Shown here: positions 1 through 64,000 of the stretch, piece by piece
Layout of the letters: the number at the start of each line of letters is the position of its first letter
How positions within the stretch are numbered: the stretch's first letter is position 1
From: Spinacia oleracea
Taxonomy: Eukaryota > Streptophyta > Magnoliopsida > Caryophyllales > Amaranthaceae
Assembly: GCF_020520425.1 (NCBI RefSeq)
Contig: NC_079488.1
Coordinates: 23,128,247 to 23,192,246 of the forward strand
Direction: 5' to 3'
Length of the DNA stretch: 64,000 nt
Position numbers and translations under genes: made by a program
The notes under the pieces: model-generated
What the model was told of the DNA's origin: nothing
Seen by the model: only the letters and a program-made list of their open reading frames with translations
The model's database searches: none

Positions 1-428
1 ACAACAAAATTGAGAAATTTTCACCAAATTATTGATACCCAGTTAGTAATTAACTTCAAGAATAATGTAGAATCAATGAAAAAATAAGAAGATTTTGCAA
101 GATTTTGATTTGGGTATGTTAAAAATGGAAACCCGAGAAATTTAATTTATTTGTAATGATTATATTTGGTTAATATGGGAGATTTGAAGATGAAAATTGA
201 AAAAGAAATAGAAAAATTGTGTAAAAAAAATGGGAAAAAGGTGAGAAATCGGTGACAGAAAATAAACAAAGGAAAGTGTAGGGAATGGGGGAACCCTCCG
301 CTCCTCCTTTGGTGTTTAAATACAAGCATTCACCGGCAATTATATTGATCATCCACCAATCAAGCAATTACCATATGCTTCCTCTCTTTTCTTTCCTTTC
401 CATTTTGATTAAAAAGGTCTTGTGCGCA
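1..428. other. AT-rich non-coding stretch
   Basis: No convincing gene, RNA or repeat boundary was seen here. Short open frames on the minus strand have low-complexity translations (runs of F, S, I) and no recognisable domain. Confidence 0.5.
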
Positions 429-710
429 CAAGGTGTACAATAAATTTATTGTACACCAAGATAACTTTTACCAATATTTTCGTAACTTTAATCAAATTTT
501 GATTAACTTTTATATTAGTAAAAAAAAGTTGATAGAAATGATTAAATGATTAATTTTATACATTATTAGTGGTTTTGAAGAAATATGTTTTTACTGAAAT
601 GAAAAAATTTATCACTAAAAAATAGATAACTTTTACATATATAAGCTTAACTTTTAACATTTTGAGTTAACTTTTACTGCGATGTACAATATTTATTGTA
701 CACCCTTTGT
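429..710. mobile_element. Short MITE-like element with palindromic ends
   Basis: The left end reads acaaggtgtacaataaat and the right end, reverse-complemented, reads caaagggtgtacaataaat, giving near-matching terminal inverted repeats of about 17 bases. The left terminus also contains a perfect 26-nt palindrome (432-457). The interior is AT-rich and non-coding. A second copy of the palindrome core occurs at 2398-2421. The superfamily was not assigned and no clear target-site duplication was found. Confidence 0.45.
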
Positions 711-1011
711 AAATAAGAATTTGTGATTTAGATTAGATTTTGTAACAAAAATATTTCTTGATAGGGAATTACAAACTCTTAATTACACAGGTGTATAATA
801 AATATTGCAAGTATAAAGTTAACTCAAAATATTAAAAAGTTACTCAATATAACAAAAAACTTATATATTTTTTTCGTAATTTTTTTTTAATAAAAGTATC
901 CTTCAAATAAACTCACAATAACCTTTTAAAAAGTTTATCCATCATTCCCTAAAAAAAAAAAAATTATCCATCAAATATAATGGATTTTTTTCAAAATTGC
1001 CACCTTATAAA

Positions 1012-1601
1012 GGCCCTGTTTGGTTGATGGCTTCTTGCTGGCTTTTTGGTTGGCTCTTGGCTATTGGCTTTTTAATCTAGTCAAACAGCTAAAAAATATG
1101 TTTGGTTACTGGAATTTTTAGCTAGCTGAAAAGCCAGCTTTTCCGCCAAAAACAAAAAGCTAGTGTTACCATCTTTTTGGAGTTGGCTTTTGGCTTCTTA
1201 CTATCTAACTTACTTTTTTATCCTTGTTTTTATTAATTAGCTACTCCGTAATAATTAATAATTTAACACTCCATTATTAATTAATAATTAATAATTAATA
1301 CTACTCCATATATTAACTTATTTTTAATTTATAGTTTATTTGTTTGTTATTACGTTTTTCTCCGTACACAATACGGAGTATTTATTAATAAATGAATAAA
1401 AGTCATTAATGTCCTTAAAAAAATGTCATTTTACATTGCTGCAGCCAAAAGCCAACAACTGATTTTACCATACATATTTTTAAACAACCAATAGTCAAAC
1501 AGCCAACAAAAGCAGCCAACTTAAACAACCAGTCAAACCAGCCAAGTAAAACAAGCGACAACCGACAGCCAACAGCCAATTGCCAATTGCCAAACAGGGC
1601 C
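1012..1601. mobile_element. MITE with GGCCCTGTTTGG termini
   Basis: It begins GGCCCTGTTTGGTTG and ends CCAAACAGGGCC, a perfect 12-bp terminal inverted repeat with longer imperfect arms rich in 'ttggct/agccaa'. The host element's other arm supplies the empty site (ccttataaagtcca at 2160-2180). Comparison shows AAA duplicated on both sides of the insert. A 3-bp duplication and this terminus fit the PIF/Harbinger group, though AAA is not its usual TAA. No protein is encoded. Confidence 0.7.
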
Positions 1602-1735
1602 AAAGTCCACTTTTGAAACTTATTACCTTCCAAAATTTTAATTTAAAATTACCACCTTATAAAATCACAAACCTTCAAAGTTACCATATGTTAACGGATT
1701 CTGTCGATTTTTCCGTTAACAGGTAGTAACTTTAA

Positions 1736-1959
1736 GGGCTCGTTCGGTATCGTTTTTGTTTCCAGTTTTCTTTACAAAACTAAAAACCAAAATATGAAAA
1801 CCACAAAAAGTAGTTTCCAGTTTTTTGTTGTCAGTTTTCAAAATTAATATGATTACAATAGGTATGACTATTTTTTAGTTAATAATTCAATCTAAATCAT
1901 ATGACTTATAGAACTAAAAAACCAAAAACTGGAAACTGGCAGTGATACCGAACGGGCCC
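1736..1959. mobile_element. Harbinger-like MITE, TSD TAA
   Basis: It starts GGGCTCGTTCGGTATC and ends GATACCGAACGGGCCC in inverted orientation, with one mismatch. TAA flanks it on both sides (1733-1735 and 1960-1962). The second part of the inverted repeat (tttccagttttt / aaaaactggaaac) also pairs. Length is 224 bp, with no coding capacity. It lies inside the 982-2202 element and so is younger than it. Confidence 0.75.
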
Positions 1960-2210
1960 TAAATGTTTATTTATGTTTTTCCTCCAAAATTTTCACTTTT
2001 GGGTTTAAAATTAACACCTCATAAAATCACAAACCTTTAAAGTTACCACCTATTAACGAAAAAATTGACAAAATCCGTTAATAGTGTGGTAACTTTGAAG
2101 GTTTGCGATTTTATAAGGTGGTAATTTTAAATTAAAATTTTGGAAGGTAATAAGTTTGAAAAACTGGACTTTATAAGGTGGTAATTAATTTTGAAATTTT
2201 CCAATATAAT

Positions 2211-2730
2211 TTCATAATATACAAATTTTATCAAAACAAGTTAAAACTACCAAAAGATGAAAGTACCTTTCGAAAAGAAAGCACTCATAATGTGTAAGTA
2301 ATCAGATGACCTTTAAAAAGTTTATCCATCAAATATAATTTTATAATTTATCAAAACATATCAAAAACTACCAAACGATGTGTAAAAAGTTATCACAATG
2401 TACAATAAATTTATTGTACATCAAGTACGCTCAATGTATATTGATACGCAGCCTAATTTTACTTGACGCAACCCTTTTTCCTTTCATTCTTTTCATTCCC
2501 CCTAACCCTCACTTTTATTATTTTCTCTCAATCTTTTTTCATATTATTTTGGTTCACGTAAACTTCATTTTTTTAGTGTAATGTGTACCTAATAAGATTA
2601 GAGTTTATATTTGGATTGAAATTGATGATTTTTTTTTTACTTAGAAGACCTTGGAATTGAGGTAATATTTTTTTTTTTTTTCTATTTTTCCAAGTCATTT
2701 AATGTGATTTGTATGAAATACACACTTCTA
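2211..2730. other. Intergenic, palindrome copy only
   Basis: AT-rich with no gene recognised. It contains a 24-nt perfect palindrome (2398-2421) related to the one at 432-457. The words 'aaaagtttatccatc' and 'aaatataat' near 2310-2340 are also present near 925-981, so the flanks of the 982-2202 element are partly duplicated. Confidence 0.4.
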
Positions 2731-2910
2731 TTTTGTACAGATTGAACAGAATGTAATTAACTATTTCGTATAGATTGAACATAGTGGAACTAACTATTTC
2801 GTACAGATTGAACAAATGTAATTAACTATTTCATACAGATTGAACATAACAGAACTAAGAATTCCATACATATTGAACAAAACATAACTAGTTATTTTGT
2901 ATACATTTGA
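2731..2910. repeat. Tandem repeat, about 40-bp unit, five copies
   Basis: Five successive copies of a unit like 'tttcgtacagattgaacata' followed by 'gaactaactat', with about 39-40 bp between copies. Degenerate copies continue to about 3055 ('caaattgaacaaaatg', 'atgttggacaaagtaac'). It lies just upstream of the MULE transposase remnant and may be its subterminal or promoter repeat, but that link is inference. Confidence 0.6.
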
Positions 2911-3205
2911 CGAAAGAGTGTACCATATTTCACTCATTATAATGTAATAGTACACAAGATTTCATGTACAACGAACATTATAGCACATGCCATTATGCAC
3001 AAATTGAACAAAATGATATTCATTGTTTCATATATGTTGGACAAAGTAACATATATGATTTATGAAAAATATTGCATTACGTTTCTTGTATAATGTATGA
3101 AATAATTATTATTATTAGTGGTTGAAAGTTGATTGAAACATGTTATATTCATGTATTTTACTTGAATTATTGTGATTTTATTTTATCCGTTGTTGTTGTC
3201 TGAAT

Positions 3206-3559
3206 AAATCTTTTAAAAAGTTAGCGAGAATGCGATTTATTATACAGAATTTTTTACAACCACTACGGTGTTTGCTACTCGAAGAGAAATGCTTAATTGG
3301 GGGATTGAAGTGGGTAAAATGCATAATATTGTCATTATCATTTCTCAGTCTGAAGGTGGGGAAGGTCATGGTTTTGGAACGGCGAAAGCTACCCTTACTT
3401 GTGAGAGAGTCGGAAAATATAGGCTTAGCTAGTCGAAAGTTGCAATAGATTTGGAAAAATTTACTGGAACAACAAAGATGTCGTGTCCCTTTAGACTTCA
3501 AGCAAAAGAGCATGTTGGTGGCGGATGGAGTGTAGTTGTTCGTCATGGTATGCACAATC
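3206..3559 (+). pseudogene. MULE transposase remnant, part 1 (FAR1-like zinc-finger region)
   Basis: The plus-strand frame running through GAA at 3247 reads as the N-terminal region of plant Mutator-like transposases: 'FATREEMLNWGIEVGK', then 'ATLTCERVGKYRLS', a stop (TAG near 3430), and 'KMSCPFRLQ' with 'GGGWSVVVRHGMHN'. The C-P-F and W...H-N-H-D motifs are those of the FAR1/WRKY-GCM1-type zinc-binding domain that precedes MULE transposase domains. The frame is cut between HN and HD by an LTR element with TSD CAATC (3555-3559); the missing HD is at 15233 onward. The stop and the upstream frame breaks mean it is dead even without the insertions. The start codon is not identified. Confidence 0.75.
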
Positions 3560-3906
3560 TGAAGGAAATAATGCCCTTGGTCCAAGTATGCATTCTATGT
3601 TAAGTCTAAAAAATGCGGTTCAGTATTAATTAACAAGTTAATAATTAAGTGAGATCAAGTGAGCTGAATGCCTAGCTAGAGGCCGCTTCAGTTCAAGTGG
3701 AATTAATGATATTAATCCACAACTTACTCTTGACTGAACCCGTAGGGTCACACAAATAGTACGTAAACGGATCAAGTATTTAATGGCATTAAATACTCTA
3801 TCTATGGATATTCGAAATCGACGGATCTTGGTTTTAGTGGGAGCTGAGATCGTCACAAGCAAGAAATGAATACTCCGGAAATGATGATATTGCCGGAAAC
3901 GGAAAT

Positions 3907-5287
3907 TGTTAGGTTATGATACATATGACAATTCATAAATCATGCGGAAAAACCATTTAGCCAGGAATACATATTATTTACACATAATCATATAGCATAG
4001 TTTAGATGCATACTCTTTGTTGCGTGCCTTCCCTAGCTGCGCCCGAACCGAACAAGAACAAGTCTTTAGGACTCCAAGTGTCGTCCCTCCGTAGATAGTC
4101 CACAGCACGTCCGGATCCGCCTTAAGATTGACCAACTAGAATCACCCTTAAGGTACTAAAGATTTTCGGCACTTATAGTCAAGGAATGTGTCTGAATTTT
4201 CTCTCAAAAACTCACTTTGAATACTTGAATAATCTATAAAATATGTGACCCTAGGCACTTATTTATAGAGTTATGGAAAGGGTTTTGGAATCCTATTAGG
4301 ATACTAATTTATTTAATTATAACCCTACTAGGACTCTAATTAAATAATCATTATCTAATAGTTTTAGGATTTAATCACACTTTGAATCCCGATTGCTTCA
4401 GGATTCCCGCACAAGCATTGCACGAGCACCGTACACCCGCGCAAGCCTTGCGGCCCACGCTAGGCGCACAGCGCTCGGCCCACTGCTGTGCTCCGCGCGC
4501 GCGCGCCCAAGGCCTTGGCTGGGCCTGGCCTTGCGCTGGGCCTGGTCGAGGCTTGGCGTGCGCTGGTGTGCGTTGGCTCGCTGGGCGACGGCCTGGCTTC
4601 GTGCTGGGCCTTCGTCTAGCGGGCCTCGTCCGATGCTAATTCGTACGATACGCTTCCGATTAAATTCCCGATTCCGGAATTCATTTCCGATACGAACAAT
4701 ATTTAATATTTCCGATTCCGGAATCAATTTCCGTTTCGAACAAATATTTAATATTTCCGTTTCCGGAATTATTTTCCGATTCCGATAATATTTCCGATTC
4801 TGACAATATTTCCGTTTCCGGCAATATTTCCGATTCTGGCAATATTTCCATTTCCGATAATATTTTCCGATACGTACCATACTTCCGTTTCCGGCAACAT
4901 CTACGACTTGGATAATATTTATATTTCCGATACGATCCATATTTCCGTTTCCGGCAATATCATCGTTTCCGGAGTATTCATTTCTTGCCTGTGACGATCT
5001 CAGCTCCCACTGAAACCAAGATCCGTCGATTCCGAATATCCATAGATGGAGTATTTAATGCCATTAAATACTTGATCCGTTTACGTACTATTTGTGTGAC
5101 CCTACGGGTTCAGTCAAGAGTAAGCTGTGGATTAATATCATTAATTCCACTTGAACTGAAGCGGCCTCTAGCTAGGCATTCAGCTCACTTGATCTCACTG
5201 AATTATTAACTTGTTAATTAATACTGAACCGCATTTATTAGACTTAACATAGAATGCATACTTGGACCAAGGGCATTATTTCCTTCA
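3907..5287 (-). mobile_element. Solo LTR of the same family, opposite orientation
   Basis: The segment starts TGTTAGGTTATGATAC and ends TATTTCCTTCA. This is the reverse complement of a whole LTR of the surrounding element family. It is flanked by a 5-bp duplication GAAAT (3902-3906 and 5288-5292). The intact 3' LTR shows the empty site as 'acggaaatatgg'. Its GC-rich block (about 4385-4640) differs clearly from that of the two outer LTRs, so it comes from another family member. Confidence 0.88.
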
Positions 5288-6002
5288 GAAATATGGATCG
5301 TATCGGAAATATAAATATTATTCAAGTCGTAGATGTTGCCGGAAACAGAAACATGGTACGTATCGGAAAATATTATCGGAAATGGAAATATTGCCGGAAT
5401 CGGAAATATTGCCGGAAACGGAAATATTGTCAGAATCGGAAATATTATCGGAATCGGAAAATAATTCCGGAAACGGAAATATTAAATATTTGTTCGAAAC
5501 GGAAATTAATTCCGGAATCGGAAATATTAAATATTGTTCGTATCGGAAATGAATTCCGGAACCGGGAATTTAATCGGAAGCGTATCGTACGAATAAGCAT
5601 CGGACGAGGCCTGCCGGACGAGGGCCCAGTACGAAGCCAGGCCATCGCCCAGCAAGCCAAGCGCGCCACATGAACAGCCAAGGCCACGCCAGGCCCAGCA
5701 GGCCATGGCAGCGCGCGCAGCGCGCGCAGCAATGGGCTGCGAGCTGTGCTGCTGCTTGCGTGGGCTTTGCGGCTCGCGTGGGCCGAGCGGCCGTGTGGGC
5801 TGTGCGCGGGCATGGCCTGCATGCTCGTGGGTCATGCTCGTGTAGAGTTTGTGTTCACATACGAAACCTAAATTGTATAGGATTTGTTTGATGATTAAAT
5901 TCCTAATCCTAAAAGGATAAAATTAATTAGTTAGAGTCCTACTAGGATTCTAGTTTAACTAATTAGTATCCTAATAGGATTCCAGTTCCTTTTCCATACC
6001 TC

Positions 6003-6010
6003 TATAAATA
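6003..6010 (+). promoter_or_regulatory. LTR TATA box
   Basis: TATAAATA lies in 'cctctataaataagggcc' about 355 bp before the LTR end. The same box is at 14872-14879 in the 3' LTR. Transcription would start about 30 bp downstream; this is inferred from position only. Confidence 0.55.
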
Positions 6011-6364
6011 AGGGCCTAGGGTCATTATTTGCAGACACGATTGAAGTATTCAAAGGGTAATTTTTTGAAATATAAATCAGCCATACACTTGCAATAAGAG
6101 CCGAAATTCCTAGTAACCTTAAGGGCGATTCTAGTTGGTCTAACTTGAGGCGGATCCGGACATACTGTGGACTATCTACGGAGGGACGACATTTGGAGTC
6201 CTAAAGACTTGTTCTTGTTCGGTTCGGGCGCAGCTAGGGAAGGCACGCTACAACATGTATGCATCAATTCTATGCTAAATGATTATGTGTAAATAATATG
6301 ATTTCCTGGCTTTATGGTTTTTCCGCATGATTTATGAACTGTCATATGTATCATAACCTATCAG

Positions 6365-6378
6365 TGGTATCACGAGCC
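6365..6378 (+). other. Primer-binding site, initiator tRNA-Met type
   Basis: TGGTATCACGAGCC follows the 5' LTR after one base. It matches the usual plant initiator-Met primer site TGGTATCAGAGCC with a one-base insertion/substitution, as commonly found in Ty1/copia elements. Confidence 0.75.
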
Positions 6379-9300
6379 TCTTATTATTTTCATAATCTAA
6401 ATTGCATAAACATGGTTAAATATTACAAATTTGCAAGAATTAAAAGGGGTGATTAATTTTCGTAATTGTTAATTAATTGCAAATTGCGTTTATTTAATTA
6501 TACGTACGCAGTTTTTCGGCAGTTTCTTCGTTACTCATCCAAATCGAGTGATTTTTGTGTCGATTCCGCATGTAAAAGGCATTCTAAAATTTTGACAAAA
6601 ATAGTAGTTTTCGGCCGAATCCAGAATTCTCAAATTCGAAGCCTAACTATGACTTTTCGGAGGTTTTAGTTTTTCGAATGCAAAATTTCGTAAATTTAAG
6701 ATGTTAAATTAAATATTTGCGATTCTTGTTGATAAATCTTGAATTTTTGATTGACCTACTGTATATGTTTAACAAGTTTGAATGCCTAGCCTTGTTAATT
6801 ATGCAATCTAATTTGTAATTATGATTAATTTGTTGAAAATTGGAATAATTTAGAATTAATTTGATTTTCATAATTAGTTATAATTTAATTAGATACCTAT
6901 GATTAAAAACCACCATAAAAATTGTAAATTTATGTTAAATTTTAAATTTTTATGACCTAGACTTGAATCCATGTTGATCGGAAATCAATTAAATAATAAA
7001 TTTTCGATTTTTCGCCCTAAAATTATGAAATTAATATTATTTATTAATTTGTCATTAATTTTGAATATAAATTTTTAATTTTTATGCGATTCCCTCATAT
7101 AACTTGCACGCACAAAGCAATGGACGCTACGTGTTACCCTTAAGGGGTGTCGTATAGTGCGGGCATGCGACGACGAGCAAGGGAGCTCGTCGCCCATGCG
7201 GTACGAATGCAGCGAGCAAGGGCATGGTGCACGAGCACAAGGCAGCAACCCTGCCTTGTGTCGTGGGCTGTGTGCAATGGGCGCATGGGCAAGGGCGAGA
7301 GCAAGGCACGAGCAGTCGCGTGTGGGCAGCAAGCGTGCTGCGCCACAGCGCGCACTGCCTCGCGCGCAGCGAGCGCAAGTGTGCGTGCGACGAGCGCTGC
7401 GCCCAGCGACAGCGTGCAGCGTGCTTGTTGCGACGTGTGACGAGCGCTGCATCCAGCGATGGCGAGCAGCGTGCTTGTTGCGACGTGCGACGAGCGCTGC
7501 GCCCAGCGATGGTCAGCAGCATGCTTGTTGCGACGAGCGCTGGCGCGCGCCTTGCGTTGGGGAGCAGCAGCGATGCGACGCAGTGCATGGGCTGCGCGCA
7601 CATGGCCAGCGATGGCTGTGTGCGTGTGGCCCATGGGCATGCGTTGCGTGGGGTTGTTGCGTTGCGATTAGATCGTTTTGAAATTTTAATTTGAAATTTT
7701 CAGTTTACGTAATTTTAATTAATTTTAAAATTATTAATTTAAATTATTTTCTTGGATTTTAATTTTGAATATTGTAATTATAATAAATTTTATTTATTCT
7801 AATTATTTTACTAAAATTAAAATCATGAATTAATTTAAATACGACTGAAATTAAATTAAATTTATGGATTCAATTATAAATTTATATGAGTTTTAAATTT
7901 TAATTAAATTTGTATGTTTCCGGTTAGACTAGAAATACATTTTTATGTTCAAAATTAGTAAAGCATATGAATTTATTGGTTTAAGTGGGATCCCTTTTAG
8001 TCATATACTCTTGATTAGGTCTACAAATCCTTAAGGTTAAAACAACTTGATTAGAATTAATAAGGACTGAATAATTTGTAGATTATTGCTGCCCTTGATT
8101 AATTGCTGCAAATGTTTATGTGATGCATAATGTGTTTTACTAACCAGCTATGTGGGCCATTCATGATAATGAATGGGTGAATGGTATATATTGTATATGT
8201 ACTGTTTTGCAGGTTATGAAGTGACTAGTATGGCCCAAATAGGATAGAAAATATGGTCTGCGTACCATTAATTTGAATGTAATTGGTCTAAAGTACCAAA
8301 GTTGTTTTTCAATTCAAATATGGTCTGCGTACCATCAAATAGTTGTAATTAGTTTTAATTATAGCTTATTCTATTTGAAGAAAATGGTGCCTCCCCCGGA
8401 GATTTTCAAGACGGACTTTGAAGTTAAAGCTTCAAGATGAAGTCGGGCCATACTAGATCACATTTATCTTATGCATGTTTTAAGTTATTTATTGCTTTTA
8501 AATATGTCTTAAAATGCATGAGATCAAAGCTTGATTATGTTGCATGATTAAGGATTTTAGTTTACTTAAAATCTAACCAACATAGTAAGAGCCTTAAGTT
8601 CCAAACTTAAAAATTGAGTTAAAAGGTGCCATGCCAAAATATACACTTGCTTGGATATCCTTTACATCAATCTAGTAATAGTTTTCGCTCAGCGAGGTGT
8701 TACTTATTGTTCCTAAAGGGGCAAGGTACACAAATAATTGTGAATACATGTTAGTTTTGGTGAAACTCAACGATATAAGTAAGGAGTCCTTTTATGTCGT
8801 GGCAAAATCGATAGGTTTGCCTAATAAGTTCTTAGACGTACCTATCAACCAAGAATAGTTTCTAGACTATTAGCAAAAGGCTTTTGCTTACCTAAGATGT
8901 TTTAGGATTAAGTCGACAAACTGTGCTTAGTTCTTCAATGATTTTAGGATCTTGGAATCATTTTATTCACACCTGCCGGAACAATAAATTCGAATAAAAT
9001 GTAATAACTTGTTTGAATTGCATGATTGCTTTAATTTCAAGTTATTATTCATGATAAATGTTTAAGACTTTGCATGCTTCAATGTATGTTTTAATTATTG
9101 TTTATAATTAAATATCTTGCACTGCAGTAAATCCTTTTAGAAAGGTAACAGTTAATTTCCTAGATTGGTAGTGAATCCAAGAACGATTCACGAAAATGAG
9201 AGAAAATGAGCGATTTAAAATGTACGTTTCTTTTAGCGACTTTTATGGTTGTTTTCCAGTATCAAAGTCGAATGGCAAACCGATTGGTGCTTGTGAATTC

Positions 9301-11284
9301 AAAATACAATGTAGTTTTGAGATCATAAAGCATTGAGCTTAAACGCTCAGCTTTACCAATGGTTAACAACCTAAAATCTTTTTCCATTTAATTCTCGAAT
9401 GAGTCTAGACACTAGACATTCGAATAGATCGATGCTTAGAGAACTTTAGAAGCTTCTGGTAAGATCATCTAGTTGAAACAGAATATTCAACATAAATTAA
9501 ATGGTAAGAACCTTGTTGGAGTGACATTGGACATGTCTAAACAAAGTATAAAAGTCAACACTAAAGAATTCAATTCTTAAGACTATAAGAAAGGGTACAA
9601 GAAATAGGAAAACAAAGGAACAAATGACAGCAATTTACAATTCCGTTTCTACCTATAAGTTTATGTTTAAAGAGAAGTGACCTAGGAATCAAACTTCCTT
9701 GGTATCATATACCGCTTGAGGTTCTTACGCCGGTAATAACTCAAATAATGGAAGCTAGGCTACACTAATGGCCTACAAGTGGGAAATGAAGCATGGCAAT
9801 GCTACATTAGCTGTAGGGTCATCTAGGTTGTTTTAAGTCCTTTCAAGGCTGGAACTTAATGGCTATTTTGTTCCATAATCAGCATACCTAAATTTCTGTT
9901 TTCAAACACAGAAAGACTCACATTCAAGAAAAACAAAAACAATGTTTGTTTGTTTATTTGAATGAAATGGTCAATTACGGGTTGAGTCAATATGATTGAT
10001 TGAAAACAAACAACTCTTTGACAAATAAAAACTTTACTAGGTTCAAATCAATCTCTTGATTTGAGTTCCACAAATCTTTGGCATTGTTACTTAGACCATA
10101 TCAACAAGTTAACATTCACAAGCTCTATTTTAATGGACTTTTGAAAGTTGGTTGATTTCTAGATCAACTTAAGACAAGCTAGTCTTACTTGTTGAAAGTA
10201 ACAAAAGATATGAACTATTGTTAGAACGCCTAGACAATAGAGTTCAAAGCTAAAGAAAGATTTTATGACTTTATTATTTCACATGAACTTGAGTGAATAT
10301 AGGTTTATTTACTCAAATGTGATATAAGTTGAATCTGTTTGGCTAGTTCAAAGATTCAGAAGTATAAAATCCACTTGGCAAGAAATCATAAAGATCTAGG
10401 TTAGATCATGTTGATGATTACTTGAGACCTAATATGATCATCAATGATTGTGTGTTGTAATTTCACAATCTAGCTCCATAAGATATGGCATATCTACGTT
10501 GGAATGATCGAAGTCAATTAGTACTTGATTCGATCAATGATGGATCATAAAGGCTTTTCCTATAATTTCTAAAAACAAAATGCTCAACTACCACCAAACT
10601 AAACCAAAATTCGTCAAAGCTATTGAAAAGTAATTTCAGAATATCTTTTCATAATATATATCTAGAGAGTTGCTAAACTCAGTGGGAGCTTAGTGTTTGT
10701 CATTCGACAAACTAAGGCCCAAGTATAGATATACGTTTCATTGTGATTTATTCAAAATGAGACACAAGGGTATTGTTTCTACCACGAATTTTTGAGAACA
10801 TAATGTTTTTTTGCTCGAAATAATGTCCTTTTGGAGATTCGTTTCCAAAATGACAAGTGGGAGAAAATAGACCTCGAAAGTCTTCGAGGCGAACAACAAA
10901 CATAAACGGACATTCGGGAGGCTTTTCGAAGTGCTTCATAAAATCCGAACTTATTCTTTAAGGACTTTAGAAGTGGCTTTAAAGAATAGACATCTCTTAG
11001 AAGACTTTACAAGTGCTTCAAGGAGAACAGAATATTCAAAGGACTCTCAAAGTGCCTGTTGATATTCTATTGTTTGATGTTCTATACCCAAGTAGGCATA
11101 GAGTTCAAATCACTGAAACTATGCAATTCTTCTATTAGATAGTAAAGAAACCTACAACTTGCAGTCAAACTATTAATGAGTTTGTGACCTGTAAGAAAGC
11201 TATGACGAAACCCAGATTCCCTAAAATGGTTAGAGGCCATATATAGACTCAAATGTTTTAAATGGTTAGAGGCCATAAAAACAT
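6379..11284 (+). other. Non-coding interior of the LTR element
   Basis: No gag-like frame was recognised. The stretch is AT-rich apart from a GC-rich block at about 7140-7680. 'tatggtctgcgtaccat' occurs twice (about 8254 and 8319). Long open frames in the GC-rich block occur on both strands in several frames at once, as expected from base composition rather than coding. Confidence 0.6.
7385..7550. repeat. GC-rich tandem repeat, about 60-bp unit
   Basis: About three copies of a unit containing 'gacgagcgctgc', '(g)cccagcgatgg', 'gcagcgtgcttgttgcgacg' follow each other, with small changes. It sits in the long leader region of the LTR element and explains the overlapping Ala/Arg/Cys-rich frames there. 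Confidence 0.6.
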
Positions 11285-11620
11285 ACTCAATGTTTTGATG
11301 ACAAAATTGAAATTTTGTTGATTTGCAAGAATAGTTTCACACCTATTGGTTGCAAGTTTGTTTTAAGGATAAAAACCATCAAATATGAAAGTGTGTTCAC
11401 ACACAAAGCTAGATTAGTTGCTAAAGGTTATAAGCAAATTCACGGTGTGGATTGTGTTGAAACCTCATGCAAAATCGTAATGCTTAAGTCTATAATTCAA
11501 GCAATAATTGCATATTGGTACATATGGCAATTGGATGACAAAACGTATTCCTCAATCAAATGTTGGAAGAAAACTATGTACATGGCATGTCATAGGATTT
11601 GTGGATCCAAATAAATACTT
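11285..11620 (+). pseudogene. Degenerate Ty1/copia reverse transcriptase fragment
   Basis: The plus-strand frame reads 'IGCKFVLRIKT', 'HKARLVAKGYKQIHGVDC' and 'YWYIWQLDDKTYSS'. These match the copia reverse transcriptase block GCKWVFKIK / KARLVAKGYTQ / IWQMDVKTAF. The YVDD active-site segment is not found downstream, so only the first part of the domain remains. This fixes the element as copia-derived. Confidence 0.75.
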
Positions 11621-12589
11621 GAAAAGGAAAGCTAGCTTATGAAATCTGAGTACAGATTTAAGCAAGCAATTGGGAATTAGAAATGTATTTTAGTGAAGCT
11701 AATAAGTATTTTAGTTTCATAAAATGTACATGTTTCTTATAGATATATAAGAAGTGTAGTGGGAGTACGTAAAACTTAATTGGTCCTATGTGTATCACAC
11801 ATATCTCTCTATTGTGAAATAACATTCAAATGCTAATGACTTAGATTTGAAATTATTCATCAATGATGGACCAAGGCGAAACTTAGTACATACTGGGTAT
11901 TAAGATCCATTTACAAAGATCTTATAATATTGTTTTGGATTAAGTAATGGCATTTACTAAATCAAACACGAAAGACTCCATTGGAGATATTCGACCCATG
12001 TGAATAAATCTAAGTAATGAATGTTTGAACTATGTATAAGCAATTACTAAGTTAAACATCAAAGGATCTAAATAAGATTCCTAACCTACATTATATGTCA
12101 AAGAATTTAGTTGGATTCAGTATCTACTGAAACTGAATGAGCTAAAGTTACATGAATATAATTCAATTGGGAATTATTCTGCAAAAGAATTTATCATGCA
12201 TGATATAATATGAGGATCGCCAAAAACGTATCGTATGACTTTGGGCATGACGAACATATACCAATCTCTATTGATCTAAGTAAAGATCAACTAGATTGAG
12301 ATCAAGAAAAACTTATGGTACTTGAAAAGGTACATAGGATTAGTTCTTGATTCAAGGAAATAAAGATATGCTAGATATTGATGCTACACGCATAAACACT
12401 GGCAAAGGTTCAAGCAAGACCCTTTGGAGTTAACCATTGATAAGGATGAGCTATAGAGCATCGTGTTTTGAAATGGCAACATGGATTGGAGACCATGAGT
12501 TGTTGCGTGGGAAATTAAAATATTAATTTCTATGTTCTAAGATACAGCTGGAAAATATTCCGCATATCTGTGAACTGCTTGGATAAGTA

Positions 12590-12800
12590 AATCCAAACAA
12601 AGCATCACTAGCAACCTAAACAGTTGAAGTAAAAGTACTTATTGCCTAAGAAGCAATAAAACAGGGTTGTTTGTTTATGTTAAAGAGTTCTTCACTGAAC
12701 TTGGGTAGATCATATGTCTTCTGACTTGATGGTTCTTCATTGGAAAATGCGTAGAACTACTCTTGTATCTAGAAGGAATAGATCACAAAATAAACACACT
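12590..12800 (+). pseudogene. Degenerate copia RNase H shreds
   Basis: Broken plus-strand frames recall copia RNase H: near 12640-12700 the text corresponds to 'EVKVLIA.EAIK' and 'VKEFFTELG', the usual region just before the end of pol. There are stops and frame changes every few codons. Assignment rests on order and spacing after the RT fragment. Confidence 0.4.
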
Positions 12801-13790
12801 CAAAAGATCTTATCATCATATCTCGAAGAACATTCGATGAAAAGGATATTAAGATTGGCAAAGCATGATAACTAAACCTATGCAACAAGTGAGAAGTAAC
12901 ACTCACATTGTGGCACCGAAAATCAAGCATAGCTTTGAATTCCATGAATTGTTTTAAAGATGGGTTTGAGGCCCATGGTTGTAAAACATTGGGGTTGAAC
13001 ATTTATCATATATGAAATGTATTTTCATATTCCATTTAATCTTGGTTTAGTATTTAAATGATGAGTCCCTTCAATTTGAGGATATATTCAAGATAGACTG
13101 TCAGGACCAGTCCCGTGACTAAGAAATGTCTATCAAGTGAACTTGAATGTCAAAAGTTGAAAATGGTCCCTGGTCGGAGTTTCCTATAAAATTGGACGCA
13201 TAGAAAACGTTAGACGACTAGAATGCAAGATGACTAGTAGTTCTGTTTCTTGAACTATGTGGACATGGCAATGTCATAATCATTTGCATAGATACTTACT
13301 TTGGGAAGACTAGTATCGGACAGACCTATGAAACTTTACTGTAAGAGATGAAAATCTGTCATAAGTAAATTTCATTAAAATTATTAGACACTAAATCCTC
13401 AATACCTGAGTGATTTGAGATTACTTGTTTGAGAACTGGTTGCTTTGACGTTGACCAACCGTCGCACCGTAAAAGGAGGCTATAAAGGCAACGCTCAGGT
13501 AATCACCTATCAAACGAAGTCTAATCTCAAGATCGCAAGATTGGGATTGTCCTCCCATAAATCGGGATGAGATGCTTAAAAGTTGTACAAGGCCACTCGG
13601 AGAGCTAGAAACTGTGAAATGCATGGCCGTGCTCGGATGAATCATAGGTTATGATTATCTGTTTATTTGATCAGTTGAACTCTGAAACCGAGAAACACCT
13701 CTGGACATAATAAGGATGACAACTCTTACCTTATGTTCAAGAGCAAGCATCGAACGACCAAGGAATTAGGAAATGCACACTTGTCCCTAA

Positions 13791-13805
13791 GGACAAGTGG
13801 GAGAC
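13791..13805 (+). other. Polypurine tract
   Basis: GGACAAGTGGGAGAC lies immediately before the 3' LTR (TGAAGG), the position of the plus-strand primer of reverse transcription. Confidence 0.6.
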
Positions 13806-15232
13806 TGAAGGAAATAATGCCCTTGGTCCAAGCATGCATTCTATGTTAAGTCTAAAAAATGCGGTTCAGTATTAATTAACAAGTTAATAATTCAGTGAGA
13901 TCAAGTGAGCTGAATGCCTAGCTAGAGGCCGCTTCAGTTCAAGTGGAATTAATGATATTAATCCACAGCTTACTCTTGACTGAACCCGTAGGGTCACACA
14001 AATAGTACGTAAACGGATCAAGTATTTAATTGCATTAAATACTCTATCTATGGATATTCGGAATTGACGGATCTTGGTTTCAGTGGGAGCTGAGATCGTC
14101 ACAAGCAAGAAATGAATACTCCGGAAACGATGATATTGCCGGAAACGGAAATATGGATCGTATCGGAAATATAAATATTATCCAAGTCGTAGATGTTGCC
14201 GGAAACGGAAACATGGTACGTATCGGAAAATATTATCGGAAATGAAAATATTGCCGGAATCGGAAATATTGCCGGAAACGGAAATATTGCCGGAAACGGA
14301 AATATTGTCAGAATCGGAAATATTATCGGAATCGGAAAATAATTCCGGAAACGGAAATATTAAATATTTGTTCAAAACGGAAATTAATTCCGGAATCGGA
14401 AATATTAAATATTGTTCGTATCGGAAATGAATTCCGGAAACGGGAATTTAATCGGAAGCGTATCGTACGAAGAAGCATCGGACGAGGCCTGCCGGACGAG
14501 GGCCCAGCACGAAGCCAGGCCATCGCCCAGCAAGCCAAGCGCGCCACATGAACAGCCAAGGCCACGCCAGGCCCAGCAGGCCATGGCAGCGCGCGCAACA
14601 ATGGGCTGCGAGCTGTGCTGCTGCTTGCGTGGGCTTTGCGGCTCGCGTGGGCCGAGCGGCCGTGTGGGCTGTGCGCGGGCATGGCCTGCATGCTCGTGGG
14701 TCATGCTCGTGTAGAATTTGTGTTCACATACGAAACCTAAATTGTATAGGATTTGTTTGATGATTAAATTCCTAATCCTAAAAGGATAAAATTAATTAGT
14801 TAGAGTCCTACTAGGATTCTAGTTTAACTAATTAGTATCCTAATAGGATTCCAGTTCCTTTTCCATACCTCTATAAATAAGGGCCTAGGGTCATTATTTG
14901 CAGACACGATTGAAGTATTCAAAGGGTAATTTTTTGAAATATAAATCAGCCATACACTTGCAATAAGAGCCGAAATTCCTAGTAACCTTAAGGGCGATTC
15001 TAGTTGGTCTAACTTGAGGCGGATCCGGACATACTGTGGACTATCTACGGAGGGACGACATTTGGGGTCCTAAAGACTTGTTCTTGTTCGGTTCGGGCGC
15101 AGCTAGGGAAGGCACGCTACAACATGTATGCATCAATTCTATGCTAAATGATTATGTGTAAATAATATGATTTCCTGGCTTTATGGTTTTTCCGCATGAT
15201 TTATGAACTGTCATATGTATCATAACCTATCA
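13806..15232 (+). repeat. 3' LTR (1427 bp)
   Basis: It is uninterrupted and runs from TGAAGGAAATAATGCC to CATAACCTATCA. Repeats of the form 'cggaaatattgccgga' fill 14140-14430, a GC-rich block follows (14480-14700), then the TATA box at 14872-14879. It differs from the 5' LTR by only scattered changes (for example ggagtcc/ggggtcc, and a short loss in the gcgcgcagc run). Confidence 0.9.
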
Positions 15233-15619
15233 CAATCATGATCTTCCTAATTACAACGAGGGCCATGCGATTATTGCGAAGTTGAAACCACATCAGTTGT
15301 CTATAGTTAAAGAACGGTCGACTAGTCATGTCAAACCAAACATGATTATGACTATTTTAAAGAATTTTGATCCTCGAATCTTAACTACAGTAAAACATGT
15401 TTACAATGCTCATCAAAAGTTAAAAACTGAAACGATGGGAGGTCGATTAGTGATGCAACAACTTATGAAACTCATTGTTGATAATAATTATGTGCAGTAC
15501 CATCGGGAAGAAGTTGGAACAAACGGGGTAAGGGATATATTTTTTGCACATCCAAGTGGTATTGAATTGGTGCGTTTATTTCCACATGTCATATTAATTG
15601 ATTGCTCTTATAAAACAAA
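15233..15619 (+). pseudogene. MULE transposase remnant, part 2
   Basis: It continues the frame broken at 3559: 'HDLPNYNEGHAIIAKL', 'NFDPRILTTVKHVYNAHQKL', then 'FPHVILIDCSYKT'. The last is the start of the MULE DDE domain (D-x-[ST]-Y-K-T). The frame then runs into a CACTA element. Joining across that element and one AAA duplication restores YKTNKYRM, the canonical family text, which confirms the boundaries. No stop lies in this piece. Confidence 0.85.
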
Positions 15620-18600
15620 AACTACAAGAAATTTACCTTTTCGTGGCGAATATTTAGTATCGAATTTATAATCGCTACCATAAATTAATAGTGTGTGTCA
15701 GTGTGTGAAATAACATAAACAATTGCAGCACTTTATAACCGCTATATTAACCCTCAATTAATCGAGACAATAAAATAATTAGATATTTATTCAAAATAAT
15801 GAAATATGCCAGCTTTACTTTTCACAATTTGGGCTTTAACTTTTCGCTCTAAATTTTCGGTTCCCTCCTCTCAGTCTTTACAGTTTTCTTCTCAACTATC
15901 AACTTAGGGTTAAGAGATTAATTTTCTCTCATCCATCAAATTCCTCCACAACTGACAAATCGAAGGCGAAACGGCTTTCCATTGTTCACCAGAAAATAAA
16001 ATCAAATTCGTGGATTCTCAACTTGATTTCTCGAAACTCCATTCGCACTTCGAGCTTGATTTCACAACAAGTTCCAGGTAATTTTCCTCTTTTTATTTTA
16101 ATTCTTTTCGAAATTTGGTTAAATTTTCCTTATTATTTCCCAAATCGAGTTCCTAATTATTTACGAAATTTGGTTGAATTTTCCTAATTCTTTTCGATAT
16201 TTGGATGATAATTACATATTAATTCGGTTGTCGTTATTCATTTCTCATCGCTTCTCTCCTTCCCCAAATTGAGGTACTCAGGGGCAAACCAATCCACCTT
16301 TCTCTGTTGATTTCACGAAGCAGTTCCAGGTATTTTTCCTCTTTTGTATTTTAATTCTTTTCAAAATTGGGTTGAACTTTCCAATTATTTTCGAATTTTG
16401 GTTGAATTTTTCTAATTCGTTTTGAATTTTGGTTGAATTTCCCTAATTATTTTTGAATTTTGGTTGAGATTTGGGTCTCTGGTTTTCGAAGATTGTGTTG
16501 TGACTTTAGGCCGAGGCACTGCAGTCATTGTATTACGTTTCTATCAATTTTGTTTGAAACTTGTCCCCAAAATAAAAGGTTGATCTAGTAAATTAATCTC
16601 GTAGTTGCTAAAATGCTAAGTTAATACTCCTACCAGGCCACATGTTTAGGAAGGCAGGAACTACAACCATGAGTACTTTACTGAGTGCTTGGTTCTTTTC
16701 TTATGAATTTTACGATCATTGATGATGGAAACCAAAAAACCAGAAGACAAGCAACCCTGTTCAAGAAAGGAATATAATAGCATATGCCTTTTAATTTCAT
16801 ATAATTTGGACATCTAGCGATAATTTTTAGATGTGTTTCAGTAATTGATATGATGCTCACCTTTTTAGGAAAGGAATAGCAGAAAAAGGAGATTTTGCCC
16901 ATCTAAAATCAAAGGGAAGTGAGTCATTAATTTGTGGCAGGTTGTGGAGTAGCTGGGGTTTGGTATGTTTCACCTACTTTGTAGATGTTTTCTACAGTAC
17001 ATGTTGGAGGCCATTGTCTTTTTGTCCCATGTCACGAGTAAATGCGTCCATCTCAACTACATTATTTAGAAAATTATAATGTATTGTTCTTGTGCTCCCC
17101 TTTGTGATCCATTTTCGGTAACCAGGGATGGCAATGTTAGGATGTCAAGTGGTCAGAACATACCAGAAAGTAGTTTTGCAGCTGCTATAATCAGAATAAT
17201 CACCCCTTGAATTCGAGGAACACAACATAGAGACTCCCAATACGAATAATCAGAATAATGAAGAAGATTTAGGTAACTCACTTCCCCACATCTTAGGTGT
17301 GATTGTCTCTCATTTCAAAATCAAAACACAGATTGAAGCATAGAGCGTTTGCTCCTCAAGGTATTGTTAGTGCTGTCAATGTTTTCAATTGAATACATAA
17401 ACCATGTTGGTTTTATACTTTTCTGCTTGTTTTTTGATTGAAATATACATTATAGGATTTGATTTTGAATAAAGTGTAGGATTTTGACCTAACTGAAAAC
17501 TGTTTTACAGTTGAGTTTAGTTTGATGCTAGAGACTGAGAGCTGTTTGGTTCATACAAGTACAGTTTGATGCTAGAATTAGAGCTGTCCGATTTTTATTG
17601 TTCCGCAGTCGAGTTAAGTTTCGTCTTGAGAGTGACGTAACTTTACCCAAAAGTTTGAGGTATCCGATTCATGTATAGGTATTGAGTTATCTCGTTAATG
17701 TCTTGTTCGGCTGTTGAGTTGGTTTTATGTGGAGTGTCACGATTCACGAAACCTTATTCAATTTAAAATTGTTTGGCATTCAAGTTTAGTTTAATGCTAG
17801 AAAATGAGCTATTTGGTTCATGTATTGTTCAACACTCAAGTTTAATTTCGTGTTGAGAGCCACAAAACCTTGTGCATTTTGGCCTAATTTAAAACTACTT
17901 TGAGAGGAGTAAGATTGAGAGAAGGTTGAGGCATTTGGAGAAGCACCTACGTTCATCATCTGGTGAACTACAAGAGATAGAGATAGCTCAGTTGAAAGAA
18001 GATCTGGAATATGTTAGGGTAAGTTCACTATGCTGTGTATGAAGTACCTCAAAGTTAGTAGTAATAGGTGTAGGATGACTGCATTTTGTCTGAAGTGAAA
18101 TCCCTTTCTATCTGGTTGGTGTTCTTAAGGAACTTTCTCCGGGTTATTCTGACTTTCTTCCTGCACCGACTATACATAAACTCTTCATTTCAGATAGCTT
18201 GTCATGTAAACAAAGGCTGAGGAGAGAACCCTCTACATCCCTTTTTTTAATGACTTGTTTACCAGTGTGTTTTATGTGAGAATAGGCTTCCCTGTCTAGG
18301 AGAAAGTTAAAGACTTTTTGCTGCTGATCAACGAATGCTTGTCCTGAGATGATCATTTTGATTCTTTAACATGTCTTCCTGTTGCCTGCTATGTATTGAT
18401 CACAACGTCTCATTTCTGTTTGTATGAAAATAGGCGTGTTTGTTGTGGATTCTTACAGCATTGCACTTGGGGAAACAACGAGAACAACTTGCAAAGCTAG
18501 AGGCTCATGCTGTAACCACAAATTGTTATGAAGATGATCTTAGGTGACACATGCTCTAATGCTCATGTTATGTAGACTATTATAATCTTAGGTAAAGTTA

Positions 18601-19027
18601 CGTCACTCTCAAGACGACACTTAACTATTTTGTAACGATTATAATCGCCGCTATATATTGCCAATCTGGACCTATAGTAGTGATTATAATCGATACGATA
18701 TGTATCTAATAAGTAATAACGTCTATTGCATTCACTACTAAAACTACAAACAATATAGATTCTTTTGACGCTAAAACTAATGTATTTGGTATGTGAAATT
18801 AGGGAATTATAGCGATTATAACCGCTACAATAAGCGATACTATTATACATTGTATTTCGTATCGATTGTTTTGGTCTACCCCATTGAATATAATAATCGC
18901 TGCGAAAGGCTACAACAACGGTGGCTATCGCCTCGAATAACTAATTGTTAGGGAATGTTTTCGTAGCGAATATATTCGCTACTATAGGCCAAAATGATCA
19001 CCACGAAAACCCTTTTTTCTTATAGTG
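15620..19027. mobile_element. Non-autonomous CACTA (En/Spm) element
   Basis: The right end, read inward, is CACTATAAGAAAAAAGGG. The left end is ACTACAAGAAATTTACC with the first C changed to A. AAA flanks it at 15617-15619 and 19028-19030, the 3-bp duplication usual for CACTA elements. Subterminal regions repeat 'cgaatat', 'ataatcgct', 'ataaccgct'. No transposase is present. The interior carries a leader-like region in which 'agttccaggta' plus intron-like text occurs twice (about 16070 and 16323), and exon-like pieces at 17905-18018 and about 18450-18546, suggesting captured host sequence. Confidence 0.82.
17905..18018 (+). pseudogene. Captured exon inside the CACTA element
   Basis: A clean 114-nt open stretch reads RSKIERRLRHLEKHL, then ELQEIEIAQLKEDLEYVR, and is followed by a good splice donor GTAAGT. 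It is a charged, probably helical segment. It loosely recalls the rRNA-processing protein EFG1 family ('LKEDLxYV' before 'FFPKTEKY'), but this rests on memory of the family and is uncertain. A second exon-like piece follows an acceptor (ttcttacag) near 18450: 'HLGKQREQLAKLEAH'. Confidence 0.4.
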
Positions 19028-19433
19028 AAACAAATATAGGATGTCTTTTATAGAAATAGTTAGTATGCTTCCCACTGGATTTTTTTTCTATTGGATTTTC
19101 ATGGTTGAAAGATGAGCAACAAGGGAGTTATTAATGGGCTCTTGGTTGTGTAAGACAATTATTTGATCCAGAGAAGTTGCCAATTGTAATTGTAACTGAT
19201 AGGGAATTGACTCTAATGCATGTGATCGTTGTTGTGTTTCCTACTTCCTCCCACCTTTTATGCACTAGACTTATTCAAAATCACAAAAAAACAAGTTTAT
19301 TGTGAAATCTTTCATAAAAAGGTGGCAAAGAGTAGTGGAAGTTGATACTATCGAAATGTATAGGAAAAGGTACATAGAAATGGTTAAAGCATTTGCTAGA
19401 ATACAAGCAGTACTGAACTACGTGAGATCATAA
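19028..19433 (+). pseudogene. MULE transposase remnant, part 3 (DDE region)
   Basis: After the CACTA element the frame resumes with 'KYRMSFIEIVSMLPTGF', then, with frame breaks, 'GCVRQLFDPEKLPIVIVTDRELTLM' split over several codons, and 'VVFPTSSHLLC'. These are the second Asp block (TDRE) and the FP-x-HLLC-x-H region of the MULE DDE domain. Stops and small indels follow. Homology ends near 19430, so the C-terminal third of a normal transposase is missing. Confidence 0.8.
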
Positions 19434-20473
19434 TGGATTGAGAAATATGCAATGTGCCGGTCCTGGGTCATCCATTCCTGATCCACGACCCATCAACCTC
19501 GCCCAACCCACTATGTTTGCCATAATCAATAACTATATACTAAAAAACACACCAGGAAAGATACGTATTATCTCCTAGTGTGTTCTTGCTTTTTTAAAAA
19601 AATATATATATTTTTGTTAAAAAACTTTTGAAACGTAATATTTTTTAGGATTATTTTTTTCATTTCCTCCTCATCTTCTATTTTATGGCAAAAGTCTTAA
19701 ATAATACATATTCCGTAATATTTATTAAAAAAGCCTAAAACTCTTGACCTGTTTAATGACTTTAAAAATCACTAGCTATAATAGTAAATAATATGTACGT
19801 ACGGAGTATTATTATACTTCCATACTGCTACAACATTTTACAAAACTTATCTAAAATAATCCAAGATGATATATGTCACATTGTCACTTCTTTGGGATAT
19901 CTAATAAATCATAAGCATGGGTTTTATTTTTAAAAAAAATCATCATACCCCACTATTTTCCCCCAAAAAAACTATAGTAAATTTTTAAACAGAATAGTAG
20001 TTTCTTTGAATTCAATATAGATGTAAATAGATATTTTCTATTTGTTCATATGACTAATATATTAGAAGAAATCTACACATTTCTAGAATAAATTTTATTG
20101 GAATAAATTTTATGGGGCCGGTGGCCTATCCTTAAAATTTATCCAAAATTTTGTGAATATTTTTGTTTATATAAAATGGTTCAATTTGTCATTTGAAAAA
20201 TTTACTAGACTTGAAATTTTATTTAGACCAAGTATATATTAATCTGAACATTATAAGTAGTATCATTTAAAACTTAAAATTTGGGTTTAACATAAATGTT
20301 CTATTACCAGACTTTAGACCATAGTAACAATATATTTTACTCCATATGAAACACTAATTATAATAAGTATCAGATGTCTAGGGTTAATATTTTTCTCTTC
20401 CGCTGTGCCCTAGCCGCTCTCTACCTTCTCCTTCTTTCTTCTTCTTCTTCCATCTTCCCCGTCGGTATTCACC
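19434..20473. other. AT-rich non-coding stretch
   Basis: No gene seen. Near 20370 the text 'aagtatcagatg' is a weak match to a Met-type primer site and would fit the start of the copia element that follows, but no copy of its LTR precedes it. Confidence 0.45.
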
Positions 20474-23400
20474 ATGTCCGGCGTCAAAACTTCCTTTCAT
20501 CCAGCCTTTGTCGTCTCCAACATCAAGAACCATGTTTCCGTCACTCTTGAAATGGAGAACGTTCAATATGGAACGTGGGCTGAGACGTTCAAGGTCCATG
20601 CTCGATCTCACCGTGTCCTTCATCACATTATTGCACCTGAGGAATCTGCCGAGAAGGAACCCGTGGACAAGGAGTTATGGACAGTCCTCGATGCTACCGT
20701 TCTTGGTTGGAATTTTGCCACAATATCCAACGACCTGTTAACCACCATCATTGAGGAAGACATGACTGCCATGGAGGCTTGGAATCGGTTGGAGAGCATT
20801 TTTCGTGACCATGCCAACTCGCGTGCGTCACTCTTGAGCAGGAACTCACCCATACTCGTATGGAGGATTTCCCCAATGCCTCTTCTTATTGTCAGTGCCT
20901 AAAGATGCTTTCGGACCAACTGAAAAACGTGGGTGCTCCGGTCTCGAATAATCGACTAGTTTTGCAGATGGTTGCGGGGTTGAAGGAAGCCTACAAATAT
21001 GTCGGCACAAATATTCGTCAAAGCAAGGTACTTCCATCCTTTTATGAAGCCCGTTCGAGTCTCTGTCTTGAAGAAAAAGGGTTAGCCGCCATGTTCGCCA
21101 CCGGTGGTGGTGGCGGCTCCGCCATGGTCGCTGTTTCTAGAGATACCGATGTTGATTCGGAGGTTTCTCATCCTCACCATAATTCCCACCATCGTGGGAG
21201 AAATAACAACCACCACAACAGGGGCCGAAATTCCGGTGGAGGGGGAAAGAAATCTGGCGGTGGTGGCGGCAACCGATCTGGTCGCGGCGGCCGCAACTCC
21301 GGGGGTGGCAACCAGAACCACGGAGGTCAGACGTAAGCAGCAGGGTCGTGGCCTTCCATGGCTCCTTGGGGATGGTTTAACCCTTAGGCTCTCCCCCCTT
21401 GTCCATTCCCAACTCAGGGGTGGGCCCGTCCAGCTCCTCGGCCCAATATGCAGCAAGCTGGTGTGCTTGGGCCTGCTCCAGTTCAGCCCACTTGGACTCC
21501 CCAGCAAGCTTACATGGCTGGAATGCCATCTTTTATGCCTGCCATGCAGGCCTACGCTCCTACGGACATCGAGGCCGCTATGCACACTATGTCTATGAAC
21601 CCTCCGGATGCAAATTGGTACATGGACACCGATGCTACATCTCATATGACATCTTCCCAAGGTAATCTCACGTCTTATTTTAATTTGAGCAATAAAAACG
21701 GTATTATTGTTGGTAATGGTCATATGATTCCAGTTCGTGGTTGTGGTCACACCCAGTTATCTCCCCCGAACCCCCCATTGTCTTTGAATAATGTTTTACA
21801 TGCTCCCAATATTATTAAAAATCTTGTGTCTGTCCGTAAATTTACTTCGGATAATTCTGTGACAGTCAAATTTGATCCTTTTGGATTTTCTGTGAAGGAT
21901 TTTCAGACGGGGAGATACCTAATGAGATGTGAGAGCCGGGGGAATCTTTATCCTATCACCTCCAACACCACCATCAACACCAATCAACCATCTTCTTTTT
22001 TGGCGTCCTCTCTTTGGCATGATCGTCTAGGTCACCCGGGCGATTCAGTTTTGAATTTTCTTAGGATTAATAAGCACATTGAATGTAATAAACTTCGTAG
22101 TTCTAAAGTTTGTCTTTCTTGTGTACTTGGGAAGCATATTAGGTTACCGTTTGTTGCTAGTACGTCTAGTACTTTGTTGCCATTTGATATTATTCATTGT
22201 GATCTTTGGACATCTCCGGGTTTGAGTTCTTCGGGACACCGATATTATCTGTTGCTTTTGGATGATTTTTCAAAATTTTTGTGGACATTTCGATTGCCAA
22301 AAAATCTCAAGTATACTCCATATTTTTGGCTTTTAGGGCTAATGTTCAAACCCAATTTGAACGTCGTATAAAAAGTATCCAATGTGACAATAGGAGAGAG
22401 TTTGATAATGGACCATTTTGGAAGTTTTGTGAGGAAAATGGCATGTCTTTTCGTCTCTCTTGCCCCCATACCTCTTCCCAAAATGGTAAGGTCGAGAGAA
22501 AAATTCGGTCTATCAATAATATCGTGCGAACTCTACTTGCACATGCTTCTTTACCATCCGCATTTTGGCACCATGCATTACAAATGGCTACCTATCTCAT
22601 AAATATCCTTCCAAGTAAATTATTGAAAAATCAATCTCCTCTTCATGTTCTCTACAAGAAGGACCCCTCTTATTCGCATATTCGGGTGTTTGGGTGTTTG
22701 TGTTATCCTCTTTTTCCTTCTACCACCATTAATAAATTACAAGCTCGTTCCACACCTTGTGTTTTTTTGGGCTATCCCCCTAACCATCGTGAATATAAGT
22801 GTTTTGATGTGTCGAACAACAAGATTATTATTTGCCGTCATGTGGTATTTGATGAAACTAAATTTCCGTTTTCTTCATTACGTACCCCTGCTCCCCATGC
22901 ATATGATTTTCTTGATAATGGTTTAAGTCCTTACACTTTGGACTTTGTTCACAATCAGTTGCCCAATGGCCAACCTGAACAGCCCACACAAACTCCCACA
23001 CCTTCTCCCACGGTCCATTTGCTACCCCACACTCCTCCTTTGGACCGACAAGCCCAACCTTCTTTGGTCCCCTTGTCCCCCACTCATGCAGCAGCCCCAA
23101 TTACTCCTACCTCCCTCCCTACGTCTTTTCCCATGCAGGCCACTCCTGCTCCAAGCCCCAGCGCTGGACAGGAGGGCTCAGGCCCAAACACATCTCCCAC
23201 ACTTGCTCCTGTGCTTCCTGCTTCCGTGTCACGGATGACCACACGTAGTCAACGTGGTATCTTTAAGCCCAAATGTCAGTTTAACTTAAATACCACGGTT
23301 ACGAAATCTCCTCTCCCTCGTAACCCAGTGACTGCCCTTCGTGACCCGAACTGGAAAATGGCTATGGATGATGAATATGATGCTCTTATTAAAAATAAGA

Positions 23401-24857
23401 CGTGGGATCTGGTACCCCGTCCTCATGATGTTAATGTTATTCGTTCTATGTGGATTTTTTCTCATAAAGAAAAGGCTAATGGTGATTTTGAGAGGCATAA
23501 AGCCCGTCTTGTAGGGGATGGAAAAACTCAACAGGTTGGCATCGATTGTGGTGAGACTTTCAGCCCGGTAGTCAAACCGGCAACTATTCGGACGGTTCTT
23601 AGTCTATCTTTGTCCAAGAATTGGCCCATTCATCAGCTTGATGTCAAGAATGCTTTTTTGCATGGTGAGCTTAAGGAGACAGTCTATATGCACCAGCCGG
23701 TTGGGTTTCGTGATCCAACCCATCCTGATTATGTGTGTCTGTTACGTAAGTCTTTGTATGGACTTAAACAGGCACCCCGAGCTTGGTACAGGAGATTTGC
23801 AGATTATGTTATCTCACTGGGTTTTTCTAATAGTAAGTCAGACAACTCTTTATTCATTTATCGTCAGGGAAATGACATGGCTTACATTCTACTGTATGTT
23901 GATGATATCATTCTCACTGCCTCTACACATGTGCTTCGCCGTTCTGTAATGGAACATCTTGCGTCTGAATTTGCTATGAAGGATCTGAGTCCTTTGAACT
24001 ACTTTCTTGGCATTGCTGTGACGAGATATAAGGGTGGGTTATTTTTGTCTCAACGTAAGTATGCTGAGGAAATCATAGAATGTGCTGGCATGTCCTCTTG
24101 CAAGTCATCTTCCACTCCGGTTGACACTAAACCCAAGGTTAGTGCTACTTCTGGGACTCTGTATGAGGATCTGACTCATTATCGTAGTCTTGCGGGTGCT
24201 CTGCAGTACCTCACTTTCACCCGGCCAGATTAATATCTTATGCTGTTCAACAGGTTTGTTTGCATATGCACGACCCTCGAGATACTCATATGCATGCCCT
24301 CAAGCGAATCATCAGATACATTCAGAGTAATTACTCATGGCTTGCACCTATACCCGTCCTCCATCACAGACCTTGTATCCTATACTGATGCGGATTGGGG
24401 TGGGTGCCCTGACACCCGGCGTTCTACTTCGGGTTATTGTGTGTTTTTGGGAGACAACTTGATTTCCTGGTCGTCAAAGAGACAACCTACCTTGTCTCGG
24501 TCTAGTGCTGAAGCGGAATACAGGGGGTTGCTAATGCTGTCTCTGAATCCTGTTGGCTTCGAAATCTTCTTCTTGAACTACATTGTCCCGTGAGTAAGGC
24601 TACATTAGTTTACTGCGATAATGTGAGTGTTATCTATCTTTCTGGTAACCCTGTCCAACATCAACGCATTAAACATATTGAGATGGACATTCTTTTTGTT
24701 CGAGAAAAGGTTGCCCGAGGCTAGGTTCGTGTTTTACATGTCCCTTCCCGTTATCAGATAGCTGACATTTTTACTAAGGGTCTTCCCTTGGTACTTTTTG
24801 AGGATTTTTGGGACAGTCTCAGCGTTCGTATACCTCCCGTTTCGACTGCGGGGGTGT
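20474..24857 (+). pseudogene. Copia gag-pol pseudogene
   Basis: Domains in order: retrotran gag (20474-21070); a Gly/Asn/Arg-rich segment (21090-21335) where a CCHC knuckle would be expected; protease with WYMDTDATSHMT (21616-21651; the usual DTGA is DTDA); GAG-pre-integrase HDRLGHPG with C-x2-C (22018-22140); integrase core (22190-22600); reverse transcriptase with YVDD at 23895-23906; RNase H with DADWGG and SSAEAEYR (24380-24530). Breaks: a 1-nt loss near 20836, TAA at 21334 and a TGG-to-TAG-like stop near 21380, a 1-nt loss near 22284, shifts near 24228, 24330 and 24522, and a TAG near 24722. Confidence 0.88.
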
Positions 24858-25003
24858 AATAGATTATGTAAATAATCGGTTATATATCGTAGATATTATT
24901 CTGTATATCGTAGATATTATTTAGTGTATATTTCCCTTCCTATTGTACACTAGTATATAAACCCGTTGAGGTTAATGAAATCGTTACGGAAAATATTCTT
25001 TCA
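24855..25003 (+). repeat. 3' LTR of the copia element (about 149 bp)
   Basis: It begins TGTAATAGATTATG directly after the purine run and ends near TTCTTTCA. It contains 'atatcgtagatattatt' twice and a TATA-like 'agtatataaaccc'. The end is set by the TG...CA rule because there is no second LTR to compare. Confidence 0.6.
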
Positions 25004-25055
25004 ATTGACAAATAATTTTCTACTAAAAGAAAAACTCAACATAACTTGTGGTAAT

Positions 25056-26710
25056 TGTAACACCCCGTATTTTTTACTATTTTTGAAATATATTAATATC
25101 TTTTAAAATTACCGTTCTTAATATTTTCCTATTTTAATTAGTCAAAATAAACTTTATTTATACTTCATATTTTATACTTACTCGTAGTTATTGTTACTCT
25201 TGTTATACATTAATATTATTATTTTGGACCAATGGACTTATAACATATATATATACTCCTTATTTTAAATGGGATTAGAATTATAATGCTCTTTCCGACC
25301 GTATAGCTTAATTTTCTTTAGCCGTTTTTGCTTTTCTTCCTCTCCCACTGCGTGAGATAATACCAATAGTCTCTTGATGTATCCTATCTCTCTCCCTTTT
25401 GCAGTAACTGATTAGATTAGCATCCTTTTAGGCAATTAGGTTCTTAATATATAATATTAATATTGTTAATGTATTGATGTTTCAGTTTTAGGAGTTATAA
25501 CCTTTTAGTTTTCCAACTCCTCACATATATAATATATTCTTAAACTCTTCCCATTTAGCCACATGTTACTCATCATCTCCATTTTCCTTCTGCCATTTTC
25601 CTTCGTACGGAATGATAAGGTACGAATTTCTTTGTGTATATGATGTTGTCCGAGAAGAAATAAGATTACAAACTGATTATGCACTAGCTAGTAGTAGTAG
25701 GTGCTTTGAATGTGGGTATTAAGTTTTAGAAGTAAAAGAACTTGAAGTATTTGAATCAAGGGTTGATGATCCCTATATGATTCTGCAGTTGTTGTTTTAG
25801 GGTTGATGGTCCCTAAATCTATTTTTGATGATTTGAAAAAAAAAAGTATATTTCCAATGTTTTATGTTTTGTGAGCGTAAGATAATTATTGGGCTGCGGG
25901 ATTCAATGATTGGAACATGCCAACTACTCCGGCTGCGGGATCGAGTAGTACTTTTCTAGGTTAATTTTTGTCGTCCGGAACTACTTGGGTTGCGGGATTC
26001 AAGTAGGAAAACTGGGAGTTTGGCCATTCTTAGACACAGACGGCTGCGGGATCGTCTGAAGGTTCGCCCTGACAAACCTTTGATGGTGGGTTGCGGGATT
26101 CGCCAGCGTTCATATTTTTATATGCTTGCCTCACAAACAATTTTTCAAAAGTTAATCTTTATTATTTTAAAGTGATATTGTTTTTGAGAAGTCCTTGTGG
26201 GTAAAATTAAGAGTTTTACTTTAATCTTTTTGATTAATATTTATAAGAGTTATTAATGATTAAATTGTGTGTTTCAATTTATGATCTTATGTGTTCCCTA
26301 AGTTGTTTTTGTAACCTATATTCTATTATTCTTATTATTTCTATTTAATTGGTTATGCTTGAGCTGGGAGAGCTGTTAGTTACTCCCCACTGATTGTGGA
26401 ATTTTGTTGATTATTTTACAGGTTGTTTTTCCTACCTTGTTTGGGCTTGGACTTGGGCTTCGAGTGAGAATAAAACTATTGAAGATTATTTTATTTTTAA
26501 CCCTATTTTATTATATTTGAAGTTATGTTTTAACTCATTTGAGGCTTTATCTTAATTACTCTTTATTTTATTCTTATTGGTTTTACAATTTAGTGTTTAA
26601 ACCCCTCTTTATTTTTAGGGACAATCCCAGAAGACGGTGTTTCCGCCACCGTCAATTTAAATAGCTCTTTCCTTTCTTATTTTCTATGTTAAAATTTCTG
26701 GGTTGTTACA
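25056..26710. mobile_element. Probable solo LTR (TGTAACACCCC type)
   Basis: It begins TGTAACACCCCG and ends GGGTTGTTACA, so termini are TG...CA with a short inverted repeat. TAAT flanks both sides (25052-25055 and 26711-26714). The length of 1655 bp, lack of coding capacity and this terminus fit plant Ty3/gypsy LTRs. A TATA-like 'acatatataatatattc' lies near 25524. The segment 25759-26105 is a cluster of hairpins (separate entry). A TIR element is the alternative reading. Confidence 0.6.
25759..26105 (+). other. Hairpin array with conserved loops and varying stems
   Basis: Five hairpins share the loop GG(C/T)TGCGGGAT(T/C) but have different stems. They are 25885-25910 (ATTATTG/CAATGAT, one G-U), 25923-25949 (ACTACTC/GAGTAGT), 25981-26006 (CTACTTG/CAAGTAG), 26037-26058 (CAGACG/CGTCTG) and 26084-26105 (TGGTG/CGCCA, one G-U). 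Two more hairpins upstream share the loop TTGATG(A/G)T: 25759-25774 (AGGG/CCCT) and 25796-25817 (TTTAGGG/CCCTAAA). Different stem sequences that all stay complementary around a fixed loop are the mark of selected nucleic-acid structure. Whether it acts as RNA or DNA is unknown. Confidence 0.7.
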
Positions 26711-27013
26711 TAATTTTGACCAATATTTTATACAACATACTCAAGAGTTTATATGGTCCATAACTCACACTCAAAATTTATAACAAGTTTTCTTACTTAA
26801 ACTAAAAAATGTATGACAAATTTTAATAAAATAGTAATAACTCCCTCCGTTCCATAGTGATGTTCTAATTTTTACTTTTCAGTTTTTCATTGCATATTTT
26901 GTCTCATTTATATCTCTAATTATACATTAACAAAAATATAAAATTTTGATATTATTAAAGTACTAATTGAAACGAATCAAATAAAACTCCACATGAATAT
27001 GTTTTTTTTCTTA

Positions 27014-28395
27014 GGAAAAATTAATTCTAATATTTTAACCTTTGGTCGGTCTTCCAATAACAATCCCACTAATACGATATCTCTCGCTGATCAAACATTC
27101 AAACCTTTGACACCTATTTTCGTTAAATAGACCTTATGATCGGTTACTTGAAAGAAAGTTAACAACTTTCAAATTGACTCTATTTAGCTGGCGTGGCTTT
27201 TTTGTTTACGTTTTTTTTTAAAATTCAAGTGTTATTTGGACTGCAACAGACCATAAATGTACTAATAATCCAAAGTAAAACAAATTTAGAAAGATTCAGA
27301 AATTTCTTCCACGTTGATACAAGAAGAGAACCAATATGATTACATCCAAAAAGGCTGTCATTCTAACTGAAAATTCACCATCACTGGGCTATTTTGAGTT
27401 TTTGATATTTTTAGTAAGAAAAGAGGTGGACCAAATCAAACTGTGAAATTATTGAATAAAGAACAAGAAAAAGAGAATTTCATGAAAAAAGCAAAGGGCA
27501 TACTCAAAGAGCAAAAGGGAAATAGAAGCATTCAATGTATATGCTCTCTTGTCTAGTAATCACATAATAACCAGGTTTAGAAGGACATTTTAATCCTTAA
27601 AACAAACATGTAATCCACCATAAAGCAAGTGTAAATGGGAATCAATAAATCCAGGAACCTCAATTTTTCCCTCTAAGTTCAATTTTTGCGTTGTGCTCCC
27701 TTCTAATTCGGCCATATTAATATCCATGGAATTAGCGAAAGGGAGAGAAAGGTCACTGATGTATATGAATGCATTTGTCACCAATAAATCTTCTACTTCT
27801 GCTACTTTCAATTTCGACCACTCTGCAAAAAATTGAAAAATTAGAATATTCATCTTTCTCTCTCTTAATCAACGACTTTGTCTTCTCATCCACTTTCGCA
27901 GCAATATCATTGATTTCCGATGCTTTTGTTCTTGAATCGCCCACCTTCACTACCTCACGGAACACCTTCAACCCCCATTCACTGTAAAAATTCCCATGAA
28001 CCGGCCTTTGAGTCGCAAAATTAGGGTTTCCAACAAATTTTGGGCGATTAAATTCCTGCAATTTCGAACTTCGTTTAACATCTTCGGTACCACCATCTTT
28101 GCTAATGAGTTTTTCATTCAACTCCTCTTTCTCTCTCTTCATCTTCTCCTTTTTATTTGTTAACGACGTCTTTGAGGAGCAAACACAAAGAAGGAAATGA
28201 GAGAGAGGAAGGAAACATGTTGAATTCGCAATAGTCATTGCCACATAGGATAAATAACTGATTTTGCAGGTCGCAATTTAATGATTTCTGTTTAAAGAAA
28301 ATAGGTATCAAAGGTTGGGCCAACAAGAGATATCGTATTAGTGAGGCTATTATTGGAAGACCGACCAAAGGTTGGATTATTAGAGTTGAATTTTC
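27014..28395 (-). mobile_element. Pack-MULE with long inverted repeats
   Basis: Ends are GGAAAAATTAATTCTAATA at the left and the inverted GGAAAATTCAACTCTAATA at the right. They continue inward for over 100 bp ('aacctttggtcggtcttccaataa', 'cactaatacgatatctct', 'cctttgacacctattttc'). TTTTTCTTA flanks it perfectly at 27005-27013 and 28396-28404, the 9-bp duplication diagnostic of Mutator-like elements. No transposase is present; it carries host-derived coding sequence on the minus strand. Confidence 0.9.
27600..28244 (-). pseudogene. Captured chimeric gene with amidohydrolase (LAF3-like) exon
   Basis: The downstream exon begins after a TTTTTTGCAG acceptor (near 27826). It reads 'VEDLLVTNAFIYISDLSLPF', then 'LNLEGKIEVPGFIDSHLHLL' with 'YGGLH' before a GTTTGT donor-like site. 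This is the N-terminal part of the plant YtcJ-type amidohydrolase family (LAF3 group), with the metal-binding H-x-H in DSHLHL. The upstream part (to 28244) encodes about 110 residues rich in K and E, of unrecognised origin. Most of the enzyme domain is absent, so no activity is expected. Confidence 0.7.
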
Positions 28396-28487
28396 CTTTT
28401 TCTTATGTATTGGAAATAATTATACGATTCTCTTTAATTTAAATAGTGTCAAAATTCTAAATTGGAACATCCTATAAAAATGATGAG

Positions 28488-29450
28488 TAATAATTAGGAA
28501 TGACAAAAGTGATTTATGACAAAAAATACTACAAGTTCTATAATCTTGTGGTAATTTAGATATTATAATCTACAATACATATTTATATGAGTTTTAATCT
28601 AAACTTAAAAATATATGCTAAATATAACAATTAAGAAACTATATAGATTTTAATCTACAATACGAGTGTTAACCTAAGCTCAAATTATAATTTAATACAA
28701 TATAGGTTCTAAAGCCACATCAAATACACATCTAATTCGAGCTCAAATTCTAAGTGCGTTAAAGATGAATTAAATTTTTTTAAAAATTGTAGTTCTTATG
28801 TTTCTTAAACATAATTTTTGTTTAATGATTCCCTGAAAAAAGTGAAAATAACAAGGCCTATATATGTTTTTTACGCACATAATACAAAGTATACCATGTT
28901 TAATTAATATTGATCAATTTAAACTAATTATGTTTTACATAAATTTAAAATTTTACTATCTCGTTATTATTAATGTGTATCTCATATTTTGTCAAACACA
29001 CATAACAAATAAATTTTATTTCAATAAAAATATTTCTCAATCATAAATTATTGTTTACGAGTAATTAATAATATACTGTAAACAATTTTAGTAACATCTT
29101 TGTGTTGCACGAGTTCTATCCTAGTATCTTTATCAGACATGTTATTATAATATTATTTGTCTGTTATGAATGCTCCCTAAATTCTTACATTTTCCTCTAT
29201 CTTGTAATTTAGCTATTTTTGGTCCTCTTTGTTCGGATTTTTTCTCACTTCTTTACTCTCTTTTTGTTTGAATTTACTCTCTATCTGTTTGAATTACGGA
29301 GTATTATTTATGAGTAAAATCAAATGAAGAGAGATTAGGTTTTATCAATTTCTTGAAGATTTTTTTCGCGAGCAGCAATTTCAAGACTTTTGAGTTTGTG
29401 TGCCTCCTTGTAAGAGTATGTGTTTTATTTTATCTTGATATTATATAATA
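28488..29450. other. AT-rich non-coding stretch
   Basis: No gene, repeat boundary or RNA was recognised. The only longer open frame (28864-29046) has a low-complexity translation. Confidence 0.5.
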
Positions 29451-29820
29451 CTAGATTTTGGCCCGTGCGATGCAGGGTTTCTATTAAATTGTTAAGTTAA
29501 AATAAAACTCCTATACTGCTATATTTTATATATTACGTAGTAGATTAGATTAGTTTTTTTTATTTTAAATAGAAATTCATTTTAGATTTACTTTTTAATT
29601 ATTAGAGCGTTTGATTTTGGATGAAATTGTATATGCGTAATACTAATAATTAATTAATAACAATATCTAGGTGGCACCTAATTATTTATCTACGTGGCAC
29701 TCGAATTTTTTAATTCAAAATTAAATTAAAAATCTTATTTATCATTGGCCGAAACCAATAGTAATCATACGTGATGCTCTAATAATTCAGCAAATATGCC
29801 TCCTTTATATATAAATATCT
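29451..29820 (-). mobile_element. Short non-autonomous Helitron
   Basis: On the minus strand it ends with a hairpin (CCCTGC-atc-GCACGGG, one mismatch) followed by a spacer and CTAG|T. That is the 3' structure of Helitrons inserted between A and T. The opposite end near 29820 is 'atatttatatataaaggagg' on the minus strand, typical of short Helitron 5' ends, but the exact TC start is unclear. No protein is encoded. Confidence 0.55.
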
Positions 29821-30204
29821 AGGTATCTGGGTATTAATCATTGGTTCTCTAAGGTGTTGTCAGCCAATTGGCTGAGGTGATTGGTTGACTTCACAAGGGG
29901 TTCAGAATTGTCTTCCGGCTGGCTAAAGGGGTTATAGTTGTTCACCGGCCAGCAAACAACGTATGACATACTACATCTGAAGTTTTGGCATTTCAATTCG
30001 ATAACAACATGTGTGTATGTTACTACTTATCTATATTTATTAATTAATTTTCTTCCATTCAGTCACATTACTATGTTAGGAGCTTAAAGTAGAAGTGTAG
30101 ATTTTACCTTCTGAAAAGCTTAAGCTTAGGCGCTTAACACCACATAGTTGTCCAACGAAACAAAATAATATTAAACTAAACCAAATTTCCCATCTTATTT
30201 AATA

Positions 30205-30460
30205 CTTCCTCCGTTCCACAATAAATGCATCATTTCTCATTGCACGTATGCCAATGCGCTTATTTGAACATTAATATCTCTATATGCGTATAAGTAAAAA
30301 TTATAAAAAGTTGATATTTGGAATCCTTGCATTAATACGAATTTAACAAGATCACCTGACTTTGTTTTTACTTACACAACAGTGAAAAAAATATTGTCAA
30401 AGTTGATTGAAGAATAGTGCACAAATGAGAAATGATGCATCTATTGTGGAACGGAAGAAG
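30205..30460. mobile_element. Stowaway MITE, intact
   Basis: Left CTTCCTCCGTTCCACAATAA and right, reverse-complemented, CTTCTTCCGTTCCACAATAG pair for over 30 bp, up to 'gatgcatcatttctcatt'. It is flanked by TA (30203-30204 and 30461-30462). At 256 bp and without coding capacity it is a Tc1/mariner-derived MITE, related to the split copy at 26841-28487. Confidence 0.85.
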
Positions 30461-30895
30461 TATAGTGTAAACGATAAAAATTAGTATCTTACATGCAAAA
30501 ATAAAGCCATAAAAAAATTCATTTCTATTAATCAAGTAAAAACTAATTAAGGTTCCCCCTGACATCGAGGCTTAACTTATATGCGTAGTCTTTTAAAATT
30601 TTACGAATTCCAACCTTGAGAACTCAACTTAACAAAAATATGAGTATTTTTTTTTAATGGGATCTTATAAATTATTAAAGGTTACTCGTACTTTTCTAAA
30701 ACAGGATTTTGCTAGGTATGATAAATTCAATATTATCTTTTGGATCAATTTTTTTATATCATCCAATTACAAAAATTATAGAGCAAAAGTTTCACGAAAC
30801 GTATTTGTGGTTAAAATTTAACATCAAAGATAAATACTCCTATTCCCGGTTTCCCCCTCTACAAAAATAACCCGAATGTTAACATGAAAAATGCA

Positions 30896-31170
30896 AAAAT
30901 ATAAATATATAAAGATAGAATCATGTTGTATTATTTAATTAGATGTCTAACTTAAGTCGTCTATATCCTGTTACGCGGAGTACTTATTGTTGTTGAATAT
31001 ATGAAAAAGAAACAATTATTAGTCTGTATTATTTGAATTTGATATTTTATAAATACACATTAACCTTGTAATTGAGCTTCAAATCAACCAATAAAAAAAT
31101 TGGACTACAATAATAAAAAAACAAAAAAATCAATTAAATTAGCCCGTACATCACACGGATTTAAAACTAG
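30896..31170 (+). mobile_element. Helitron 3' end (short element)
   Basis: 'CCCGTACATCACACGGATTT' then 'aaaaCTAG|T' is a weak Helitron 3' hairpin and terminus on the plus strand, ending at 31170. The start is set near 'ataaatatataaagatag' by analogy with Helitron 5' ends and may be wrong. Confidence 0.4.
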
Positions 31171-31284
31171 TAAAATATATGAATGTTGAATAGAGTAAAA
31201 ATCAAGCCCAAATTCTTATATGAGACTGTCCTCAACATCAACTGATGGTGAGACCAGTTCACACTTGCGAATTTAGGTTATATT

Positions 31285-32365
31285 GATTCTATAGTTTAGA
31301 CATGTTACTTTTTTTTTTTTTTTTTTTTTATAATTTTAGAGGAGTTACTATTTTTAGTTTAGGTATGTTACTTATATAGTTTATACATGTTACTTTTTTT
31401 ATACGGAGTAGTTTTAGGGGAGATACCTAAGGCTCTGTTCTCTTCACCTTTATTTTCACTTATTTCAGGTCTGATAAGATAAGATAAGATAAAATAAGAT
31501 AAAATAAGGGCCAATAAGATAAGATAAGATAAGTTCAGGGCCAATAAGATAAGATAAGATAAAATAAGATAAGTTTAGGGTCAATAAGATAAGATAAGAT
31601 AAGTTCAGGGAAAATAAGATAAGATAAGATAAGGTGAGGTAAATATTACATAAGGTAATACTATAAGTTTCAATAAGATAAGATAAGATAAGATAAGGGT
31701 CAATAAGATAAGATAAGATAAGATAAGATAAGGGTCAATAAGTTCCGATAAGATAAGATAAGATAAGATAAGGGTCAATAAGATAAGATAAGATAAAATA
31801 AGATAAGTTCAGGGCTAATAAGATAAGAGAACACTACCTTAGTTTAGGTATGTGACTTCTATAGTTTAGACATGTTACTTTTTTTTTATATAATTTTAGA
31901 GGAAGTACTTTTTTTAGTTTAGGTATGTTACTTCTATAGTTTATACATGTTACTTTTTTTTATACAGAGTAGTTTTAGGGGAGATACCTTCTTAGTTTAG
32001 GTATGTTACTTGTATAGTTTAGACATGTTACTTTTTTTTTTTAATAATTTTAGAGGAGGTATTTTTTTTAGTTTAGGTATGTTACTTCTATAATTTAGAC
32101 ATGTTACTTTTTTTTATATAATTTTAGATGAGATACTTTTTTAGTTTAGGTATGTTACTTCTATAGTTTAGACATGTTACTTTTTTTTTATACGGAATAG
32201 TTTTAGGGGAGGTACATTTTTAGTTTAGGTATGTTACTTCTATAGTTTAGACATGTTACTTTTTTTTTAAAAAGAAATTTTTAGAGGAGGTACTTTTTTA
32301 GTTTAGGTATGTTACTTCTATAGTTTAGATCTGTTACTTTTTTTTTATAGTTTTAGGGGAGGTAC
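31285..32365. repeat. Minisatellite, about 76-bp unit, nine or so copies
   Basis: Units contain 'tagtttaggtatgttacttc', 'tatagtttagacatgttac', a T-run, and 'gttttaggggaggtac', repeated with small changes at 31362, 31846, 31922, 31999, 32074, 32149, 32227 and 32305. One unit is interrupted by the MITE at 31429-31840. Flanks at about 31220 and 32385 share inverted words around 'accatca', so the array may be the interior of a larger inverted-repeat element. Confidence 0.75.
31429..31840. mobile_element. MITE filled with GATAA repeats
   Basis: Ends AAGGCTCTGTTCTCTT and (inverted) AAGGTAGTGTTCTCTT form a 16-bp terminal repeat with three mismatches. The interior is almost entirely 'ataagataagataag' blocks separated by 'ttcaggg(c/t)caat'. 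It is inserted in one unit of the surrounding minisatellite, which supplies the empty site. Confidence 0.65.
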
Positions 32366-32854
32366 GCTATTGGTTTCGCGCTCGTCACACCATCAAGTAG
32401 ATGATGTAACTGGTCTAAGAGGAGACGCGCTAAAAATCAAGACGCTGAAACGAAAAGAGAACGGACTAACGGAGAAAGTACATGCGGTAACATAAAAGAA
32501 CAGCATCTAGCTTGGTGTTCAGAAATAAGGACCTAATACCTAACTAAAAGTGGGGTAAGAATATAAATTAAAGTTTTACGTTTGAATATCATAATATAAC
32601 AAGGTGTTTCAATTGGTTAGGATTCTTAGGAATCTTGGCCATTGTTGTCTAATTGTATTTCCTCCACTCTTTAGAAACAATTGTAGGTTCTCTTTTTCAT
32701 ATGGTCGTATCGTTTTTGTTTGGTCGAAAGTAAAAAGCAAAATTATAGATGATATTTGTCATTCCTTATTTTATCTACCAATTTTTTATTTTTATTTTTA
32801 ATTTTTTTTTTTTTTTTTTTATGTTAATTCAATTTTTCCCTTTGTTGTTTGTTA

Positions 32855-33129
32855 TCCCTCTGTATTTTATTAAGGGATACACTTGTCTTTTCCGGCCGTA
32901 TTTATTTAAGAGATACACTTGCCATTTTTAGTAACTTATCAACTTCACCATCTAATTAAATAATATATCTACACCCCACCCCTACTCCCTAAAATGACAT
33001 GGTCCCCACTTGTTTTACTTATTAAAATATCTATTCAACCCCATTTGTTTTATTACTTTATTTCATTCAATTCTTTTTCTTAATACCCGTGCCCGGCCAA
33101 GTGTATCTGTTAAATAAATACGGAGGGAG
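32855..33129. mobile_element. Stowaway-like MITE
   Basis: Left TCCCTCTGTATTTTATTAAG...GATACACTTG pairs with the right CAAGTGTATCTG...TTAAATAAATACGGAGGGAG. TA flanks both ends (32853-32854, 33130-33131). An extra inner copy 'gccgtatttatttaagagat' follows the left arm. It is non-coding. Confidence 0.65.
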
Positions 33130-33363
33130 TATATTTTACATCTCTAACATATTTTTCACTCTATCTTTCTCATTCAATATCAATTCACCTTTTAATTCAT
33201 ACGAAATATATTTCATTCAACTTCTTCTACTTCATCTCCCTATTTAACACTCAACTAGATTTTAGGCTCGGACGATGACTCGGGTTACTGCATGTCTGTA
33301 TTAGTAACATTTATATTATTGTTATTAGAAAATGTTATTCATCTGCAAACAAGCACAATCCCA

Positions 33364-33800
33364 TGTTAGCTCATTATTTTTACCGGAGGGACGAACACAA
33401 ACTCCTTAAACTTTCACAATCACAAGGACAAAGTGGTGGTTGTAATGAGATGAGCAACAATCAAGACTTTGAATCGACTTAATAACTCATTTCCAAGCTG
33501 AAATAATAAATTCAGATAATATCCAACTCTATAAAGGGCTCGATCGACATAGTCACCAATAAAGGGACATGATCTTATCTTGCCTTTATTGGTGACTATG
33601 TCGGAGCTCTTTATAGAGTTGAATCTTAATTATTAGAATATATTTATTATTTCATCTTGGAAATGAGTTGCTAAGTCGATTGAAAGTCTTGATTGTTGCT
33701 CCAATTACAACCACCACAATGTCCTTGTGATTATGTGAAAGTCGAAGGAGTTTGCGTTCAGCCCTCCAGTAAAACTAATGAGCTAGCAAGGGGTTGGGGT
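33364..33800. repeat. Fold-back element (long near-perfect inverted repeat)
   Basis: The left arm (from 'gttagctcattatttttaccgg', through 'aactcctt', 'atcacaagg', 'actttgaatcgactt', to 'atagtcaccaataaag') is matched in reverse order by the right arm ending 'cagtaaaactaatgagctagc'. The two arms are about 195-210 bp and the loop is about 25 nt ('gacatgatcttatcttg'). Transcription through it would give a long hairpin RNA. No target duplication was found. Confidence 0.7.
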
Positions 33801-33869
33801 TGTTTGTAGATGGAGTAAGAGAGATTCATGGTGATGAAATAAAAGTCTGCAAATGTGTATTCTATTACA

Positions 33870-33934
33870 AGAAGAAGAAGAAGAAGAAGAAGAAGAAAGG
33901 ATTTGAGGAAGAAGAAGAAGAAGAAGAAGAAGAA
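33870..33934 (+). repeat. (GAA)n microsatellite
   Basis: Two runs of gaa triplets interrupted by 'aggatttgagg'. They create Lys/Glu-rich and Ser/Leu-rich open frames that are not real genes. Confidence 0.9.
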
Positions 33935-34124
33935 CAAAGGAAGAGGAATGAGAGGAGTATGTTTTCGCAAAAGCTATGGTGACTATTTGTAGATAGTCAA
34001 AGTTGGAACGTGTTTTGGTATAGACAACTCTCCACTTCATTGACTTCAATAGTTCAATAGTCAATACCATATAAAATGTGGGAATTTTCTTTTATTCACA
34101 CTTGTAATGACAAATTGAATGGGA

Positions 34125-34218
34125 TCACTTTTGGACTTTTGGTATATGCAAGTAGTAGTTACGATTGTGATCAAGCTATCCACTTTTACTTTTGCATATA
34201 CCAAAAGTCCAAAAGTGA
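34125..34218. repeat. Perfect 27-bp inverted repeat with 40-nt spacer
   Basis: The left arm is 34125-34151 (starts tcacttttggac, ends tatgcaa). The right arm is 34192-34218 (starts ttgcatata, ends aaaagtga). All 27 positions are complementary. Arm and loop size resemble a small RNA precursor or young fold-back. Confidence 0.8.
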
Positions 34219-34225
34219 CCCCCTA

Positions 34226-34525
34226 TTAAGAAACAAGTTAATGTTCATTAGAAATATCTTGGTATATCTATTATTATTGGTCGGTCAGAAAGGCAGTTTG
34301 ATGATTTATTTCGTACGAAGTAGTAATTTTTTTTATTTCATTACTTTTTCACATGTTAAAAGGGATGACAATTTTGTTGCGCATCACCTTGTTAGATTAG
34401 TGTCATTTGATTTTGAATAAGTTTGAAAAAATCACTGTCCAAAAGAGGTGGCTCTGTATGTATTAATGGACACTTTGTCCTTGAATTAATGCAAGCACTA
34501 ATCTTTTCCTCAAAAAAAGAAGTAT
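34226..34525 (+). pseudogene. 3' end of a LINE (RNase H domain remnant)
   Basis: The plus frame contains 'FITFSHVKRDDNFVAHHL', the C-terminal motif (SHVxRxxNxVAHxLAR) of the RNase H domain found in plant non-LTR retroelements. A stop follows, then 'VWKNHCP' and 'YVLMDTLSLN', also typical of the family's end. The text 'aatcttttcctcaaaaaaag' resembles a LINE 3' tail. Everything upstream (RT) is missing, which fits 5' truncation. Confidence 0.7.
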
Positions 34526-35045
34526 AAGTGGATAACAAGGAAGCACGGACACGCCATCTGACCTTCGTGTCCCGTGTTAAACACCTATTGGAGACACGCA
34601 AAAATATGAGTTCGAAACGCGAAATTAAGTGTCCAGATTTTTTTGAAATATTTGGACATAAAGACACGGACCGGATACACGATGAAGAACTGGACACATT
34701 TGTTGGACAAATATTGGAAACATTTTTTAATATTAGTCAAATTTTCAGTTTATTCACTTTCTTTTCTCAATTCTTTCAAAGGTCCAATGTGTTTTTGTAA
34801 GCCCACAAATTCATTCATAAACACTCAAACCCTTATTGAAGTGGACCAAAACATAAACGGAAATGGAAGGATTCAAAACAAAAAACAACTTTGTGAAATT
34901 TACCTAAACAGAAAACATAAAAAACATAAAGAGACGGAGTGAGTATGAGCTTTAAGAATCAATATATATACACCATAAAATATATATTTTCAAACAATAT
35001 ACAAAATAATGCAAACCCTCAAGTTCTTTGTTCACAACACCAAAC
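34526..35045. other. Intergenic; includes 3' flank of the glucanase gene
   Basis: No gene seen. 'cacggacacg', 'gtgtcccgtgtt' and 'gacacggaccggatacac' words between 34540 and 34690 suggest part of an old repeat. The right end serves as 3' untranslated region of the minus-strand gene that stops at 35046. Confidence 0.4.
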
Positions 35046-37141
35046 TCAGGGAGCAAAACTGATGGTACCTGCCACAAAAATCAAGATTATACCAACCATC
35101 TTTTGCAAACTCATGGGTGGCGATGAAGAAGAAGGAGGGCTCCCATTCTTCGGAGTCTTCGAAATGTCGATCATAATCTCGAATCTACAACCATTCTGTG
35201 AAGGATCAGTTGTAGTAATGGTTGCCATATTGTTAAAATTACATGCTCCGGCGCTCTGGTTCTTCGTCTGATAATACATGTTAAACGCATAAGACGCGTT
35301 ACTACGAGCATCCAAGTTACCACAGGAAGATCCATAACCAAGTGAAGTGCAGTCAGCAAATTGGCAGGCATAGCCAATACTGTCTGCAACACTTGAAGTG
35401 TTAGAAGGACTTGCTTGAGGTGACATAACACACCACTTTTTAGCCAAATACTTGACCCTTTTCGCAGGGACGAGGCTTTTACCTCGCCCCATATTCAACT
35501 GATACTTTACACCGCCATCATAGTAGAACATCCCCCAATGCCTCTCGAAGTTTCCTGGGGCGACACTCTTTGAGTCTTCGTCAATGAGAGAAAATATGTA
35601 CACATCTGGTGGTGTACGCCGTTTAGGAGTGCCCTTACCTTGTAGGATCCTGTTTATGAGTCCTTGGTTGAACTTCCTTGCATTCTTCAAGTTAGCATTA
35701 GCAGCACCATCAGTAGGCCACCCTACTTCCCCTATAATAACGGGTAAATTAGGGAAACCGTTCTTTTCTAGGGCTGATATAAGGGTATCATAGTTGGCTT
35801 CAAAGACATTATTGTAAGTAAGGGTACCATCAACAATAGGGTTGGATGCACCCTCAAAGAAGGCAAAGTCTATTGGGAAATTAGGGTCACTATTGAGGCT
35901 TAGAAACGGGTATATGTTAACCATTAAAGGGGCAGCATTGTTGTTGAGGAACTTGACAATTGATATCATAAGGTCGTGTATATCAGCTCGAAAATTACCC
36001 CCTGATGGAAGAGTTGTGTCTGATTGGTAGACATCGGCGTTTAATGGGACAGTGGCCTTCACTTTGTGTGCTATACCGGCTTTGATAAGAGCAGCTTGAA
36101 TGTTCTGCAGTGCTGGGAATGTAGTGTGTGTGAATCTGTCTCCGTAGTCTTTTAGAAACGGCTCATTTCCAACAGCAACATATCTGACATTTCTCAAATG
36201 TTTATGAATTAGATCATCTGTATTTTGCAGATCTATATATGGAAAATCCAAGATAATTTACTGTGAGAACAATAATATATGCATAGACCTGTCAAAAACC
36301 GACCCGAAAATATTGGTCTTGAACAAGATTTTGTGACCCATAATCCGATTTTATCCGAACCCCAACAACCCGAAATGTAATGGGTCAAAAGTCCGGTCGG
36401 ACCCGTTGTTGACCCGACCGATTGAAAATATTTGTGTTTATAGTAATAACGAAATTATGAAGAATTTTAAGCACAATAAACATGTTATTATTGTTGGGTG
36501 TAATATGATTTTTATTTGAATTATACGTCATTTTATGGTTGAATTTGAATAAATATAAACTTGTTTATTAAAATTTGTTAATTTGTGCGCATATTTTTTA
36601 CATTTATTACACAAATTAATAAAAAATATAATACATGTTTTTATAATCTCTCAGCCCGTTGGATCGACCCGAACCCAAAAGTTCTGGGTCTTGAACAAAC
36701 ATTTGTTAACCTGAACCCAAAAGTGACTGACCCGAACCAACCCGAACCCGACCAACCCGTTTGACAAGTCTATTAATATGCATGCATGTATTGTTATTGT
36801 TACCTTATGTCGACCCCGTTTCTGGAGACAAAACCAGAGACATTCTGATTCACCCAGTTGACAGCAGCCTGAACACTACCAGCAAGTGTTGCTAACAAAT
36901 CATTAGGAATTCCAACCATAACTTCAATACCAGAATTCCCAAGGGCAGTAAGCGCGCCATGATCAGCTTCAAAGAGCTTAACTTTGTTGAACCCGTTGTC
37001 CTTGAGCAGCTTCACTACTATTTTCGGGGGTAAAGGGTGTGTCGAAATCGTACCCCAGTTCACGCCGAGGCCTAAACCACCTGCCACTAAACAAGCACCA
37101 ATTATGAAGAACAACAAACACTTGTGTGATTCAGGTCCCAT
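35046..37141 (-). CDS. Glucan endo-1,3-beta-glucosidase (GH17) with X8 module, GPI-anchored
   Basis: Two exons, 36804-37141 and 35046-36183, joined through a GTAAC...CAG intron in phase 2, give 491 residues. The open frame start at 36251 lies in the intron and is not the real start. Residues 1-26 form a signal peptide ([14 protein letters not shown]). The GH17 domain spans about 27-355, with the acid/base Glu in VAVGNEPF (E120) and the nucleophile in IGEVGWPT (E265). A callose-binding X8/CBM43 domain (about 363-448) follows, with WCV, ACQFADC, SSCGN, GACNF and GCRF cysteines. A Ser/Pro linker and hydrophobic tail (474-491) suggest a GPI anchor. Such proteins act on callose at the cell wall and plasmodesmata. 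No key residue is missing; the gene looks functional. Confidence 0.93.
36284..36771. mobile_element. Inverted-repeat insertion in the glucanase intron
   Basis: It starts AGACCTGTCAAAAACCGACCCG and ends with TTTGACAAGTCT, whose reverse complement is AGACTTGTCAAA. Both ends are dense in 'gacccgaac' words. It occupies most of the single intron. No clean target duplication was seen, so the exact limits are approximate. Confidence 0.5.
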
Positions 37142-38197
37142 TTTTTATGTTACTTTGATTTTCTGCAATGATTTGTGGCCGACCTGGAAGTGATTATATG
37201 CAGCACCTGAGGAACTGTTAAAAGACAAAAGAAAATCAGAAAATGCTGGAATAATGGTAAAGAAAGGGAAAGAGAATTCATGAAGTTTTGATAAGGAATT
37301 TGATGCCAGTAATTTTGATTCTTAGCCTGCAGAGGGGAAAAGGGGGAATCTGAACAAGAAAGGAATCATGAAAAAAAAAAGTACTGTAATAAATTTGTTA
37401 AAAAACTTTTAGAAAAAATGAATTAGTTACACACCTTTTTGCTTACCTTTCTGCTGGATTTGATCTGATACCATTGCCAAAAAAGGAAGAAAGATATGAC
37501 TGTTTTTCGGTAGGAACTAAATGTTCTTCCTATCTTAGAAGAATTACTCTGTAAAAAATTTACAGCAAACTTTTCTGCAGAAGTTGCAGCTTCTAGATTT
37601 GGTACCTGCAACTGCTGCAACACTTTTAACCTTAAATCTGACTACTGTTTTAATAGTCAGAACTCGCAGATTTCGACAGTTTATTTGGTTAAAATATTTA
37701 GCTTCTACTAAGATACAATAATAAAATTAAATTAAAAAATAACATAAAACCATAGCCAATGAGATTTGACCACACGAGTCAAACATAGCCGATTTTATTA
37801 TGAACTGGAAACAAATGTATGATTACAAACTTGAGATTGCTTCCACATAACAAACGGCCAAAATGCATTCAGCAGAAAAAGGAAATTACAAGACAGAAGA
37901 AATTGCAGCAGTTAAGGGGAATTCAACTGTAATCAGCATATTAACAACCTTCCTGAATTACCAGTTTTAATGGTGAAAATGACTTGAAAATATCTCTACC
38001 TCGAAAAGTGGGAAAAGAAGGAATAAACAGCATTATTCTAATCGTGTTGACTGTACAAAACTTCAATCAACACTGTGAACCTCTGAACTAGTTCATAATA
38101 CACAATAGATTACAATTACAGCAGCAAGAGCATAACCATAACAACCATTTGATATGATATCCGATCTCTTGCGAGGAAAGAAAATAAATATTGACAG
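37142..38197. other. Glucanase upstream region and FYVE gene 3' flank
   Basis: No open frame of merit. On the minus strand, 'gttgcag|gtacc'-like splice words near 37600 could mark a 5' untranslated exon of the glucanase gene, but nothing proves it. The right part should hold the 3' untranslated region of the gene ending at 38198. Confidence 0.4.
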
Positions 38198-41100
38198 TCA
38201 CGCGACAGTCGCCAATCCTTCCTCTATCTTTTTCTTCATTTTGTACTGCAAAGTGACGGGGGCACAATCCAATGGCGTCTCCCCTGCAAGATATGTCAAC
38301 TGCAATTAGCAGATGAAACCTTCTGTAATCATAAATACAAGTTGGTGCTATTCCGAGTCCTCTGTAACTATATACGTATTTTCCAAGAAGATCATAGATA
38401 GAGTTCCAGCATTAGCAACTAAAATGCAACTGAAATATTTTACTGCCATTCCAATGCTTTGATCTCACCACATAGTTTTACGAAAAAACAATATGGTACC
38501 CAGAACCTGTGAACCAATGGACATAACCAATAAGGTTGCAATGCATGACAAAAAAGACAACATTGCACGAAATAACTTCTAGAAAGCTTTCAAGAGCTTT
38601 TATTTCCTGTGCATCTTTCTTCTTGGTTAACGAAATGTTCGAACATCCCTAGGTGCAATAATATGCATAGCTGGAAGACGAGCTACTTGAGTTTGGCTAG
38701 AAAATTCCGGGAGCTAAGCTCGATTTGAGAGGCTTTTGAAATATTTTTATTTTATTTTATTTTACATATTTATAATAAGTTTACTGGTAATTAATACTAG
38801 TAAACATTGCGCGATATGTATGAGGATCTTAAAAAATTAGAAACATTTACTAATAGAAATACTATAACCTAAAAAATAAGTTATTTGGTCAACATTTCAG
38901 AGTTTTTAACAAAGCTGGGCTAGGCTCATTATCAACCATAGACATCTGCAACAACATAAACATTCTAAAAGAACAAGAATAGTTACCCTGGGAGTTTTTG
39001 CAGTCCAGTCTAGCACCATGATCCATGAGGGAAAATACTATTTCTGTTTGATTGAAAACTGCAGCCTGTACAAACAAATTGACACCATAAAGTCACGAAA
39101 GGGGGAAAACATTCACTGCTCGACAGTTAACCACCAAACTGCACCCATTTGGAAGAAATCTTCCAAAGAGAAAATTACCAGATGCAGCAATGACAATCCT
39201 TGCTTATCACGGTAATTTGAATCCACACCCTGCCAAGAAGAAGATAACTTAGTTTAAGACCGACACAGCAAAACAAGAGGGGAGCAAAATATGCAAATAC
39301 CTTCTCAAGAAGATCCTTGACTCCAGCAAAATCGCCACTTTTAATTGCTTCTCTTAAGCCCTGAGCAATAAAAATAGCACAGCAAAAACTCAGTTAAGCA
39401 TGCAATAAGAGAACAAGTCAAGCTTGCTACAGGATAATCGGCTCCAATCTCTATCGAATTAATGTATTTGTATACCTCCCCATTCTCTTCGTAATTTGTC
39501 AGAGGTTTCTCTAAACCACTTGCTGATGAACCAACACCAACACTCGAACTGCAAACATTTAACATTAGGTGGTTATTACAGTTAACAAGGTTCTCCCGTC
39601 CAACAAATTTGATTTGTCAGTGGGAGCACAGAAGAAGATTTATAACAAAAAAAGAAAGTAAGAAGATACAGTTAACAATTGTTCTCCCTCTTAGAATATA
39701 GCAAGCCACAAAGCTTAGGTGCTGGATTAGGAGTATTCCAATTAAGTAGAACACAACTTTACAAATCTAAGCAGCACATTAACAAATGAAATTTAGTATT
39801 TATCAAGTAACAGGTTGTTATATGCATTCAACATCTCATGTACATTCTAAGCTTCAACTTTTAAATTTAGTGTGAATACGAGCGTAACCATACCCTTGTC
39901 TGCTATCTTGAGTAGAACGTTTTTGCCTCGAAATGTTATCTGTCTTCTTTGTTTTCGAAGATAAAGTTGCTGATGAAGTAACTACATTCTGCTTTAAAAC
40001 ACATGGAAAGAGAGAAAATATAAAAATTCTAGCATTTGAATAAAATGGCCAAAAAGAAAATGTTTAAGAAATACTTCGTATTAATCAACCTGAACAGGAG
40101 TTGCTTGAGCAGGTGGAAGTGACACCACACAAATGCACAAAGGCATACCACATTTGCATTCTGGAACTGTTGAAACAGGTGGCTGCAGGGAAGATGACCA
40201 AGTCTTATCTTCTGAATCCTCGTTCAAGTCTAAAGTTGAAACAGCTTCTGTGACGGAATTGATTCTTTGTGCTGAAGGCCCTAAACTGTTAACCGTGGAT
40301 CTACACCAAAATAACATTCAGTTTTGCTCAGAAAATTGTGACAGTACACACCAATCTTCAGGAAGGGCAATGCAAAATGCATATGAACAGCAAAGGGCTC
40401 AAGGGGCTATAGTGATTGAATCACAAGCATAAAGTAGGAATATGATTGAGAGCCTAGAACTAAGATATGTTAAAGAGCATGCTTCAATTATCTTTCAGTG
40501 ACATGAGAGAGCCTTCCATACTTCAGATGTTAAGAACCTGCATTCTATAGCTACAAGATGACATAAATAAGTCAACTATTTATCAGTTCCAGCTTAATTT
40601 TTCATCAGTTCCAGCTAAAACTACGTAAGGATATTCTTGAGGTGGAAAAATGAAATAAGGTTAGCCGATATGGAGTTCAAGTGTGCAACTGTTAAAGTTG
40701 AGATAGCAAGGACATTTGCAAGCCACTGTACTAGAATTCTGCCTGAAGGGAGCATAAGAGATTCAGAAACATTTGTTTTACTACCAGCAGCCAAAGAAAA
40801 CTGTTATTAGAAAATAAATGGTTTGTGAAACCAACGTGTATAATATCACTTGTAATTTGTCTTCCCCTCCAAAAAAATGAAAAATAACAAAAGCTCTGGC
40901 TACTTCATATTGGAAACACTGTTTAGTTCCAAAATGAATGTTCCAATATCCAATCTGGAGGTCCTAGAACAAGTGGCCAGTGACCACTTCCCTGTTACAA
41001 GACTCACAATGCTTTTTCTGTTGGATTACACAGGCCCAGGAGTCGACGAAATCAAATAGAATTTTCTATAGTATTAAACATGGAAGATTGCATCCATTTA

Positions 41101-42845
41101 TCTTGCCTTGAAATGATCATACAAGAATCCGGGAAAAAAAAACTTCTATCAAACAGGACTTCCACATATACATCCACGGAGCATATTGGATATAAAATCT
41201 ACAAGACCAAAGAAGGAATTTCTCTCTTAAGCAATTTGGTGATAACTAAAGCTTTAGTTGTTCAACAAGACTGTAGTTTTAAGGTAAAACTGAGGAATGA
41301 ATAAGCCGCTATAAAGTCGGTACTCCAAATTGATATTGCTTGGTGAGGAAAATTAAAGGGAATCAACTACCACGTCCATAATTCAACTGATATTGTTTAA
41401 TGAATATCAGTGTGGAACTACAGAGTTTTAAAGTAAATGACTGTTTGTTACTTTATTATGCTTGTGTTATCCACTCTACAATCCTCTCTTCTTCAATTCC
41501 TGACCAAGACATATTATATCACACATACATACCATGAAATGGCGGAATGAGTCTGACAACCATGTAAAATAGGAGAATGATGCTACTAAAGAAGACAAAG
41601 ATTGAATAATAACTTACTTGGACAAGCAGTTGAAACAATCGGAACAAACTCTGACATCATTGTGAATTCCAAATTGTGGCAAAGGCTGAAGAAAGAGTAA
41701 TAATTAACAAAAGAGGAAAAGAAATCGAGCTCAATCATCGTTGGCCAACTTTAAAAGATCATAATAGGAGACTAAACAATACAAGATCTATACCATTTGA
41801 TCAGATGAATGCTCATTACATAGGGTCCTCCCACAACATCGGCAATGATGCTGCATAAGAAGATGAACATGATAAGAGCAAAGCAATATAATCAAGGTGC
41901 ATACTTGACAAAACAACTAGTCATATGTAACACAATCAATTCCTCTTCTACCTTTTATCAATCCCATCTCTTAATCATTCTACCTATTACTACTACGCCT
42001 CAAAACAGTGGATAAATGGATGCATCCTTGTTCAAACAGATTCTTCATTTACAACGCAATGGCGTCAGCTTCTTCACAGTAAAACAAAATATCCATATGG
42101 TTTAAAAAGTCATTTGAGTTAGTCCATCTCACATTGTCTAATAAGAAATGGACAGTCTTTCTCACATTGTCTAAGAAGAAACCAAAGAATGAAAAAAACT
42201 TGCTTCTCCTCCACAGTTTGAAGCCTTCACTTAAACACTCTCCCTCCCTACAGTGCCTTCCCAAGAAGAAGGCGAAAACACTTTTGAGTCCGATTCTTGA
42301 ACACCATACTATTAACTAAAAACATAAAACTCCACCAATATTGTTCAAACAAACACATAAAATCCACATGAAAATGATTAACTCTGATCTAAGATATAGG
42401 ATACAAAATTTTCAACAGAACCGCAATCATTATACTCAAATCAAACCACAAGCTCACTGCAACCTCGAAAATTAAGCAGAAACTAACAACAAAAACTAAA
42501 ATCATAGAATCAACAAAAATTTCCAGCATGCCCTTCATAAATTAGATCTGATCATCAATTAAAATTTCGAAAATTGCAAAATTTCCCAATAATTCAACAA
42601 TTGAGCTAAAAGAATTACATTCAATACCCTCCAACATATTTTTCAGAAATCAATCAAATATTTGAAGTATAATTCAATAACACAGATGGGAACATTTAGA
42701 AAGTGTTAAGAAAAAAAGATAAAGGTGAGAAAGCGACGGAAAAGGGGAGAATTAATAATAATACCCGGCGACGAAAAGCATTGAAGCTGCATTTGCAGAC
42801 GTCGCAACGGTTGGCTTCTTGGAACGGCGGCGGCTCCGGGTTCAT
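38198..42845 (-). CDS. FYVE zinc finger-ankyrin repeat protein
   Basis: Ten exons with GT-AG introns: 42765-42845, 41794-41850, 41618-41685, 40090-40300, 39894-39991, 39431-39548, 39301-39360, 39179-39229, 38987-39065, 38198-38283. They give about 302 residues; all phases agree. Exon 5 has a NAGNAG acceptor, so one Gln may be optional. Residues 13-65 are a FYVE finger with RRRHHCRCCG and RVC motifs; ligands are C14, C17, C30, C33, C38, H41, C60 and C63. Such fingers bind phosphatidylinositol 3-phosphate on endosomes. After a low-complexity middle with CKCGMPLCIC come ankyrin repeats (GLREAIKSGDFAGVKDLLEK to GETPLDCA). It resembles plant proteins annotated as VPS27-like. A role in endosomal sorting is inference. 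Confidence 0.88.
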
Positions 42846-43658
42846 TTTCCGACGCCCGCGAGTTCGATCACACCAACGTAGGAGGAGTATTATTATTCCC
42901 GGAGGAAGTTCAAGTTAAACATATTCTATTATTCTATGTTCTTCTTGTACTTTTATCCACCTATTCGGATTTCGGACTTTTTTAAATGAATTAGGGTCGG
43001 ACTGGAGTCGGGGACTTGTTTTAAATCAAGTGGGTTGAATTGGATTCGGATTGTTTTAGATTGCACCGTGCCCGTCAAGTAGAGCTGACAAATGTATTGT
43101 GTTGTGCCGCGTTCGTGTTTTTGTCGAATATAAACGGGTTAGAAAACCTCAATACTGACCAGGCCTATTTAATAATCGTATTGTGTCGTGTTGACTCGTT
43201 TAACTAACCCGATCGGAAATTCTTGACATTAACCCGTTTTTGTTTGTCTGATTCGTGTCGTGTATATGGAGAGTAGCATAAACATTTTATTGAAGAATGA
43301 GTTCATACGGAGAAACTCTTTGGCTAAAATGGTCATGAGTTGATAACCTTAAATATGTATGGACTACAGTTAAGCATCCATTAGACTTATCAAAAGATCT
43401 CATAAAAGAGACATTATATTGATTTGAAAAGAAACCACCACTCATTTTCTCATATGTAGTCCGTCGACTTAATTAGAGCTTGTTATTGGGCCTCTTGTAA
43501 ACTTGTAACTGCAAATATATTTTTATTTTCTTAACATCAGATAAACTTGCATTAATTCAAAAAAAAAACTTGCATTAAAAGTAAAAACATATTATAACCT
43601 AGCACTTAAAAATATATTAGCTCTTACATGAAATCCAACTAAAACATCAAAAAACTTG
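42846..43658. other. Intergenic, upstream of the FYVE gene
   Basis: The first 60 bp are the likely 5' leader of the FYVE gene. From about 43080 to 43260, words such as 'gtgtcgtgttgactcg' and 'aacccgtttttg' suggest an old repeat without clear ends. No gene was recognised. Confidence 0.4.
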
Positions 43659-44084
43659 TGTTTGGGCTCCCAATTGATTCTCAATTGGGCCACTAAGTCC
43701 AAAGCCCAATGGCTCTAAACAAACAGCATCAAACCTACCAATGGGTAGTCAGCCATCCATCAAGGCCCAAGGCCCAAAAGCAATAAATGACCTATGGGAA
43801 TTTATTATGCAAACACTATAAATAGGCCGCCAAGGCTCACACCTCAAGGTACGTCCAATTTATTGCCTTAAGACTACTCTTCTAGAGAACTTCTCTCTAG
43901 AATCCGAGCATCGTTCTTACTTAGGCATCGGAGGGGCTTTCCTCGGAAACACCCCCGAGGCTAGTAACTTTGCTCTTGTGCAGGTGAATTCGGACTCCAC
44001 TCATTCAAGCAAGCAAGATCTTCAACACATACGAAAGGGCCTTCATTCGAAGCCCATTGTTTCCATCTTTACAACACCGGAACA
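43659..44084 (+). repeat. 5' LTR of the Tat element
   Basis: It contains a TATA box in 'cactataaataggcc' (about 43816) and direct words 'ccaattgattctcaattgg' (imperfect palindrome) at its start. The LTR also includes the ATG that opens the long frame at 43978, which is unlikely to be a real start because it precedes the primer site. Confidence 0.93.
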
Positions 44085-44087
44085 ATT

Positions 44088-44105
44088 TGGCGCCGTCTGT
44101 GGGGA
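44088..44105 (+). other. Primer-binding site
   Basis: TGGCGCCGTCTGTGGGGA begins three bases after the LTR end. It begins TGG, complementary to a tRNA CCA end, and the motif is the one commonly seen after LTRs of plant Tat-type elements. Confidence 0.8.
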
Positions 44106-44110
44106 ACAAC

Positions 44111-47100
44111 ATGAGCAACCCCAGAAGAGGGTCTACGAAGCAACAGGACACAAGAAAAACGACATCCTAGTGGTGTTCGGGGGGCAGAAGTCTGGCCAGG
44201 CCAGCAAGAAACACCTAAGAGCCCTCTCCCATCGGGTCAACTTCAGCGCGGTGGGAGACAACCAGCCACACCCCCCGAACATGACCTTCACTGCTGATGA
44301 TTGCTTCGGAGTCCAGTACAAACATGACGATCCTCTAGTCATTTCCATGGACCTCAATAACCACAACGTACATCGAGTGTTAGTCGACGGAGGAAGTGCC
44401 GTCAATATCATCTTCAGAAACTGCTTCGAGCAGCTGATCCTCGAAGAATCAGAGGAAGCACTGACGAAAGTCAGTTATCCTCTGATCGGATTTAACGGAT
44501 CCGCAGCTATCCCTCGAGGAAAGATCACCCTGCCAGTCACGGTGGGTGAAGGCCAAGCAGCAAAAACCCTTCGGGACGAATTTTTGGTGATGGATTGCGA
44601 TTCCGTATACAACGTAATCATGGGAAGAACCATGATCCACAAGATGCAAGCAGTCCCCTCCACATACCATCAGCTGATGATATACGTCTCGGACGCAGGG
44701 TTCGCCGAGCGAATTAGAGGCGATCAAGAGGTCGCTAGAAGAACCTGCCACACTGCTGTCCGAAAGCCCAAACTAGGGGACGGCCCCGAGGAAGAAAAAG
44801 GAGCTACAGGAGAGGAAAGCGAGGCAAAAAGGAGAAGAGCAAGCACGAGCAGCCTATCTCCCGCAGAAGTTGATGCCCGCCCCGAAACCCTATATCCTGA
44901 ACCAGATCAAGAAATGGAGGATATCTTCCTCGAAGATAATTCAGACAGGAGCGTCCGAATAGGCAAGGGCCTAAGCTCGGGGCTCCGAATCGATTTGATC
45001 CGACTACTCAGGGATCACAAAGACATCTTTGCATGGTCAGCAGCAGATATGCCAGGGATAAATCCGAAGCTGATTTGTCACAAGCTGGACGTCAACGCTG
45101 AAGCTCGGCCAGTCAAGCAAAAAAAGAGGAACTACTCCTCGGAGAAAAACAAAGCCATCGCCGAGGAGGTGAAAAAGTTGCAGGAGGCCGGATTCATCGA
45201 ACCATGCATGTATCCGAAATGGCTGGCCAACGTGGTGATGGTCAAAAAAGCGAACGGCTCCTGGCGAATGTGCGTGGATTTCACAGATCTGAACCGAGCC
45301 TGCCCAAAAGACTGCTATCCCCTGCCAAGGATAGATCAATTGGTTGACTCCACCAGCGGCCATGCGCTGCTCAGCTTCATGGATGCCTTTTCAGGCTACC
45401 ACCAAGTGTTCATGCACCCCGATGACAGGGCAAAGACAGCATTCATCACAAGCGCAGGAGTGTTCAACTACAAAATGATGCCTTTTGGCTTGAAAAATGC
45501 CGGAGCCACCTACTAGAGGCTAGTTGATCACGTCTTCGCCGACCAGAAAGGGAGGAATGTGGAGGTCTATGTGGATGACTCCATCGTAAAAAGCATCAAG
45601 GAGGAAGACCATGTCAAAGACTTGGCAGAGACCTTCGGGAATCTGAGGAAATACAGCATGAAGCTGAACCCAAAAAAATGCGTCTTCGGGGTGAAGTCAG
45701 GGAAGTTCCTCGGATTCATGGTGAGCGAAAGAGGAATTGACGCGAACCCAGACAAAGTCCAAGCGGCATTGGATTTACCCGAGCCGAAGACCAAGAGAGA
45801 TGTGCAGAGGCTAACCGGCAGGTTAGCCGCACTAACAAGGTTCATATCAAAAGCCTCGGACAAGGGAGCCCCCTTCTTCAAAGCACTGAAACCAAAGAAC
45901 CTCCCCGGGGGAGAAGCGGAACCAGTCAAGAGAAAGGGGGTCCCGAGGAAGGTGGATCCCGAACTGATATGGGAACAGGAGCAAAAAGAAGCTTTTCAGC
46001 AACTCAGAGCCCACCTAGCTCAACTGCCGACACTGGCCAGACCAAAGGAGGGAGAAACCCTGTACCTATATGTCGCAGTCAGCCCTGGAACCGTCAGCGC
46101 AGTGCTTCTTCGGGAAGAAGAGAAAAAGCAACAGCCAATCTACTTCACCAGCCGAACACTCACAGGGGCCGAAACTCGGTACCCGCTCATCGAGAAAGTC
46201 GCATATGCAGTAGTGGTAGCTGCGCGAAAACTGAGGCCATACTTCGACTCCCACCAGATCACAGTACTAACTGACCAACCGCTCGAGAAAGTACTCGACA
46301 AAATAGAGAGGTCAGGAAGATTGGCTGCCTGGGCCTTCGAACTATCAGAGTTCGGCATCAAATATCAGCCGAGGACAGCAATCAAAGCACAAGCGTTGGC
46401 AGACTTCTTGGCCGAGTGCTCATACCAGGAAATGCTGGATGATACGAAAAGCACTTGGGAGGTCTTCACTGACGGATCTTCCACAATAAACGGCTCAGGA
46501 GCAGGAGTTGTACTAATCCCCCCGACGGGGAAAAGCATAGAGTATGCACTGAAGTTCGGCTTCAAAGCAACTAACAACGAGGCCGAATATGAGGCCGCAA
46601 TCGCAGGGATAGAACTTTGCTTATCCCTGGAGGCCGAGCATGTTTGCCTCAAAACTGATTCCCAGCTTGTAGCCAACCAGATCCGAGGGGAGTATGAGGC
46701 CAAATGGCCCAGCATGACGGCTTACTTAGCAAAAATTAAATCCTTAACGTCAAAGTTAAGATCCTTTGAAGTCATTCTCATCCCCCGAGGACAAAACACG
46801 CAAGCAGACGCACTGTCAAAACTCGCAAGCTCAACACTCATCGACCTAAACAGGTCGGTCCACGTGGAAGTTCACCAAGAGAGAAGCATTGACTTGCTAC
46901 CCACCACAGTATGCAGTTTGCGTACCGAACCCAGCTGGATGGACGCAATAGTTGCATACAAAGAAAGGGGAGAACTTCCCGAAGATAAGCTGTAGGCGAG
47001 AAAACTGAAAAGATTCAACAAGTGGTTCATCATCAGCGCCGAAGGAGAGCTCATGAGGAAATCATTCTCTGCTCCGCTGCTAAAATGTGTGGGTCCAACA

Positions 47101-48192
47101 GACGCTGACTACATCCTAAGAGAAATCCACCTCGGGATATGCGGAAACCACATCGGAGGCAGGACATTGGCACATAAAGCCCTTCGGGCCGGATACTGGT
47201 GGCCCACTATGGTTTCCGAGGCAAAGCAGATGGCAAGGAAATGCGAGAAATGCCAAAAGTTCGCACCAGCCATCCATCAACCAGCTCAAACCCTACAATC
47301 AACACTGTATCCCTTACCATTCGCACAGTGGGGGTTAGACATCATTGGTCCCTTCCCCTCAGCTACGAACCAGAAGAAGTGGTTGATTGTAGGAGTCGAC
47401 TATTTTAGCAAATGGATCGAAGTTGAAGCTGTCTCCTCCATCACCGAACCTCAGGTCCGCAAGTTCATATGGCAGAACATCATCACAAGGTTCGGCATAC
47501 CAAGACTGATGGTCTTCGACCACGGGAAACAGTTCAACAACACCCCGTTGCAAAAATGGTGCAAACAGTTCGGCATACACCTAGCTTACTCGGCAGTTTG
47601 CCACCCACAAAGCAACGGGCAAGCCGAAGCTGCTAACAAACTCATCCTCAATGCACTCAAGAAAAGAGTCGAGGATGACAAAAACAAATGGTTAGAAGAG
47701 CTACCCGGAACGCTATGGTCCCTTCGGACCACTGAGAAAGAAGCTACCGGGCAAACACCGTTCCACCTTGTATATGGATCCGAAGCTGTCATCCCTGTGG
47801 AAATCGGAACAGAAAGCCTGAGGATCCAGGCATACAACAGGTATGATGGACTCCAAGGAGAAAGCAACAACCAACTTCTGTCCGAAGCTCTCGATCTACT
47901 GGACGAAGCTCGGAACGATGCAAGGACACTCAACGCAGCCTATTTACAGAGGGTCAACAAGCATTACAACCGAAGAGTCAACGCCAGACCCCTAAAAGTC
48001 GGTGATCTAGTACTCAGAAACGCCGCCTCGGTTCAGAAAGGACGGATCCATGGCAAACTCTCAGCCACTTGGGAAGGACCATACATCATCCATTCCGAAA
48101 AAAGGCCAGGAACGTTTATGCTGAAACAGTTAGATGGAACAATTTTGAAGAACCATTGGAATACCGATGTTCTCAAGAAATATTTTGTATGA
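44111..48192 (+). pseudogene. gag-less gypsy pol with two amber codons
   Basis: A gag start (MSNPRRGSTK) at 44111 is cut within about 20 codons. The pol frame then runs from about 44170 to the TGA at 48190-48192. Domains: protease with VLVDGGSAVN (about 44375); reverse transcriptase with YVDD at 45568-45579; first RNase H (about 46050-46420); a second RNase H starting EVFTDGSS (46462); integrase with the H-H-C-C finger ending CEKCQKF and the core starting WGLDIIGP (47329). Two TAG stops (45514 and 46993) interrupt an otherwise unbroken frame. The first replaces the Gln of GATYQR. Near the second integrase Asp the text is FDHGKQF where DNG is usual. Confidence 0.9.
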
Positions 48193-48576
48193 TCTCTGTC
48201 TGTAAACCAAGTAAGTTGTTTAATGAGAAGAGGAAAGCCATCGGCACCATGTGTTTCATTAAACTTATCTCTATATTTATTGTCCCTTTATATATACATG
48301 CAGCCTCGGATCTGATCAATCCGAGACTAAAAACAGGTTGACTTTGCCCATTCCTTGATAAAATGCAAGAAATGACCAAATCATACACTTCAGGGAATCG
48401 TCCAGAATCCTCGGATTCGCGATACCCAAATAAAACTTGTTCGCAACAAACAGTCGCTCGAATCAAGTTATAAAACTTCGGCTCAGATCCACGGATCGCC
48501 GAAGTCATAACTAAGAGGCAGACTAGCGATCTCTTGCCCAGGTTTCCGAACCACAAGAGATCGGAAGAACAATCCA

Positions 48577-49080
48577 GACCTCTTAGCAGATCGACGGATT
48601 TGAAGAGTCTGGAAATTAAAGAGTCTCTTAGCAGATCTACGGATTTGAAGAACTCGCAATTTTAAAACAAAGAGTCTCTTAGCAGATCTACGGATTTGAA
48701 GAACTCACAATTTTAAGGAGTCTCTTAGCAGATCTACGGATTTGAAGAACTCGCAAAATTTAAGAGTCTCTTAGCAGATCTACGGATTTGAAGAACTCGC
48801 AATTTTAAAAAAAGTCTCTTAGCAGATCTACGGATTTGAAGAACTCGCAATTTTAAGGAGTCTCTTAGCAGATCTACGGATTTGAAGAGCTCGCAAAATT
48901 TAAGAGTCTCTTAGCAGATCTACGGATTTGAAGAACTCGCAAAGTCAAAGAGTCTCTTAGCAGATCTGCGGATTGGAAGAACTCGCAAATTAAAAAGACT
49001 CTTAACAGATCTACGGATTTGAAGAGCTCGCAAAATCAAGGGGTTTTTAGCAAGTCTACAGAAAGAAGAGCTCGAAAAAT
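48577..49080 (+). repeat. 46-bp tandem array, about ten copies
   Basis: The unit is 'agtctcttagcagatctacg', 'gatttgaagaactcgcaa', then 6-12 variable A-rich bases. Central copies are nearly identical; the edges decay (last copies near 49050). It lies between the integrase stop and the end of the antisense gene, so it would sit in the 3' flank of that gene and the downstream part of the sense transcript. Confidence 0.9.
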
Positions 49081-49409
49081 CTACGGATTCAAAGACCTAA
49101 AATTGCGAAAGTACAAAATTGAAAAGAAGCAGCCAAGTAACAAACATTCATTTTTCATTCAATATTTGGGGGAAGTACAAATACATCAAACAAACTCGGT
49201 ACATACCCGAGGATCCTCAAAAATTGAAAACAAAATGAAACAGTTAAAATCGGCAGCCATCAACAGACAATACCGGCCTACCGAAGTACTAAGAAAGCAA
49301 AAAGAAACAGTACAACGCAGCGCCGAGGCAAAAGGGGGAAAGGCAAGCACACATTCGGAAGTCCTCAACTGGAACCGACCGACTCTGAAGAAGACGACTG
49401 CCCGAATCC

Positions 49410-52400
49410 CTAACTCTTGGGAGTCTCAGGAGCAGCCCCTAGGGGAGCATCCTTCGAAGAACCCCCAGCAGTAGTATCACCTTCGGAACTCGCCTTCTGG
49501 GCCCGAGCCTCTGCAAGAGCAGCTTGGCGTTCAGCTTCAGCTTCGTCTCGATCAGCCTGGCACTCCACCAAGTGATCCTGGGCCCGCATCCAGAGAGGAA
49601 CCTTCTCATTCCAAGGGAAATGAGGCATGTGCTTCGCAAACATGCGCCGAGCACCCAGGATGCCATTCCAGTACTGCTCTCTACACTGATCAGCAGTGTA
49701 GAGGTCGACTCGCTCTTGCTCCAACTTCCGAATGGCCGCATCCTTCTCTCGGATCTTCAGCTGGAGAACAGGCACCTTGTCAGCTTGATTCTGAATAATC
49801 TCTCGGTGCTTGACAAACTGCTGAAGCCTCGCCTCCGCTTCCTGGCTCTGCTTAACGGCCGCCTCAAATTTAGACGTCATCTCCTTGAGAAGACTGTCTT
49901 TTTCTTCAAGTTCGCTCGCAAACTTGGCGGCCATTTCTCTCCTCTCCTTGTCGAAGGAAGCTATCTTTTCAGCATCCTCTTCGACCTGGAAAGTGAGCTT
50001 CCCAACTTCGGCCCCGATCTGTTCAGCCGATTCCCTAGCCTCACGACTGTACTGAAGGTACAGTTGCTTGACCTCCACCAGCTCGGTGAAGAGCTGCCCA
50101 GCCTTCTGGTCCAAAATAGGGATATCACGAGCATAAGCCTCCTGATATCTCCTCAGTTGTCTCTCCTCAACCGAGCTACACTCGGAAGCGAACGAGGACC
50201 AGAAAACAGCCTGGGAGAGAAGGAAGGATGAGGAAAAGTAGAAGAAAAAAAAAAAAAAACATAAAACAAAAACGGAACTCAAAAAGAGAAAATCCAACAC
50301 TTACCTCATTCAGATAGTATTGGGCCATCATAGCTGGGTTCCTCTCTTCAGCTCCAGGAACCCTCCACTGCGGGTTGGCCCGAAGAAGATTCTCCCGAGC
50401 AGCTTCGGGACCCACCAAAGATCCCACATGAGCCATGGGGTTCTCCCCCAAAACCGGAGCCCTAGCATAGCGAGCCATCGCCTCCCTCACCTCCTCGGGG
50501 ATCCGTTTCAGCGGAACATCCGAGCAAGGGTCAGCGCGGATCAGCCTATCCAAGGACGAGGTCGAAGTAGAGCCCAAGGTCGAGTGGCGCCTCTTCCTCG
50601 TCAGACCCTGTTCGGGCTGCTCCTCCTCAGCAGAAGGGACCTCCTTCTCAGCTTCGGGAACCTCAATGTGAGCTTCGGCGAGGTCCACCATCTCCTTATC
50701 TGGACTTTTCTCTCTTTCGAGAGAAACATCAGCAGATTCCTCCTTCTGCTCGACCACAATAGGGGCATCCGAGCCAGGAACAAGGTCGACTTCAATCGCC
50801 TCCATCACCTTGGTGATATCCTGGACCTCGATCCCTAAAGCAGTAGACGGCTTCAGCGGAGAGGGGATGGTATCTTCCTCAGCCAACGGTTGATCTACGG
50901 GCGGCGGTTCCGCAACCACCACACTCTTCAACTTCTGCCCTGGCAAGGGCATGAAGTGAAGGAGATTCTTGGGAGGAGGCATGTCTTCCGAAACCGTTTC
51001 CTACAAAACAGGCGTTCAGAGATCAGCTTCAAGGAAAAAGAAGAAGGGAAAAACGGACTACAAAAAACTCCAAGTCAGAGCAAATACCTTCTCCGAGGAC
51101 TGAGAAGCCTTCGCTTTCTTCGGATGCGCGGAAGGCCTCAAAAGAGTGCTACCCTTCCTTTTGCGTTGATCCTAAAAAAGGGAGACCAGGGGTCAATAAA
51201 TGTAAAAGAAGACAAAGGAAGAAATAAAGAAAAAACCGTGAAGTACCCGGTTCCTAGAGAAAGAGATATCTATCCGAGCCGGAGATGAAACCGAAGGAAC
51301 GGCACGCGGCACAGCGTCAGTCCCAGGACCCTAAAAAGATGGTCCAGGACCAAGACGTTAGCCGACGGCCAACCAGAAAGAAAGACAAACAAAAGACTTC
51401 GGGATATAGAAACACTCACCGGATCTGAGGTTGTCCTCAAATCAGGAAGCACGACCTTCACTGGAACAGCTTCGGGAGAGGAGGCAGAATCCCACGGATC
51501 AGCTCGAACTTCAGATATCCGAGCGACACCCGAAGGAGACAGCACGTAATCCTTCAAGCGAGGATTACGAGGATTCTCTTTCCCGAACTTGTAATCAGGA
51601 GCCGAGTCGTGAATAGTCTTCAGATCCAAGGAGATGCCCAAAACCACAGGATCAATGCAGCTAAAGCCGTACTCTGCAGAAGCAAAGCACAAAACAAAGT
51701 CAATAAAACGAAACAAAAAGGAGGAGGACAAGCTTACTAAAGCACGGTCCCAGCCGAAAGACACCTACCCCTGTCAAAAATCCTGCTGAGACCGGCAACA
51801 GCAAGAATGTCCTCCCGCAAGATATAGTTGAGGTTCGGGAGCCAGCTAGACGGCAGTTTGTAGTTGTCCTCCCGAGCCAAAAACCACTGGAGGAGATCCA
51901 CGTAGTGGTGATGGTTCCGATCCGGAGCAGCCACGCTTCGCATATCAGGATCAGGAGTCACAAACCACTTCGGAGGACGATAAAAATTGGGATGCTTCGG
52001 ATCTGTCGGCACACGAACGAACAACCACTCCGTCTTCCAATTATGGTCAGAGCTGAGGTAAGGGTAGGCCGTAATGTAGTTCGGCTCCCCCTTTCTTCGG
52101 GACTTTTTGTTGATGATGGTCCACCAACCATACCCATCCCCCTTGGAAGCGTGATTGAAAGACAGATCGTGGAGATCCCGAAACACGGCGACAAAACAGG
52201 GAAAGTTAACAAAATCGCACACCCATCTAAATCCGATGATGTGCCTCATAGATTTGGGGGTAAGTTGGGCCAAACTGATGTTGTACGACACCAGGAGCTC
52301 GGAAATGAATGGATCCAAGGGAAAGCGGAGACCGTTCTCCAAGTGATGAGTATACACAGAGATGAACCCCCTCGGCGGATGAGTCACCCGAGGACGCTCC

Positions 52401-52843
52401 TGATCGGGAAGCTCGCACCAGTACCCCAAGGCGTGCTGGATTCCGTATAACTCCTCGGCCCTCCGATGGTAGTTCCCCAGCTTCGCCTCCACCAACCAAT
52501 CACCACTGACCGATTTCTCCAACGGACCATCGATCTTAGTGGTCTCATGCAAGATCGAGGCATACTTGCCCTGCGGATCAGCTTCAGTCCAATGAACTGG
52601 AAACTCGGGGTAAGGACGGCGCACACCCGAAGAACCAGCTTTCTTACCAGAAGTTGCGCGTTCAGACACGCTAGACCCGCCAACAACATCATCTTTGGAA
52701 GCATCCCAACCAGTCGAACGCCTCTCCACCGGCCTCTCCGAAGGCCGACCCCTCGAAGATTTCTGTAACCTTCCCGAAGGCACATTCTCCCTCTCACTAG
52801 AGGAGCCAACGACGAACTTGCTTTTGCCCCTATTCTTTGCCAT
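49410..52843 (-). CDS. Intact six-exon antisense gene of the Tat element
   Basis: Exons on the minus strand are 51769-52843, 51420-51673, 51247-51330, 51088-51171, 50305-51000 and 49410-50210. The five introns are 75-95 nt, all GT-AG, and every phase fits, giving 997 residues without a stop. The N-terminus is basic and Ser-rich (MAKNRGKSKF). Residues about 150-300 ('THPPRGFISVYTHHLENGL', 'RHIIGFRWVCDF') match the plant domain labelled putative gypsy-type transposon (PF04195, Transposase_28). Exon 4 carries basic nuclear-signal-like runs (QRKRKG, PKKAKA). Exon 6 is a long coiled coil with few glycines. Antisense frames here are known in Tat elements; their function is unclear. Confidence 0.85.
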
Positions 52844-53097
52844 GGTCGCGAATTCTCGGTCTAAGGTTTAGATTGAGGAGTAGAAGGAAGAACGAAGAAG
52901 TAAGGAGAATTCAGAAACAAATTACCTTTTTCCGAAGCGGAATTCGCCGATAAAACGAACAACACAAGTTCCCGAAGTCTAAAGCTGGCCGAATTTCGTA
53001 GATCTGAAGAAACTCGAAAACCACGATCGCCGAGAAAAGAGAAGAAGTTTTCTTAAAAGAGAGAGAAAGTAAAGTTTGAAGGAAGTTTAGCGCCTGG

Positions 53098-53105
53098 TAT
53101 TTATA
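53098..53105 (-). promoter_or_regulatory. TATA box of the antisense gene
   Basis: On the minus strand the text is CTTTTCTATAAATACCAGG, with TATAAATA at 53105-53098. It lies 255 bp upstream of the antisense ATG, leaving a plausible 5' leader of about 220 bp. It is outside the LTR, so the gene would have its own promoter. Confidence 0.6.
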
Positions 53106-53283
53106 GAAAAGGGAAGCGTATCAACTTCCTTTCGACCCACGATCTCCACGACACAATACAACTCCCAACACTTGTCATCAATGCAAATCATCCCTTTTCA
53201 AAAAAAGAGAGGGAACTTTTGGTCTTCTGACAACTGGAAACCCACCCATTTAATTCTAAATGGACCGGGTCTGGGGGGCATGT

Positions 53284-53709
53284 TGTTTGGGCTCCCAATT
53301 GATTCTCAATTGGGCCACTAAGTCCAAAGCCCAATGGCTCTAAACAAACAGCATCAAACCTACCAATGGCTAGTCAGCCATCCATCAAGGCCCAAGGCCC
53401 AAAAGCAATAAATGACCTATGGGCATTTATTATGCAAACACTATAAATAGGCCGCCAAGGCTCACACCTCAAGGTACGTCCAATTTATTGCCTTAAGACT
53501 ACTCTTCTAGAGAACTTCTCTCTAGAATCCGAGCATCGTTCTTACTTAGGCATCGGAGGGGCTTTCCTCGGAAACACCCCCGAGGCTAGTAACTTTGCTC
53601 TTGTGCAGGTGAATTCGGACTCCACTCATTCAAGCAAGCAAGATCTTCAACACATACGAAAGGGCCTTCATTCGAAGCCCATTGTTTCCATCTTTACAAC
53701 ACCGGAACA
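53284..53709 (+). repeat. 3' LTR of the Tat element
   Basis: It is identical to the 5' LTR at 424 of 426 positions by eye. It is preceded by a purine-rich run (gaccgggtctggggggca) that would act as the polypurine tract. Confidence 0.92.
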
Positions 53710-53901
53710 ACTTGTAATCTTCATCTTCCGAGGTTGTACTTGTACCTCTTGTTCTCGAACCCCTTTGCACATAAGACGTAGCTGGGAAAAAAACTAGGTA
53801 ATTGTTGGATAATATTGCTTCTTCATACACGTGTTTCATTGTCTTATTACTAGTATTTTATGCACGCGATGCGTGCGTGAATTTTAGAAATTTTATTGTG
53901 C

Positions 53902-53935
53902 CTAGTATTTCATGCACGTGATGCGTGCGAAATTT
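53902..53935 (-). repeat. Second Helitron 3' terminus, 52 bp inside the first
   Basis: On the minus strand a GCACGC-atc-(A/G)CGTGC hairpin and 'atgaaatactag' repeat the outer terminus ('cataaaatactag'). Two stop signals in tandem could reflect read-through capture of a neighbouring end or a nested insertion. Confidence 0.65.
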
Positions 53936-54239
53936 TACAATACTGTGGGATTAAATTTAAACGTTAATGTTTACAATCATTTGTTCCAATTTTTCTCTTT
54001 TAAATATTCTTTTAAAAAAATCAGTAATAAACTCGAAAATTAAAAACCACGTGCTGCATGAAGTATATTGGAGAGTGAATAATGTAATTTATTCACTAAT
54101 TATTTTTTTCTTATTAAAATTCTATTTTTAGTTTTTTATTTATTTTTATTTAGATTAAAACATCTCTATTAGCCAACCACACGCAGGCCGCAGCCCAAAG
54201 ATATAATCCGGCCCATTCTCTTTCGTTTGATTTCGTTTA

Positions 54240-54355
54240 GAACAAATTGAAAGATATAATCCAGCCCAAATTGAAATAGGTTTAGAACAAATTGAAAGAT
54301 AATCCGGCCCATTCTCTTCTAAACCTATTCTTCTAAACCTATTTCAATTTGTTCT
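54240..54355. repeat. Imperfect inverted repeat in the Helitron
   Basis: 'gaaataggtttagaacaaattgaaag' recurs twice directly (partly) and is matched in reverse by 'cctatttcaatttgttctatcc'. It lies just upstream of the exon-like piece at 54460. Confidence 0.6.
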
Positions 54356-54459
54356 ATCCGCCGCTCTCCTCTCTCTCCTAACCCTATTTGGTTTTGTTTC
54401 TGATCTCTCTCCTTTCTCTCTCCTAATTTGACGCTTTCCTTCATTTATCTCCTAAAAAA

Positions 54460-54542
54460 ATGGCTTCAGATAGGGGAAAACCTTCAAAATAATGAATGCC
54501 ATTGAAGATCTTACGCATAACGCTCTCGCCTATTTTACACAG
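54460..54542 (+). pseudogene. Captured 5'-exon-like piece
   Basis: An ATG at 54460 opens MASDRGKPSK then stops. A second ATG at 54493 reads MNAIEDLTHNALAYFTQ up to a good splice donor (CAG|GTATGT at 54542). The upstream CT-rich leader and downstream intron-like T-rich text fit the first exon of a captured host gene with a frame error. Family not recognised. Confidence 0.4.
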
Positions 54543-56834
54543 GTATGTTCCCCTTATCTTCGTCTATTTTTAGGAATATTTGGAATTGATTTAGAATTTT
54601 AGGGTTTTATCAATTCATGTTTTTGGGTTTATAATTTGGATTTTATTCATGCGGCCGGAATAACGATTTGTTGCTTAATTTTTGTTGTATTTCGTTTTCT
54701 TTATTATTGGTTAACAATTTTTTTTTTTTTTTATTTGCATGTGGCCGGTCTCCCTCCATGAGTGAGTTGGAGAGAGAGATGCAGGAGCTGTGAGCGAGAT
54801 GACGGCGAGGCGGTGTTGAGGCGCGCGAGGCGGTGGTCGAGGCGCTGTCCGAGGCGATAGGTATTTTTCTACATTATTATTATTTTCGTTAATAGATCAG
54901 TTTGATTTGTGTATGTGTCTGATAGATTTGATTTGTGTATGTCCCTGATGTGAGTTTTCAAGCTAATAATTCGAGTTCGAAATTCAGGGTTTTTCTACAT
55001 GATTTTTTTTCTTTATTTTCATTTTTTGCTGATGTGGATGCTGAGAATTTTGGTTATTTTTTCACGTTTATTTGACCATTTTAGTTTTTTTAAGATCTAA
55101 AATTAAATAAATTTTGGTTTTTTGGCCTAACCTACTTTTTTTGGGTCTGTGTATTTGTGTAGTATGATTGGGAAACCAATTTATGATTTGATTTTGTTTT
55201 TTTAGTGCAATTTACTCTTGGTTGATGGAATTTTGTTATTTTTATTTTTAGTGCAATTTCAAACATGTTTTTTTCTACATGATTAAAAATAAGTCATTTC
55301 AATGGAAGTGGCATGATTTTTATAATTCTTTGGAAATAACATGATATAATCTTTCACTCTATCTCTTGATTTTGATTGTGGAATTGTTGAATTTAATGGA
55401 AAATAGTGTTTTCTATGGTAATTTTCTCAAATTTTGGGAATCATTTCAAGTGAATTGAATTGTTTTTTAAACAGTTTAACTTGGGGTTTTTTTGGATTTA
55501 GCAAAAGAGTGCATTTTTCTTGCTATTTTGTTTGATTTCCTGCTGATTTTGTGCAAATAGAAAATGATTCTTTGTTTCCTGCATGCTATTCTGTTTGATT
55601 TCTTTAGTTCGTGTTTTTGCTCGTGGAGTTGTTGAATTTCACTGTAAAACGTCTTTTATGTTGTTATTGTGATTTTGTTGTCTATTATGTTATGTTGAAA
55701 TTGGTTTTTGGTCGAAATGTCCTCAATTTTTGGAATTGAATGTTGGGATTTCAACATTATAGTGAAAATCAGTGTTAGTGATTGTATGGGATTTTACTGT
55801 TCTCTGTGTTTAGTAATGTGTTTCTTTGTGATGATTTATTGACTCGTGCTTTAGTTTTTTACATGAACCAGTTTAAATTGGTTTGGGTTGTTGGTAGAAA
55901 TGTTTTAGAACCTAATAAAATCTGAAATAAAAACCAAATAAATAACAACTTGTGCAGACTAAAAGCATGAACATCAATCATTAATATTTAATTAAAATCA
56001 GTAAAATCATGCAAATTACTATTTTGTTTAAGAGATTGGTGCAATTGGCGAACTTAACACCCAAATGAAAATCGAACTTGAAACTGTAACTCTAATCTGT
56101 AAAAAACAAAAGAATATTTCAGATTTCTCGATTGATGTAGATTTAAATTTTTTCATGCTTTTAATCAATAAAATCTGAAGTAATTACTTATAATCAAGTA
56201 AAAGCTAATCAAGCAATTTACATTTGCTGGTGAATGATATTTTGTTTTTAATGGGGGCATGCGATTTACATTACTCATGCCTTTTATGCTCACCAATGTA
56301 TACTCACCAAATTATTAGCGACAAACAATGAAATTATAATTATCACCAAATTATCATCAATAATAATCAGCAAATTATATCACCAATGTAAATTATTCGC
56401 TTTTAATCAACGATAATTACTTTTATTTAATTTAAAAACTAATCCAGTAATCTGAAATAATGTTGAAAAGTAATTATTCAGCAAATACTTTTTAATGGAC
56501 TGATTTTTTTCAAGTAATTAAAGAAATTAAAATCAAATAAGAGACAATTTAATTAATTAAATTAGGAGTCGATTTATCAGCGTGAATTCAAATCTGAAAT
56601 AATTAATTAAATTAGGTTAAAAGGATGGCTATTACTATTATTTTCGTTTGATTGGCACATACCGTATGTTGTTCGTTATTTGATCTCGTTATGAACTTTT
56701 AACTCAACTTAAAATCTGCATAAAAACCAATTCAAGTCGATTATTTTCTGATTCATAATTGTAATGACACAAATAACACAAATGTAAACAGAAATTCGTA
56801 ATTCTCTCAAACATGATTTTAACATAAAAAAATA

Positions 56835-57105
56835 CTACCTCCGTTCCTAAATGATCTTTACGGTTACTATTTGCACGGTAATTAAGGAATTTTGGTGAAC
56901 ATGTGATGGTGGGGTAACAAATGGAAAATGAGTGGCTATAAATTGTCCAACAATGTGAGTGGGTGGAAACTAATATTAAAGTATTGTGAGTGGGTAAGTT
57001 ATGGTGGGCCAAATAAGAGTAAAAATGGAATAAAGTAGAAGTGTAAAGAACTTTCAGGAACGGACTAAAACGGAAAGCGTAAAGAACTCTTAGGAACGGA
57101 GGTAG
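56835..57105. mobile_element. Stowaway-like MITE inside the Helitron
   Basis: Left CTACCTCCGTTCCTAAATGA and right, reversed, CTACCTCCGTTCCTAAGAGT pair, continuing as 'tctttac'. TA flanks both ends (56833-56834 and 57106-57107). Length is 271 bp, non-coding. Confidence 0.82.
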
Positions 57106-57190
57106 TATATGAGATGATTTAATTAAAAGCATAAATTAAAATTTGAAATAAATTATAATTTAAATTAATAGAAGCATGAAAGTTACATAC

Positions 57191-57437
57191 CTTGTATTTT
57201 GAAATCTGCAATTAGAGTTTAAAAAAATATAAGAGATATTAAAAGCATTAATTAAAATGTGAAATAGTTAATTGGAACTCATAAAAGAAACTTACATACC
57301 TTGTGTTTTCAAATATGCAAAATAAATTAACGAAATTATATAAGTTAGACCGATTTAATTCTAATGACAGAAATATTATAAACAGAAATATTATAAACAG
57401 AAATATAAGAGATTCATTATTCTCTCAAAAACCCTAT

Positions 57438-57470
<33 letters not shown>

Positions 57471-57729
57471 TGAGATTATTTAATTAAAACTGTTAATTAA
57501 AATTTGAAATAATTAATTTAAATTCATAAAAGCGTGAAAGTTACATACCTTGTATTTTGAAATCTGCAATATTAAACAAACATGAATTAAAATGTGTATT
57601 ATTTTCTATAAAACATGCTTTTAACATAAAAAAATATAAGAGATTGTTTCATTCAAAGCATGAATTAAAATGTGAAATAGTTAATTGAAATTCATTAAAG
57701 CATGAAAATCATACCTTGTATTTTCAAAT
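57191..57729 (-). repeat. Four repeated 15-nt exon-like modules
   Basis: On the minus strand, TGCAG | 15 nt | GTATG occurs at 57715-57729, 57549-57563 and 57191-57205, and with a lost acceptor (TGCAT) at 57300-57314. The 15-mer is ATTTCAAAATACAAG or a one- to two-base variant. Surrounding 'aattcataaaagc(a/g)tgaaagttacatac' text is also repeated, so the whole intron-exon unit was duplicated. A poly-A run (57448-57470) interrupts one unit. Confidence 0.6.
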
Positions 57730-57965
57730 CTGCAACATAAATTAAAGAAATTATATAAGTTAGACCGATTTAATTCACGAATCATTATTAATTAAAAATT
57801 GTTTAATTTCTGTTATGCATACTATAATTCCATGTATTTTATGCATATTACAATTTTAGTGGCCTTATCCTTGTTGGTTATGCATTAATATTCACGAATC
57901 TATATTAAAAGTGTTATTTTTTTTTTTTTTTTTCTTGCAAGGATTCGTGAGAAAAGTATACTTAC

Positions 57966-58042
57966 TTGTATAGGAGCAACTTCAAGAACGATGATATGGT
58001 TCTTCTGAGAATCAACCTTTGCAAATGATTCTTCTTCTTCTT
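57966..58042 (-). pseudogene. Captured exon-like piece on the minus strand
   Basis: The minus frame reads EEESFAK then VDSQKNHIIVLEVAPIQ and ends at a GTAAGT donor. It precedes the 15-nt modules in the same direction, so together they may be consecutive exons of one captured gene. The family was not recognised, and one module (57715-57729) would put a TGA in this frame. Confidence 0.4.
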
Positions 58043-58441
58043 CTGAGAACTAAAGAACGTTGTTTTTCGGTTCTTGTTTTTTGGTTTTTTTTTCTTTGCA
58101 GATTTTGGAGATTTTTTTGGACTGTTTTTTCATTTTACTTTGTAAATTTGTTTTAATTTGGCAATTAGAATAAGCTGTAATAATTTGTAATAATTTTTTT
58201 CCTAATGTTTATTTTATTTCCTGATTTAAGTAATCAATCAACCTTAATTTAAGGAGTGCATTCAATTGTTCAACCTATGGGCCGTAATACACGTTTTTGG
58301 GCGTTTTATTAAGCCAGGGAAATGAGGTTGGTGAGGTAGATCAAAAAGTAAAACCGGGGAGGGTATTTCTGTAAATTTAATGGTGGACACCAAAAGTTAA
58401 TTTACAAAAACGCCCTCAGCTCTTCCCTTATAGAATAGAGA

Positions 58442-58846
58442 TATTTTCAAACAAAGTTCGTTCACTAGAAAACTCAATAGTATATATTAAGTTGTCGTTT
58501 GTTCAAGCACAGAAAGTATTATTCTCTAGAAATTTGTTTTTCTTTCAGTTTCATGAGAAGTACAAAATGTTGCTTTATTGAGTATACAAGAAAATATATG
58601 AGTGGATAGCTAACCGTTAGTATAAAAGTTACGTAATCAACTATTATATGTCTATATATCAAGATATTGTAGCTTTTTTTAGTAGTAAATAGAGGAAGAA
58701 TAAAATGTGAAAAGGTAAATAAATAAATTGTACATTTAAAAAAAATATATATATGGAGCTACAAGTTATTGTAGCCTACTAATGCGAACCATTATAGCTA
58801 AAAATTTGATGTGGCAAATTTAGCTACATCACCTTGTAACTAATAA
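58442..58846. other. Intergenic between two Helitrons
   Basis: AT-rich with no gene or repeat boundary seen. Confidence 0.45.
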
Positions 58847-59235
58847 CTAGTGTGTAGCTCGGGCATTGCCCCGGGTTTTGACTTTTATTCGGTTTTTAAA
58901 AAAAAATATGTGCACATATATATGGTGTCGTCAGCGAATTACGGTGGTGATATAAGATTATTAGTGGCCGATCAAAAACCTCCGCGATCTGAAACCCCAC
59001 ATCCAAAAATCAAAACAAAGTCGGTTCATTTTCTTTATTAGTAATAAATGTACATTTATAAATTAAGTAATCATTCCCTTTTTATGCATTCAATTTTATT
59101 CAACGTATTGTTTATTTTAAAAAGAAAAGATATGATTATATGGAAAGATATTACATAAGGTGTAGTTGGTTAAGATGGTAGGAAGTATAACTTTTAACAA
59201 AGAGGTAAAAACGCCTTTTAATATATTAGTATAGA
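58847..59235 (-). mobile_element. Short non-autonomous Helitron (389 bp)
   Basis: On the minus strand it begins TCTATACTAATATATTAAAAGG after A. It ends with a hairpin around GGGGCAATGCCC, a short spacer and CTAG before T. All four Helitron end rules are met. No coding capacity. Confidence 0.8.
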
Positions 59236-59710
59236 TTGGAGTTGCTCTAATTAACGTAGTACCGAAAACTATCCAAATATCAAACACTTGCCTAAATATA
59301 ATCTTAACAAAATAATCCTGAACAATATAACGAGTACCCGATAACGATTCGATAAGCCGTTATTTTTTTCAATTTAAATATTTTTTGCTAAGAACTCAAA
59401 TAAAAGTTAATAATAAATGTATAATTTGAGTGAATTGTAATCTCATTAGTAATGTAGTCAAAATCATGTGCTAATGTTGGCATTTTAGTGTTGAATGATA
59501 TTACATTAATCTAGTTATGAAGTCTATTTTTTCCAATTGGATATCATAACGGGTACCCGATATGCGATCCGAAAATACTGATTCTCGAACTTAACGTTTC
59601 GGTTCATGGATGTCAATTTTAGCATTATTGGTAATCTGTTACCTTATCCGATAACCTATATATTCGGGTACCCGACCCATGCTCACCGCTAATCTGAGTA
59701 ACCCAATTAT
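59236..59710. other. Intergenic, old repeat words
   Basis: 'gggtacccgat' occurs near 59550 and 'cgggtacccgac' near 59665, with 'acccgataacgattcg' near 59336. These may be the remains of an old repeat. No gene. Confidence 0.4.
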
Positions 59711-59713
59711 TAA

Positions 59714-60510
59714 GGGTCTGTTTGGTAAACAATTTCAGGCACCTTAAATCATTAGGTGCTAATATGATAAGTCACCTTAAACAATTAGGAGTGTTTGGAA
59801 GGTAGCTGAAATAAAATATAAGTTGGATAAAGTGACTGATATTGAAACGTTAATCTGATTAACGTTTGAGTTTCAACTCCTGAAATTGTCATTTTTCTTT
59901 TTTTAAAAATTGATAATAGAATCCTAAATAATGAAAAAAAAACTGTGAATAATTTGTGAGAGGAGAATTTGCGAGTGTATTTCACCTCTCCCCTAATTCC
60001 TCCCAAACACCAAGCATTATCTTTGTTTTTTAACCTACAAAAAATTCTCGTATCTAAGCTCCTTCTTTCCAAATCTTTCTTTGATTTCTAAACAAAAATC
60101 ATCCTAACATATGGAAAAATAGAAAGAAAAAAAAAAATCAAACAAAAATTGGTGTCAGCGCAATCAATTAGAAAAAACCCGACCTTTAATTTGGAGTCAT
60201 CATGAGCAACAATGGCAATGGAACATCATCGAGCAACCCATGTCAATTAAACAATGGCAATGGAACATCATCAAACAATCAATTAAAAAATCCTAAGTAA
60301 CGAAAAAACCCATAATGAAACATTATGTTTCACAATTCACCCCTGTCAATTAGACTACTAAAAATTTCAGGTACTTACAGTTTCAGCTACCTTATCAGTT
60401 TCAGCTACCTTATCAATTTCAGCTACCTTATCAGTTTCAGGTATACCTTATCAGTTTCAGCTACCTTATCAGTTTCAGCTCAATTTCAGCTAGTGTTGTC
60501 AAACAGACCC
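59714..60510. mobile_element. Harbinger-like MITE, TSD TAA
   Basis: Left GGGTCTGTTTGGTAAACAA and right, reversed, GGGTCTGTTTGACAACAC form the ends. TAA flanks both (59711-59713 and 60511-60513). About 800 bp. Near the right end 'ttatcagtttcagctacc' repeats in tandem (60365-60490). No transposase frame. Confidence 0.78.
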
Positions 60511-60916
60511 TAAATTAATTGGATTAAGGTCAAGTTTTTCTCAACTCGTTTCATGAACGGGCCACATTTACGTTCAAGGATTATCAACTCGTTTATCAAC
60601 ACAAAACAAGCCCAACCCAATGAGTTTGCCAGTTCCTACAGATTACATAAAACAATCTGAAAACAAATTACAATACAGATCATTTATTCACAGGGCAATG
60701 GAGGTTCCCATCAAATACACTCATAAAGAACACTGGACAATCTAACTGGACCTCTATTTAGGAAAGTCACAATCAATGATTTCTTTGTTGCTTTCTTCTA
60801 CTTGTTCTCCAAGTATTTCATTACTGATTTCTTCAACAACAGTAATGTCTAGTTCCTTCTTTTCTTCAACAACAGCTTTTACCAACGGAAGAGTCTTATC
60901 TGATTCATTGTTTTCC

Positions 60917-61510
60917 TCAATTGCAACTTTTTGTGCAGGTGAAAACTTTATCAGTTTTATTCAGCTCCATAACCATTGCAGAGTGTCGTTTTCCCTTCTT
61001 ATGGGCGGTCATCACTTTCGAGGAGTAAGCTCCGACCTTGCATGCTTCACAAAAGAATTTGAACTTTTTACCCGATTTAGGATCTTCTTGATTTTCCTTT
61101 TTCTCTGTACAAGCCTCTTTTTCCTGCACAAAGACTATCTTATTGTCAGTTCCTGGTACTATTTCACTGCCTTCTTTCTCATCCTTCTTCCTAAAGCTTG
61201 GGTTGTTAATTGTGCCGGGTACTTTGATGGGCTTGCCTGTACCTGTACTGGTATTACCTATCTTTGGTAACGGGCCAGTACCAAAGCCCGTTCTCTGAGA
61301 ACTCAATCCATTTTCTCGAGCCTTGTGTTTTTTCCCCTGCAGATGATCATCCAAGGCTCTTTTGCTTGTTGCAGTCACACGACATAGAGCACAACTCCAC
61401 TCGTCTTTGCTTTTCTGTTTCTTTAACACGGCACATGAACCGTCAACAGCAGCTTCAATTGGTGGTGGTGTTGCTTTACGCTTCAAATGATCAGTTGCAT
61501 TGGACTTCGC
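60917..61510 (-). CDS. Protein with two U1-type C2H2 zinc fingers (3' part of gene)
   Basis: An exon starts after a TAATTGCAG acceptor at 61510 and reads to TGA at 60917-60919, about 197 residues. Finger 1 is EWSCALCRVTATSKRALDDH...KKH and finger 2 is FCEACKVGAYSSKVMTAH...KRH. Both have C-x2-C-x12-H-x5-H spacing of the U1/zf-met class, which binds double-stranded RNA or structured RNA. The sequence between is basic and low-complexity. Plant relatives are often annotated as UBP1-associated 1C-like. Upstream exons are not identified. The stop may be due to a frameshift: a further 60-codon acidic frame (EENNESDKTL... to a TAG at 60754) continues in the next frame. Confidence 0.7.
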   Translation of the reverse strand, partial: AKSNATDHLKRKATPPPIEAAVDGSCAVLKKQKSKDEWSCALCRVTATSKRALDDHLQGKKHKARENGLSSQRTGFGTGPLPKIGNTSTGTGKPIKVPGTINNPSFRKKDEKEGSEIVPGTDNKIVFVQEKEACTEKKENQEDPKSGKKFKFFCEACKVGAYSSKVMTAHKKGKRHSAMVMELNKTDKVFTCTKSCN

Positions 61511-64000
61511 CTGCAATTATGCTCAGAAAAAAATAGACAAGAAAGTAAATGGTGCAAGCCCGATAACATTGCCATTGGTCATTGACTCATTGGCCATGGC
61601 ACACTGAGTTCCACTTTGCTTCTACAAGCATAAATTCAAACATCAAAAGATGATTCCAAGTAAAAATAAGACAGCAAAAATGGGTTTCGTGATTAATACT
61701 CACTAGTAAAGCAAATCACCAAGATACAACAAAAACAGAACGTTATTGGTACACCTTACAAAAAAGTGAAACCAGTGTGGATGGTAACAGGCAAACTCAC
61801 ACACCTATCCACATAGTCGATCGTGGTATCCTTGATTCCTTCACATTACGGATAGCAACAGGCAAACCCAAACTGGCAAAGGTTAAGAACAAGCAGATAG
61901 TAGCTTATGCCTAATTGCCTAGGCTGTTATAAAAGCAGGTACGGGTACACAGCATCTTCCTCTGCACCTACCATAAGCTAGTAGGTACCCTATTCTATTC
62001 CATTCTAAAAGTCTTGATTCTTTCATCAGTCAATTTCTAAGCCACAACCTAGAGTAAACATGATAAGGTAGCATAAGCTTATAAAAAATGTGGAGTACTT
62101 TCAATATTCTCACCAGTCTAACACAAAAAATGTTGCTTAATTCAATAATTATAAACAGAAAATAAACTTAAAACCGTAGAGAAGCATGTCAACAGATTAA
62201 AGGTAACAATCAACAAGGTTGACAGTCAAGGTCAACGGTCAAAAAAGGTAAATTCGACCCTTAAGCCATAAAAAAGGAAGTTTCCAGCATATGTATGAAC
62301 AAAGAAAATGCTGGAGCATGCTATATCTTTTTTAATATATGCCCACTGCTAATTAGCTTGTTTTAATGCAGGTCTTACTGCTGCATTTCACTGCTGAGAT
62401 CTGCACTTTTTGATAAAGGGAATCATCCATCCTCTGCAATTTCCATGAGGAAATTGATTTACCACTCTAGAGATTTAAGAACTGTTCAAATATAGAACAT
62501 GTTAACCACCTAAGAAAGGCTTCAAATGACCAGGCGGCCCACACCATTAGACGACAATCCCTACCCCAGGTCTTTGAATCAGCCAAAGAGGAACAGAGTT
62601 CAGCCGCCTGAATAAGTCCATTTGACTTTAAAAAATCACACTTCCAAATCACAGTAGCATGACAACCAATTAAATGTATTGTTTAGCAATAGAAAGTTAA
62701 CAAAATTGATCAAGCAAAAGAGAGAGAAAACCACTTTGACATCAGTATCTAGAAACAGTCAAAATAAATTCAGTATCTGTTCTTGAGATTACCAAGAAAT
62801 ATTGTGATCCATATATATCTAATGCAATGCATCCAAGAAGTAAAATGAAGACTATAACAAAAGAGCTTAAGGATTTGAAGCACAATTAGATTCCGGAAAA
62901 GGATGATAAATGATGACCAGGGTCGAAAGAGCAATGTTGGAAGTTCATCCACAATGTGTTTTGAGTGAAAAGTGCGCCATCAGTGGAGCAAAATGGCAAA
63001 AGGATGAGAATAATTTGAATTTAGGAGGAAGGAAGCGACCAAATAATAAGAGGAACCGATACGACAAAGAAGGAGAATAGGTGTAGAAACTAGAAATCCT
63101 ATATGAACATATGCATCGCATGCATGCCCATTTACAATTTGTACGAGTTCTAGTGTAGTAGTGTTTGACTTAGAAGTTAGAAGAGACAGAAGAGCAATTT
63201 GACAAACTTTGAAGACTGTTTAGGCTAACTTTCATTGTCATCTTCCTCCCCACACCACATCAGCCACATGCTCAGCATGGGAGCGCTACAAATAGTCTTG
63301 ACTCCAAATTAATGAAAATAGAGCAGAACCTAGTCCATGTGATTATTCTAAGCCCCAATTTTCTTCTCTTTTAAACAAAAGCAAAAAAAAAGTAGGTAGA
63401 TAATTTCTCACATAGTAAGTTCATATGGATCACAATGTTTAAGGCTAATCTAGAGAACGGGACTAGAAATTTTCTTGACAAATTTCAAACAGTTACCTCC
63501 AATGTCGATGTGGTTTATTAGCTTCCCCTTTCATTTGAACAACTCTCTTCACTTACTACAACTAAACAACACACTTAAAATCGGGGTTGCTAATCTTCAC
63601 TTCTGATGAACAAGGTAAACATAACTCCAAGCTAGTGTACTAGGTAAAAGCATGATCAGATGAAGATAAAGATCAAATTGAAAACATTTGACACACTAAT
63701 GAAGTACAGCATGGTGATAATTCATTAATTCCATATACTCTTAAATTAGATAACTTGCACCCTCAACAAAGCACAGTGTTACACAACAAAACCAACAAGT
63801 CGATCATCAACAGAGACAAAACAACATAATCTCATTAGACAACACCAATACACTCAAATTTCTGCCATAATAAATTAAAAGTCTGCCTAAAAATCTACAA
63901 CTAGATCAATGTACATTGGCATTAAATGTAAAAGTAACTTAAATTGTACTTCACCTGACCAGGAACAAATATTATAAAAAAAATTGATTCAATAATAAAA
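61511..64000. other. Upstream intron or flank of the zinc-finger gene
   Basis: No confident exon. On the minus strand, text near 61625-61560 follows a TTGTAG acceptor-like site and reads QSGTQCAMANESMTNGN, which could be an exon but lacks support. The rest is AT-rich, without recognised genes, RNAs or element ends. Confidence 0.4.

Follow-up and report, generated by a model that had tools for sequence, protein, structure and literature searches.

A stand-alone LTR in the window (the whole 64-kb stretch of DNA analysed here) carries an array of five hairpins that share one loop motif, GGYTGCGGGATY, each on a complementary stem of its own. The stems pair and change with compensation, loops are alike within each copy but not between subfamilies, and the LTRs of one subfamily (class B, below) lie in a chromovirus context. 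These points are shown by the sequences. The reading that we propose goes beyond them: the array would most likely be a multivalent RNA site in a chromovirus LTR, read by one family-specific partner, probably the element's own Gag in packaging. We give this reading about an even chance of being right.

Five hairpins in a stand-alone LTR

The LTR spans 25056-26710 on the + strand (1655 bp), starts with TGTAACACCC, ends with GGGTTGTTACA and has TAAT on both flanks; its relatives have LTR ends as well. No second copy, second LTR or internal region was found within the 64-kb window. All three + frames were interrupted by stops over 25541-26720, and Rfam gave no match at gathering score in the whole window and none up to E = 1 in the LTR. 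The sequence has a TATA-like box upstream of the array, at 25526-25531 (+), with further TATA-like sites in the LTR at 25246-25250 and 25448 and several also on the minus strand. The array (25880-26110) is a GC-rich patch, with a GC content of 0.50 and a CpG observed/expected ratio of 1.03, against 0.27-0.33 and 0.34-0.82, respectively, in the remaining LTR parts. Directly upstream of the LTR lies a copia-type element (20414-24233, +) with RVT_2 and gag_pre-integrase in broken frames.

A preliminary description of this DNA had claimed five hairpins with one loop motif, each with its own complementary stem, and this was borne out by exact motif sites, by arm pairing and by RNAalifold. The five exact sites are all on the + strand, as are the hairpins. 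H1 (25883-25912; motif 25892-25903) has a 9-bp stem, TAATTATTG/CAATGATTG; H2 (25923-25949; motif 25931-25942) has a 7-bp stem, ACTACTC/GAGTAGT, with one bulged C; and H3 (25981-26006; motif 25988-25999) has a 7-bp stem, CTACTTG/CAAGTAG. The stems of H4 (26037-26058; motif 26042-26053) and H5 (26084-26105; motif 26089-26100) are of 5 bp, CAGAC/GTCTG and TGGTG/CGCCA. All these pairs lie outside the motif, and if the C of H2 is not bulged out, H2 has only one. Since the GG and TY of the loop as first stated can themselves pair (G.U, G-C), the unpaired core is YTGCGGGA. With one mismatch allowed, a single extra motif site appeared in the 64 kb, at 20970, inside copia-like sequence; shuffled sequences held 0.35 sites on average and 2 at most, and six were reached in none of 100. 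The complement of the array loop was represented within 24001-28000 by only one 6-mer, at 27897.

Matching each 5' arm with its own 3' arm was the best of the 120 arm permutations, whether the bulge was allowed or not, and under none of four settings did any of 200,000 random placements attain the summed arm pairing. Across the five hairpins 84.4% of cells were paired, against 61.4% in shuffles. Double changes were found in 13 cells, a number reached in none of 500 shuffles, and at six pairs, against 3.4 in shuffles (10 of 500 had as many). RNAalifold, unprompted, returned the same nine-pair helix, with double changes at six of its pairs, and a covariance model of the five hairpins found exactly those five in the window at E < 1e-4, the next hit having an E of 0.78.

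Folded alone, the hairpins had z-scores of -1.96 (H1), -0.82 (H2, the weakest), -4.81 (H3), -1.97 (H4) and -1.90 (H5). Taken as a whole, the 251-nt array stretch was not more stable than shuffled sequence (z -0.38; 68 of the 200 shuffles did as well). Within longer stretches, alternative pairings of H1, H2 and H5 were often favoured by the energy model, and H4 lost to such pairings in long contexts with unlimited pair span; H3 was the only hairpin formed in all longer contexts (0.68-0.99). The stems use G.U pairs in the + strand sense, and on the minus strand the formation of H1 and H5 fell to 0.01 and 0.00.

The stems had also been called unrelated, which turned out to be too strong: H2 ACTACTCC and H3 ACTACTTG have ACTACT in common, and H1 AATTATTG resembles both. 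This kinship indicates that the array arose at least partly by duplication. These are old copies whose stems have since changed with compensation.

Pairing and loops across genomic copies

The motif occurred 83 times in the 894-Mb genome, against 42 times for a reversed-pattern control, and it clustered in the window and in six other genomic places. A DNA search with the window LTR gave at least 44 matches (40 of the 93 candidates scored). Among these 40 candidates, five copies besides the window cover the LTR from about 25741-25750 up to its end, and no other match was found for 25056-25706; a weak 104-nt match to this 5' part was seen in L064. A search with a class B array gave 29 matches. 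The array alignment comprised sixteen rows in two classes named by loop length, class A (the window and L047-L051) and class B (10 rows); L046, with two class A hairpins, stood outside it. Copies L070 and L073 differ hardly at all from L069 and L071 and were counted once with them, and so were L053, L057 and L077, the same as L050, L049 and L048.

A covariance model built from the window hairpins found 24 hairpins in six further loci. In these, 86.4% of cells were paired, against 60.9% in shuffles, in an alignment fitted to the model, and double-change cells numbered 54, against 21.8 in shuffles, with the same leaning of the alignment towards the model. Two of five measures on this six-locus alignment did not exceed shuffles (332/500 and 99/500).

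Pairing was then counted in orthologous hairpins, with 10 to 15 copies each and with pair 5 of H5 excluded. Variants were scored as pair types against the commonest pair and not as tree events, so that the numbers are small and unpolarised. On a point raised in the preliminary description, whether stem changes break pairing as often as they keep it, variants present in at least two copies kept pairing in 9 of 10 cases, and those private to a single copy kept it in 12 of 30 and broke it in 18 (Fisher p 0.009). With pair 5 of H5 included (the outermost one, which is a mismatch in 10 of 15 copies), the figures were 11/12 for shared and 13/31 for private variants (p 0.005). A transition from the commonest pair would preserve pairing in 35 of 66 cases. 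At pair 2 of H3, for instance, the variants T-A, T.G and C-G all pair. Thirteen hairpin-by-copy cases were removed by hand from the pair table and from the loop count: H1 and H2 of L047 (fused), H1 of L058 (1-nt insertion) and of L081 (replaced), H3 (1-nt deletion) and H5 (interrupted) of L083, and, as replaced, H3 of L054, L055, L056, L058 and L082 and H4 of L055 and L056. The window H2 was omitted from the pair counts because of a 1-nt deletion.

The shared variants were most likely present already in a source element, and the single-copy variants would mostly be changes that followed insertion. Shared variants that pair and private ones that break pairing are what selection on live elements, together with decay of dead copies, predicts. 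The covariation claimed for a single copy was present in the window copy; its confinement to one copy did not hold, as it was also found between orthologous hairpins.

Loops behaved differently from stems. Within one copy, arms were 35% and loops 85% identical (113 hairpin pairs). The 8-nt core of class A was found in 27 of 28 hairpins, the remaining one being H4 of L047, whose extracted core has 7 nt and reaches 8 only with a 1-nt gap in the 3' arm. Class B has a 7-nt core, with one G fewer, in 39 of 39 hairpins. Since the classes are defined by this length, what matters is that no copy mixes the two. By these counts the loop is conserved within each array, the second point on which the preliminary description had made its reading depend. 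In classes A and B the hairpins have orthologous stems and spacers, so the difference is not explained by two arrays having been amplified separately. The idea that pairing is selected and that the loop is read by something gains support from the shared variants that keep pairing and from loops kept within arrays.

A third loop was found in four copies (class D: L106, L107, L108 and L111), in all of which H2 and H5 both bear ACCGTG in their loops, in some cases with one base changed. In full, the loops read GACCGTGATT (H2) and GAACCGTGGACA (H5), likewise with one base changed in some copies; ACCGTG is intact in two of the four H2 loops and in three of the four H5 loops. Class D stems have 6 to 8 pairs in H2, some interrupted, and at most 3 in H5. 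In H1, the stem CAACCAT/ATGGTTG replaces CAATCAT/ATGATTG and the loop is different again. In a tree built without the loop columns, class D formed one clade (100/100), joined with the class B rows L055, L056 and L103 (100/99); within this group L056 grouped with class D at 82/81. Monophyly of class B was rejected (p-AU 1.4e-05). That of class A was not rejected (p-AU 0.456), though the best A/B tree needs two changes. Three loop classes imply a minimum of two changes, and the tree with class D needs three.

A less closely related family (class C; 12 loci examined) has the LTR 3' part in common with the window family. Viewed via patterns that include flanking letters, its loops are ACGGATT in three short hairpins and ACGTATT in two. 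The stems have five to six pairs in two cases and only about three in the others, so that this array is weakly supported; one hairpin of L064 shows a compensatory change from C-G to T-A.

Another loop type was found in the hairpins GGTTAG/CTAACC and GGATAG/CTATCC, which have six pairs each and a nearly identical 18-nt loop. Both are present in L055, L056, L106, L108 and L111; they have five and six pairs in L107, and the second is decayed in L103. L054, L058 and L082 have instead one hybrid hairpin, in which the first 5' arm faces the second 3' arm and one pair is mismatched; a deletion between equal loops would be expected to leave just this. In L047, the 5' side of H1 is fused to the 3' side of H2.

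The LTR has other hairpins besides the array. A sixth one (26633-26653, +; z -3.97), 57 nt before the LTR end, pairs GACGGTG with CACCGTC round the loop TTTCCGC. This stem occurs in the window and most rows, and GACGTTA/TAACGTC is found in L048, L069-L071, L075, L105 and L108. Two pairs thus differ on both sides, and the loop is TTTCCGC or a one-base variant; in the 33 loci searched by the TTTCCGC loop pattern other loops were invisible, and a further search left the loop free. A hairpin TTTAGGG/CCCTAAA with the loop TTGATGGT (25796-25817, +) is preserved in many alignment copies, and a shorter similar one, AGGG/CCCT, is seen in the sequence at 25759-25774 (+).

Assignment to the Ty3/gypsy chromoviruses

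In L069, L070 and L071 the LTR end is followed by GT and then by TGGTATCAGAGCC, which we take to be the primer binding site (PBS) for initiator tRNA-Met. In L070 a gag lies downstream (Ty3_capsid 1.4e-13, Retrotrans_gag 3.8e-13), giving the order LTR, PBS, gag. On the same contig, between the class B LTRs L070 and L069, L084 has RVT_1, RNase H, Integrase_H2C2, SH3_Tf2-1 and Chromo domains, encoded in two frames with a stop between; Chromo scored 25.9 bits (cut-off 25.1) and rve fell below its own cut-off. The association of gag, reverse transcriptase, RNase H, integrase parts and a chromodomain with class B LTRs indicated that the family is a Ty3/gypsy chromovirus. No adjoining PBS was seen in the class A copies found. 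The window copy, a lone LTR, would be a Ty3/gypsy chromovirus by its kinship with class B.

Membership of the window family in Del/Tekay is likely, going by its LTR letters. As given in parts of PMC4029996, the commonest U3 att of Del chromoviruses is TGTAACACCC and their LTRs measure 1143-4831 bp; the first ten bases of the window LTR are this att, and its length falls within the range. From the same parts of that source, the class B LTR end GGGTGTTACA (L069-L071) fits the type A U5 att, with GGG at -8 to -10, and a chromodomain integrase is common to Del/Tekay and the class B element. Two points differ from that account (PMC4029996, in part): the class B LTRs L069-L071 start with TGTAATATTT, unlike the U3 att, and the window end GGGTTGTTACA has an extra T. 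Those parts of PMC4029996 make no mention of hairpins, palindromes or TGCGGG.

Possible readers of the loops

Each LTR position occurs at least once in genomic RNA. As the array follows TATA-like boxes and precedes the LTR end, the PBS and gag, it would, if transcribed, most likely be part of the 5' leader. There the stems would present the loops outward, and any stem sequence would work if paired, so that stems would drift with compensation. The loops might act as repeated copies of one site, bound together by one trans-acting partner. Because subfamilies in one host genome differ in loop and the loops agree within each copy, this partner would most likely be encoded by the element, and the best candidate is Gag (nucleocapsid), which would select its own RNA for packaging. 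An extension of this reading, which we hold tentatively and with somewhat less than even confidence, is an address code: each chromovirus family would have its own loop, read by its own Gag, which would sort the RNAs of co-resident families. When the reader changed, the loops of an array would change together, and the stems would merely have to stay paired.

A possibility was that the hairpins bind a host protein, or form a structured leader that acts in translation, splicing or export, the loops differing by drift or through different host proteins. Nothing here names the reader, and in class B elements gag comes after the array. However, co-resident subfamilies differ in loop while each array is uniform, and one host reader should have kept them alike, so we consider this explanation unlikely, if worth keeping in mind. 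Loop-loop kissing between the array and the sixth hairpin, in the same RNA or in dimerisation, was noticed post hoc and by eye, with the TTTCCGC loop sought by pattern. GCGGA:TCCGC is possible in class B and GCGGGA:TTTCCGC, with one G.U, in class A, and the sixth hairpin does retain its loop even though two pairs of its stem differ on both sides. Yet A and B have different array loops but the same 3' loop; class D combines ACCGTG in the array with a 3' loop that still reads TTTCCGC (L106) or TGTCCGC (L108); and in class C only CGGA:TCCG is kept and the ACGTATT loops do not fit. Kissing is in our view distinctly unlikely.

Palindromes or protein-binding repeats of an LTR promoter, as in Sireviruses, or silencing marks would act at the DNA level, and the GC-rich array (0.50), with its CpG ratio of 1.03, within an AT-rich LTR would suit them. 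Against this, it is the loop that is conserved and not the palindromic arms, and the G.U pairs fit the + strand whereas minus-strand RNA would not pair (H1 0.01, H5 0.00); we rate a DNA-level role as very unlikely. Ordinary duplication with chance inverted repeats, and no selection, would account for the related arms of H2 and H3, and the hybrid hairpins in L047, L054, L058 and L082 do show that loops recombine. The observed pairing was never reached by random placements, however, and shared variants keep pairing in 9 of 10 cases, which leaves this explanation almost no credit.

Retroelement leaders with structured signals for packaging or dimerisation are already known. Retroviral packaging hairpins are not known to form an array in which unrelated stems bear five equal loops. 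In RNA phages, dispersed packaging hairpins carry one loop motif on variable stems and are read by one capsid protein; the replicon is a different one, and the array described here is clustered in about 220 nt of an LTR. Like the array as we read it, the BARE signals for dimerisation and packaging are cis-acting RNA signals of a plant LTR retrotransposon and are thought to be Gag-linked, though BARE is a copia element and the signals described in the relevant parts of PMC3735527 do not include an array of like loops. The MMTV purine loop, as presented in part of PMC8096270, is an exposed purine-rich loop near the 5' end that is read by Gag, which is what we propose for the array. Sirevirus LTRs, too, have several inverted repeats; according to parts of PMC2829016, these are copia elements in which conservation lies in the palindromic arms, with their CGG-CCG signature, and the repeats are found upstream of the TATA box. 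In the array, by contrast with those parts of PMC2829016, arms vary and the loop is conserved (35% and 85% identity within copies, with no conserved CGG-CCG arms), the position is downstream of TATA-like boxes, and the element is gypsy. A search of the open-licence literature, and hence weak evidence, found no published description of such a hairpin array; one loop on freely varying stems, differing in concert between families, is within that literature a variant that we did not find described. Uniform loops in each array, with other loops in other families, suggest a single reader and make the specificity of Gag for its loop directly testable. In LTRs, where alignment is otherwise difficult, stem covariation also provides a means of detecting cis-acting RNA.

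Some further features were recorded. A screen of viral contigs gave 25 with three TGCGGGATY motifs, all of them, by eye, repeats in unrelated sequence. The window also holds an LTR element at 43659-53714 (+), with 431-bp LTRs (43659-44089 and 53284-53714) that are 99.3% identical and with gypsy-type reverse transcriptase, RNase H and integrase domains in adjoining frames. An open frame at 35046-36257 (-) has GH17 and X8 domains and is of a plant beta-1,3-glucanase type. This gene, together with the sorts of retroelements present, marks the DNA as that of a plant. Blocks of internal repeats lie at 31464-32370 and 48580-49081, their shifted copies being 80-90% alike, and the segments 3558-6363 and 13805-15232 are duplicated and inverted, up to 98% alike.
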